Origin: Clusia tigrina
Lineage: Eukaryota > Arthropoda > Insecta > Diptera > Clusiidae
NCBI GenBank assembly: GCA_920105625.2
Contig: OV050032.1
Coordinates: 77,543,879-77,607,878, forward strand
DNA length: 64,000 nt
Direction of reading: 5' to 3'
Made by a program: the position numbers and the translations under genes. Each line of letters starts with the position of its first letter. Position 1 is the stretch's first letter. Under the pieces are notes generated by a model. The model did not search any database. It was not told the DNA's origin and saw only the letters and a list, made by a program, of their open reading frames with translations. Positions 1 through 64,000 of the stretch are shown here, one piece after another.

Positions 1-955
<955 letters not shown>

Positions 956-1347
956 CTAATCAGCATTTCCTTAAACGTCCGGACTTAAGCATTAATTTGT
1001 CCTAAGTATGCACAAACGCTGGTGCCTTGCACATAGTTGCAGACACCACATACATATTTAATTCTGTAGAAGAAGCAATATTATGATGTAAGTTCAATCA
1101 ATTAATAAATTAAAATTGAGATATACTTTCGAAAGCAAAGAATCAACAGTGTTCTCTTTTGTCGCCAATATCAACCACAAATTAATTCAAGAATACTACT
1201 TAATTAGCCATAGCACTCTTTCGGTACTGTACCCAAAGAGACATCAGACTTCAGTATTGCAATTGAAGTCATCATCAGAAGATCCTTCGGTACTGCACCC
1301 AAGGAATCGGCAAACAAGTAGTAAACCAACTAATCGGTATATAAACA
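956..1347 (+). other. Junction region, possible short BEL LTR
   Basis: The first part is decayed Jockey DNA. From about 1087 (TGTAAG) to 1347 (AAACA) the sequence could be a short BEL/Pao LTR, because a primer-binding-site-like stretch (TTGGAGGCCCCGGCGAG) follows directly, as in the BEL leaders at 43755 and 61912. The open frame at 1116-1448 has no recognisable domain and is probably fortuitous. Confidence 0.35.
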
Positions 1348-2009
1348 TTTTGGAGGCCCCGGCGAGATTCTCAAGGAAGGCAACCAGAAATACCTCAAGA
1401 GTTATATCTAGACATATCATAGCTCAGCACACAGAGTTTCTACTTTAAATCATCTTTATCATTCAGCATGGCGCATCACCAAGAAACAATTGAGGAATTG
1501 GACAAGTTGACCAGAGCACAGTGTGAAGTGGGCTCGGCAACAAAGGAACTTTAAGAAGGATCCACAAGACCGCAGAACCATCTAATATGCCAGTAAACGC
1601 ATGAAGACTCTGAAGGAGGCATAGTCTACGTTCGAACAGCAACATCATCTCGTACTCGAGCTAGACGAAGTTAATCATGAGTACTTCAAACAGGATTATA
1701 GAGGCAGCATCGCAAACCTCTAGGACTGGTTGTTCTCCAAATTACAACACATCATCAACAAGGATGGAGAGAAGCGTAAAACGCTAGTGCAACTCGAAGT
1801 TCCCATCAACGTCCATCAAGGAGGCTTTAACCGAAAGGACAACACACCGCGAACCAGTCTTCAGTGGAGTTTATCGAGTCATTGGGGATGTGCACTCGGA
1901 AACTGATCAGTCGCATCCACCAGTGTACTATGATATCAAAACGAAACTATTAATACGTTACCGAGATAATCTGTTGCAAAATAACCAATGGATATGGCAA
2001 CGAACAAAC
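1348..2009 (+). pseudogene. BEL/Pao gag N-terminal remnant, block A
   Basis: After the primer-site-like sequence at 1350-1368, an ATG at 1469 opens a frame (MAHHQETIEELDKLTRAQ) broken by several stops. It still reads as a helical gag N-terminus with heptad-like charge. The frame runs into the solo LTR at 2010 and gag sequence resumes after it at 3524. That split and the 4-bp target duplication show that one gag gene was interrupted. The BEL/Pao assignment rests on the downstream half (DUF1759-like). Copies: 16209-16867 and, inverted, 32464-33135. Confidence 0.6.
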
Positions 2010-2448
2010 TGTGAGGAGCAAATTTTAGGCGTAAATTTGCCCCTACATATTTAGTTTTCCCATAACGACCCAAACGTGTTTATTTAACATAGTGGCCAAG
2101 TGCTTAAACAACCAACCCTAAAATATACACGAAAATAGTCCTAAGACTTTGGCACCTCCCACTTTCATTGCTAAAACCACACACACAACCGCTGTCATAT
2201 TTAGTGCAGCAGCCATCATACAAGTGAGTCTAAGACACCTCCCACCATAGTAATGCTACCAACAACAAGTGTTATACTCTGCGTTGGGAGGCCAGAAGAT
2301 ACAGCCACAATTAAGTCAGACAGTGGATCCCTGTGATAAGCGACGAAACAAATGCAACGAAGTCAACAACGCAAGATAACACAGGAGAATATCACACAAA
2401 CAATTGTGCACCCGGCTGACCACAGTTAAAATAATATGAATGTACAAC

Positions 2449-2536
2449 CATAGTGCCCAACGCACTGATATGAATTTACAACAACAGTGTCCCACGCACT
2501 GATATGAATTTACAACAACAGTGCCTAACGCAATGT
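2449..2536. repeat. Short tandem repeat, about 38-bp unit
   Basis: A unit containing CGCACTGATATGAATTTACA followed by ACAACAGTG is present about 2.3 times, inside the solo LTR. The same array is in the copies at about 17310-17390 and 31950-32030. Confidence 0.8.
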
Positions 2537-3061
2537 TAGAAATTAACAAGAGATCGCGACAGAAGTTGCCGACTGCATTAGTTCGGAAAATATCCCACTA
2601 ACAACACCCAAAAACGAAGGCCAAGCTTAAATTGGAACACGACAGACCGATCGCTAAGCACACCAACAGGCCGGACAAAGCATAAAGAGGAGAAGCAGAA
2701 TTCAATATCCAATATTTATAATTTTTAAATATTTTATGCCATCGATATAAAATATCAACAAAGTGCTAAAGGTGGCCGAAGGACAAATAGCAACAACAAC
2801 AAACAACACAAGGAACAACAACATGGTAAATCATCACAACAACAACACAACATTGAAGGTGGCCCAAGAGCAAAAACTTACAAGAACAACAGCGATAAAA
2901 CAACAACAATGTGCTGAAGGTGGCCCAAGGTCAAATTCAAACGAGAAGAACAATGCGGGAAACCGTAGCAACATGCCACAACAAACTACAGTTCCCGCAC
3001 AACAACAACTATTGGATGATCTACACTAAACCTGGAGCATAAAAGCAGGAGCAACTGGCAA

Positions 3062-3205
3062 CCCAGCCTTTTCTTTCTTTCGGCATCAGGCAGACAAAAC
3101 GCTCTTTCTTTCATTCGGCCTCAGGCAGACAAGACTCTCTTTCTTTCATTCGGCATCAGGCAGACAAGACGCTCTTCTTTCTTTCGACATCAGGCAGACC
3201 AGACG
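3062..3205. repeat. Tandem repeat, about 30-bp unit x 4-5
   Basis: Units built on CTTTCTTTCGGCATCAGGCA followed by GACAAGACG occur four to five times with small changes, within the U3/R part of the solo LTR. Block C carries the inverted equivalent near 31265-31405. Confidence 0.85.
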
Positions 3206-3523
3206 CATCGTACTAAACAGAGTTATACAAACTGACAAACGCAACAGAAGCTAGGGGAATCTAGAGGAGATTATGGTTTATAATCGATTCTCAGCTAGAA
3301 ACCCACACTGAGAATCGCTACAGAAGATATGGGGACATAGAGTTCAACTGTGTCCGTATTTAAGTTTAGTAAAAATAATTGTTACAAGTAGTTAAGCCTT
3401 TTTTTAAAATTAATAAATAAATAAAATACACGTAAACAAGCTTTGAATACTTTAGGGAATTTCTGTAAACGACTCCTAGTAATCCGGCGAGCTTACCCCG
3501 GCGAAATCAAGTCGTTACAAAAC

Positions 3524-4155
3524 CTGGCCGAAATTCATGGTTATGATGCGGAGAAATTCTACGAGACCGAAGATGCGCTTCAAAACGTACTCATTAAGTT
3601 ACGACAACATATTCCAGTCAGTACACCGAACAAATCCACGCCAATCAACACCATACCACAGGCATTAAATGTGCATTTGCCTAAAGATTTTAGAGAGTTT
3701 TTGATGGTAGCTATTCAACGTGGATACCATTTTGCGATTTGTATGTTAAGATGATACATACTCAGTTAACAAGCAGCACACAAAAAATATTCTACTTTGC
3801 TGCCAAAGTAACTGGAGAAGCTAAAGCATTCATCGGTCACTTGCAAGAATGCGAGGAAAACTATGACGCAGCCTGGCAAATCTTGTAAGATAGGTTTAAC
3901 AATAAACGCAAATTGGTTAAAACTATCTATAGCAAGTTGTTCAATTTAAAGAATGCTAGCAATGAAATAGGCTCAACGCTTAAAACATTACACGATGCAG
4001 CCAAGGAATGCATTCACTCGTTAAAAAGCCAAGGAGTTCCCGTGGATAGCTTCCACACAATTTTGGAGTATATTTTCTTGCAGAAGCTAGATAAAACGTG
4101 AAGATCTGAGTATAATCTGACGCTTGATCAGCTAATGAACATCTCACGCTAGCCT
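3524..4155 (+). pseudogene. BEL/Pao gag central remnant (DUF1759-like), block A
   Basis: Gag sequence resumes after the solo LTR. The frames 3443-3754, 3755-3890 and 3913-4101 together read as the conserved BEL/Pao capsid-like region. A FYFAAKVTGEAKAF stretch is followed by ENYDAAWQIL and then LFNLKNASNEIGSTLKTLHD. This pattern (load, residue pairs around an E-N-Y-x-x-A-W helix, then a long helical repeat) is typical of the family. Frameshifts near 3754 and a stop near 3888 show that it is dead. It is very similar to 18363-19005 and to the inverted 30330-30955. Confidence 0.75.
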
Positions 4156-4179
4156 GGATATCTGCCAGTTCGTCTTCCT

Positions 4180-4242
4180 ATCACATATACATATACATTT
4201 ACATATACATACATATACTCGTACATATACATATACACATAA
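4180..4242. repeat. (ATACAT)n microsatellite
   Basis: Imperfect hexamer array separating the BEL gag scrap from a second endonuclease scrap. It is also present at 19025-19085 and, inverted, at 30236-30296. Confidence 0.85.
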
Positions 4243-4345
4243 GAAATTCTTTGTAGCCGGTGATTTCAATGCAAAACATTCATTCTGGAGATCCCGCCTT
4301 GTCTAAACTTAAGGTAGACAACTTTATGATGACATAAGTACCTTG
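4243..4345 (+). pseudogene. Jockey endonuclease scrap
   Basis: It reads KKFFVAGDFNAKHSFWRSRL with a stop directly after. This is the same endonuclease region as at 165-240, but it keeps the residues deleted there. It abuts the 3' end of an oppositely oriented ORF1. Confidence 0.7.
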
Positions 4346-4379
4346 AATCTAGAGGTTCTAACAACCGTCTTAATATATT

Positions 4380-5700
4380 TCATTTTTTAGACATCAACAA
4401 TTGCATAAGTTGATTTTGAGTTTTCACCAACTCGTGCAACATGCTTTGCATTTATGTCATAAATTCTGTCATACAATTTGCTAATTTTGATATCATTGAT
4501 TCTACATTTTGCATAGGATTTGCAAGGCTAGGAATTTCTTCAGATCCAGACTTTACTACGTTGGCATATGATCTTGATGTAGAAGCGTTGTCACTGGTCA
4601 GTTGCTTATGGGGTTCGATTGATTTGGCAATCTCTGTGTAATGAAAAGCTGGTTGCTGTTTCTGGTCTAATTTATTTTTTACTGCTAAATACACTGGGCA
4701 GCCTCTGTAGTTTGCCGTGGGGTTTTCCCCACAATTGCTGCATTTTTTTGCATTTATGTTGGATTTGTCAGACAAACACTTGGAGGAATGTTGACGGTCC
4801 CCACAGACAACACAAACAGTGCGTAAGGTACAGTACGATTTTGTGTGCCCGTATTCTTGGCAGTTGAAGCACTGGACAGGGCCTTTTCTTTTGTGTGGTT
4901 CTTCAACGGTTATTCGTCTATGTAATAAGTAACGCAGATGGTATATTGGGTGTGTTTCGCTACTTTTTAATTTTCTTCCATTCGGTTCAAGTTCTACTTG
5001 AAATAGTGGTTTTGGTACTTTGTCTCTGTTTTTAATGTTGAATACCGTTTTTACTTTAAATCCGGCGATTTCGAGAGAATCTTTGATTTCATTAGTACTT
5101 ACACTATTCTCAATACCTTTAATAATAACTACTAGACCTTTACTGCTCTTCAGTTGATATGTATAGTAGTTTTTACCATTTTTTCAAGATAGGATGTTAT
5201 TTTGCGGTAATTGCTTTCATTGTATGTCTGTAGTTTCGTTTTCTTTATATTCCCGTTTGTTATGGACGTTACATGGAAACTGTTATTCCCTACAAGACTA
5301 GCTACAGTTGCAACTAAATCATTTGAGCATCTCTCTCGCAAGTAGAATGGTGGTGGCTTCGGAGTTTTGGCAATGGAAATGTTTGCAGGAGTTGAGTCAA
5401 CGTTTTCATTCTCTAATAGTGCAAATCTGTTCTGACCCAAAGTGTTACTACCTATTTGTTTCGGAGAGGCAGATATATTCGCCGATTGAGGAGTTAGTCT
5501 CGCATTTTTTGCCTGTCTTTTATTTCCGTTTTTTTCTGGACTCAACTTTCGTTTTACTTGTATATACCTATCTATACCAGTCTGTATAGTGGCAACATTT
5601 CTTATCACATTACTTTTTCCACCATCTGTGGCTGGCATGACTAACTTACTTGCTGGCGCAATTGTGGGTGTAGATTCGCTGTTTAACATTAAAGCAGGAG
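4380..5700 (-). pseudogene. Jockey-clade ORF1 (gag-like nucleic-acid-binding protein), block A
   Basis: On the minus strand this reads as the ORF1 protein of a Jockey-clade element, which coats the element RNA. The N-terminal half (5150-5689, 179 aa) is basic and low-complexity. The middle carries the PRE/C2HC-associated region. The C-terminal part has three CCHC knuckles (CFNCQEYGHTKSYC, CVVCGD-type and CSNCGE-type), and then a region ending SKK and stop. Frameshifts around 5150 and 4775 break it. Copy B is at 19223-20620 and the inverted copy C at 28926-30095. No matching ORF2 follows in the correct orientation. Confidence 0.85.
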
Positions 5701-6126
5701 AACATGAACGAGCCCGATTTATTGGTTATCCTCAGTTATTTCACATTAAGAGTTGAGAAAATAAAGAATTAATAAATGGCTCAAATGCAACTCTGAGGAA
5801 TTTTAAATTTAAATAAATTAAAATTAAGTGGCATCACCAATCATCTTAGAGTACTGACACTGGTGGCAACTCCTGCTAGTTGTTTCTTGGCGCGCACTTT
5901 TATTTTTTAATGATGTTGTTTATAAAATACTTTGTGAATTCTACACTTCACCTTTAATCTGTTCCTGCAGAACAAAATATCACCAAATTATGTAAATAAA
6001 CTACACTTTCGTGTTAGCGTCTAAGTCGCGAAGTTCAAAGAACGAATTCAGTTCAAACACAGTGAAAACCCGTCCCAATTACGGAGCACGCACGAAATCG
6101 CGTCCGCACAGTTCAGACATATATAT
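5701..6126. other. Unassigned AT-rich interval
   Basis: No gene seen. The first 25 bases still match the ORF1 leader of block B; from about 5726 the sequence is unique in the window. The stretch 6030-6120 (GC-richer, ending at a TA dinucleotide) is the landing site of the mariner element. Confidence 0.5.
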
Positions 6127-7695
<1,569 letters not shown>

Positions 7696-7886
7696 AGTTA
7701 CACATTTACATATAGTAAGAAGAATATTTGATACATAACAAGAATATTTGATACATAACAATTGTGTGAAAACTTGTTTCACCTGAGTTAAGTTTTGTCG
7801 ATTCGAAAGATCGGTAGTAACCGCTCCTAATAGAGAAAATCATATAAAAAAAATAAATAAACAATGTGTTTTTAAATTACATAACT
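7696..7886 (+). repeat. 5' LTR of 17.6-like element, internally deleted
   Basis: At 191 bp it is much shorter than the 3' LTR (408 bp). It keeps the first 19 bp and the last ~150 bp; the central ~240 bp are missing. The 20-bp stretch AAGAATATTTGATACATAAC is duplicated in tandem at the deletion point (7720-7760). Confidence 0.88.
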
Positions 7887-8264
7887 GGCGCAGTCGAGTG
7901 AAGAACCTACTTTATAAGAAATACGTATATGTTTTTGATTAATCATAAACCTAAGTTTATAAACAAATTAAGAACAAAATAAATAAAATAAAAAACAAAA
8001 TTTAAAAAAAATAAAAAAAGACAAAGAACTGTAAATTGTAATTAAATGCATACATCAGATTTAGAGTTAAAAATATAAACTTTGAATACTGTACCAACAT
8101 CAAATTTAAAATACACACCTAGTGATATATTAGAAAGAAAAAGCCAACAAAAAAGAGTTATACTGTTGAATGTATACTCGAAAACGTTTACCAGCAAATA
8201 AATAACGACAAATAAACAACAACAAAAACAACAAAAAACAACAACAAAAACAAACAACTACAAA

Positions 8265-9212
8265 ATGGCTCAATTATCGCTCTCGATGAATGATATTCTG
8301 AAAGACGCTCAGCGTATACATGAATACAGAGGTGATGACGTGTATGCTCTCTCATCATTCTTACGTGAGGTTGACACTGTACTGTCTCTTATTCAATCTG
8401 ATGAAGGGGCGAGAGAATATGTTTACCGCAGAATTGTACTAAACAAAATCCAAGGAGAGGCTCTTCATGTTGTGAGAACGTTGGGATCTAACCCAGACTG
8501 GAGGGAAACAAAAGTCGCACTAATAAGCAATTTCGGAGTAAGAGAATCTTATCATCAACTTTATCAAGAGGCGTTTGGTGCACATAACAGCGGCATTGTA
8601 AATTATTATAAGAAACTCCGTTCTATTTTATGTAAGTTAAATGAAAAATATGAATTTGATGAAGAGAAACCTTTAGAGTTCAATCCAATATCTGCAGAGA
8701 AAATTATTTTTAAAACATTTCTTAATAACATTGATATAAATTTAGCATCTGTTGTTATTAACAGAAAACTAGACAAATTAAGAGATGCTTACAATTTTCT
8801 TGAACAAGAAGGGTTAATTAGAAATAATGAACAAAAATATACCAATAGAAATCATGACAAAAAGAATGATGTGACTTATAATTCGATTAATAATCTTTAT
8901 CGTAATAATGTAAATAATTATAAACCTAATAATGCTCATAGTAGTGGATATCAAAATAATAGAATTACTGGTGTAGGCGCGGATAATTTCAACAGACCTA
9001 CTATTAGCAATCAATCAGGACAGTACTATAGATCCGATAACCAACCACAGATCCGAAGATCAGGACAATTTCGGGTACAAGATAAATATAATCGTGGACC
9101 GGGTGAAAATATTGAAATGGAAGTTGATTATATTCAAGCCGTTGAAAACTCTGCTTCGAATGTAGAACACGTAAATTTTCATACAACTGCCTCAAGAAGA
9201 CACTTCCCATAG
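8265..9212 (+). CDS. gag: Gag of 17.6-like element
   Basis: The intact 315-codon frame starts at an ATG after a CAA/AAC-rich leader with no competing ATG close by. It encodes the structural protein that forms the intracellular retroelement particle. Residues 1-190 are a helical capsid-like region beginning MAQLSLSMNDILKDAQRIHE. The C-terminal 110 residues are rich in asparagine, tyrosine and arginine, without a CCHC knuckle, as in the 17.6/297 branch. Pol follows in another frame only about 35 bp after the gag stop. Coding identity is inferred from position and fold-like pattern; the pol partner makes it secure. Confidence 0.85.
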   Translation: MAQLSLSMNDILKDAQRIHEYRGDDVYALSSFLREVDTVLSLIQSDEGAREYVYRRIVLNKIQGEALHVVRTLGSNPDWRETKVALISNFGVRESYHQLYQEAFGAHNSGIVNYYKKLRSILCKLNEKYEFDEEKPLEFNPISAEKIIFKTFLNNIDINLASVVINRKLDKLRDAYNFLEQEGLIRNNEQKYTNRNHDKKNDVTYNSINNLYRNNVNNYKPNNAHSSGYQNNRITGVGADNFNRPTISNQSGQYYRSDNQPQIRRSGQFRVQDKYNRGPGENIEMEVDYIQAVENSASNVEHVNFHTTASRRHFP

Positions 9213-10474
9213 TTTATTTAACGATTGGAAGTGATAAAATTAAGGCATTGATAGACACTGGATCAACAACGTCCATTTTGGATGAAGATAAATTACGAAA
9301 ATATACTCGATTACCACTTCGGAATTCTATACCTTTTACTTCTTTAAATGGTAGTACTGATATAACCCAAGAGATAATAACAGATTTACCCATTGAGTTC
9401 GGCGAAAATGCGAAGATGTCTTGGAAGTTGACTAAATTTGTAAATAAAGACTTTGATGCTATTTTAGGACAGAATATTTTGAAACCTCTTGGAGCTATAA
9501 TAGATATGGAATATGAAACGTTAATTATTAACGACAGGGTCATTGATTTTGTGCAGACCTGTCCATATTATATTGATAAAATATATCAATTGGAAACATT
9601 AAATTTGAGTGACAAAATTTTGGATCATTTATTTCACGATTTAAATGCGGAGGAGGGTTTAGCTGTTGAGAAAATCCTAAACTCCTATAATGATTTAGTA
9701 TTTAGAGACGGAGAATTCTTAGGGTATACTGACATTATACAGCATGAGATAAAAACTACTAATGACAGACCAATATATGCGAAAATGTACAGATATCCTC
9801 ATATATACGAGCAGGAAATTTGTAATCAGATCGATGAAATGCTGAAGCATGGCATCATAACTGAGAGTAACTCTCCCTACAATAGTCCTCTATGGTTAGT
9901 ACCAAAAAAGTTAGATAATTCCGGTGAAAAAAAGTTCAGAATGGTTATAGACTATAGAAAGTTAAATGTTGTTACAGTTACTGACAAATTTCCCATTCCA
10001 AACATTGAGAACATACTCGATAAACTCGGCCGAGCACAATATTTTTCAACGATTGACCTCGCAAAGGGATTTCACCAAATTCTAGTTAAGTCCGAAGACC
10101 GTTCTAAAACCGCCTTTTCGACTCCATACGGCCATTATGAGTTTGTGAGAATGCAATTTGGCTTAAAGAACGCCCCAGGAACCTTTCAGAGGCTAATTAA
10201 TTACGTGCTCAGAGAGTTTATTAATAAAATGTGCGTAGTATATTTGGATGATATCCTAATTTTCTCTACAAGTTTCCAGGAACATATGGATAGCATAAAC
10301 AAGATCCTACGTAAATTAAGAGAAGCAAATCTCAAAATTCAAATTAATAAGTGCTCGTTTTTTGCTAAGGAGACTGTATACTTAGGTCATTTATTGACCA
10401 CTAAAGGAGTTAAACCGAATCCTGAGAAAATTGGCAGTATTTTGAATCTTAGATTACGACTTTCCTATGATTAA
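9213..10474 (+). pseudogene. pol: Pol part 1 of 17.6-like element: protease and reverse transcriptase
   Basis: The aspartic protease site is LIDTGSTTS at 9248-9274, with intact DTGS. The reverse transcriptase follows: FRMVIDYRKLN (about 9936), FSTIDLAKGFHQI, then the polymerase site CVVYLDDILIFS (about 10233-10268; YLDD at 10239-10250). The connection region includes YLGHLLTTKGVKPNPEKI. The frame breaks near 10440-10450, just before a sequence that in another frame continues the conserved AFLGLTGYYRKF-type motif, so a short indel has separated RT from RNase H. The region lies after gag with a likely frameshift-type arrangement. Confidence 0.9.
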
Positions 10475-11305
10475 GGCTTTCCTAGGGCTTACCGGTTATT
10501 ATAGGAAATTTGTACGGGATTACTCCAAAGTGGCGTATCCAATGATCAAATTTCTGAAAAAAGGCGTAAAACTCAATGTGAATGATTCAAATTAATTCAA
10601 ATATTAATTCATTTGAAAAACTTAAAAGAATACTGACAGAGGCCCCAGTACTAAGCTACCCAGATTTCCGAAAAACTTTTCAATTGGTAACAGATGCCAG
10701 CGAGAATGCAGTTGGTTCTGTTTTACAACAAAACGGACACCCAATCTGCTATGCTAGTAGGACGCTGAACAGCCATGAAAAAAACTATGCGGCTACTGAA
10801 AAAGAGCTGTTAGCAATAGTTTGGGCAGTCAGCTACTTTCGTCCTTATTTATATGGCGTGGAATTCGAAATCCTGTCAGATCATCAACCACTAAGATGGC
10901 TATTTGTGAAGTCCCAAACAAGAGAGCTGAACCCACGACTAAACAGGTGGATTTTAAAGCTTAGTGAATTTAACGTCACCGTTAACTATATTAAGGGTAA
11001 GGACAACGTAGTCGCGGATTTCTTAAGTAGGATCGATAACAATACAGGTGAGATCAATCATTTGCAGAATTCAAGTGATTCACTCTATAACAACAATGAT
11101 GAAATGAATACTGTTCATTCACAATCAGAAGCTTACAATGACTACATTAGTATTCTAGACACAGTAGTCAATAGATTTAAAATACAGATTATATTGACAA
11201 ACGATAAGACAAATGACGTGGACATAGTACATGGAAATAAGAAGATTTATATAAATTCAACGGATTTATCCACTAACTTTGATTACATATTGACGGGTAA
11301 TATTG
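10475..11305 (+). pseudogene. pol: Pol part 2 of 17.6-like element: RNase H and start of linker
   Basis: After a short broken stretch, the frame 10582-11305 shows Ty3/Gypsy RNase H: LVTDASENAVGSVLQQ (first catalytic aspartate), TEKELLAIVWA (glutamate), EILSDHQPLRWL (aspartate), and VVADFLSR (last aspartate). The linker toward integrase is cut at 11305 by a solo LTR; the reading frame resumes at 11799. Frameshift damage upstream separates it from reverse transcriptase. Confidence 0.88.
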
Positions 11306-11794
11306 TGTAGTGCATGTGCACTATTGCGCACAAACGTAGTGTAGCACAATGTCTACCTACGCAAACTACACATCCAAACCATACCAATACATAAGACACA
11401 CCCATCCGCTGCACTGCAACAATATGACACTTGACATGTGCAGTGTAATTAGAATCCTGGCGTGCGGTCATTGGTGAATTGGTTTGTTTTACAATTGAGT
11501 GGAATTTGAGTTAGACTTAAGCGAAAGGGATTAGAAGTAAACAATTAAATTAATCGAGATTTGTTATCGAGTTTGTAACTCAAATAAAACATATAAAAAC
11601 CCTGCTCGGGAATTAAACTAATCAGTTTCCAACTGGCAACTCAACACATTGCATTTTTCTTGCAAACAGCCTTTCTTTGGCTTCAGCCTTTCTTCGGCTC
11701 AAATTAGTAATTTGCTCAATGGCGTCTTGCCGAGCAACGCTATAATATATAATATTTATCATATATTTCTCGCACACAATATACGTGCATTACA
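11306..11794 (+). mobile_element. Solo LTR inside 17.6-like pol
   Basis: The 489-bp sequence begins TGTAGTGCATG and ends GTGCATTACA. The ends are short inverted repeats, and the 4-bp target duplication ATTG lies at 11302-11305 and 11795-11798. A promoter-like CATATAAAAACC sits near 11590-11601, with TCAGTTTCC (insect initiator-like) about 30 bp downstream. It is the youngest event in this stack: it lies in an element that itself interrupts Gypsy B. I do not recognise the parent family. Confidence 0.88.
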
Positions 11795-11798
11795 ATTG

Positions 11799-12850
11799 AA
11801 AAGGGAAAAGTTGGAATATTTTCAGAACTGGACGATCACCAATATTATATTCTACAGCAAAGGATAATTGACTTATTTGAAGGGCACAATAGGATTAGCT
11901 TTGTTCGATGTTCTTATATGGCTAGAGACATGGAGACGGAGGATGAAGCATTTCGTCAAATACATCATTACCATAAAAGTGAAACTGGTCACACTGGTAT
12001 TAACGAAAATTATGAGGGCTTAAAACGAAAAATTTATTACCCAAATTTGAAATTGTTGATCCAAAAATATATTAATAATTGTGACGTTTGTAATAAAACC
12101 AAGTTCGATCGAAATCCAATAAAAGATATATTTTCTATAACCGAAACCCCGACAGATATCAGACAGATCGTCCATATGGACATCTACACAAACTGAAGGT
12201 CAAATTTTCTAACATTTATTGATCGATTTTCTAAGTTTGCAACAGTTTACTATCTGGACAATAGAACGAATCAGACAATAATTAAAATTATGAGGTCTTA
12301 CAAATCGCAGAAGGGACATTTCAATAAACTCATAACTGATAATGAGTTTAAGAGTATAAACATTAAAGACTTTTTGAGAGAAGAGGGTATTGATTTTAAT
12401 TTAGTAAAGTCAAATAATCATACAGGCAATGCCGACATTGAGAGACTTCACAATACAATTACTGAGAAGATTAGAATGTTGTATATTGAGCAGAAATCTT
12501 TGAGTATAAAGGAGAAAATGAGTAAAGCTGTAGAATTTTATAATAAAAGTTATCATTCGGTGCCCAGGGAAAGACCAATTGACATTGAGTATGGAATATC
12601 CGATAAGAAAGAGGTATATGAGAGAATGAAGTCGAATAAAGAGCATTATATAAGTAAAATTAATAATAAGAGAGAACCATATAAAGAGCATAGACAAATG
12701 GGTTACATAAAAAATTATAAATCAGTTAGATATAAGGATGAACCTAAGTTTAGATTAAGTAATTTGGAAAATGTACATAATTCGAATATAAAAAGAGGAA
12801 CTAAATATGATGGAGTAGTAAACACATCTGATTGTGAAAAAGAAAATTAA
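11799..12850 (+). pseudogene. pol: Integrase of 17.6-like element
   Basis: The zinc-binding HHCC module is present (HHYHKSETGHTG, then CDVCNKTK, about 11962-12105). The catalytic core shows VHMDIY (first aspartate), ITDNEF (second aspartate) and NADIERLHNT (glutamate). The domain ends in a basic C-terminal tail up to 12850. A TGA at 12194-12196, just after the first aspartate, interrupts the core, and the frame changes downstream. No envelope frame follows; only about 130 bp separate it from the 3' LTR. Confidence 0.88.
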
Positions 12851-12980
12851 AACTTTTATTTTTGTATATATTTTTGAAATGGAAAACAAGTTTGAAAACT
12901 AATTAGTTCTTTAAAAAAATATATATATTATAATTCTGTCAAAGCCAATGTGGGCATTGTGTTCATTTTAACGAAGGGGA

Positions 12981-13388
12981 AGTTACACATTTACATATAT
13001 GTAAATCAAGTATCATTACTTCATTATACATACATACATACATATAAATCATTTCGTTGTATTCAATTTATTACTCTCTTTACATTTTCTTATAACTTAC
13101 TTATTTCGTACTCACTCATTGTTGAAATTTCTTTTAGTAATAGTTTATCAAATATTTTACTTTCTAGTTTTATTTCGTTACTCGATATGTAAACAGTAAT
13201 CTCTCAATTGTGGATCATCAGATATTACTGTAAATATGTTGTAAGAATATTTGATACATAACAATTGTGTAAAACTTGTTTCACCTGAGTTAAGTTTTGT
13301 CGATTCGAAAGATCGGTAGTAACCGCTCCTAATAAAGAAAATCATATAAAAAAAATAAATAAACAATGTGTTTTTAAATTACATAACT
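12981..13388 (+). repeat. 3' LTR of 17.6-like element
   Basis: The 408-bp LTR begins AGTTACACATTTACATATA and ends TTACATAACT, directly followed by the target duplication CGCA. The preceding ACGAAGGGGA is the polypurine tract. Confidence 0.92.
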
Positions 13389-14341
13389 CGCACGTCATCA
13401 TTTTTTACGGGACAGTCACGCGAAATATGACCGGAGTTATTACAGCGAAAACATTTGGTTACAGCATTACAATTTCTTCTTTTATGCTCCGATGATCCAC
13501 AATTGAAACAATATTCCCTCCACTTACCCTGCCCCACCGGCTCTTTCACAATGCTTCTGCGCTGATTTATTTCACTTTATTCAAATGCTCGTAGATTTCA
13601 TATTGTTGCTTTAGCTCTGTATAAGACTTACAGCCATACATAGTATACTTGAACTCGCTCTTAACGTGCAGACCGTCTACTATGTACCTTAACACCGCTG
13701 CCTCCTCTACACCTCCGATACCTGCAATCTTTCTCATGACCAAAATATACTCATGAAATGTTTCACAAACGGCCTTCTTTCTCTCTCTCATTTGTTGGTG
13801 TATATCTGCACTACTTAAATTAGCGTCAAACTCTCTTTCCAATGCGCGCTTCAGCTCGTCAAAATCACTCACAAACTCAGAGTCCAAAAACAACTGCGCT
13901 GCCCCAGACATTTTCCCCTCGCTTGCACATATTTATCAGTTTATCAGTTAGATCATGTGCATCGGCATTTTTTTCAAAAATCTCAAACCATTTTTTCACT
14001 GGCACAGAATAACCATCAAAGTTACTCACGACTCTTTCAAAATTCTCTGCAGGGATTTTTATTTGATTGTCGTTTTGCTCATCCCTTTGTATTTTCAAAG
14101 ACAACAGTTGTACTAGCTGCTGCATTTGACTTTCTATGGTAAGAATTGCTAGTGCATCGGTTTGTCCTCCTGTGTGTGATGTCGGTGGCTTCGCTGCTGC
14201 GCCAATTTCGTTTTGCCATTGTTTCTTCATGTTAATAATTCCTTGTGCCTCGGGTAGTCTTCCTGTCTGAGATGTTGGTGGCTTCGCTGCTGCGCCAATT
14301 TCGTTTTGCCATTGTTCCTCACTTGCCTGATCTCTTGTCAT
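13389..14341 (-). pseudogene. gag: Gypsy B gag, copy 1 (minus strand)
   Basis: The frame starts with MTRDQASEEQWQNEIGAAAK at 14341. It contains an in-frame duplication of a ~30-residue segment (WQNEIGAAAKPPTS occurs twice). Next come ENFERVVSNFDGYSVPVKKW and the capsid-like helices (FVSDFDELKRALEREFDANL), then the start of the CCHC region. A frameshift near 13905-13915 splits it. The copy on the plus strand (34936-35890) is nearly identical, including the repeat. The region is interrupted by the 17.6-like element at 13388/13389 and continues at 7695. Confidence 0.85.
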
Positions 14342-14681
14342 ACTTCTTAATATCACCCCCCTCCAGCCCCTTCCCCAATCAGCAAGGCACAACGCACAGT
14401 GAAAATGTGTATGTTTTCGCCTATTCCAACAGTATCTGGTTTTTTTTTTTTTGTTTTTAGATTAACACAATTATTGCTATTTTCGTGAAATGTGCAAACT
14501 TAATTATGAAGATGTAACGCGGGGCAGGAAACAAGCAAATTTGAATGCTCGAAAAAGACCACTAACGATTCAGCTTTCACCTTTCAGTGACTTTGACCAA
14601 TTTCCGCTGCACTCTCCTTATCGACTCTCTGCGATCACTTTAACTCAATATTTTGCCTTCAGTACCAGTTGAGCCCCCAAA
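14342..14681 (-). other. Gypsy B leader and primer-binding region, copy 1
   Basis: This is untranslated leader between the LTR and gag. Read on the minus strand, the LTR end (TTACA) is followed by TTTGGGGGCTCAACTGGTAC, the likely tRNA primer site. Confidence 0.75.
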
Positions 14682-14928
14682 TGTAAATAAATAATTATAC
14701 TGTGGTGATATAATTATGATATTCTTTATTAAATTTAAATCCCGAAAGAAATATTGATAGAGCAACTGAATATGAAAACGGCTGTACAACTTTACAACTT
14801 AATCAACTGACGACTTTCAACGACTCTCAACGACTGACTCTCTTTTATAAAAAGGCCATACCAACTCGCTTCGAATTCGCCACTTCAGTATCGTACCATA
14901 TGTTGTCTGCATACTTGAGGGTGACCAT

Positions 14929-14933
<5 letters not shown>
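14682..14933 (-). repeat. Gypsy B 5' LTR, copy 1
   Basis: About 252 bp, matching the plus-strand LTR at 34343-34595 in reverse. Its outer end (near 14933) runs into a (TA)n array, so the outer few bases and any target duplication are lost. The TATAAAA-type box on the minus strand lies near 14846-14855. Confidence 0.85.

Positions 14934-14997
<64 letters not shown>
14934..14997. repeat. (TA)n microsatellite
   Basis: TA array joining the Gypsy B LTR to block B. In the inverted copy the corresponding spot (34325-34342) holds only a short TA run. Confidence 0.95.
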
Positions 14998-15003
<6 letters not shown>

Positions 15004-15815
15004 GCATATACACATACATATACACAAAAGAAATTCATTGTAGCCGGTGATTTCAATGCAAACCACCGAAAGGTAGACAACTTTATGGTGACGTAAGTAC
15101 CTTGGGTCTAGAGGTTCTATCAACCGGAGAACCAACCTACTGGCCGTATGATATCAGCAAAAGGCCAGACTTCATAGACTTCCGTGTGTTTAGAAATATA
15201 AAAAAGGAACACATTACCGCTGAGACTTCGTTTGATATTTCGTCTGACCACTCGCCAACCCTAATTCATCTAAAAACCTTATCAGTGTCCTCAAATTCCT
15301 ACTCTATTCATCTAACAAATAGTTGCGCTGACTGGCTTAAATACAAAAAATGTATAAGTACTCACATTAAATATAAAGCCTCCCTCAAAGGTGATCTAGA
15401 CATTGAAAATACCTTGAATGACCTGCTAAATGTTTTAAAGGAATCCACATATTTATCCACCACACCCTTAAACTAAACAACATATTGAAGTAGAAACACC
15501 AAAAAATCAGTTGCAGACCATTTTGGAAGCTTGAGTCCTCATGGCGACAATGAGTTACTAGGAATTTCAACGGACCAATACAACATAAGCCACCACTTCG
15601 TATAGATAATGGCTCTTGGGCTAAAGGCGATGATGAAAAATGCACTGCCTTCGCACATCAGCTGAGTAATGTTTTATGTCCAAATCCCCTCAATGTATCG
15701 TATTTGTACCTGCTCCAACGCAAAAGTCCAATCAGCAATTCCCATTACCAATGCCTGCTCTTGAACGCTGAATAAGTAGTATACCCGACGAACGGATATA
15801 TAGCGTGTGAAGCCT
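14998..15815 (+). pseudogene. Jockey-type ORF2 remnant, block B
   Basis: It is a close copy of 141-955. The open stretch 15102-15476 (124 aa) shows PDFIDF and SSDHSP of the endonuclease C-half. The same internal deletion after GDFNAN and the same stop after the linker are present, so the damage predates the duplication. Confidence 0.8.
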
Positions 15816-16204
15816 AATCAGCATTTTCTTAAACGTCCGGACTTAAGCATTAATTTGTCCTAAGTATGCACAAACGCTGGTGCCTTGCACAGAATTGCAG
15901 ACACCACATAAATATTTAATTCTGTAGAATAAGCAAAATTATGATATAAGTTCAATCAATTAATAAATTAAAATTGAGATATTCTTTCGAAATGAAAGAA
16001 TCAACAGTGTTCTCTTTTGTCGCCAATATCAACCACAAATTAATTCAAGAATACTACTTAATTAGCCTTAGCACTCTTTCGGTACTGTACCCAAAGAGAC
16101 ATCAGACTTCAGTATTGCAATTGAAGTCATCATCAGAAGATCCTTCGGTACTGCACCCAAGGAATCGGCAAACAAGTAGTAAACCAACTAATCGGTATAT
16201 AAAC

Positions 16205-16867
16205 ATTTTGGAGGCCCCGGCGAGATTCTCAAGGAAGGCAACCAGAAATACCTCAAGAGTTATATCTAGACATATCATAGCTCAGCACACAGAGTTTCTA
16301 CTTTAAATCATCTTTATCATTCAGCATGGCGCATCACCAAGAAACAATTGAGGAATTGGACAAGTTGACCAGAGCACAGTGTGAAGTGGGCTCGGCAACA
16401 AAGGAACTTTAAGAAGGATCCACAAGACCGCAGAACCATCGAATATGCCAGTAAACGCATGAAGACTCTGAAGGAGGCATAGTCTACGTTCGAACAGCAA
16501 CATCATCTCGTACTCGAGCTAGACGAAGTTAATCATGAGTACTTCAAACAGGATTATAGAGGCGGCATCACAAACCTCTAGGACTGGTTGTTCTCCAAAT
16601 TACAACACATCATCAACAAGGATGGAGAGAAGCGTAAAACGCTAGTGCAACTCGAAGTTCCCATCAACGTCCATCAAGGAGGTTTTAACCGAAAGGACAA
16701 CACACCGCGAACCAGTCTTCAGTGGAGTTTATCGAGTCATTGGGGGTGTGCACTCGGAAACTGATCAGTCGCATCCACCAGTGTACTATGATATCAAAAC
16801 GAAACTATTAATACGTTTCCGAGATAATCTGTTGCAAAATAACCAATGGATATGGCAACGAACAAAC
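16205..16867 (+). pseudogene. BEL/Pao gag N-terminal remnant, block B
   Basis: The primer-site-like sequence is at 16208-16226 and the ATG at 16326, with the same stops as block A. It is split from its continuation at 18363 by the solo LTR. The 15816-16204 interval upstream corresponds to 956-1347 and holds no recognisable gene. Confidence 0.6.
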
Positions 16868-18362
16868 TGTGAGGAGCCAATTTTAGGCGTAAATTTGCCC
16901 CTACATATTTGGTTTTCCCATAACGCCCCAAACCTGTATATTTAACATAGGGGCCAAGTGCTTAAACCACCAACCCTAAAATATACACGAAAATAGTCCT
17001 AAGACTTTGGCACCTCTCACTTTCATTGCTAAAAACACACACACAACCGCTGTCATATTTAGTGCAGCAGCCATCATACAAGTGAGTCTAAGACACCTCC
17101 CACCATAGTAATGCTACCAACAACAAGTGTTATACTCTGAGTTGGGAGGCCGGAAGATACAGCCACAATTAAGTCAGACAGTGGAACCCTGTGATAAGCG
17201 ACGAAAAACATGCAACGAAGTCAACAACGCAAGATAACACAGGAGCATATCACACAAACAATTGTGCACGGCTGACCAGAGTTAAAATAATATGAATGTA
17301 CAACCATAGTGCCCAACGCACTGATATGAATTTACAACAACAGTGTCCAACGCACTGATATGAATTTACAACAACAGTGCCTAACGCAATGTTAGAAATT
17401 AACAAGAGATCGCGACAGAAGTTGCCGACTGCATTAGTTCGGAAAATATCCCACTAACAACACCCAAAAACGAAGGCCAAGCATAAATTGGAACACGACT
17501 GACCGATCGCTAAGCACACCAACAGGCCGGACAAAGCATAAAGAGGAGAAGCAGAATTAAATATCCAATATTTAATATTTTTAAATATTTTGTGCCATCG
17601 ATATAAAATATCAACAAAGTGCTAAAGGTGGCCGAAGGACAAATAGCAATAACAACAAACAACACAAGGAACAACAACAAGGTAAATCATCACAACAACA
17701 ACACAACATTGAAGGTGGCCCAAGAGCAAAAACTTACAAGAACAACAGCGATAAAACAACAACAATGTGCTGAAGGTGGCCCAAGGTCAAATTCAAACGA
17801 GAAGAACAATGCGGGAAACCGTAGCAACATGCCACAAGAAACTACAGTTCCCGCACAACAACAACTATTGGATGATCTACACTAAACCTGGAGCATAAAA
17901 GCAGGAGCAACTGGCAACCCAGCATTTTTCTTTCTTTCGGCATCAGGCAGACAAGACACTCTTTCTTTCATTCGGCATCAGGCAGACAAGACGCTCTTTC
18001 TTTCATTCGGCATCAGGCAGACAAGCCGCTCTTCTTTCCTTCGACATCAGGCAGACCAGACAGAGTTATACAAACTGACAAACGCAACAGAAGCTAGGGG
18101 AATCTAGAGGAGATTATGGTTTATAATCGATTCTCAGCTAGAAACCCACACTGAGAATCGCTACAGAAGATATGGGGACATAGAGTTCAACTGTGTCCGT
18201 ATTTAAGTTTAGTAAAAATAATTGTTACAAGTAGTTAAGCCTTTTTTTAAAATTAATAAATAAATAAAATACACGTAAACAAGCTTTGAATACTTTAGGG
18301 AATTTCTGTAAACGACTCCTAGTAATCCGGCGAGCTTACCCCGGCGAAATCGAGTCGTTAGA
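16868..18362 (+). mobile_element. Solo LTR, block B
   Basis: Copy of 2010-3519. It begins TGTGAGGAGC at 16868 after AAAC (16864-16867). The 3' end is slightly altered (GTCGTTAG rather than GTCGTTACA). It contains the CAA-rich section (17640-17880) and the tandem arrays. Confidence 0.82.
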
Positions 18363-19010
18363 AAACCTGGCGGAAATTCATGGTTATGATGCGGAGAAAT
18401 TCTACGAGACCGAAGATGCGCTTCAAAACGTACTCATTAAGTTACGACAACATATTCCAGTCAGTACACCGAACAAATCCACGCCAATCAACACCATACC
18501 ACAGGCATTAAATGTGCATTTGCCTAAAGATTTTAGAGAGTTTTTGATGGTAGCTATTCAACGTGGATACCATTTTGCGATTTGTATGTTAAGATGATAC
18601 ATACTCAGCCAACAAGCAGCACACAAAAAATATTCTACTTTGCTGCCAAAGTAACTGGAGAAGCTAAAGCATTCATCGGTCACTTGCAAGAATGCGAGGA
18701 AAACTATGACGCAGCCTGGCAAATCTTGTAAGATAGGTTTAACAATAAACGCAAATTGGTTAAAATTATTTATAGCAAGTTGTTCAATTTAAAGAATGCT
18801 ACCAATGAAATAGGCTCAACGCTTAAAACATTACACGATGCAGCCAAGGAATGCATTCACTCGTTAAAAATCCAAGGAGTTCCCGTGGATAGCTTCCACA
18901 CAATTTTGGAGTATCTTTTCTTGCAGAAGTTAGATAAAACGTGAAGATCTGAGTATAATCTGACGCTTGATCAGCTAATGAACATCTCACGCTAGCCTGG
19001 ATCTCTGCCA
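18363..19010 (+). pseudogene. BEL/Pao gag central remnant, block B
   Basis: It shows the same DUF1759-like motifs and the same frameshifts as 3524-4155 (FYFAAKVTGEAKAF, ENYDAAWQIL, then LKTLHDAAKECIHSL). It is followed by the ATACAT microsatellite (19025-19085) and an endonuclease scrap (19086-19188). Confidence 0.75.
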
Positions 19011-19222
19011 GTTCGTCTTCCTATCACATATACATATACATTTACATATACATACATATACTCGTACATATACATATACACATAAGAAATTCTTTGTAGC
19101 CGGTGATTTCAATGCAAAACATTCATTCTGGAGATCCCGCCTTGTCTAAACGAAAGGTAGACAACTTTATGATGACATAAGTACCTTGAATCTAGAGGTT
19201 CTAACAACCGTCTTAATATATT

Positions 19223-20620
19223 TCATTTTTTAGACATCAACAATTGCATAAGTTGATTTTGAGTTTTCACCAACTCGTGCAACATGCTTTGCATTGATGT
19301 CATAAATTCTGTCATACAATTTGTTAATTTTGATATCATTGATTCTACATTTTGCATAGGATTTGCAAGGCTAGGAATTTCTTCAGATCCAGACTTTACT
19401 ACGTTGGCATATGATCTTGATGTAGAAGCGTTGTCACTGGTCAGTTGCTTATGGGGTTCGATTGATTTGGCAATCTCTGTGTAATGAAAATCTGGTTGCT
19501 GTTTCTGGTCTAATTTATTTTTTACTGCTAAATACACTGGGCAGCCTCTGTAGTTTGCCGTGTGGTTTTCCCCATAATTGCTGCATTTTTTTGCATTTAT
19601 GTTGGATTTGTCAGACAAACACTTGGAGGAATGTTGACGGTCCCCACAGACAACACAAACAGTGCGTAAGGTACAGTACGATTTTGTGTGCCCGTATTCT
19701 TGGCAGTTGAAGCACTGGACAGGGCCTTTTCTTTTGTGTGGTTCTTCAACGGTTATTCGTCTATGTAATAAGTAACGCAGATGGTATATTGGGTGTGTTT
19801 CGCTTCTTTTTAATTTTCTTCCATTCGGTTCAAGTTCTACTTGAAATAGTGGTTTTGGTACTTTGTCTCTGTTTTTAATGTTGAATACCGTTTTTACTTT
19901 AAATCCGGCGATTTCGAGAGAATCTTTGATTTCATTAGTACTTACACAATTCTCAATACCTTTAATAAGAACTACTAGACCTTTACTGCTCTTCAGTTGA
20001 TATGTATAGTAGTTTTTACCATTTTTTCAAGATAGGTAATTGCGGTAATTGCTTTCATTGTATGTCTGTAGTTTCGTTTTCTTTATATTCCCGTTTGTTA
20101 TGGACGTTACATGGAAATTGTTATTCCCTACAAGACTAGCTACAGTTGCAACTAAATCATTTGAGCATCTCTCTCGCAAGTAGAATGGTGGTGGCTTCGG
20201 AGTTTTGGCAATGGAAATGTTTGCAGGAGTTGAGTCAACGTTTTCATTCTCTAATAGTGCAAATCTGTTCTGCCCCAAAGTGTTACTACCTATTTGTTTC
20301 GGAGAGGCAGATATATTCGCCGATTGAGGAGTTAGTCTCGCATTTTTTGCCTGTCTTTTATTTCCGTTTTTTTCTGGATTCAACTTTCGTTTTACTTGTA
20401 TATACCTATCTATACCAGTCTGTATAGTAGCAACATTTCTTATCACATTACTTTTTCCGCCACCTGTGGCTGGCATGACTAACTTACTTGCTGGCGCAAT
20501 TGTGGGTGTAGATTCGCTGTTTAACATTAAAGCAGGAGAACATGAACGAGCCCGATTTAGTTGGTTGGCAACTCTTACAAAGTGAAAAACTAATCCGATA
20601 GTGATAATAAAATTTAACAA
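19223..20620 (-). pseudogene. Jockey-clade ORF1, block B
   Basis: This is the second minus-strand copy of ORF1. The C-terminal frame 19223-19618 (131 aa) ends in SKK and stop. The N-terminal frame 20027-20620 (197 aa) reaches further upstream than in block A. CCHC knuckles lie between (19690-19740 region). Frameshifts near 20030 separate the two halves. In knuckle 3 the residue before GENHTANY is tyrosine instead of cysteine (CSNYGE), a damaged ligand. Its 5' end meets the 5' end of the opposite Jockey element at about 20630. Confidence 0.85.
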
Positions 20621-20971
20621 AAATCGAGGTATTTAATGAGAAAATAATAACAATTTCGCACAAGCGTGAAAGTGCAAAATTTTCTGCGTCGGAAGAGTGC
20701 CGAGTGCAGTGATTCTGAAAACAACTAACTTAAAATTCTTTATTTTTTAAATAAAGTGTAAAAACAAAAACAAAATATACAAAAATAAAAACAACAAAAT
20801 TATAAAGTGAGAAACAACAAATAATCACAAAGTGAGACAACCGCAAAATAGCACTGCTATTATACGGTTATGTATGTACACAAATACGTTAAATTAAAAG
20901 CGGCTTAGCAAGTATCTAGTGTAGAGTTGCCAAAGTTCATTTTAAACAAAAATAAATAATAAAGAAAAAAA

Positions 20972-22492
20972 ATGGGTGTAGACCGTACCCCACCTAGAGG
21001 GGAAGGTCAACAACAAGAAGAGCAACAACAACAACAACAACAACAACAACAGCAACACCGATAAAAACAACATCAGGAACAACAACAGCAGCATCAACAA
21101 CTGCAAACACAAAAGAAACCCCTTCTTCAGAATCCGCTCCAAAATTCCTGGAGTCCTCAATGCCCCTCGCCACAATCAAGCTCGTCTTTTCCAAATAAAA
21201 ACAGCTCTCAACAAACTGTCCAACAACAAATTGATCAGCTTCAACGCCAGCTTCAGCTGCTACACAAACAACAGCAACCAGTAGCCTCTCCCCAAGTCAC
21301 AGTAAGTGTACCCTCCCACGACGAGGACTGGAAAACGGTTCTAAACAAGAAAAGGCAGAGAGAGAGTCCAGGTAAGACAAAGACCACTCAAAAACAAGCT
21401 AAACTTGAAAAATACTGGCTAGGAGATCCGAAAGGAACCGAAAATCGATTTTCGTCCCTAGAAGAAGTTGAAGAATGTGACCAAAAAAGCACAGAACATA
21501 AAGAAAAAGTGTCTAAGCCCCCACCAATATTTGTTGACAGAGTTACCAATATAGCTCCTCTAATGAAACTATTGTCTGAAGCTGCTCCAAATTCATACGA
21601 ATTAAAGCTCATAAACAATGAGCAAGTTAAAATCCAGGCATTTTCTCCAGAAGCCTACAAGACAATAGTCAACCAGCTTGAGATAAAAAACACCGAATTT
21701 TTCACCTATAAGCCAAAACAAGAAAGAGGCTTCAAAGTAGTACTGAAAAATATGCACCCATCTATAGGCACAGATGAAATAACCCAAGCCCTGCAAAACC
21801 TCGGTCACTCTGTCACGAATATTTGGAACATAAAGCGAAGAAACACAAAAAAGCCTCTGCCAATGTTTATCATTGAATTTCAAACAAACTCAAACAATAA
21901 AGAAATTTATGAAGTCAAATACCTGCTTCATACAAAAATTGTTTTTGAGCCCCCCCGACCGACTCGCGATATTCCCCAATGCGCTAACTGTCAGCAGTAT
22001 GGGCATACAAAAACGTACTGTCGCAGGAAACCAATGTGCATTAAATGCGCCGGAAGCCACACGTCTTCAGATTGTGTACGTAAAAGCAGATCAGATGAAG
22101 TCAAATGCGCCTTGTGTGAAGGTAATCACCCAGCAAATTACAAAGGTTGTGTAGTCTATAAAAATCTTCAGAAAATGAAATACCCACAATTAAGGAAAAA
22201 CGACAATTTACCCATGAATCCTACTCAACAACAGGAAGTTCTGGTAAATCCCAGTACATCAAAACAAACTCAAAATGTACTTTCATACGCTCAGGCACTG
22301 AAACACTCAACACAAGCAACTAATGAAAACACAACGGCCCTACCAATTAATACTGTTCCTGCAGAAACCCAAGCTCCGAACGAAATGCGAGAAATGATAA
22401 TGCTACTCCGGCAAGTCATGCAACAAATCACAACAATGATGAACTTATTAGTGACCCTCACGACTAAGAATTGCTCATCCTCAATCCCATAA
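20972..22492 (+). pseudogene. ORF1 (gag-like RNA-binding protein) of Jockey element
   Basis: The ATG at 20972 opens a 507-codon frame, continuous except for one TAA at 21062-21064 at the end of a CAA (glutamine) run. The glutamine-rich N-terminus gives way to a basic region (VLNKKRQRESPGKTKTTQKQ), then the conserved PRE/C2HC-associated domain (about 21700-21960). Three zinc knuckles follow: CANCQQYGHTKTYC (21980-22021), CIKCAGSHTSSDC and CALCEGNHPANYKGC. The product normally forms RNA-protein particles with the element RNA. The stop may have arisen by a CAA-to-TAA change; a GTG at 21509 is not needed as a start. Confidence 0.9.
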
Positions 22493-25155
22493 AAATCATT
22501 CTATGGAACGCTAATGGGCTGTCAAAACATTTATTAGAAATTAAAAAATTCCTTAAAACATACGAAATAGATATACTCCTAATATCTGAAACCCATTTCA
22601 CCAACAAAAGCCATTTTCAGATTCCGAACTTTAAGTTTTATCACACCCTGCACCCAGATAATAAGGCTCATGCAGGTTCAGCAATATTAATACGCAATAA
22701 CATAAAACACTGTGAGAGCACATCTTATCGCACAGAAGCTATACAAGCCACGAATATAATTGTTGATGACTGGAAAGGGCCAATTACAATTTCCGCTGTC
22801 TACAGCCCACCTAAACACACAATAAAAATGGAGGAGTATGAGAAATTCTTTAAGACCCTTGGCAATAGATTCCTAGCTGGAGGAGACTATAACGCAAAGC
22901 ACACATACTGGGGTTCCCGTCTCACTACACCAAAAGGTCGACAGCTTTATGCGGCCATTGGAAAATTAAATTTACTCCCTGTCTCTTCAGGTACACCAAC
23001 ATACTGGCCAACAGATGTAAGAAAAATTCCCGACTTGATTGACTTCTGTGTGACGAAAGGTATCATGCTTAGTGATCTTAAATGTAGCCCATGTTTTGAG
23101 CTGTCTTCTGACCACTCTCCAGTTCTCGTCGAGCTTAACAACAGTCTTGCCCTTCTTCCCAGTCAATGTAGCTTACATAATCACAAAACTGATTGGAATC
23201 GCTTCCGATATATGGTATCTTCCACAATTGATTTAAAACTATCACTGAAATCTGAAGAAGATATCATTGCGGCTGTTGAACACTTCAACAACTGCCTGCA
23301 ACAAGCTGCGTGGGACTCCACCCCCACACTAAATGAGCGAAAATCAACGAACATCTCCAAACCTATAAAAGAAAAACTGAGAGAAAAGCGATATGCAAGA
23401 AAAAAGTGGCAACAAACTAGACATCCTGAGGACAAGAAAAAATTAAATGCGCTTACAAAAGAACTTAAAGAGATCCTTAATAACGAACGAAACACCCAAC
23501 TCCATCATTACCTCAGTAATCTCGATGCAACAGCTGCTACAGAATACTCTCTCTGGAAAGCAACTAGGAATCTAAAGAGACCCACAATGTTCCAATCCGC
23601 TTTACGAATGGAAAATAACGAATGGGCTAAAAGTGACCTTGAAAGAGCAGTCACATTTGCCCGACACTTAAAAAAAGTATTTACTCCACAGGAAATCGAG
23701 CCCCCAGCATGTGTAACAGAAGAAGTGAAAAGTGTTCTGAGTAATACCCATCAGATGGACCTACCCATACGTAAATTTTCCAAATCTGAAGTGAAAGCAG
23801 CTATTGATAAGCTAAATATTAAGAAAGCCCCTGGGTACGACCTTATCACTGGAAAAATAGTAAAACAACTTCCAGAAGAAGGAGTGACATATCTTACCTA
23901 CTTATTTAACGCGGTACTAACATCTGGCTTTATACCTCCCCAATGGAAAGTGTCACAATTAAAAATGATTCTCAAACCCGGAAAAAGCGCTGATAAAGTT
24001 GAATCGTATCGCCCAATTAGCTTGTTACCGATTGCTTCTAAACTCATGGAAACCCTTTTCCTGAAAAGACTACTCCCAATTATAGAAGAGCGAAAGCTAA
24101 TTCCAAATCATCAATTTGGTTTCAGGAAAAAACACAGCACAATCGAACAGGTTCATAGGATTGTTGAGTATATACACACTGCATTCGAACATAAAAAATA
24201 TTGTACAGCAGCGTTTCTTGACATCTCGCAAGCATTTGATCGCGTTTGGCACGATGGCTTGCTTTACAAAATAAAAACTACACTCCCCATTAACTACTAT
24301 GTGTTAATCAAGTCTTATCTTACAAATAGATATTTTTTCGTAAAGCAAGGTGAGGAACAATCTGAGCTCCATGAAAGCTCAGCAGGCGTACCCCAAGGAA
24401 GTGTCATGGGCCCAATACTTTATCTACTTCACACGTACGACTTACCATCAGCTGAAGGAGTCACCATAGGTACCTTTGCAGATGACACTGCTGTCTTAGC
24501 TGTTGACACTCTCCCACACTTAGCTTCCTCTAAAATCCAGAGTGGGCTAAACAAAATTACTGACTGGCTAAAAAAATGGAAAATCAAGTTGAACGAAACA
24601 AAATCTGTCCAGGTTACATTCACTCTCAAACGAAACACCTGCCCACCCGTTAAACTCAACGGCATAAATATACCCCAATGTAATGAGGCTAGATACCTTG
24701 GGATGCACCTCGACAGAAGATTAACTTGGAAAACACATATATTTACAAAACGAAAATCACTCGGTATAAAGCTCAGAAATCTACACTGGCTCTTGAATCG
24801 AAACTCCAAAGTCTCAATCGATAGCAAATTGCTCTTGTACTCAGCAATTTTAAAACCAGTTTGGACATACGGTATTCAGCTGTGGGGCACTGCGGCAACT
24901 TCCAATGTTGAAATACTTCAAAGATTCCAATCAAAGACCCTAAGAATGATTGTAAACGCGCCCTATTATGTCACAAACAACCAAATCCATCGTGACCTCA
25001 AAGTTCCTACAGTCGCTCAAGAAATAAAAAAGCTCTCTACTTCGCACAATCTGAGACTCCTAGTCCACCCAAATCCACTGATATCGGAACTCACTTCCAA
25101 CCCCTTCACTTTCATCCGACTGAAGAGAAAATCCACAACAGATCTCCTGTGCTAA
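22489..25155 (+). CDS. ORF2: endonuclease and reverse transcriptase of Jockey element
   Basis: The frame is open over nearly 890 codons. The APE-type endonuclease motifs are present: LLISETHF, GGDYNAKHTYWGS (about 22880), PDLIDF (about 23030) and SSDHSPV (23104). The reverse transcriptase shows YRPISLLPIASK (24008), FLDISQAFDRVW (about 24217), GVPQGSVMGP and the catalytic FADD box (24475). The endonuclease nicks target DNA and the RT copies the RNA there. The first codon where a start is expected is ATA, overlapping the ORF1 stop as ATAA (22489-22492), so translation of this copy is doubtful. No later ATG precedes the endonuclease domain. Confidence 0.93.
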   Translation: MKIILWNANGLSKHLLEIKKFLKTYEIDILLISETHFTNKSHFQIPNFKFYHTLHPDNKAHAGSAILIRNNIKHCESTSYRTEAIQATNIIVDDWKGPITISAVYSPPKHTIKMEEYEKFFKTLGNRFLAGGDYNAKHTYWGSRLTTPKGRQLYAAIGKLNLLPVSSGTPTYWPTDVRKIPDLIDFCVTKGIMLSDLKCSPCFELSSDHSPVLVELNNSLALLPSQCSLHNHKTDWNRFRYMVSSTIDLKLSLKSEEDIIAAVEHFNNCLQQAAWDSTPTLNERKSTNISKPIKEKLREKRYARKKWQQTRHPEDKKKLNALTKELKEILNNERNTQLHHYLSNLDATAATEYSLWKATRNLKRPTMFQSALRMENNEWAKSDLERAVTFARHLKKVFTPQEIEPPACVTEEVKSVLSNTHQMDLPIRKFSKSEVKAAIDKLNIKKAPGYDLITGKIVKQLPEEGVTYLTYLFNAVLTSGFIPPQWKVSQLKMILKPGKSADKVESYRPISLLPIASKLMETLFLKRLLPIIEERKLIPNHQFGFRKKHSTIEQVHRIVEYIHTAFEHKKYCTAAFLDISQAFDRVWHDGLLYKIKTTLPINYYVLIKSYLTNRYFFVKQGEEQSELHESSAGVPQGSVMGPILYLLHTYDLPSAEGVTIGTFADDTAVLAVDTLPHLASSKIQSGLNKITDWLKKWKIKLNETKSVQVTFTLKRNTCPPVKLNGINIPQCNEARYLGMHLDRRLTWKTHIFTKRKSLGIKLRNLHWLLNRNSKVSIDSKLLLYSAILKPVWTYGIQLWGTAATSNVEILQRFQSKTLRMIVNAPYYVTNNQIHRDLKVPTVAQEIKKLSTSHNLRLLVHPNPLISELTSNPFTFIRLKRKSTTDLLC

Positions 25156-25261
25156 TAGGCAATGGCTGCACCACTGGGTGTAGTCCATAAAAGACAGTAA
25201 ATACAAAAATTAGTCTTAAGTTATTAAATATTGCTGAATGTGATTGAATGTAACAGATTGC

Positions 25262-25304
25262 AATAAAATATTTGGATATTAAAAAAAAAAAAAAAAAAAA
25301 AAAA
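25262..25304 (+). terminator. Polyadenylation signal and poly(A) tail of Jockey element
   Basis: AATAAA at 25262-25267, 13 bp before a 24-A run, marks the 3' terminus of the retrotransposed RNA copy. Confidence 0.9.
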
Positions 25305-25352
25305 TAAGAAATGTTGCCACTATACAGACTGGTATAGATAGGTATATACAAG
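25305..25352 (+). pseudogene. ORF1 scrap, start of inverted arm (block C)
   Basis: These 48 bp match the complement of about 20399-20446. They continue, after removal of the inserted element, into 28926. The last 7 bases ATACAAG (25346-25352) are the target duplication of that insertion. Confidence 0.85.
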
Positions 25353-25921
25353 CAAAGACAATATACTATAAGACGTTACATTGCTCTCTTCACTCATCGA
25401 AATGAGTTAAAAAACCGTGTCTGCCTATTGGACCAAAACCCGAAGTGTGCTCGGCAATGCAAAGGCAAAATATGTCGATATACATTCAGGTGTTTGCGTT
25501 CTATATGAGCGTGTGTGTTTTCTACATGTGCGAATGTTTGTATGCTTGCTTTCATATTTACGGCATGCATATGTGTGTATGGATATGAATGCAAAAATGT
25601 TATTTATTTATTTGTTGGAATTGGAATGAAAACGAATTTCAATCATAGCAATCGAAGACGAGGCATTATAACTAATTATGGGAATATTTTTAAAATTTAT
25701 ATTGTAAATTAGTAAAAAAAGAAAAAATTGGTGTATAAAATTAATAAATAATAATAAGTATTTATTTAATTTATTGTTTTATCCCCAAAAAAGCCACCAT
25801 CGAATTGCACAGCAAATCTTCATGGCTGCACCAGAAGCAGACTAAAAGTTATTTTTTGGAGAATGTTATGTACAAAATTATAGAAATTTTAGTTAACTCC
25901 AAAATCGCAAAATAGCATGAG

Positions 25922-25985
25922 TGTCAATGGTTTGCTCGTTGGTCTATAGTTTTTGTGGCTTAGGGTTCGAGCCCCAGCAAAATGT
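25922..25985 (+). ncRNA. tRNA-like sequence (degenerate)
   Basis: It has an A-box-like GTGTCAATGGTTTG and a B-box-like GGGTTCGAGCC at about the spacing of a tRNA. Only three T-stem pairs form and no acceptor stem is visible, so a functional tRNA is unlikely. A homologous sequence in the opposite orientation is at 28427-28489. Confidence 0.4.
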
Positions 25986-26498
25986 TGTGTTTTATCTTTT
26001 TTTTTGTATATTAATAATCATTTTTTAAATAGTAGTAAAAGTATTTTACGATAAATTAACCAGTATTATATCATTTTACTGGACCAAAACTAGAGCAGAA
26101 TTATTTCATGCCTGTTATAGAAGATGGAGCAATATAAAATTCAACCTTGACAAATCATATATGTATGTACATCCATACATGCATATGAATGTACATATGT
26201 ATGCACATATTTGTCTTCTGATCATTTGTCAGGTAGCGAATTGTGCCATAGAAAGAATGAAATGAAATGAAAAGAAAGCGCATTTTTGTCTCGATTGGAG
26301 TTTTTGTTGTATGATGTGCGGTGTGGCTTCTTTAAATATAAAGTGAATCAGAATTAGAATTCAATTTGTCATGAAATTATGGATATGGGCAAATCCTAGC
26401 GTTCGGACGTTACGTTCGGACGCTTTTTTCATGTAATTTGCACAGAAATTGGACATATTTTTTTAAATGCGTTCACTGCTAGATTACTTTACAAATGC

Positions 26499-26522
26499 AA
26501 TATATATATATATATATATATA
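26499..26522. repeat. Short (TA)n run
   Basis: TA dinucleotides inside the non-coding inverted-repeat element. Around it (26395-26430) lies a direct repeat of CGTTCGGACG. Confidence 0.85.
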
Positions 26523-28426
26523 AAGAAACATATTAGGGTTCTCAAGCCTTTTCTCAGAGATATTGTATTTAAAAAACTGCGTTCGCCCGTTACAAAAAAA
26601 GGAAGGAAGGTTTACACAAAGCCTCGTGTTTTTATGCGAATTTAATGGTTGCATAAAAAAAGGTGTTTAAGAAGAAATCGTCGCACATCAAATAAGCTTC
26701 TGGTTGACCATTTCCAGGATTTTCCCACATGTCAATATTTTCAGTATGGACAAATATCAGCACAATTTACTCTTTCGATCATATATTTTATATTTTCGCT
26801 TTAGCAGCATGTGATCAAACATATTTTGAGTCTATCCGAAGAAAGAATAATTATGCACAAAAAAACTATTTTGCTAAAAGTAGTGTTACTATTTTAATGT
26901 TCATATGTTCGTCTGTTGCCTATTCCATCAGAAAATTTATCTAAGTAATTTTTAGATTAAGGGTACAGTCAATAAAATCAAGGTTTTAAACGTTTTTTTT
27001 TCCTTACTTTGTCAGATCAGCTTGAAATACTATAACCACATTCTATTACAAATTAAACCACTTGTACGTACATGAATATGTGCATACATATCTATGAACA
27101 CTGATTCTCCGCATGTACATACTATATGATGTTCATGTTTGAAGTAAATTTTATGAACTTCAATATCTAGTATTAAGTGCATATGTTCTTGTTATACAAT
27201 GATTTACAAAGTTTTGTAAATAAAACCGTATATAATGCAATAACCTAATATAAACATTTATTTCCTATGGACAAATGTAGTTCAACCATGATTGTGTTCC
27301 AATGCATTTTGCCACTTCATAATCGAAAATTATTATAAACAAAAATCTATAAAAAATTATTTCAAGTATTTAAAAATCCAAGAAATTTTAAATTTATATT
27401 AGGATAAGTAATGTTTAGTAAAACATATTTTAACATAAGGTGCGTCTTTTTGCCAATTACATTTGACATTCACTTCCAAAAATGTCTACATGAGGTGTGC
27501 AGGGCTCACCCAAGTCGACTTGCTTGCATGTTTTTGCACAAACGCCATTCGAAATACTACAACCGGCCACTCAATACATCACTCGCCTTGACGTGGAGAC
27601 TTGAGTTATGGAAACTAATAAAAATGTGCAAAAACTTCTTACTGCTTTGTGCGTGTGAAGTTGTCTTTGGATGTGTATCCACTTATATAGGAAATAATTT
27701 GAATGAAATTATCTCTTTTGACCTACATTCGTGAATAATATTTGGGACTTCTTTTTAGTTATATTTTTTAATTATTTTCTGTCTAAGTTCTATGCAACAG
27801 CATGTTTCTTTTATATTTTATAATAATATACATTTAATTATATTAATTTAAGTTAATTTCTATTTTGTAAATAATGTATTATAAAATAAATATAAAAAAA
27901 TTTAATTCATCTGCAAAATTCTTCCTTTTCCTACCATAACAATAAAATCCAATCAAACAATTTATTTAATATACATAGCATATACGGAAAAACAAAAACT
28001 TCCTAAAATTGCACATATTCATTGACGAACGAAATGTTTGATTGGATTAGATTTTGTGAAATTTATGAGCTTCGTCAGACGAATTGCGCAAAAGTATCAA
28101 AAAACTAACATAAACAAATGTATTGGAATCGTACAAAACTAACACAGTTTCATGCGCACATGAATTAATGAAGTATGTATGTGAGTTAAGAAACACCGTT
28201 ATGACTATTTTTAGAAGATATAAAACTCTTTGCTGTAATGATCTGCTAGAGCAGCAGCATTTCAATGTGGTTTAGTAAAATTATTTAATACTGGATAATT
28301 TATGCTAAAATAGAAACTATTCTTATTATTTTTTATAAAAATAATTATTAGTTTGCTTTCAAAAAAAGGATGAACAATTAAAAAAATATAAAAATAAATA
28401 CATTTCTCAGCGGACTTGAACCGGGC

Positions 28427-28489
28427 ATCATAAAATTGATAGACCAACGCTTTACCACTTGCACTATCGATCTTTATAAAAGATCCATA
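28427..28489 (-). ncRNA. tRNA-like sequence (degenerate), opposite orientation
   Basis: Read on the minus strand it has an A-box-like TAGTGCAAGTGG with a pairable D-arm (GTGC with GCGT) and a B-box GGTTCAAGTCC. It shares GTTGGTCTAT between the boxes with the 25922 sequence. The anticodon and acceptor stems do not pair, so it is a pseudo-tRNA or SINE-like head rather than a gene. Confidence 0.45.
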
Positions 28490-28925
28490 AAGATGCATAT
28501 TTATTTTATATTGTCAAGTGTTCTAATATGCACGCATTATGCTTCGTCATGACATGGCAAATATTTCTTATACGCAAAACCACAAATGCTTTGTTTTCAG
28601 CCCCACTTTCCGAATAAGAAACCTATGCCATACAGAAAATTCATTCTTGTGTATTTTACCCCAGCCACACAGAACAGAAAATAAAAATTTGATTTCAAAT
28701 TAGTCGCTTCTGCTGTGAGCACACACAAAAACACACACACTAAATTATTCATACGAATATGCGAACAACAATAGCCATGTGTGTGACTGCCGATGGATAC
28801 ATATTGACGACTGCTTCGTGAAATTGCCGATCTGAATTCCAATGTGGTTGCCAGCAATTTCAATATGTTGATTCTCACTCAAGAGAGCAATGTACCGTCT
28901 TATAGTATATTGTCTTTGATACAAG

Positions 28926-30095
28926 TAAAACGAAAGTTGAGTCCAGAAAAAAACGGAAATAAAAGACAGGCAAAAAATGCGAGACTAACTCCTCAATCGG
29001 CGAATATATCTGCCTCTCCGAAACAAATAGGTAGTAACACTTTGGGGCAGAACAGATTTGCACTATTAGAGAATGAAAACGTTGACTCAACTCCTGCAAA
29101 CATTTCCATTGCCAAAACTCCGAAGCCACCACCATTCTACTTGCGAGAGATGCTCAAATGATTTAGTTGCAACTGTAGCTAGTCTTGTAGGGAATAACAA
29201 TTTCCATGTAACGTCCATAACAAACGGGAATATAAAGAAAACGAAACTACAGACATACAATGAAAGCAATTACCGCAATTACCTATCTTGAAAAAATGGT
29301 AAAAACTACTATACATATCAACTGAAGAGCAGTAAAGGTCTAGTAGTTCTTATTAAAGGTATTGAGAATAGTGTAAGTACTAATGAAATCAAAGATTCTC
29401 TCGAAATCGCCGGATTTAAAGTAAAAACGGTATTCAACATTAAAAACAGAGACAAAGTACCAAAACCACTATTTCAAGTAGAACTTGAACCGAATGGAAG
29501 AAAATTAAAAAGTAGCGAAACACACCCAATATACCATCTGCGTTACTTATTACATAGACGAATAACCGTTGAAGAACCACACAAAAGAAAAGGCCCTGTC
29601 CAGTGCTTCAACTGCCAAGAATACGGGCACACAAAATCGTACTGTACCTTACGCACTGTTTGTGTTGTCTGTGGGGACCGTCAACATTCCTCCAAGTGTT
29701 TGTCTGACAAATCCAACATAAATGCAAAAAAATGCAGCAATTGTGGGGAAAACCACACGGCAAACTACAGAGGCTGCCCAGTGTATTTAGCAGTAAAAAA
29801 TAAATTAGACCAGAAACAGCAACCAGATTTTCATTACACAGAGATTGCCAAATCAATCGAACCACATAAGCAACTGACCAGTGACAACGCTTCTACATCA
29901 AGATCATATGCCAACGTAGTAAAGTCTGGATCTGAAGAAATTCCTAGCCTTGCAAATCCTATGCAAAATGTAGAATCAATGATATCAAAATTAACAAATT
30001 GTATGACAGAATTTATGACATCAATGCAAAGCATGTTGCACGAGTTGGTGAAAACTCAAAATGAACTTATGAAATTGTTGATGTCTAAAAAATGA
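28926..30095 (+). pseudogene. Jockey-clade ORF1, block C (inverted copy)
   Basis: Plus-strand copy of the ORF1 in blocks A and B. 28926-29155 gives the basic N-terminal part. A frameshift at about 29153-29160 moves it to the frame ending at 29289, and a third frame runs open from about 29305 to 30095. The third frame holds the PRE-like domain (IKGIENSVSTNEIKDSLEIAG), three knuckles (CFNCQEYGHTKSYC, CVVCGDRQHSSKC and CSNCGENHTANYRGC, all ligands intact) and the SKK end. It is the best preserved of the three copies. Confidence 0.87.
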
Positions 30096-30325
30096 AATAT
30101 ATTAAGACGGTTGTTAGAACCTCTAGATTCAAGGTACTTATGTCATCATAAAGTTGTCTACCTTTCGTTTAGACAAGGCGGGATCTCCAGAATGAATGTT
30201 TTGCATTGAAATCACCGGCTACAAAGAATTTCTTATGTGTATATGTATATGTACGAGTATATGTATGTATATGTAAATGTATATGTATATGTGATAGGAA
30301 GACGAACTGGCAGATATCCAGGCTA
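30096..30325 (-). pseudogene. Endonuclease scrap and microsatellite, block C
   Basis: Inverted equivalent of 4150-4379. The VAGDFNAKH scrap lies on the minus strand at about 30125-30232, followed by the ATGTAT array to 30296. Confidence 0.7.
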
Positions 30326-30951
30326 GCGTGAGATGTTCATTAGCTGATCAAGCGTCAGATTATACTCAGATCTTCACGTTTTATCTAACTTCTGCAAGAA
30401 TAGATACTCCAAAATTGTGTGGAAGCTATCCACGGGAACTCCTTGGATTTTTAACGAGTGAATGCATTCCTTGGCTGCATCGTGTAATGTTTTAAGCGTT
30501 GAGCCTATTTCATTGGTAGCATTCTTTAAATTGAACAACTTGCTATAGATAATTTTAACCAATTTGCGTTTATTGTTAAACCTATCTTACAAGATTTGCC
30601 AGGCTGCGTCATAGTTTTCCTCGCATTCTTGCAAGTGACCGATGAATGCTTTAGCTTCTCCAGTTACTTTGGCAGCAAAGTAGAATATTTTTTGTGTGCT
30701 GCTTGTTGGCTGAGTATGTATCATCTTAACATACAAATCGCAAAATGGTATCCACGTTGAATAGCTACCATCAAAAACTCTCTAAAATCTTTAGGCAAAT
30801 GCACATTTAATGCCTGTCGTATGGTGTTGATTGGCGTGGATTTGTTCGGTGTACTGACTGGAATATGTTGTCGTAACTTAATGAGTACGTTTTGAAGCGC
30901 ATCTTCGGTCTCGTAGAATTTCTCCGCATCATAACCATGAATTTCCGCCAG
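30326..30951 (-). pseudogene. BEL/Pao gag central remnant, block C
   Basis: Inverted copy of 3524-4155, with the same frameshifts and the LKTLHDAAKECIHSL helix at about 30425-30520. It ends at the target-duplication GTTT (30952-30955) of the solo LTR. Confidence 0.75.
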
Positions 30952-30955
30952 GTTT

Positions 30956-32459
30956 TGTAACGACTCGATTTCGCCGGGGTAAGCTCGCCGGATTACTAGG
31001 AGTCGTTTACAGAAATTCTCTAAAGTATTCAAAGCTTGTTTACGTGTATTTTATTTATTTATTAATAAAAAAAGGCTTAACTACTTGTAACAATTATTTT
31101 TACTAAACTTAAATACGGACACAGTTGAACTCTATGTCCCCCTAGCTTCTGTAGCGATTGTCAGTGTGGGTTTCTAGCTGAGAATCGATCATAAACCATA
31201 ATCTCCTCTAGATTCCCCTAGCTTCTGTTGCGTTTGTCAGTTTGTATAACTCTGTTTAGTACGATGCGTCTGGTCTGCCTGATGTCGAAAGAAAGAAGAG
31301 CGTCTTGTCTGCCTGATGCCGAATGGAAGAAAGAGTGTCTTGTCTGCCTGATGCCGAATGAAAGAATGAGCGTCTTGTCTGCCTGATGCCGAAAGAAAGA
31401 AAAAGGCTGGGTTGCCAGTTGCTCCTGCTTTTATGCTCCAGGTTTAGTGTAGATCATCCAATAGTTGTTGTTGTGCGGGAACTGTAGTTTCTTGTGGCAT
31501 GTTGCTACGGTTTCCCGCATTGTTCTTCTCGTTTGAATTTGACCTTGGGCCACCTTCAGCACATTGTTGTTGTTTTATCGCTGTTGTTCTTGTAAGTTTT
31601 TGCTCTTGGGCCACCTTCAATGTTGTGTTGTTGTTGTGATGATTTACCTTGTTGTTGTTCCTTGTGTTGTTTGTTGTTATTGCTATTTGTCCCTCGGCCA
31701 CCTTTAGCACTTTGTTGATATTTTATATCGATGGCACAAAATATTTAAAAATATTAAATATTGGATATTTAATTCTGCTTCTCCTCTTTATGCTTTGTCC
31801 GGCCTGTTGGTGTGCTTAGCGATCGGTCAGTCGTGTTCCAATTTATGCTTGGCCTTCGTTTTTGGGTGTTGTTAGTGGGATATTTTCCGAACTAATGCAG
31901 TCGGCAACTTCTGTCGCGATCTCTTGTTAATTTCTAACATTGCGTTAGGCACTGTTGTTGTAAATTCATATCAGTGCGTTGGACACTGTTGTTGTAAATT
32001 CATATCAGTGCGTTGGGCACTATGGTTGTACAATCATATTATTTTAACTGTGGTCAGCCGGGTGCACAATTGTGTGATATTCTCCTGTGTTATCTTGCGT
32101 TGTTCACTTCGTTGCATGTTTTTCGTCGCTTATCACAGGGATCCACTGTCTGACTTAATTGTGGCTGTATCTTCTGGCCTCCCAACGCAGAGTATAACAC
32201 TTGTTGTTGGTAGCATTACTATGGTGGGAGGTGTCTTAGACTCACTTGTATGATGGCTGCTGCACTAAATATGACGGCGGTTGTGTGTGTGGTTTTAGCA
32301 ATGAAAGTGGGAGGTGCCAAAGTCTTAGGACTATTTTCGTGTATATTTTAGGGTTGGTTGTTTAAGCACTTGGCCCCTATGTTAAATACACACTTTTGGG
32401 GCGTTATGGGAAAACTAAATATGTAGGGGCAAATTTACGCCTAAAATTTGCTACTCACA
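30956..32459 (-). mobile_element. Solo LTR, block C
   Basis: In plus-strand order it runs from TGTAACGACT to ACTCACA, the reverse of the block A solo LTR. GTTT flanks both sides (30952-30955 and 32460-32463), preserving the target duplication. Inside are the ~30-bp tandem array (31265-31405) and a CAA-rich stretch (31450-31700). Confidence 0.85.
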
Positions 32460-32463
32460 GTTT

Positions 32464-33135
32464 GTTCGTTGCCATATCCATTGGTTATTTTGCAACAGAT
32501 TATCTCGGTAACGTATTAATAGTTTCGTTTTGATATCATAGTACACTGGTGGATGCGACTGATCAGTTTCCGAGTGCACATCCCCAATGACTCGATAAAC
32601 TCCACTGAAGACTGGTTCGCGGTGTGTTGTCCTTTCGGTTAAAGCCTCCTTGATGGACGTTGATGGGAACTTCGAGTTGCACTAGCGTTTTACGCTTCTC
32701 TCCATCCTTGTTGATGATGTGTTGTAATTTGGAGAACAACCAGTCCTAGAGGTTTGTGATACCGCCTCTATAATCCTGTTTGAAGTACTCATGATTAACT
32801 TCGTCTAGCTCGAGTACGAGATGATGTTGCTGTTCGAACGTAGACTATGCCTCCTTCAGAGTCTTCATGCATTTACTGGCATATTCGATGGTTCTGCGGT
32901 CTTGTGGATCCTTCTTAAAGTTCCTTTGTTGCCGAGCCCACTTCACACTGTGCTCTGGTCAACTTGTCCAATTCCTCAATTGTTTCTTGGTGATGCGCCA
33001 TGCTGAATGATAAAGATGATTTAAAGTAGAAACTCTGTGTGCTGAGCTATGATATGTGTAGATATCACTCTTGAGGTATTTCTGGTTGCCTTCCTTGAGA
33101 ATCTCGCCGAGGCCTCCAAAATGTTTATATACCGA
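32464..33135 (-). pseudogene. BEL/Pao gag N-terminal remnant, block C
   Basis: Inverted copy of 1348-2005. The ATG corresponds to about 33001 on the minus strand, and the primer-site-like sequence is at about 33101-33119. It contains the same premature stops as the other two blocks. Confidence 0.6.
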
Positions 33136-34310
33136 TTAGTTGGTTTACTACTTGTTTGCCGATTCCTTGGGTGCAGTACCGAAGGATCTTCTGATGATGA
33201 CTTCAATTGCAATACTGAAGTCTGATGTCTCTTTGGGTACAGTACCGAAAGAGTGCTATGGCTAATTAAGTAGTATTCTTGAATTAATTTGTGGTTGATA
33301 TTGGCGACAAAAGAGAACACTGTTGATTCTTTGCTTTCGAAAGTATATCTCAATTTTAATTTATTAATTGATTGAACTTATATCATAATATTGCTTATTC
33401 TACAGAATTAAATATTTATGTGGTGTCTGCAACTATGTGCAAGGCACCAGCGTTTGTGCATACTTAGGACAAATTAATGCTTAAGTCCGGACGTTTAAGG
33501 AAATGCTGATTAGGCTTCACACGCTGTATATCCGTTCGTCGGGTATACTACTTATTCAGCGTTCAAGAGCAGGCATTGGTAATGGGAATTGATGATTGGA
33601 CTTTTGCGTTGGAGCAGGTACAAATATGATACATTGAGGGGATTTGGACATAAAACATTACTCAGCTGATGTGCGAAGGCAGTGCATTTTTCATCATCGC
33701 CTTTTGCCCAAGAGCCATTATCTATACGAAGTGGTGGCTTATCTTGTATTGGTCCGTTGAAATTCCTAGTAACTCATTGTCGCCATGAGGCCTCAAGCTT
33801 CCAAAATGGTCTGCAACTGATTTTTTGGTGTTTCTACTTCAATATGTTGTTTAGTTTAAGGGTGTGGTGGATAAATATGCGGCTTCTTTTACAACATTTA
33901 CCAGGTCATTCAAGGTATTTTTAATGTCAAGATCACCTTTTAGGTTGGCTTTATAGTTAATGAGTACTTATACATTTTTTGTATTTAAGCCAGTCAGTGC
34001 AACTATTTGTTAGGTGAATAGAGTAGGAATTTGAGGACACTGATAAGGTTTTTAGATGAATGAAGATTGGCGAGTGGTCAGACGAAATATCAAACGAAGT
34101 CTCAGCGGTAATGTGTTCCTTTTTTATATTTCTAAAGACACGGAAGTCTATGAAGTCTGGCCTTTTGCTGATATCATACGGCCAGTAGGTTGGCTCTCCG
34201 GTTGAAAAAACCTCAAGACCCAAGGTACTTGCGTCACCATAAAGTTGTCTACCTTTCGGTGGTTTGCATTGAAATCACCGACTACAATGAATTTCTTATG
34301 TGTATATGTA
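33136..34310 (-). pseudogene. Junction region and Jockey ORF2 remnant, block C
   Basis: Inverted copy of 165-1347. The endonuclease C-half frame (33957-34223) keeps PDFIDF and SSDHSP. A change near 33957 truncates it relative to the other copies. 33136-33500 has no recognisable gene. A short TA/ATACAT run (34295-34342) joins it to Gypsy B. Confidence 0.75.
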
Positions 34311-34342
34311 TGTGTATATGCATATGTATATATATATATATA

Positions 34343-34595
34343 TGTAAGATGGTCACCTTCAAGTATGCAGACAACATATGGTACGATACTGAAGTGGCGA
34401 ATTCGAAGCGAGTTGGTATGGCCTTTTTATAAAAGAGAGTCAGTCGTTGAGAGTCGTTGAAAGTCGTCAGTTGATTAAGTTGTAAAGTTGTACAGCCGTT
34501 TTCATATTCAGTTGCTCTATCAATATTTCCTTCGGGATTTAAATTTAATAAAGAATATCATAATTATATCACCACAGTATAATTATTTATTTACA
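34343..34595 (+). repeat. Gypsy B 5' LTR, copy 2
   Basis: The 253-bp sequence begins TGTAAGATGG and ends TTTACA. It has a TTTTTATAAAAGAGAG promoter-like box near 34422-34437 and AATAAA at 34547-34552. It is followed by the primer site TTTGGGGGCTCAACTGG. Its outer end follows a TA run. Confidence 0.9.
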
Positions 34596-34935
34596 TTTGG
34601 GGGCTCAACTGGTACTGAAGGCAAAATATTGAGTTAAAGTGATCGCAGAGAGTCGATAAGGAGAGTGCAGCGGAAATTGGTCAAAGTCACTGAAAGGTGA
34701 AAGCTGAATCGTTAGTGGTCTTTTTCGAGCATTCAAATTTGCTTGTTTCCTGCCCCGCGTTACATCTTCATAATTAAGTTTGCACATTTCACGAAAATAG
34801 CAATAATTGTGTTAATCTAAAAACAAAAAAAAAAAAACCAGATACTGTTGGAATAGGCGAAAACATACACATTTTCACTGTGCGTTGTGCCTTGCTGATT
34901 GGGGAAGGGGCTGGAGGGGGGTGATATTAAGAAGT

Positions 34936-35890
34936 ATGACAAGAGATCAGGCAAGTGAGGAACAATGGCAAAACGAAATTGGCGCAGCAGCGAAGCCACC
35001 AACATCTCAGACAGGAAGACTACCCGAGGCACAAGGAATTATTAACATGAAGAAACAATGGCAAAACGAAATTGGCGCAGCAGCGAAGCCACCGACATCA
35101 CACACAGGAGGACAAACCGATGCACTAGCAATTCTTACCATAGAAAGTCAAATGCAGCAGCTAGTACAACTGTTGTCTTTGAAAATACAAAGGGATGAGC
35201 AAAACGACAATCAAATAAAAATCCCTGCAGAGAATTTTGAAAGAGTCGTGAGTAACTTTGATGGTTATTCTGTGCCAGTGAAAAAATGGTTTGAGATTTT
35301 TGAAAAAAATGCCGATGCATATGATCTAACTGATAAACAGAAATATGTGCAAGCGAGGGGAAAATGTCTGGGGCAGCGCAGTTGTTTTTGTACTCTGAGT
35401 TTGTGAGTGATTTTGACGAGCTGAAGCGCGCATTGGTAAGACAGTTCGACGCTAATTTAAGTAGTGCAGATATACACCAACAACTGAGAGAGAGAAAGAA
35501 GGCCGTTGGTGAAACATTTCATGAGTATATTTTGGTCATGAGAAAGATTGCAGGTATCGGAGGTGTAGAGGAGGCAGCGGTGTTAAGGTACATAGTAGAC
35601 GGTCTGCACGTTAAGAGCGAGTTCAAGTATACTATGTATGGCTGTAAGTCTTATACAGAGCTAAAGCAACAATATGAAATCTACGAGCATTTGAATAAAG
35701 CTGAAATAAATCAAAGCGGGGAGCGCAGAAGCATTGTGAAAGGGCCGGTGGGGCCGGGTAAGAGGAGGGAATATTGTTTCAATTGTGGATCTTTGGAGCA
35801 TAAAAGAAGAAATTGTAATGCTGTAACCAAATGTTTTCGCTGTAATAATTCCGGTCATATTTCGCGTGACTGTCCCGTAAAAAATGATGA
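34936..35890 (+). pseudogene. gag: Gypsy B gag, copy 2
   Basis: ATG at 34936 (MTRDQASEEQWQNEIGAAAK), with the same internal WQNEIGAAAKPPTS repeat as copy 1. Capsid-like helices follow, with a frameshift at about 35345-35365 where the frame shifts to SGAAQLFLYSEFVSDFDEL. Two CCHC knuckles lie at 35776-35877: CFNCGSLEHKRRNC and CFRCNNSGHISRDC. This is the nucleocapsid part that binds genomic RNA. Confidence 0.88.
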
Positions 35891-36480
35891 CGTGCGCGTA
35901 ATTGTGGAAAGCAGTCGATTTAAGCCAGTTCTGGTGAATGGACTTAATGTTAAATGTCTTATCGACACGAGATCAGACGTGACGATAATCAAAGAGACTG
36001 TCGTAAATAAAATAAATGGAGTCCAAATGTTTAAAACAGATTCTGTGTTGCGAGGTCTAGGGAACTGCACGACGAAACCAGTAGGGTCGTTCGTGGCTGA
36101 AATGATTGTGGATCAGCTGCAACAAACCAAAAAATTGTGGTCGTGCCAAGCTGCAAAATGGATTGCGATGTACTATTGGGGTATGATTTCATCAAAAAGT
36201 TTCGTGTTTCTGCTGACAGGAATAGGTTTACGTTTGAAAGACTGCAGGATGAACATCCACCACTGGATGAGTATGGTGCTAATGTGTATAATGTTTTTGA
36301 AATCTCTAATCTCATTACAGCTCCGCCACAATACCAGAGACGCGTCGAGCAGCTAATTGAAGATTCTTATCGGTCACCCCCAGTTGGAAAAAAGCAGTGC
36401 CCAATAGAAGATAGTCCCAGACGGAGTTGTTGTTCCGTTCCGTCAGTCGCGGTGTCGTTTGTCATTTACAGAGGCAGAAG
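35891..36480 (+). pseudogene. pol: Gypsy B protease region
   Basis: The frame continues from the knuckles to [20 protein letters not shown] at about 35938-35997. The active-site glycine of DTGS is arginine (also in copy 1), so the master copy may already have been impaired. A frameshift near 36100-36137 leads to DCDVLLGYDFIKKFRVS, the conserved second half of the protease domain, and then linker to 36480. Confidence 0.85.
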
Positions 36481-37357
36481 CAGTCAAAAATCAAGTTGAC
36501 CAGTGGCTTACCGAGGGTGTAGTGCGTAAATCTGTGTCAAACGTGGCAAGCAGAGTAGTGGTTGTGAAGAAAAAAGATGACACGCTGAGAGTTTGTATAG
36601 ACTACAGGAAGCTGAACAGCATGGTATTACAAGACTGCTTTCCGGTACCTTTGGTTGATGACGTGCTACAAAAGTTGCAATCGGCAAAATTTTATACCAT
36701 AATGGACCTAGAAAATGGGTTCTTTCATGTGCCAGTAGAAGAAAAGAGCAGAGCTTATACAGCATTTGTGACCAGAGAAGGCCTATTTGAGTTCAACAAA
36801 GCACCGTTCGGTTTCCGAAGCTCACCCGCTGCTTTTATTCGCTTTGTGAACCACATATTCCAAGATCTGATTATTGAAGACGTAATGCAGTTATACATGG
36901 ATGACATCATTATTTATGCAGTTTCACTGGATGAATGCATGCGGAAGACGAAACAGGTGTTGTCGACGGCAGCGCAGTACGACCTGAAAATAAGTTGGAA
37001 GAAATGTAAATTTTTGCGGTCCCATATTAGCTTTTTAGGCCACGACGTTGAAAATGGAAAAATCTGGCCCGGGAAAGAAAAAACAGCGGCCGTTAGTCGT
37101 TTCGCCGCTCCGGCAAATATTAGAGCAGTTCAATCATTTCTAGGTCTCACCGGGTTTTTGAGGAAGTTCATCCCTAGTTATGCACTTTTGGCACGTCCTC
37201 TCACAAACCTGCTGAAGAAAGATGTTGACTTCAGTATGGGTCCAGCAGAGCTTCAATCAATGGAGCAGTTCAAACTGGCGTTGACTGAAGAACCAATCCT
37301 GCACATTTACTCAAGAGATGCATTGACCGAGCTGCATACTGATGCCTCTGCATACTG
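36459..37357 (+). pseudogene. pol: Gypsy B reverse transcriptase
   Basis: The open frame carries LRVCIDYRKLN (about 36587), YTIMDLENGFFHVP (catalytic aspartate, about 36694), FGFRSSPAAF, MQLYMDDIIIYA (catalytic YMDD, about 36886-36921) and the FLGLTGFLRKFI connection motif (about 37137). The frame ends just after HTDASAY because 16 bp (GCATACTGATGCCTCT) are duplicated at about 37334-37365, shifting the start of RNase H. Confidence 0.92.
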
Positions 37358-37740
37358 ATGCCTCTGAAGTCTAAAGACGGTTACGGCGCAGTACTGTTGA
37401 AAATATTTGACGGTAAGCTTCATCCAGTTTACTTTTGGAGTAAGAAAACGTCGCCTGCAGAATCTAAGCAACACAGCTACATTCTGGAAGTTAAAGCAGC
37501 ATATCTGGCGCTAAGAAAATTCAGACACTATTTATTGGGCATACGGTTTAAGTTGGTCACGGACTGCGTTGCATTTAGGCAAACAACAACCAAGCAGGAT
37601 GTTCCAAGAGAAGTAGCACAGTGGATATTATATCTCCAGGATTTCAACCTGGAAGTAGAGCATCGAGCGGGCGATAAGATGAAGCACGTAGACTACCTCA
37701 GCCGCTACCCACAATCATGCCTAATGATATCAAATGAACT
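37358..37740 (+). pseudogene. pol: Gypsy B RNase H
   Basis: After the 16-bp duplication the frame reads GYGAVLLKIF, then LEVKAAYLALRKFRHYLLGI (with the catalytic glutamate) and FKLVTDCVAFR (aspartate), ending at the VDYLSR tail (aspartate). The asparagine or histidine normally after TD is cysteine here. Confidence 0.87.
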
Positions 37741-38594
37741 CTCAGCGCGCGTGGAAAAAGCTCAACGAAATGATGAACACATTAAAGCTATCACCGAGCT
37801 TTTGAAGGAGCGTTCTTATGAGAACTTTAAATTGAAAGGAGGTCTGCTATTCAAAGTGGTTGACGGAAATGAGTTACTGATCGTACCCAAGCTGATTGAG
37901 CGCGAAATTATTCAACAATCGCACGAAGTTGGCCATTATTCGGCAGTCAAGACCATGCACAATATTCAGCAACAGTATTGGATACCACATCTTGAAAACA
38001 AGGTATCAACATTTATTTCTAATTGTATTAAATGTATCATTCACAGCAAGAAGTTGGGCAAGCAAGAAGGGTTCCTCCATTGCGTCAGTAAAGTTCACGT
38101 TGCACATCGATCACCTGGGTCCTGTGGACGCAACGTCGAAGCAGTATAAGTTCATCTTGGCCATGGTCGATGGGTTTTCGAAATTTGTTTGGCTTTTTCC
38201 AACTAAGTCCACAGCGAAAGAGGAAGTCATTAAAAAGCTGAAAGAGTGGTCCGACGTGTTTGGTTTCCCCAAGCGCATCATAAGCGACAAAGGTGCAGCA
38301 TTCACTTCGAATGCATACGTAGAATTTCTAAATGATAATATGGTCGAACATGTCTGGTCTACAACTGGAGTCGCATTCACTTCGAATGCATACGTAGAAT
38401 TTCTAAATGATAATATGGTCGAACATGTCTGGTCTACAACTGGAGTCGCAAGAGGGAATGGCCAGGTAGACCGTGTAAATCGTTCGATTCTATCGGTTAT
38501 CGCGAAGTTATAAGCAGATGAGCCAACCAAATGGTTCAAATATGTGGCACAAGTACAGAGGACTATCAATTCTCACATACACAATTCAACACAT
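37741..38594 (+). pseudogene. pol: Gypsy B integrase with 75-bp tandem duplication
   Basis: The zinc module shows HEVGHYSAVKTMHNI and CIKCIIHS, a normal HHCC pattern. The core follows in another frame: LHIDHLGPVD (first aspartate), IISDKGAAFTS (second aspartate) and GQVDRVNRS, where the usual catalytic glutamate position reads aspartate. A perfect 75-bp tandem repeat (38298-38372 and 38373-38447) inserts 25 residues between the second aspartate and the third catalytic site, which should distort the core. A frameshift near 38080 and a stop at 38511 also break it. The 55588-56050 copy lacks the duplication. Confidence 0.9.
38298..38447 (+). repeat. 75-bp perfect tandem duplication in integrase
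   Basis: Two adjacent identical units starting GCATTCACTTCGAATGCATA. The frame is kept. The duplication is absent from the related sequence at 55591-55665. Confidence 0.95.
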
Positions 38595-38639
38595 TCGTGA
38601 GAATATCATAACTATATCACCACAGTATAATTATTTATT

Positions 38640-38680
<41 letters not shown>

Positions 38681-38760
38681 ATGTATATGTATATGTATAT
38701 TTATATGTACATGGATATGTATATGAATTTGTAAATGTATATGCAGACAATTAATATTTA
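38595..38760. repeat. Gypsy B 3' LTR end followed by TA/TATG microsatellite
   Basis: 38595-38646 equals the last ~50 bp of the Gypsy B LTR. It runs into (TA)n and imperfect ATGTAT repeats to about 38735. The same junction is at 57200-57340. Confidence 0.85.
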
Positions 38761-39344
38761 TACCAAGCTCAATACTAGAAGTCGTTTCGCTGGATTGTGT
38801 AATAAGCAAACAATTGCTTCTTCAGTTAGAACAATTGGCTTTATTACTATTCATACAACTGGCTATTGTATTTAAAAGTTTGCTCGTTTCTCACACTTCG
38901 TCTCCGCTTTTTGTGTGCTTCAGTTATTCAGTTGTTGCACCACACTTTTCTATTTACAGCGCTCTGCGACTATCACTTTTTAACTCTCGTTGCTAATACG
39001 ACGCTCACGCTACTTGCTGCCACTCTCAGCATTCGGCTATGATTACTTTGCCACTGGGGGCTCGTCCGGGATTCGGCTATGATCACTGTTGCACTGTCAC
39101 TGGATAACTGATCTGCTACTATGATGTTTACTTTCGGCTACTCTCACTATTTCACTGCTGCTGCTACTACGATGTTCACTTGGTCACTTGCACTTGTTCA
39201 CTGATCTCGATGTCTTGTGCGCAGTCCGTTATATACCTTTTGCACACGAGAACCTCAACCAACCTGCGAACGCAGCCTCGCATGTTTTCTGGCATTATTA
39301 GGGGCTGAAATCGATGCTCATCATAAAACTATCGTAACACTGCC
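38761..39344 (-). repeat. LTR of an mdg1/412-like element, copy 1
   Basis: Read on the minus strand it begins TGTTACGATAGTTTTATGATG at 39344, right after a purine tract (CTGGAGGGCAG). It contains GGTATATAACGG as a TATA box (39222-39233) and an ATCAGTG initiator-like site downstream. The far end is not resolved. On the plus strand it contains TGGGGGCTCGTCCGGGAT (39055-39072), see findings. Confidence 0.7.
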
Positions 39345-40180
39345 CTCCAGATAAGCTTGTTCATCGCGAACAAGTACGGATACTCAGTCTCCGTATGGTG
39401 ATAATTTCTCCAAGTGCACTACTTTCAGTTTGCCATGAGATACTGGATACTTTTGGATGCAATAGACCACATCACTAATTCGCTGGATAATGTTGCATGG
39501 TCCTTCCCAGTGTGTCTGTAACTTTGGAGACAAGCCTTTCTTTCGCGGTGGGTTGTAGAGTGACACAAGTTCTCCATCACGAAAGCCGTTACAATTAGCC
39601 CGTATATTGTATCTGGATTTCATGATGAATATGGTATCCAACCATTTTGTGAATTTCATCCCACTCTCTACGCTTATCGTTAGCGTACTCATCAATATGT
39701 GACTGTTCGGATGGTGGGATACCACATCGCAAATCTGCTAGAAATCTCAATTTTGTTCCACATAATACCGTTGCGGGATAATGTGCTGTAGTATCGTGCG
39801 TAGCTGATCTGTTAGCCCTCAGAAACATCGGGATATGTAGATCACAGTCCCTCTGATTATTGCTGACCACTTTTCGAAGGTGTTCTTCGATAGTAATATT
39901 GAACCGTTCCACTATGCCATCTGATTTGGGGTGAAGCAGTGTTGTTCGTGTTTTTGTTATCCCAAACATTTGGCAGATTTATTGAAAGACCGCAGACTCA
40001 AAGTTTCGTTCAGAGTGTAGTTCTAAAGAGACTTAAAAACGGGAAATCCGATAGCAACAGTTTTGGCTTCTTGATTGGACACAGCGTAAACATCGGGCCA
40101 TACTAAAATAGTCAACTACTACTAGCACATATCAGAATCCAGAATCACTTAATGGGAATGGTCGTATGCCAAAATCGAGT
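39345..40180 (-). pseudogene. pol: mdg1/412-like integrase remnant, copy 1
   Basis: The minus-strand frame 39595-39969 carries LLHPKSDGIVERFNITIEEHL, the integrase core around its catalytic glutamate. The overlapping frame 39384-39725 ends with the GPY/F-type module (GELVSLYNPPRKKGLSPKLQ, then HWEGPCNIIQRISDVVY). Frameshift near 39650. Most of the zinc module and the first aspartates are lost in 39970-40180, where only scraps remain. Confidence 0.82.
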
Positions 40181-40900
40181 CCACATATTGATCTATTACC
40201 CTTCCTTCAAGGCTGCTATGATCAATGCGCTCCATCTTGCATGGGCGACGTGACAAGGCATCTGCATTGCTGTGTTGTACCCCTTTACAGTGTTCGATAG
40301 AAAAATCATAACTCCGGAGGCGTTCAATCCGTCGCCCTCTGGATTTTTGAACTGCAATAGCAAATGATCCTTACATGGAATTTTTTGGCCATACAAGTAC
40401 TTATGTGAATGCTTAACCGATTCCATAATAGCCAAAAGCTCCTGTCGGGTTACGCAGTGTTCTTCAGATTTCAATAATCTTCTACTGAAATAAGCTACTA
40501 CCTTCTCCTGGCCGTTTATGACTTGCGACAGCACAATCCATATCTCAAATCCGCTGGCATCGGTATCCAGTATAAATTGCTCACCTTGTACTGGATATGA
40601 CAGGATGGGTGCTGAGCATAGTAGTTCCTTTAACTGACTAAACACTTTTTCTTGTGCTTCACCTTATGCATACTTCTGGTTTTTCCTTGGGAAATCATGA
40701 AGACTGCTTGCAATGTTTGCAAATCGAGGAACGAATAGTCGATAGTATGTGCAAAAAAACAATGAAGCTTCGCAATTCATGTGGATTGTTGGGAAGGGGC
40801 AATTCTTTCACTGCATTTATTTTCTCTTCATCCAGTGTCAAAGGAATTTGACTTCACTCTTAAACAACGCGCATTTCTCCGGGTTGAGCTTCAAGCTGGC
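40181..40900 (-). pseudogene. pol: mdg1/412-like RNase H remnant, copy 1
   Basis: The frame 40196-40645 reads LKELLCSAPILSYPVQGEQF, then ILDTDASGFEIW (catalytic aspartate), VVAYFSRRLLKSEEHCVTRQ and ELLAIMESVKHSHKYLYG. The last catalytic aspartate region is degraded. 40646-40900 is the broken RT/RNase H connection. The equivalent ~690 bp are deleted in copy 2. Confidence 0.82.
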
Positions 40901-41560
40901 AGCTTCCATTCGTTCAAACAACCTTCTCCACTTGTTTAGATGGTCGTCAAAATCCTTGCCCATTACAATGACGTAGTCGAGGTATACTAGGCATAGTTAC
41001 CAGTGGAGGCCCTTTAAAACACGCTCCAAGAGTCACTCGAATTTGCCACGCAAGCCACACACTATATGCAGTTTTCTCATTGTCTCGTTCATCAATTTCC
41101 ATTTGCCAATAACCGCTTTGAAGATCTAATGTGGAGAACCATTTGGCACCAGAAAGTGTGTCCAATTTGTCATAATTTCTAGGAAGCGGATATCTGTCTT
41201 TCTTGATGATATCGTTCAGCTTCCTGTAGTCGACACAGAACCGCATACTTCCGGTTTTCATTTTATCTAGCACTACTGGTGAACTCAATGGACCCCGTGG
41301 TGGTTCAATTGCATGATTTTAGTGCATATCCTCAATCAGCTTCGTAACTTCGCCTTGTTTTCCAAGTGGTACCCTTCTTGGTAGTTGACAAATTGGACCA
41401 GAATCCCCTGTATCATTCCGATGCTGGACAATTTCAGTTCTGGATTTGCTTTCACCCTTCGTTGCAAAAATTGAGCTGTGCCTGTCCAGGAGTTCCCTTG
41501 CTTTCTTTCTTTCAGTCACACCAAGGTAATTTGTTCAGTTTTGGATTTTTGCCTTGATTT
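40901..41560 (-). pseudogene. pol: mdg1/412-like reverse transcriptase remnant, copy 1
   Basis: The frame 40947-41288 has SSPVVLDKMKTGSMRFCVDY and FSTLDLQSGYWQMEIDERDN (catalytic aspartate). Sequence after TAYSVWLAW is deleted up to the YLDYVIV-like site. An upstream frame 41319-41519 carries the RT N-terminal part (ELLDRHSSIFATKGE, QLPRRVPLGKQGEVTKLIED). It is joined to Copia-derived sequence near 41570-41660. Confidence 0.82.
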
Positions 41561-41670
41561 CCGGATCACATTATTCACAGTTAACTAATACTGATACTTC
41601 CAGGCATTGGCCAACTATCATTCCGTTCTTTATAATTTTCGGATGATTTGTGAGATACAAAATGTCCATT

Positions 41671-42127
41671 GAATGCTTCGTCTAAGCCGACTGGGGTGGT
41701 GACGCCAGCGACCGAAAGTCATATTCAGGATTCGCAATCGTAGCGGCAGGGTCTGCGTTTTCTTGGGAATCGAAGAAGCAGAGCGTAGTTGCTCTCGGCA
41801 GTACTGAGGCAGAGTACATCGCTCTATCTACAGCAGCAAAAAAAGCGGTATATATCAACAAATTATTGGCGGAGACGAGTTTTAAACAAGCCAGCCCGAT
41901 GATGCTTAATAACGGCAACCTTAGCGCCCAGTGCTTGGTCAAAAATCCGAAGTACCATGCATGCAGCAAGTATATCGACATAAGATTTCATCATATTCGG
42001 CAGTTATATTGTAATATTGAAATTAATTTGAACTATGTACAAACCAACGAAATGATGTCAGATATTCTAACTACAAGAATTAAATGGGTTTATTTTAAAG
42101 ATAAAAATGTAAAGTGTTGAGAAGGAG
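41671..42127 (+). pseudogene. pol: Ty1/Copia RNase H C-terminal remnant, copy 1
   Basis: It reads ADWGGDASDRKSYSGFAIVA, SWESKKQSVVALGSTEAEYI (RNase H glutamate) and ALSTAAKKAVYINKLL, ending with SKYIDIRFHHIRQ. These are hallmarks of Copia RNase H and the tail before the 3' LTR. A TAA replaces the tyrosine codon seen in copy 2 (59533 region). Stop at 42118-42120, then a GAGAAGGAG purine tract. Confidence 0.9.
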
Positions 42128-42283
42128 TGTTAGAAATATGTGGCAACACTTTGCTCTACACGTTTTTTCTTTTCTTTGACATTCTTCTGTCTTTTATTGT
42201 AACTAGCAAGCATTATTTAATATTGGTTTACTTTGTTTATTCATTCGTTTTTCAATAAAGAATCAAACAATTTTAATCCCACA
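42128..42283 (+). repeat. Copia-type 3' LTR, copy 1
   Basis: The 156-bp sequence TGTTAGAAAT...AATCCCACA directly follows the purine tract of the Copia remnant. AATAAA lies at 42255-42260. The 5' part of the element is missing. Confidence 0.8.
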
Positions 42284-42699
<416 letters not shown>

Positions 42700-43277
42700 A
42701 TGACGATGCTCGTCCTGGTCGCCCGAGCACGTCAACAACCGATGAAAACATTGACGCAGTGAAGAAAATGAGTTTGGATAATCGTCGAATCACTATCAGA
42801 GAGGTTGCTGATGATGTTGGCATATCGTTCGGCTCATGCCAAGCAATTTTTACGGATGTTTTAGGCATGAAACGAAGATTGTTCCAAAATTGCTAAATTT
42901 TGAGCAAAAACAACGTCGCATGGACATCGCTCAGGAGCTGTTTTTGGCCAAAAACAAAACCGTTATCATGTCTCAACCACCGTATTCACCGGACTTGGTC
43001 CCCGCTGACTTTTTCCTCTTTCCAAAACTGAAGACACCGATGAAAGGAAAGCGTTTTGCTACGATTGAGGAGATAGAAGAAAAATCGAAACAGGAGCTGT
43101 TGGCGATACCAATAAAAGCGTTTCAGAAGTGTTTCGAGGACTGGAAAAAACGCTGGCATAAGTGTATTATATCTGAGGGGAATTACTTTAAAGGGGACAA
43201 GATAATTGTTGATGAATAAATAAATACTTAATTTTTTGGTCACACAATAACAGTTCTTTTTTTATCACACCTCGTAT
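42700..43277 (+). pseudogene. mariner remnant, copy 2 (5' end replaced by TA array)
   Basis: It starts within the transposase at [16 protein letters not shown] and keeps [17 protein letters not shown]. It shares the RRMDIAQE-to-LFLAKNK deletion seen at 6197-6897 and reaches PYSPDLVPADFFLFPKLK. The 3' inverted repeat ends CACACCTCG at about 43274, followed by TATA. Frameshift at about 42865 (an 8-9-bp loss). Confidence 0.88.
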
Positions 43278-43283
43278 ATATAT

Positions 43284-43754
43284 TGTACGAAACGTAAATT
43301 TCGTAGGCACAACAATATCGTCATCCGCTACATAACAGCACGCGCCAAGTCAATTACCTTTTGTACCAGTAGGTGAAACACCTGTATGATGGCGAGCCAG
43401 CAGTAATAATCATGCATATTGACAACAAATATAACGTTGCATTGCCCTTGAGTCAACGCCAGTTCGTTACCCATAAGCCTTACTTTGCTGCATTTGCATT
43501 CTTCAATATTTTGTTGTGTATTCATTTCACCGTACCACTTAAGTTTTTGTTATTGTAATTAATTGTAGTTAGAATTGTATTTAAGGCCATAACTGGCAAA
43601 TAAAATAGTGAATTATAACCAAGCTTACAGCAAGTGAAGTTTTTTTCATCCCAGCAAGTTGTTCAAGTTCAAGTTCTTGAAACAACTATTTCAATTTCCT
43701 ACCTCCTATCCAGGTTAAAGTGCTTGTATAGGCATCAAAGTTAGGAAGAAAACA
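43284..43754 (+). repeat. BEL/Pao 5' LTR
   Basis: The 471-bp sequence TGTACGAAACG...GAAAACA is directly followed by TTGGTGACTCCGACGTGATT (43755-43774), a typical BEL primer site. The first 240 bp are repeated at 61146-61392. Confidence 0.82.
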
Positions 43755-43898
43755 TTGGTGACTCCGACGTGATTCAAACTCGTAACATATGCGATATCCT
43801 GGTGCAAGTACCAGTGTTATCATTTAGCAAGCCGACAAAGTCCAACGTTGCGAACCAACAAGCAGCATTCACATCAGTGTGCGCAAGGAAGCAAGAAT

Positions 43899-45260
43899 AT
43901 GGACAAATTTAGCGATTTAGTTGAATCGCAGCAGGAAACCGGGTAGGGAATACAGAGAATAATCCGGAACTACAAAAAGGATTCGGTGGAACTAAAATAA
44001 TCCACATCCTATTTTGAAGAACGCTGTCGATGTCTAAATGAGGCATGGGCACAATTCGAAAAAACCGACAACACAATAAGGCGGCTGGAAAATATATCAA
44101 TGGACCATCGGTATTTGACGAATGACTACTACCATGAAATATCAAAACTTGTCACTCAATACCGAGAAGAGTTTGATATAGTATTGATGGCAAGAACCAG
44201 CACCCATCATCCAGCACCTACAACGTCAGCAGACCGTACTCATTCAAAGGAAATAGAACTCCGCCCTGCCGCAAAGATATCAACGCCTACAAAGAGACAA
44301 GTGAATGGTGCCGCACCCAATATAAGCGGCATCATGCGCAAACAACAAGCGTTATTAATTTCTCTTGGCCGGCTACTTTCTGGATTGTCGAACATCATAA
44401 CCAAGCAACCACAGGAGTACTACTAGCGGAACATTAAACGCATCAACAAACTGTGGGACGAGATCGAGACCATAAATTACCAGATCTTTGAGGAAATATC
44501 AACACCCGAAAACGCAGGGTATGACCATTCAGCATACCTGGACATGGAAGATCAGGTTAATCAGCAGTTGATTGTTTTGTCCACCAAAGTAAGGGCTCCG
44601 ACTTCCACACTGCAACCTGAATCGCTTGCATGTCGTATGCCCAAAATTTCCATATCAAAATTTGACGGCAACTACCTCAAATGGCACCAATTCTTTGATA
44701 TGTTCTCAGAAATGGTGCACAAGACTTCAATTGCCCCAACACGAAAAATGTGGTACTTGAAGTCGAATGTCAGATTAATCAGCCATCTACCATTAACCTA
44801 GGAGAATCATGAGACAGCGTGGACCCTTCTCCAAGACCGGTACCACAATCAACGAGTGCTGGCCTCCACACTACTCCAACAAATCATAGGGAATTCAAGC
44901 CTATCACCAGAAAACACTTCGTCAGGAGCAATAAAAAACCTGCATGATGTTGTAAGAGAAAGCATCTTGGCCATCAACAGTATAGGAGTCGACACATCCT
45001 CGTTGGACCCAATATTGCTGCAAATCCTCGTGAAGAAGCTAGACCGACAGAGTCACTTGCTGTAAGAGCAGTCAATAAAGAATCCAAAGGAGATTCATAC
45101 GTTGGAAAACTTTCTGCACTTCCTCGAGCATCGTTTCCAATCTCTGGAAACTCTCGGGGGACGAAACAGTTGCAACTGCGACTACGAAATGCAATTTTTG
45201 TCAAGGCACAAATCATACGCTGTATTATTGTAAATCATTTCTACAATTATCAGCAGTAGC
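43899..45260 (+). pseudogene. gag: BEL/Pao gag
   Basis: ATG at 43899 after the leader. Two similar helical modules follow (around FEERCRCLNEAWAQFEKTDN and RNIKRINKLWDEIETINYQI). The second is followed by LACRMPKISISKFDGNYLKW, the conserved start of the DUF1759-like capsid region. The helices GAIKNLHDVVRESILAINSI come next. A CCHC-like knuckle CNFCQGTNHTLYYC lies at about 45188-45230. In-frame stops near 43944, 44424 and 44800 and frameshifts near 45063 inactivate it. Confidence 0.85.
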
Positions 45261-45277
45261 TAGACTAGACTGAGCAC

Positions 45278-45973
45278 GTGGCTGTTCGAAATGTAACAGA
45301 AAACACAATTCACTGCTGGACTTGGGAACCAAAAACAAAACATACGTTAGAACCCAAAGCGGCCAATTCCTCAGCTACATCAGCAGCAGCCAATATATTG
45401 TCGGCATCCCAAGGCCATGTTTTGTTAGCAACAGTCAGAGTAACGATCACGGCAAGCAACGGTCAATCTAATGAGTTCAGAGCCATCTTAGATTTCAGCT
45501 CACAGGTCAACTTTGTGACCGAACGGCTGATCAAGCGGGTAGCAATTACTTCAAGCACCGCAACGCTCCGCATTGAAGGCATTGGTCACAGCAGAAAAAC
45601 GGCAAACCAGCGAGTCAACATCCAACTCCAGTCACGAACAAGCAGTTTTTCTACAAGGATAGAGGCATTTGTATTGCCAGATATTGTCCCAATGCAACCG
45701 GCACAATCTCTGAACAGCTCATCATGGAGAATACCGAAAGAAGCGTTACTAGCCGATCCTCACTTCATACGCCCTGGCAAAATCGACATTTTGCTTGTCG
45801 CTGAATTTCACCATCAACTACTCCTAACCGGGCAAATAAGGTAAGGAGAAAATCTCCCAATCCTACAAAACAAAGTGCTTGGTTGGGTGGCAGCTGGAAA
45901 AATCTGCACTCAAGATTCCACCACCGCAACATGCGGGGTATTGACAAATGGGGATAAGCTGTTAGATGAGTCA
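45278..45973 (+). pseudogene. pol: BEL/Pao protease (DUF1758-like), interrupted
   Basis: The frame reads GHVLLATVRVTITASNGQSN, then FRAILDFSSQVNFVTERLIK. The expected catalytic DSGS-type site is DFSS, so the key Ser-Gly context is damaged. HFIRPGKIDILLVAEFHHQL and VLGWVAAGK follow. A frameshift/stop at 45842 is visible. The pol frame is cut at 45973 by the 9.15-kb Gypsy insertion and continues, in a colinear frame, at 55127. Confidence 0.88.
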
Positions 45974-47616
45974 TGTAACGACTCCTTTTCTATAGCTGGG
46001 ATAGACTCAGCGGCTTCCTGGGGTCGTGTACAGAAAATTTATAAATTTAATTCCACCAGGGCTATTATATTTAAAGTTACTTAATTTATTTAAAATATAT
46101 TAATAAAGTTTACTACTATGGACTTAGTTAGTCCTAACAATACTATTGAATTGTACTTAGGTCTATCACTTGGGGTAGTACTCTTCGCGTGCCTAGCTAA
46201 GGTTTTATTTTTGTTGTCCTTGTCCCTATAGGCGAACTGTCACTTTACAGATCTATGTGCCTCAGTTAGAAAACGATTGAAACCAGATGTTCTCACTGAG
46301 GCTTTAAGTTCTGGGAGCGTATGGGTCTTAGCGAGAAAACGATTGAAAACCAGATGTTCTCGCTAAGTCCTCAAGTTCTCGTAGCGTATGTTACTTATGT
46401 CCTTGTCGCTATAGGCGAACTGTCACGTTGCAGATCTAAGTGCCTCAGTTAGAAAACGATTGAAAACCAGATGTTCTCACTGAGGCTTTAAGTTCTGGTA
46501 GCGTATGGGTCTTAGCGAGAAAACGATTGAAAACCAGATGTTCTCGCTAAGTCCTCAAGTTCTCGTAGCGTATGTTACTTAGTGAGAAAACGATTGAAAA
46601 CCAGATGTTCTCACTAAGTCTCTAAGTCTCTGTATCGTTTGTGTCTCAGTGAGAAAACGATTGAAAACCAGATGTTCTCACTGAGTTCGTAGCGTATGTG
46701 TCTAGTAGAATAGGTGTTGTCCAGTCGGCGGTATGTAGAAAAATAGATCTAATCTCGTCGACGGTATATAGCAAAAGAAGCTCTGATCTATTCGGCGGTT
46801 TGGAGTACACGAGAGGTCTGAACTCGTCGTCGGAATGCAGTAGAAGAGCAGGTCTGATGTCGTCGGCGGTATGCAGCAAAAGAGCAGGTCTGATGTCGTC
46901 GGCGGTATGCAGCAAAAGAGACCTACTCCTCGAACGACACGGCTTATATAGTCTTAAACGACCTCCACTGCCAGTGTATAGTGTTGTTGGCTGGCCGTTG
47001 TTTGAAGTTCCACTCCCGTTGGTCGGCGTCGCTTGTTGCTAAGCCATGCTCGTTGTTGTTGTAGTGGTTTGTCCTTTGATCACCTTCATCGCTTTGTTGT
47101 TGTTCTTCTGTTTGTTGTTGTCCTGATCATTTGTCCTTTGGCAACCTTCAATAGTGTTTTGCTATTGTGGACATTTGCCCTTCGTTCACCTTTGCAGCTT
47201 TGTCCATCACTCAATTATTTTATGTATAATTTTCTTCTTTTCCTCTTTGTGCTTTGTCCGTACTGGTGGCATGCGTAGCGATCGTTCTGTCGTGCTACTT
47301 TTGTGTTTTGTATTCGTTTCAACATGTCGTTGATATATTCTTTAGTGAACGAACGTATTCGGCAAGCTCGGTTCCTACTGGGTACTCCACTTCTGGGCTT
47401 TGCTTGTATTTGTTGTAATAATCCATATGTGGGTGTCACTTTGAGTTGGAATTAATTCAATGTTGCATTGCATTAGCCGTGAAGGCTTTTGCTATTTTCT
47501 TAAATGCCATACTTGGGTTTGTTACTCATGGCGTGTGTGTGTATAAAGGTTCCTAAACGGCGCTCGTTGGTTTTGTTGTGAGGCAAAATTTATATTTGTA
47601 AATTTTGGTCCTCACA
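45974..47616 (-). repeat. 3' LTR of the ULP2-carrying element
   Basis: 1643 bp. In minus-strand sense it begins TGTGAGGACC and ends GAGTCGTTACA. It contains six related hairpins (46259-46685), a 33-bp tandem array (46845-46920), and CAA/GTTGTTG-rich DNA (47040-47150). Open frames in it (46698-47042 and the overlapping minus frame) are repeat-derived. Confidence 0.93.
46259..46685. repeat. Array of six hairpin units in 3' LTR
   Basis: The conserved loop AACGATTGAAAACCAGATG is bracketed each time by an inverted repeat. Stems include CTTAGCGAGAA with TTCTCGCTAAG (46328, 46511), TTAGTGAGAA with TTCTCACTAA (46578) and CTCAGTGAGAA with TTCTCACTGAG (46645). Units are spaced 60-115 bp. The same six are in the other LTR (53700-54130). 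Confidence 0.9.
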
Positions 47617-47925
47617 CGCCCTCTCCACTTTCCGGTGGAAGTAAATGGTAGTCCTCTCCCGTATGCGTACTATACGATATGGTGGTATATTGAAGCGGAC
47701 TCTGCCATATTTCCTCGGAGTGTGGGCCTTAAGTGCCTGCACCAGACTTGGTGGTAGTTGCGTAGCTTTGGGTCCATCTAGTTCGGCGTTGCTCTCAAAA
47801 ACTATATCTGACCATCGAGTTTCTGGGGTGTTGGCCGTGCATTCGTCTGTTGTCTTCGGTGTAGCTGGTGTCGTCTTCTGCCTCTTCCAATTCCCATCAG
47901 AGGTGTCGTCGGCGCCTGAAGAGTT
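47617..47925 (-). other. 3' untranslated region of ULP2-carrying element
   Basis: Between the ULP2-like stop and the 3' LTR. It holds the polypurine tract next to 47617 and no further gene. Confidence 0.7.
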
Positions 47926-48794
47926 TCACCTTTCTGGAGTGGATTCTGATTTTAACCGGGAGTCGGTAGGCTTATTTAGACACAGTTGCTTGAGGATATG
48001 GATTATCTCTCGTCTCTTCTGCCGGATCGTATCATCTGTGTACCATTTGTTTAGATCGGCTGATCTCCACTTGTCGCTGCCTATGGCTTGGGTAAAGAAA
48101 CTCTCCGCATTTTGCAAGGTAAACACACCACAGTCCGTCTGGCTATGTTGTTGTGGCGTCTTTGGGACATAAACCGGTATGTTGTTACCATCGAATGTGG
48201 CGGGTGGCATTCCTCCAATTTTCGCCCTGAATTCCTCCTGGTATTGACGAGCTGCTTCTGCTTCACGTGTGTAGGATCTCTTTACCATGGAGTCGAAAAT
48301 TAAAATTGTAGTGTCTTGTTGTCCTGTCGCAGCTGCACCCGGGAAACATATGATGATAAGGTACCAGTTCTGATTTTGGTGGATAGGAATCATTATGAAG
48401 TCTTTCTGGAAAATATTGTCGTTTTTGGTCCATCGTCTGACACGTTGATGTTGTTTTTCGGGCGTGTCAGGCACTTTCGTAAGTGATGAAAAGAAGTGTG
48501 TGCTAAATATATACAATTTTTCCTGTTGACTGCGGGGTTGAGGTTATGTCGAATCCACTTGAGGTAAAAATCTATGATTATATCATTCAGCAACTGGCCC
48601 CCCTGTAGGCGTGCGACGTCGTTTTTCCGGATGCACAATCCGACTACGCCGGTTGGGTACACCAGGAGTATTTCCTCTTGTTGGTCTTCGTCTTCATCTC
48701 CTGAACTTATCTCCAGTGTAGGCAGTTCCTTGGTCCATGGTGTCTCAATGTTGACACGTGTTAATTTTGTGTAGGCCATTTTTGCATTGTTCAT
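47926..48794 (-). pseudogene. ULP2/SENP6-7-like SUMO protease (C48) in env position
   Basis: Two overlapping minus-strand frames form one intronless C48 peptidase domain of about 290 residues. The first (48794 to about 48520) has an acidic stretch then ILLVYPTGVVGLCIRKNDVA and LLNDIIIDFYLKWIRHNL, the substrate-groove start of ULP2-type enzymes. The second (48516-47926) has RVRRWTKNDNIFQKDFIMIP, NWYLIIICFPG, ILIFDSM and PQQHSQTDCGVFTLQ. Catalytic Asp (48292-48294), Gln and Cys (48130-48132) are present. The catalytic His position is Asn (48367-48369). A one-base frameshift at the A-run (48517-48521) separates the frames. Such enzymes remove SUMO chains. It lies about 190 bp after the integrase stop and before the polypurine tract. 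Confidence 0.88.
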
Positions 48795-48986
48795 CTCTAT
48801 CTTGGATTTTTTTAACTTTGACTTGATACTTACTTGTTGCCAGCTAGTTTCTCAAAGAGGATCTTGGCTGTGTGGCTGTGAGCTTTATACGCGAAACTTT
48901 TTTTTTCTTCGGGAAACGGTAGTTTGTTGTTTTCTCGGCTTCTCCCTCGTTCTTTGTCAACGGGCTCTTTTATCAGTTTTCTTGTA

Positions 48987-51900
48987 TTAATTTCCCCCAT
49001 TCCCTGACCTTCGTGGAAGGGTAATTTGACCTTCGCTGGTGTCAGGTGTACAGTACGGTTTTAGTTCACTTATGTGGGCAGTTTTTTTTCGTCTACCTCC
49101 CTGCTGTGCTAACGTCACTATTACAGGAGAACTGAAATTTTCTACTCTATATGGGCCATCGTAGCGTGACGCCAAGTTAGCTGCGAAATGATTCGTGGCT
49201 TTGGACAGGTGGTGCTGCTTGACTAATACCATCTGCCCAATATTAAGTTTCCATGCTCTATGTCGTAAGTTGTAATGTCTACCCGGATCCTGTGCAGCTC
49301 GTTCCAAATTGCGTCTAACGAGGGTGTAAATTTCCTTTAGTTGTGCCGTTCGCTCGTCGAGACTTCTGGTTAATTGTCCAGTTCCTATGGTGACTTCGTC
49401 ATACATGGCTCTTGGAAAACGTGGTTCCCGTCCTTGTACTAGGTACGCGGGGCTATATCCCGTAGTTTCCGAGACACTTGTGTTTATTGCCAGCGTTAAT
49501 TCCGGTAGTAGATCGTCCCATTTTCGCTGTTGCTTGTTGGCAAACTGCGATATCATCGTCTTCACTGTACGATTTGTGCGCTCAACCGCGATCTCTTGAG
49601 GCGTGTAAGGTGCAGTGAATTTATGTCGTATACCGTAGTGCTGCGTGAACTTGCGAAACGTTTTGCTCGTGAACTGGGATCCATTATATGTGACTAGAAT
49701 CTTTGGGACCACGAAGCGTGCAATGATCCGTTCCCGGAAGGCCCATTGTAAAGTCTCAGTAGTGGCTTTCCGGAATGGTACCATTTCTGTCCATTTTGTG
49801 AATTTATCACAAAACACCACCATCATGGTGTTCCAATGCGTGGAACGAGGTAGTGGTCCCACAAAATCTGCGCAGAGAATTGCCCATGGTTCATCGGGTA
49901 TTTGGGTTAGCATTTTCCCCGCAGGCTGCTGTTGACTGCTTTTGTACTCTTGACAAAGTTTACACTGGCGTCCATATCGGCTAATATCCCTGAAGAAACC
50001 TGGCCAATAGTACCTATTGGCTATCCGGGCGATAGTTTTCCGGATACCCAGATGTCCTGCTGTCGGTGCATCGTGGTTTTCTCTTAGAATGCGTTCCCTC
50101 AATGGTCTGGGAACGCATAACTTCCATGGAGTGCAGTCTTCATCGCCTGCTCGATTTGGTGTATGTCTGTAGAGTTGTCCATCTTCGATGGCATAATTCG
50201 CGTATTTCATGGGCTCCGCCATCACTTCCGCCTTACGTTTCTTCCACCAGTTGCAGTTCTGCTCATGTTCTTCGTGTACTTTCACACCTCGTGCAGGTTC
50301 TATCGGCTGTCTCGAGAGTGCGTCTGCCAACACGTTGAGTTTTCCCCGCCTGTATTGCACCTCAAACGAGTGCTGTTGCAGGTCCAGTGCCCACCTGGAT
50401 ATGCGTCCCGAAGGACTCTCAATAGAATTTAACCATTTTAGCGACAGATGGTCTGTAATCACGGTGAACCGGTAGCCCTCGAGATATGGCCGCATCTTTC
50501 TTATACCCCACACTATGGCTAAGCACTCTTTTTCCGTTGGTGAATAATTCTGCTCCGCTCCATTTAAGTGTCGGCTGGCGTATGCTATTACCCGCTCTGT
50601 TCCTTCGATTTCTTGGGTAAGTACAGCACCCAAACCATAGTCACTAGCGTCCGTCTGTAATATAAATCTTTGCGTGAAGTCAGGACAGGTGAGGATTGGC
50701 GCCTCTGTTAGTTGTTGCTTTAACTGCTCGAACGCTGTTTGTTGGTCTTCGGTTCACTTGAAGTGCTTACCCTTCTTTAGTAGTGCTGTCAGGGGGTGTG
50801 TGGTTTTAGCAAAATCAGGTACGAAGCGTCGGTACCAAGATGCAATGCCTAGGCACCGTCGTAGCTCTCGTATATTTTGTGATGGTTTTAATTCCCGAAT
50901 GGCCGCCACCTTATCAGGGTCCGTGTGGATACCTTTCTCACTGACTATGTGGCCGAGATATTTGATCTCGCTGCAGAAGAAAGCGCACTTCTCTCGATTG
51001 AGTTTTAAATTTGCTTCTCGCAATCGCCTGAAGACTTCGGCAAGATTTTTCTGGTGTTCCTCAAGAGTTTTTCCTGTGACGATTATATCGTCTAAGTAGG
51101 CGAAGGCGTAGGGCTCCAAATCGGGGCCTATTATTCTATCCAAAGCTCTCTGGAAAGTTGCCGGTGCAGAGTGTAGCCCGAAGGGCATGACCTTCCATTG
51201 GTAGAGTCCCCTACCTGGTACAGTGAAGGCTGTGTATTGTTTGCTTTCCTCCTCCATGGGAATTTGCCAATACCCGTTCTTTAGGTCCAGACTGCTGGTG
51301 TACTTTGCTTCGCGTAAGCGGTCCAGGATGTGATGTATCCGTGGTAGCGGATAAGCGTCTGGAATGGATCTTGCGTTCAGTTGTCGATAGTCGACACACA
51401 GTCTCCAACCTCCATCCTTCTGTCGCACGAGTACAATTGGGGCACTGTGAGGGCTGTGGGACGGCTATATGCAATCTTTTGCCAACAGATCATTCACTTT
51501 GTTGATCACCTCCTGTTGCGCTGGGTTTCTTGGATAGTATCTTTGTTTTATTGGTCTATCATCACGCATCACAATTTTGTGGCTGGTAATGTTGGAGACG
51601 CCTGTTTCCTCGTTGAATTTACTTAGCTCTGTAGTTAAGAATTGTTGAATCCTTTCCTCCTCTGTGAGGGCCTCTTCCCGAATGGTCGTGCACAATGTAA
51701 AATCTCGGAGTTGCACGCCATCGGCCTGGGGTCCTAGTGTGACTTCTTGATCCCCGCATCTTATTTTTGTGCCTTGCTTCATCATGAAGTCAAGACCTAG
51801 GAGTAGGTCATCTGTAGACTCGGGCATCATTAAGCAGTCTAGTTCGCAAAGTTGTTCTCCTAGCTGTATGTTCACCCTGAGTACTTCTGTTATTTCTCGA

Positions 51901-52085
51901 GTGCGCCCGTCTGCCATACGTGTGCGTATGTGTGTGGGGGTTACCCCACCTGTGATTGCACATAAGTGGCGGCTAAGGCGTTCGCTGACGAAGCTCCGCG
52001 TAGCTCCGGTATCGATGGTGGATGTGACTTGGATGGCGCCAATGGTGACCGCGGCACAGATACGCTGTCCATCGTAGCGTAAAAT
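48987..52085 (-). pseudogene. pol: Pol of ULP2-carrying element: protease, RT, RNase H, integrase
   Basis: One frame of about 1030 codons with only two stops (TAG at 51462-51464, TGA at 50751-50753). Protease: STIDTGATRSFVSERL (about 52000-52020). RT: WRLCVDYRQLNARS, TSSLDLKNGYWQIP, and YAFAYLDDIIVTG (about 51075-51110), then YLGHIVSEKGIHTDP. RNase H: LQTDASDYGLGAVL, TEKECLAIVWGIRKM and VITDHLSLKWL. Integrase: HLGIRKTIARIANRYYWPGF, CKLCQEYK, CADFVGPLPRS, VTYNGSQFTS, VERTNRTVKTM (catalytic Glu), then a GPYRVENF C-terminal module. ITDNGSQF is ITYNGSQF-like here (VTYN), so the second catalytic Asp is Tyr. Ends at 48987. Confidence 0.95.
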
Positions 52086-52087
52086 AC

Positions 52088-53325
52088 TTAGTGGTTTTGA
52101 GGACTGTTGTTGGTGGGCTGCACCATGCCTCGTTGCTGGCGGCAGCCCCGCTCGTTTCCCCCTACCGTCCTACAGCATTCAACTGTTCTAGTGCCTCTCT
52201 TTCCGCACTCCCAACAGAAAAGTACTTGGGCAATGCGGCAGTGTCGCGCTATGTGGTCTGACTGACCACATCGTCTGCATGCTGTTCGTGGATTTATAGG
52301 TAATACATTGTTGGTACAGTTGGCCGGTGCTACTTGTCGGTTCCACGTTTCGCGTGGGTACATGCGCTCGACCCGTGGTTGTATCTTGTGGCGTGTTGGT
52401 GGTGGTCGTGGTGATGATGGTCGTGGTGGTGCTGGTCGTGGTGGTGCTGCTCGTGAAGTATCGCTGTCACCACGTATACCCTCGAGGTCTTCCGCCATTT
52501 CCACCAGTTCTTCAAGCGTATCGAAATCCTTTCGCCGGACATACCACTGGTATTCCTCCAGGCTGTTGCGAAAGATTCGTTCTAATTTCTGGGCCTCCGT
52601 GTATCCTGCGTGAGGCATCAGGTTTTGAAGTTCTACCACGTACGGTTTGAAGTGTTCACGTGGGTTTTGCCGTCGTTGGCGAATTCCATCCTACAGCTTT
52701 TCGAAGTACCTGGTGGGTAGGAAAAACTTCAAGAAGTCCTTTTTGAATAGCACCCAATCGACCCATGCTCGATTGTTGTTTCTATACCAGAGCAGAGCAC
52801 GCTCCTTTAGGAGTTCTGGCATAGTTCGAGGCAGCATGTGCTTGTTTAGTCCATAGACTTCCGATAATTCTTCTACTCGCTCTATGAAAGCTATCGGGTC
52901 ATGCCCTCCATCAAGGACCATTTCCCAACGTGGTCGATGACTGCCGAGTCGATTGCAACCCCGCTTCGCGAGACTTCGGGGAGTACTGTCTGGAACGCGG
53001 TATCATATACAGCTGGCACATTTCCGGCTGCCCATAGCGTATCTTTCTTCGTGGCTGTCGATGCTCCGAGGCTTACAGGCCGCTCTGCGCTGGGGCTAGC
53101 TCTCAAGTGTAAACTGGGTCCAGGCGACAAACTCCTAGTGTGTCCGGCCTGTAGCTCTGCCAGCCGAACCTCCTGGTCTAGAGTCATCTCTGTGTCGGTG
53201 ATGAACTCCGCAAGCCTCTTTCGTAGCTCTTCCACAGGGCCCGTGGCCTCTAGGCCAAACTCGACACAACAGACTACCAGTTGGTCTTTCCGCACGGTGT
53301 ACACCCAACTAGTCTTTCCCATCAT
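52088..53325 (-). pseudogene. gag: Gag of ULP2-carrying element
   Basis: The first frame (53325-52891) starts with a SAP-like helix pair (VEFGLEATGPVEELRKRLAE). A frameshift near 52915 leads to the capsid-like part (GGHDPIAFIERVEELSEVYG, ERALLWYRNNNRAWVDWVLF), interrupted by a TAG at 52688-52690. The C-terminal frame ending at 52088 continues with an Arg/Pro-rich stretch and two knuckles: CRRCGQSDHIARHC and CWECGKRGTRTVEC. Overall about 410 codons, a normal length for this type of gag. Confidence 0.9.
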
Positions 53326-53416
53326 GTGTCAGACTCTGGTGAAGGGGCTTGAATTGGATAATCTAGCTCTGTTCTATTTACTCTCCTTATTCTGAGAGTC
53401 CCTGCTTGAGCGCCAC

Positions 53417-55122
53417 TGTAACGACTCGTTTTCTATAGCTGGGGTAGACTCAGCGGCTTCCAGGGGTCGTTTACAGAAAATTTATAAATTCAATTCCACC
53501 AGGGCTATTATATTTAAAATTACTTTATTTATTTAAAATATATTAATAAAGTTTACTACTATGGACTTAGTTAGTCCTTACAATACTATTGAATTGTACT
53601 TAGGTCTATCACTTGGGGTAGTACTCTTCGCGTGCCTAGCTAAGGTTTTATTTTTGTTGTCCTTGTCCCTATAGGCGCACTGTCACGTTGCAGATCTATG
53701 TGCCTCAGTTAGAAAACGATTTAAAACCAGATGTTCTCACTGAGGCTTTAAGTTTTGGTAGCGTATGGGTCTTAGCGAGAAAACGATTGAAAACCAGATG
53801 TTCTCGCTAAGTCCTCAAGTTCTCGTAGCGTATGTTACTTATGGCCTTGTCCCTATAGGCGACCTGTCACGTTGCAGAGCTATGTGCCTCAGTTAGAAAA
53901 CGATTGAAAAACAGATGTTCTCACTGAGGCTTTAAGTTCTGGTAGCGTATGGGTCTTAGCGAGAAAACGATTGAAAACCAGATGTTCTCGCTAAGTCCTC
54001 AAGTTCTCGTAGCGTATGTTATTTAGTGAGAAAACGATTGAAAACCAGATTGGCTCACTAAGTCTCTAAGTCTCTGTATCGTTTGTGTCTCAGTGAGAAA
54101 ACGATTGAAAACCAGATATTCTCACTGAGTTCGTAGTGTATGTGTCTAGTAGAATAGGTGTTGTCCAGTCGGCGGTATGTAGAAAAATAGATCTAATCTC
54201 GTCGACGGTATATAGCAAAAGAAGCTCTGATCTATTCGGCGGTTTGGAGTACACGAGAGGTCTGAACTCGTCGTCGGAATGCAGCAGAAGAGCAGGTCTG
54301 ATGTCGTCGGCGGTATGCAGCAAAAGAGGAGGTCTGATGTCGTCGGCGGTATGCAGCAAAAGAGACCTACTCCTCGAACGACACGGCTTATATAGTCTTA
54401 AGCGACCTCCACTGCCAGTGTATAGTGTTGTTGGCGGGCTGTTATTTGAAGTTCCACTCCCGTTGGTCGGCGTCGCTTGTTGCTAAGCCATGCTCGTTGT
54501 TGTTGTAGTGGTTTGTCCTTTGATAACCTTCTTCGCTTTGTTGTTGTTCTTCTGTTTGTTGCTGTCCTGAGTATTTGTCCTTTGAGCACCTTCATCGCTT
54601 TGTTGTTGTTCTTCTGTTTGTTGGTATCCTGATCATTTGTCCTTTGGCAACCTTCAATAGTGTTTTGCTATTGTGGACATTTGCCCTTCGTTCACCTTTG
54701 CAGCTTTGTCCATCACTCAATTATTTTATGTATAATTTTCTTCTTTTCCTCTTTGTGCTTTGTCCGTACTGGTGGCATGCGTAGCGATCGTTCTGTCGTG
54801 CTACTTTTTTGTTTTGTATTCGTTTCTACATGTCGTTGATATATTCTTTAGTGAACGAACGTATTCGGCAAGCTCGGTTCCTACTGGGTACTCCACTTCT
54901 GGGCTTTGCTTGTATTTGTTGTAATAATCCATATGTGGGTGTCTCTTTGAGTTGGTATTAATTCAATGTTGCGTTGCATTAGCCGTGAAGGCTTTTGCTA
55001 TTTTCTTAAATGCCATACTTGGGATTGTTACTCATGGCGTGTGTGTGTATAAAGTTTCCTAAACGGCGCTCGTTGGTTTTGTTGTGAGGCAAAATTTATA
55101 TTTGTAAATTTTGGTCCTCACA
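53417..55122 (-). repeat. 5' LTR of the ULP2-carrying element
   Basis: 1706 bp, same ends and hairpin array as the 3' LTR. It has an extra ~58-bp copy of the TTTGTCCTTTGA...CTTCTGTTTGTTG segment near 54515-54630. One loop-stem unit is damaged (54024-54065, TTGGCTCAC). Confidence 0.93.
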
Positions 55123-55126
55123 GTCA

Positions 55127-56050
55127 ATTGAAAAATTTTGGAACTTTGAAGAAATGGAAGACACAAAACCAACAATGTCTGCCACAGAAAAAGTATGTCA
55201 AACTCATTTCGCACTGAGCTCCACTCGAAACCATCAAGGTCGATACATAGTCAAGATTCCATTCGCAGAACATACATCCGCTCTAGGCGACTCAAAGAAA
55301 ATCGCAACCAATCGATTCTATCAGCTGGAGAGAAACCTGGCAGCAGATAAGGATTTGAGGTTTCAGTATACCGCATTCATGGACGAATACGAATCATTAG
55401 GGCACATGACAAAAACAAATGTCGACAGCATAATATCACATTGTTATTTCATCCCGCATCATTGCATCAAGCGGCCAGAAAGAAGCATCACGAAGTTAAG
55501 AGTCGTGTTTGATGTCTCAGCGATGACGTCAGCAGGTTTAGCTCTCAACGACCTTATGCACACAGAGCCAACGATTCGGTGCAACGGTGCAGCATTCACT
55601 TCGAATGCATACGTAGAATTTCTAAATGATAATATGGTCGAACATGTCTGGTCTACAACTGGAGTCGCAAGAGGGAATAGCCAGGAAGACCGTGTAAATC
55701 GTTCGACACTATCGGTCATCGCGAAGTTATCAGCAGATGAGCCAACCAAATGGTTCAAATATGTGGCACAAGTACAGAGGGTTATCAATTCTCACATACA
55801 CAATTCAACACATTCGTCCCCGTTTGAGATCATGTTCGGCACAAAAATGCATCACCAAGCCCAAACCGGATTGCTGGAGTTGTTAAACGAGGAAATAGTT
55901 ACACAGTTCAGCGAAGGGAGACAGAAACTACGCATAGAAGCAAAACGCAACATCGAAAAAGCACAGCAAACATTCAAACGAAACTATGACAGAAAGTTAG
56001 GGGATCTAGTGGCAATAAAAAGGACGCAGTTAGTTGCTGGCCGTAACTAG
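55127..56050 (+). pseudogene. Chimeric frame: BEL/Pao RT N-terminus fused to Gypsy B integrase
   Basis: An uninterrupted 298-codon frame (55154-56050). The first ~145 residues are BEL/Pao pol between protease and RT: VCQTHFALSSTRNHQGRYIV, LERNLAADKDLRFQY, DEYESLGHM, then LRVVFDVSAMTSAGLALNDL. At about 55585-55591 it switches in frame to Gypsy B integrase (GAAFTSNAYVEFLNDN, VARGNSQEDRVNRS). That continues to a basic tail and stop. The junction has the short repeat GGTGCA on both sides. No catalytic site is complete in either half, so a functional enzyme is unlikely. Confidence 0.9.
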
Positions 56051-56346
56051 CAACCGCGTTTCTTGGTCCTTATGAAATCATCAATGCTAAAGGTAACGGG
56101 CGTTACGATGTGAAAAAAGCCGCAAAGGCGGAACACGGAGAGAGAAACACACACAAAGCATTCAGCAGGCGGAGTACAAATAAATATTTTAAACACGAGC
56201 GCGCCACACACACGCTAACCGATCGTAAACGCAAAGCTGTAAACAGGCAGAGTACGAAGAAACGATTCTACAACAACAGCAAAGCGACAACTAACAGCAG
56301 CGGTCAGGCCACACTACTGCAAGCAACAACTATGATGGACAACTAG
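56051..56346 (+). pseudogene. Gypsy B integrase C-terminal tail
   Basis: A frameshift after 56045 moves to AFLGPYEIINAKGNGRYDVK, the GPY/F module, followed by a long basic tail (56110-56343). This region is missing from Gypsy B copy 2. Confidence 0.75.
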
Positions 56347-57003
56347 AGGAATTACAACAAGGTGGTTAACCAGCAGAAGTTGAAGGTGGCCTAAGGACAA
56401 CTGGACCACAACAACAAGGAGCACTGATCCCATGGCAAGCTTTCGCTATATAAGCGGAGTGAACCAGACAGTGAGTCTCTTTGATCCAGCATCGCTCCGT
56501 AAGTACACAACGCACCAAGCTCCTAGAGACGCACCAAGCTTCGTAGTTAGTTACTTTCACTATTGACAATAAATCAACGAAGACAGAGCCAGGAGTTTAT
56601 GGTTTTGACCGACTCTCCCTGGGACATATACGCAACACAGACAGAGCCAGGAGTTTATGGTTTTGACCAACTCTCCCTGGGACACATATGCAAAACAGAC
56701 AGACCCAGGAGTTTATGGTTTTGACCGACTCTCCCTGGGACACATACGCAACGCAGACAGAGCCAGGAGTTATTTATGGTTTTGACCGACTCTCCATGGG
56801 ACACTAGTACAAACCATGGACACTACCGCGAGCACACAGAGTAGGGTATAATTAAAAATAATTATATATATATGTATAGGAAATAAGTATAAAATTTTAT
56901 AAATAAATAAAACACTTATTAAAACTAACACAATTGGAATAAATTTCTGTAAGCGACCCTGGAACCCGCTGAGTTTTTACCCCAGCGAAAACGAGTCGTT
57001 ACA
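56347..57003 (+). repeat. LTR-like terminal region with 59-bp tandem array
   Basis: It ends AACGAGTCGTTACA like the solo LTRs and the ULP2-element LTRs, and has GTTGAAGGTGGCCTAAGGAC near its start, as they do. A promoter-like CTATATAAGCGG lies at about 56446-56457 and AATAAA at 56903-56908. The 5' boundary is not resolved. The tandem array is at 56580-56812. Confidence 0.7.
56580..56812. repeat. 59-bp tandem repeat x 4
   Basis: Units built on AGACAGAGCCAGGAGTTTAT, then GGTTTTGACCGACTCTCC, then CTGGGACACATACGCAAC. The fourth unit has a 4-bp insertion (TTAT). Confidence 0.93.
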
Positions 57004-57251
57004 GATGGTCACCCTCAAGTATGCAGACAACATATGGTACGATAATGAGGTGGCGAATTCGAAGCGAGTTGGTATGGCCTTTTTATAAAAGAGAGTCAGT
57101 CGTTGAGAGTCGTTGAAAGTCGTCACTTGATTAAGTTGTAAAGTTGTACATCCGTTTTCATATTCAGTTGTTCTATCAATATATCCTTCGGGATTTAAAT
57201 TTAATAAAGAATATCATAACTATATCACCACAGTATAATTATTTATTTACA
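57004..57251 (+). repeat. Gypsy B LTR (solo, 5'-clipped)
   Basis: GATGGTCACC...TTTACA matches 34343-34595, lacking only the first 4-5 bases. It joins the preceding LTR at TTACA, a sequence common to both termini. Followed by TA/ATGTAT microsatellite to about 57345. Confidence 0.85.
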
Positions 57252-57345
57252 TATATATGTATATATATGTATGTATATATATATATATGTATATGTATAT
57301 TTATATGTACATGGATATGTATATGAATTTGTAAATGTATATGCA

Positions 57346-57857
57346 GACAATTAACTACTTACTACTTACTATTCATGCAACGTGCTATTGTATTTAAAAG
57401 TTTGCTCGTTTCTCACACTTCGTCTCCGCTTTTGGTGTGCTTCAGTTATTCAGTTGTTGCACCACACTTTTCTATTTACAGCGCTCTGCGACTATCACTT
57501 TTTAACTCTCGTTGCTAATACGACGCTCACGCTACTTGCTGCCACTCTCAGCATTCGGCTATGATTACTTTGCCACTGGGGGCTCGTCCGGGATTCGGCT
57601 ATGATCACTGTTGCACTGTCACTGGATAACTGATCTGCTACTATGATGTTTACTTTCGGCTACTCTCACTATTTCACTGCTGCTGCTACTACGATGTTCA
57701 CTTGGTCACTTGCACTTGTTCACTGATCTCGATGTCTTGTGCGCAGTCGCTTATATACCTCTTGCACACGATAACCTCAACCAACCTGCGAACGCAGCCT
57801 CGCATGTTTTCTGGCATTATTAGGGGCTGAAATCGATGCTCATCATAAAACTATTGT
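57346..57857 (-). repeat. LTR of mdg1/412-like element, copy 2
   Basis: Copy of 38850-39344, with TGTTACAATAG at the minus-strand start (57857) and the TATA box near 57736. It shares the TGGGGGCTCGTCCGGGAT sequence at 57576-57593. Confidence 0.75.
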
Positions 57858-59480
57858 AACACTGCCCTCCAGATAAGCTTGTTCGTCCCGAACAAGTACG
57901 GATACTCAGTCTCCGTATGGAGATAATTTCTCCAAGTGCACTACTTTCAGTTTGCCATGAGATACTGGACACTTTTGGATGCAATAGACCACATCACTAA
58001 TTCGCTGGATAATGTTGCATGGTCCTTCCCAGTGTGTCTGTAACTTTGGAGACAAGCCTTTCTTTCGCGGTGGGTTGTAGAGTGACACAAGTTCTCCATC
58101 ACGAAAGCCGTTACAATTAGCCCGTATATTGTATCTGGATTTCATGATGAATATGGTATCCAACCATTTTGTGAATTTCATCCCACTTTGTACGCTTATC
58201 GTTAACTTACTCATCAATATGTAACTGTTCGGATGGTGGGATACCACATCGCAAATCTGCTAGCAATCTCAATTTTGTTCCACATAATACCGTTGCGGGA
58301 TAATGTGCTGTAGTATCGTGCGTAGCTGATCTGTTAGCCATCAGAAACATAGGGATATGTAGATCACAGTCCCTCTGATTATTGCTGACCATTTTTCGAA
58401 GGTGTATTGAACCGTTCCACTATGCCATCTGATTTGGGGTGAAGCAGTGTTGTTCGTGTTTTTGTTATCCCAAACATTTGGCAGATTGAAAGACCGCAGA
58501 CTCAAAGTTTCGTTCAGAGTGTAGTTCTAAAGAGACTTAAAAACGGGAAATCCGATAATAACAGTTTTGGCTTCTTGATTGGGCCATACTAAAATAGTCA
58601 ACTACTACTAGCACATACCAGAATCCAGAATCACTTAATGGGAATGGTCGTATGCCAGAAATCGAGTCCACATATTGATCTATTACCCTGCTTCAAGGCT
58701 GCTATGATCAATGCGCTCTATCTTGCATGGGCGACTTGACAAGGCATCTGCATTGCTGTGTTGTACCCCTTTACAGTGTTACATGTAGTCGAGGTATACT
58801 AGGCATAGTTACCATTGGAGGCCCTTTAAAACACGCTCCAAGAGTTACTCGAATTTTGATAGTGCATTGCAAAGGCATGACCGTAAATTGCCATGCAAGC
58901 CACACACTATATGCAGTTTTCTCATTGTCTCGTTCATCAATTTCCATTTGCCAATAACCGCTTTGAAGATCTAATGTGGAGAACCATTTGGCACCAGAAA
59001 GTGTGTCCAATTTGTCATAATTTCTAGGAAGCGGATATCTGTCTTTCTTGATGATATCGTTCAGCTTCCTGTAGTCGACACAGAACCGCATACTTCCGGT
59101 TTTCATTTTATCTAGCACTACTGGTGAACTCAATGGAACTCAACCGTGGTGGTTCAATTGCATGATGTTGGTGCATATCCTCAATCAGCTTCGTAACTTC
59201 GCCTTGTTTTGCAAGTGGTACCCTTCTTGGTAGTTGACAAATTGGACCAAAATCCGATGTATCATTGCGATGCTGGACAATTTTAGTTCTGGATTTGCTT
59301 TCACCCTTCGTTGCAAAAATTGAGCTGTGTCTGTCCAGGAGTTCCTCTGCTTTCTTTCTTTCAGTCACACCAAGGTGATTTGTTCAGTTTTGGATTTTTG
59401 ACTTGATTTCCGTATCACATTATTCACAGTTAACTAATACTGATACTTCCAGGCATTGGCCAACTATCATTCCGTTCTTT
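57858..59480 (-). pseudogene. pol: mdg1/412-like pol remnant, copy 2
   Basis: Integrase C-terminal frames 57906-58247 and 58207-58392 (GELVSLYNPPRKKG and HIPMFLMANRSATHD). Then a ~690-bp deletion at about 58780 removes RNase H and part of RT relative to copy 1. RT N-half follows (58771-59133, FSTLDLQSGYWQMEIDERDN, with a slightly longer fingers-palm segment AWQFTVMPLQCTI than copy 1), and upstream linker 59108-59368. Confidence 0.82.
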
Positions 59481-59512
59481 ATAATTTTCGGATGATTTGT
59501 GAGATACAAAAT

Positions 59513-59969
59513 GTCCATTGAATGCTTCGTCTATGCCGACTGGGGTGGTGACGCCAGCGACCGAAAGTCATATTCAGGATTCGCAATCGTAGCGGCAGGG
59601 TCTGCGTTTTCTTGGGAATCGCAGAAGCAGAGCGTAGTTGCTCTCGGCAGTACTGAGGCAGAGTACATCGCTCTATCTACAGCAGCAAAAAAAGCGGTAT
59701 ATATCAACAAATTATTGGCGGAGACGAGTTTTAAACAAGCCAGCCCGATGATGCTTAATAACGGCAACCTTAGCGCCCAGTGCTTGGTCAAAAATCCGAA
59801 GTACCATGCACGCAGCAAGTATATCGACATAAGATTTCATCATATTCGGCAGTTATATTGTAATATTGAAATTAATTTGAACTATGTACAAACCAACGAA
59901 ATGATGTCAGATATTCTAACTACAAGAATTAAATGGGTTTATTTTAAAGATAAAAATGTAAAGTGTTGA
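59513..59969 (+). pseudogene. pol: Ty1/Copia RNase H C-terminal remnant, copy 2
   Basis: Same as 41671-42120 but with the tyrosine codon intact (CFVYADWGGDASD). It shows ALGSTEAEYIALSTAAKKAV and SKYIDIRFHHIRQ. Followed by its 156-bp LTR. Confidence 0.9.
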
Positions 59970-59976
59970 GAAGGAG

Positions 59977-60132
59977 TGTTAGAAATATGTGGCAACACTT
60001 TGCTCTACACGTTTTTTCTTTTCTTTGACATCCTTCTGTCTTTTATTGTAACTAGCAAGCATTATTTAATATTGGTTTACTTTGTTTATTCATTCGTTTT
60101 TCAATAAAGAATCAAACAATTTTAATCCCACA
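59977..60132 (+). repeat. Copia-type 3' LTR, copy 2
   Basis: TGTTAGAAAT...TCCCACA, the same 156-bp length as copy 1, with only about one substitution visible. The interval 60133-60430 corresponds to 42284-42581 and holds no clear gene. Confidence 0.8.
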
Positions 60133-60428
60133 ATTAAACAAACTCTTCCACTTTGAGAATTTACCAGCCCAATTGGAAATACTTCGTTATGCTGGACTTA
60201 GGAAATTCTAATTGCTGCACACATACCCAGATCGCTATGGTCGTAGGAAGTGACTTAATTCCGCTTACACTGCTGAAAATTTTTGTGGCAGCCTTTTTGG
60301 AAACGAGACAGGTAAACATTATTTATTTTTAGATGAAAGCTTCTAAATGAATCTGATTTTCAAATCCAGTTTTCGTTTATAATGTTGCTATTGTTTACTT
60401 GATATTGATTATCAACGTTGGCGTACAA

Positions 60429-61139
<711 letters not shown>

Positions 61140-61145
61140 ATATAT

Positions 61146-61392
61146 TGTACGAAACGTAAATTTCGTAGGCACAACAATATCGTCATCCGCTACATAACAG
61201 CACGCGCCAAGTCAATTACCTTTTGTACCAGTAGGTGAAACACCTGTATGATGGCGAGTCAGCAGTAATTATCATGCATATTGACAACAAATATAACGTT
61301 GCATTGCCCTTGAGTCAACGCCAGTTCGTTACCCATAAGCCAATAGTCTTACTTTGCTGCATTTGCATTCTTCAATATTTTGTTGTGTATTC
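61146..61392 (+). repeat. BEL LTR 5' part, copy 2
   Basis: The first 247 bp of the LTR seen at 43284-43754, cut at 61392 by the start of another BEL LTR. Confidence 0.8.
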
Positions 61393-61911
61393 TGTTTAAC
61401 TACATGCCGAGCGTAGCGATCCCACTGCTCCACGAACGAATATGCCCATCAAATTGCAGTTAGGTATATTTGCACATACGTATGCACAATTTAGCAAGCT
61501 AGCATTTTTATGTGTGTGAAAATTTATTTTCAATCTCTTTAATTTTAAGTAACATGATATTTCCGTTTTATTTTGTACGTAAGCGTTAGTTAAATTCCTT
61601 AATTGTTATTGTAATTATAGGAGTGTGTGTATCAATTAATATATAAGTTCACACCTTTATGAAATAAATCAGTCAGTTTTAATAATTGAGTCCATCAACC
61701 ACACGAATTTGTTTTCTTTTTAGTTATACTGGTTCATGCGCCATATAACAATCGCAACAGCTATATTGGTACAAGCACCGAAATAGCAACCTAACTAATC
61801 AAATTGTGATTAACCTACGTTATACTGATACAAGCACCATATAACATTTCATCAGCCATTTTGGTACAAGCACCGAACTGGCAACCATTAAAGGAAAAAG
61901 ATCCTTAAACA
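61393..61911 (+). repeat. 5' LTR of a second BEL/Pao element
   Basis: The 519-bp LTR begins TGTTTAAC and ends CCTTAAACA, forming short inverted termini. The primer site TTTTTGGTGACCACGACACG follows (61912-61931). AATAAA at 61664-61669. Confidence 0.87.
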
Positions 61912-61986
61912 TTTTTGGTGACCACGACACGGTACATCTATCATTCCTGAGGACATCAGATGAATACAGCCTATCAATAATTCATC

Positions 61987-62856
61987 ATGACTTCCGACAA
62001 CATGTCAATGGAAGAGCTGGTTCGTCGCGCATTGACCATTCAAACACTGATATCAAGCTATAAGAAAACAGCTCACGAACGAAGGACATTAGAATTCGTG
62101 AAAAAAAGCTGCAAGAACTTGATAATCAATGGCAACAATTCAACCAATCTGACGTTGTGATCCGGAAAAGCTATGGGGATGACACTTCTCACCCATACTT
62201 TGCGAAGGACATACACGCAATGGTGGGTGCCAAATATTATAAGCTTCGCGAGGAAATGCAAGGCACTATCAATAAGCTGAAGGCATCGAAGATTCTCCCG
62301 AAGACAACAACACCAGTGCCAAGAGCACAATCGTCTGGACTAGTACGGCTACAACCACTAACTCAGGAAGGTGGGGCAATGCAACAACAGTCCCGTTCGC
62401 AACCCGATCTGTCGTGGCGACAATTCCGAGATTTATTCATGGAACTGGTGGACAAGCAGCTCATACCACTGTGCCAAAAAATGTGGTACCTGAAATCCAG
62501 CCTTATAGGAGAAGCAGAAGCCCTCATTCGTCATCTCACATCGGCAGACAACTACGTGACCGCATGGCAAGTGATCAACGAACGGTACGACAACTCGAGG
62601 CATTCAGTTAACGCAGCTTTGTGTCGACTATTTACGCAAACTACATCAAATCTCGAGAGTGCTATGAACGTCAAATTACTGCATGATACAGCGCGAGAGT
62701 GCATTTTGAGCCTTCAGAATTTGGGTCTTGAGACTTCATCATGGGACCCAATTCTGATATTAATCCTAGTTCAGCAGCTCAGCAAGTCAACGCACGTTGT
62801 TCCCGTCATGAACTTCCTAATATGCGCCGCTGCCCGGTGCTGGAGCTGCCATGACC
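61987..62856 (+). pseudogene. gag: BEL/Pao gag, second element (3' truncated)
   Basis: ATG at 61987 (MTSDNMSMEELVRRALTIQT). A frameshift in the A-run at about 62100-62106 moves it to the frame that continues from 62157. That frame contains DLSWRQFRDLFMELVDKQLI, KMWYLKSSLIGEAEALIRHL, the ENY-type AWQVINERYDNSRHSVNAAL helix and NVKLLHDTARECILSLQNLG: the DUF1759-like gag core. It is cut at about 62817-62856 and joined to unrelated DNA. Confidence 0.88.
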
Positions 62857-63713
62857 TGCCATAAGTAAAGCACAGCTGTGCTTTGCTGAATCGCGGGGTA
62901 CGGCAGATTTAGCACCGGATGGCGGACAACCTTTGCTGAAATATTCAGCCGCCTCGTGGTATCACGAGCCACGAGCGGCGAGTTTTCTGATTTTCCGATC
63001 TCTTCTTTTATCAGCCTTCAACCGGCAACAGTCGACGAACTTCGCTTGTGACTTTCATCAACTCTACGTTTGGGGCGTAATCAAAGTTTATTAACTTTTC
63101 TTTTTGTTTACATTTTTGCTTTTAGCTGTGTATATTGTTTTATTAGTTTATTAATTTATTGAACTGTAAAATTAAATAAACATGAAGTAAACATATGGTC
63201 CTTCAACCTAGGATTGGAACCAGGTGAGTGTAACTTCATAATTTTATATAATTATAAAAGTTATATATGTAGATCTATTTCTATAATTTTTATGTACAAA
63301 TTAAAACTATAATTTATGTGTAATAACTCCAGTTCGTAAATATATGCACTTGGTGTGTGTAGACTCGTGCAGACAATTGTCGGCCACTGTGGCGTAAACA
63401 GAAACAACAAAAAAAACGAATATTTAGTAAGACACAGTTGCACATATTTTAGAGTGAGAACATTACACATATCTTCACTCATTCTGCGCATTCCGCTTTA
63501 AGTTGCTCTGTCTTGCGGTATGCTGTACACACGACAGAGTAAACGGTTTCGCTGCTGCAGCGGGCGCCGTTGTTTAATTTAAATTTATTGGTGCGTTTAT
63601 TGGGAATTTGCTCGTTACGGTTTTGGTGGCGGCGCCGGCGCTGCTGAGTACGAATTACGAAAGTAGGTCAGTGCGATCAGCTGACGTACTGCCGTACAGG
63701 GCCGGTTCAGTGG
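62857..63713. other. Unassigned interval, GC-rich at its end
   Basis: No gene recognised. A perfect 18-bp palindrome AAAGCACAGCTGTGCTTT lies at 62867-62884. The 3' part (63550-63700) is unusually GC-rich for this window. It could be another LTR or unique host DNA. Confidence 0.4.
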
Positions 63714-64000
63714 TGTGAGGAGCAAATTTTAGGCGTAAATTTGCCCCTACAAATTTAGTTTTGCCATAACGCCCCAAACGTGTATATTTAAAATAGGGGC
63801 CAAGTGCTTAAACAACCAACCCTAAAATATACACGTTAATAGTCCTAAGACTTTGGCACCTCCCACCTGCATTACTAAAAAGCACATACACAACCGCCAT
63901 CATATTTAGTGCAGCAGCCATCATACAAGTGAGTCTAAGACACCTCCCACCATAGTAATGCTACCAACAACAAGTGTTATACTCTGCATTGGGAGGACAG
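63714..64000 (+). repeat. LTR of the solo-LTR family, truncated by window end
   Basis: TGTGAGGAGCAAATTTTAGG and the next ~280 bp match 2010-2295. The element or solo LTR continues beyond the window. Confidence 0.85.

Follow-up and report, generated by a model that had tools for sequence, protein, structure and literature searches.

Positions 45970-55126 of the 64,000-nt stretch of DNA analysed herein (the window) are occupied by a minus-strand Ty3/Gypsy element with two LTRs, the sequence GTCA at both ends and remnants of gag and pol (Table 1). The LTRs with their short target duplication, and the pol order protease-RT-RNase H-integrase, which is intact in the relative L037, are those of a Ty3/Gypsy element. 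An earlier note, made from the letters alone, had described a complete element; the LTRs, GTCA, RT, RNase H and integrase were borne out, whereas the gag zinc knuckle scored below threshold and gag-pol survives only as remnants. The 5' and 3' LTRs differ by 41 substitutions over 1643 aligned sites (K2P 0.025). The purine-rich tract adjoining the 3' LTR presumably has the function known for such tracts in LTR elements generally, and the DGPYRV near the integrase end is one that we take to be GPY/F-like. At the aspartic-protease position the window frame has no Pfam match itself, and in the open pol of L037 the N-terminal part matches gag-asp_proteas. An errantivirus would carry env between the integrase and the 3' LTR; the sole coding remnant found there is a C48 (SUMO protease) gene, and none of the seven frames scanned gave an env-type Pfam match. 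C48 matches occur at this single place within the 64,000 nt.

Table 1. Features of the Ty3/Gypsy element and of its C48 gene, in window coordinates
Feature	Position	Strand	Basis
Left target-site duplication, GTCA	45970..45973	.	Sequence read
3' LTR, with tandem repeats of 184, 67 and 36 nt	45974..47616	-	LTR-LTR alignment, TRF, repeat search
Whole C48 (SUMO protease) gene remnant	47593..48797	-	tblastn with open relative L031
Purine-rich tract adjoining the 3' LTR	47617..47630	-	Sequence read
Frame 2, catalytic half of the C48 domain	47926..48516	-	PF02902 E=1.4e-19; SENP7 6.4e-25
Catalytic-His codon, Asn in the window copy	48367..48369	-	His in 44/46 fetched copies
Frame 1 of the broken C48 gene, ATG start, LLNDIIIDFYLKWI	48393..48794	-	Open frame; alone no Pfam match
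RNase H and integrase frame, DGPYRV near its end	48987..50633	-	Pfam
Reverse transcriptase frame	50754..51428	-	PF00078 E=3.5e-41
Frame at the pol aspartic-protease position	51465..51917	-	Open frame; no Pfam match itself
Gag fragment with zinc knuckle	52088..52639	-	PF00098 E=0.0077, under the curated cut-off
N-terminal gag fragment	52891..53325	-	Open frame; assigned by position alone
5' LTR	53417..55122	-	LTR-LTR alignment
Right target-site duplication, GTCA	55123..55126	.	Sequence read

Past the integrase stop (48987) and before the purine tract comes the C48 remnant, whose 3' end overlaps both the tract and the edge of the LTR. In a tblastn search with the open relative L031, residues 6-119 aligned at 48797-48456 and residues 93-408 at 48537-47593, giving an acidic N-terminal part, the C48 domain and a C-terminal extension into the LTR edge. 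The gene had been placed at 47926-48794; the C48 match does lie inside this interval, but the interval consists of two overlapping frames and the remnant spans about 48797-47593. The Peptidase_C48 model scored 71.2 bits on 47926-48516 (minus strand) against a gathering cut-off of 20.7, so that the possibility of the domain not being C48 falls away. The best solved-structure matches were SENP7 (6.4e-25) and then yeast Ulp2 (5.4e-11), ahead of SENP1/2/5, and it is by these E-values that the gene is placed with SENP6/7/Ulp2, as had been proposed. A chance match is ruled out by the Pfam and solved-structure matches together. The element C48 shares with SENP6, SENP7 and Ulp2 the landmarks HxRVxxWTK, HWYLAIICFP, FDS and DCG and a His-Asp-Cys triad. 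The window copy itself is dead, while many relatives are open, because it is split over two frames, ends at a stop at 47926 past which the relative L002/L031 continues, and has Asn at the catalytic His.

When the 1.21-Gb genome was searched with the 196-residue frame, at least 150 C48 matches were scored from 501 candidates, and 111 of 150 had no internal stop (a hand count, with some matches partial). Of the copies, 20 varied ones were retrieved together with 4.2 kb of upstream and 2 kb of downstream sequence. The integrase of the window family lay upstream of C48 in 18 of the 20, confirming the env position of the gene, and some of its RT was present in 16. In one copy (L041) a DDE_1 transposon sits between integrase and C48. 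No matching pol was found within 4.2 kb in L042, which has BEL/Pao frames upstream instead, or in L048, where nothing was recognised upstream. The proviso that this copy alone might have the domain therefore does not apply, and a one-copy insertion or artefact is ruled out by the same counts. L037 has a fully open pol of 1051 residues with an open C48 frame of 392, and L040 a fully open pol of 1118 with an open C48 frame of 422. Another C48 lineage (L052 and L053, frames 444 and 427) lies in the same pol family, with an RT 81% and 61% identical to that of the window. Counting six re-fetched places once, 41 of 46 fetched copies retain the complete catalytic triad, which the window copy itself lacks. 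In a side observation, L046 (sense 3286-5127) has a 614-residue open frame with two tandem C48 domains, the first truncated.

The product has about 400 residues, and its lineages are about 45% identical. A shared N-terminal hydrophobic-Ser-acidic stretch (e.g. TIQISSGDEE, PLLLSSESESE or IILTSEDE) precedes the C48 domain, after which come a Ser/Asp-rich stretch closed by WKRxK and, at the C-terminus, an RVRFxxPPYRV block. The N-terminal stretch resembles a SUMO-interacting motif. A regular expression for the motif matched six of eight sequences; since 18-38% of shuffles of those six matched too, the possible motif is not significant by itself and serves only as a hint.

The dN/dS of the C48 domain, a comparison across copies foreseen at the outset, was 0.137-0.215 in four of six pairs, those with finite dS (L031-L033, L033-L035, L033-L036 and L035-L036), values that are rough since three of the four include L033, a mosaic. 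For comparison, dN/dS was 0.045-0.056 for RT (L031 vs L033 and L034) and 0.066-0.082 for integrase (L033 vs L034, L035 and L036), in both cases at dS 1.1-1.35, and 0.13-0.63 in closer pol pairs. These values came from four RT and four integrase rows with internal stops written as X, leaving out the aberrant pairs with the L036 RT (0.11-0.54). Constraint on the C48 product is looser in its C-terminal part (0.19-0.30, and 0.76 for L033-L035), and the N-terminal part (38-41 codons) gave 0.23-0.96. The C48 gene is under purifying selection, weaker than that on pol, and evolves faster than RT and integrase, the values being rough. In L033, the N-terminal part of the gene is L035-like and the domain is closer to L031, which suggests that recombination may also take place inside the gene.

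The host ULP2 gene lies elsewhere (G000 C4:32484760-32485952; L051), split into two pieces that differ in frame, an apparent intron separating the domain halves; a host gene adjoining a transposon is thereby ruled out as the source of the window's C48. The long insert between the domain halves of the host gene is absent from the element C48, as is any counterpart of the intron, and the element C48, unlike the host SENP6/7-type gene, has its own WKRxK and RVRFxxPPYRV blocks. In a tree of 54 rows, a branch (100/99) separates the 15 element proteases from the host gene and 38 other SENP6/7-type sequences. The rows included 35 of the best 120 of 442 protein matches plus P0001, P0003 and P0004, picked by hand; the 442 came from a search with the host-gene alignment, two earlier protein searches having given 1 and 4. 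The host gene groups with the higher flies Drosophila, Teleopsis, Haematobia and Glossina (100/99), whereas the element proteases form their own branch and are not nested in flies, in a tree that flags long branches. From the place of the host gene we take the source to be a schizophoran fly. The tree supports a single element-protease lineage. AU tests reject no fly clade (all flies p 0.33, higher flies 0.35, host gene 0.20), and a fly donor, including a recent capture from the host fly, would be compatible with them. The earlier note's intronless capture thus stands in part: the apparent intron is indeed absent, but the branch is not nested among the flies. One scan of viral contigs gave no relative.

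Two closely related elements can carry very different C48 genes. For example, DNA identity between L037 and L050 is 98-100% across gag, RT and RNase H and on into the integrase (L037 sense 1-2750); it then drops to 91, 76, 66 and 71% over the rest of the integrase. The C48 genes are unalignable in DNA; where the C48 frame ends, identity recovers to 93-98% and stays there into the LTR. L044 and L045 compare with L037 in the same manner, except that L044 has one 250-base window at 85% and L045 a gap at 2001-2500. The C48 proteins of L044, L045 and L050 are 52-53% identical to that of L037, as against 95-99% for RT, and in the exchanged pairs the C48 silent sites are saturated (pS 0.82). As a control, L043, which has the same C48 type as L037, is 85-97% identical to it throughout the exchanged block. 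Because near-identical flanks enclose a diverged integrase end and an unalignable C48, a block of about 2.2 kb, from mid-integrase to the end of the C48 frame, was replaced. A block starting at the last integrase codons is ruled out by the identity profile, in which the start lies inside the integrase. The L044-type C48 is young, since 27 of 28 sites of its 35-base pattern were exact with up to 3 mismatches allowed. That varied C48 versions go with 3' regions 93-98% identical speaks against a strict match between protein and LTR.

The gene is also lost. An RT search scored at least 150 of 25,339 candidates, and many open 1051-residue pols were not among the listed C48 matches. Eight loci without a listed C48 were fetched (L054-L061). 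Four of them (L054-L057) share a common junction at which about 1.2 kb of an L037-type C48 gene has been removed, with the last 30 or so C48 codons left as a scar beside the integrase. Allowing up to 2 mismatches, 265 genomic sites have the junction and none the reversed control pattern. An array at C1:208.52-208.73 Mb holds 58 of the 100 junction sites listed, leaving at most 207 dispersed. For at least 9 of the 100, matching by hand placed an open 1051-residue pol at the distance expected. With up to 3 mismatches, the C48-bearing L044 type has 28 sites and the L037 type 8, a total of 36 vs 265 junction sites. The C48-deleted derivative, which keeps pol and LTR, is commoner than the related C48-bearing types. 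In three more of the eight loci (L059-L061) the integrase is fused to a C48-like tail that recurs at 86 sites, probably a second loss of C48, judged by a tail of just 12 residues, part of which coincides with the purine tract. The same C48 deletion is found with two integrase C-termini, L054 and L057 as against L055 and L056 (L050-like and L037-like), and because copies sharing the deletion differ in this way, the pol end, too, has evidently been shuffled. The array itself (G000 C1:208516560-208733033) has its 58 junction copies on one strand at a spacing of mostly about 2.8-3.5 kb, and part of the retrotransposon seems to have turned satellite there.

That the C48 gene is kept under selection, replaced and deleted suggests that it likely helps these elements against transposon silencing. 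ULP2-type enzymes remove SUMO, preferably from chains. We propose, with a probability of roughly one half, that the predicted ULP2/SENP6-7-type protease borne by this Ty3/Gypsy element strips SUMO in trans from the transposon-silencing machinery. The protein would enter the nucleus by means of its conserved WKRxK block, and the possible N-terminal SUMO-interacting motif might hold it at SUMO chains, where SUMO would be taken off Panoramix, Su(var)2-10 or chromatin at element loci. Silencing of transposons in Drosophila is reported to require SUMOylation, including that of Panx, and piRNA-guided silencing to depend on the SUMO ligase Su(var)2-10 (PMC9406493, PMC13195609). Precedents for element-borne counter-silencing are VANC (PMC5735166) and TART with nxf2 (PMC7785250). 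Tethered Ulp1 is reported to restrict the transcription of Ty1 in yeast (PMC8585004), and deSUMOylation could therefore act in the opposite direction.

A trans-acting product would be available to all copies in the nucleus, so that copies which have lost the gene could profit from those still carrying it. A shared nuclear enzyme would fit both the success of the C48-less copies, with their open pol and same LTR, and the young alternative C48 type. We entertain, more tentatively than the silencing role itself, an arms race combined with a public-goods game, in which a host deSUMOylase has become an exchangeable weapon against the SUMO-dependent piRNA pathway, and copies lose it, free-ride and re-arm with another version by capture of a cassette. 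The abundant C48-less derivative is explained equally well by a gene that is dispensable, or useful but dispensable. The suggestion in the earlier note that SUMO removal could help the element is a deduction, and the abundant gene-less copies show that an element can spread without carrying the gene.

Three other roles were weighed against SUMO removal from the silencing machinery. The protease might act on the element's own Gag or integrase, or on host repair factors, during nuclear entry or integration, as with the Ulp1 and OTU domains of Ginger, which are suggested to activate DNA repair factors. Ulp1 domains recur in the DNA-integrating elements Ginger and Mutator (PMC2836005), the swapped block joins the integrase end with C48 as if the two cooperated, and the conserved basic blocks would suit a nuclear complex. 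Nonetheless, the open pol of L037 retains its own aspartic protease, which makes a polyprotein role unneeded, and C48-less derivatives multiplied, some with an open pol and with either type of integrase end, so that we hold this role to be unlikely. About as unlikely is a passenger, captured once and now decaying or kept only by hitchhiking with pol. It would account for a deleted derivative that outnumbers the C48-bearing types of its family, for the dead window copy and for the faster evolution of C48 relative to pol. Against it stand a dN/dS of 0.14-0.22 in the C48 domain, a triad kept in 41 of 46 copies, and the different open version that took over in a young expansion, where 27 of the 28 sites match the pattern exactly. 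A SUMO binder or decoy whose chief use is not proteolysis, e.g. the exclusion of related elements, would recall the exchange of immunity or surface genes in that near-identical elements carry different cassettes, but it is very improbable, as a pure binder would not need catalytic residues conserved in 41 of 46 copies.

Mobile elements with Ulp1 domains have been described, namely Ginger (Ginger1), Mutator, NeSL and Utopia, and in Ginger1, NeSL and Utopia the domain lies inside the transposase or RT protein (PMC2836005, PMC4640811). By contrast, the C48 considered here is of ULP2 type and has a frame of its own, 3' of pol, in an RT-bearing LTR element instead of forming part of a DNA-transposon transposase; it has also been swapped and lost. 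In errantiviruses and other Gypsy elements with env, too, an extra gene lies between integrase and 3' LTR, which here is a SUMO protease and not env. Among the open-licence PMC papers listed, a scope outside which Repbase reports and subscription papers fall, no description of a C48 or SUMO protease in an LTR retrotransposon was found, and within that scope a ULP2-type gene in such an element appears new. An abundant LTR family with a selected, swapped and lost SUMO protease would make two open questions directly testable: whether animal retrotransposons have counter-measures to piRNA silencing, which is relevant here because SUMO is known to be needed for piRNA-guided silencing in flies, and whether trans-acting weapons create cheaters.

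The VANC protein of Arabidopsis VANDAL elements is likewise an element-encoded trans factor proposed to act against silencing, and its targets, like the 3' regions of the C48 elements, have lineage-specific tandem repeats (PMC5735166). VANC is described there as sequence-specific and as acting on DNA methylation; no homology to C48 is claimed, and the swap speaks against LTR targeting in the present case. The LTR repeats of 184, 67 and 36 nt lie in the window at 46215-46920 and 53697-54364, and repeats of 76, 58, 55, 61 or 21 nt are found downstream of C48 in other lineages.

Besides the C48 element, the window holds two more Gypsy-like pols, with an RT 37-40% identical to that of the C48 element, an endonuclease and RT frame, and a DUF1759 frame; these other mobile elements are at 9146-10474, 36408-38149, 22468-25155 and 62064-62864. 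Two PRE_C2HC frames of equal length, 267 residues each, lie on opposite strands at 19223-20026 (minus) and 29292-30095 (plus).
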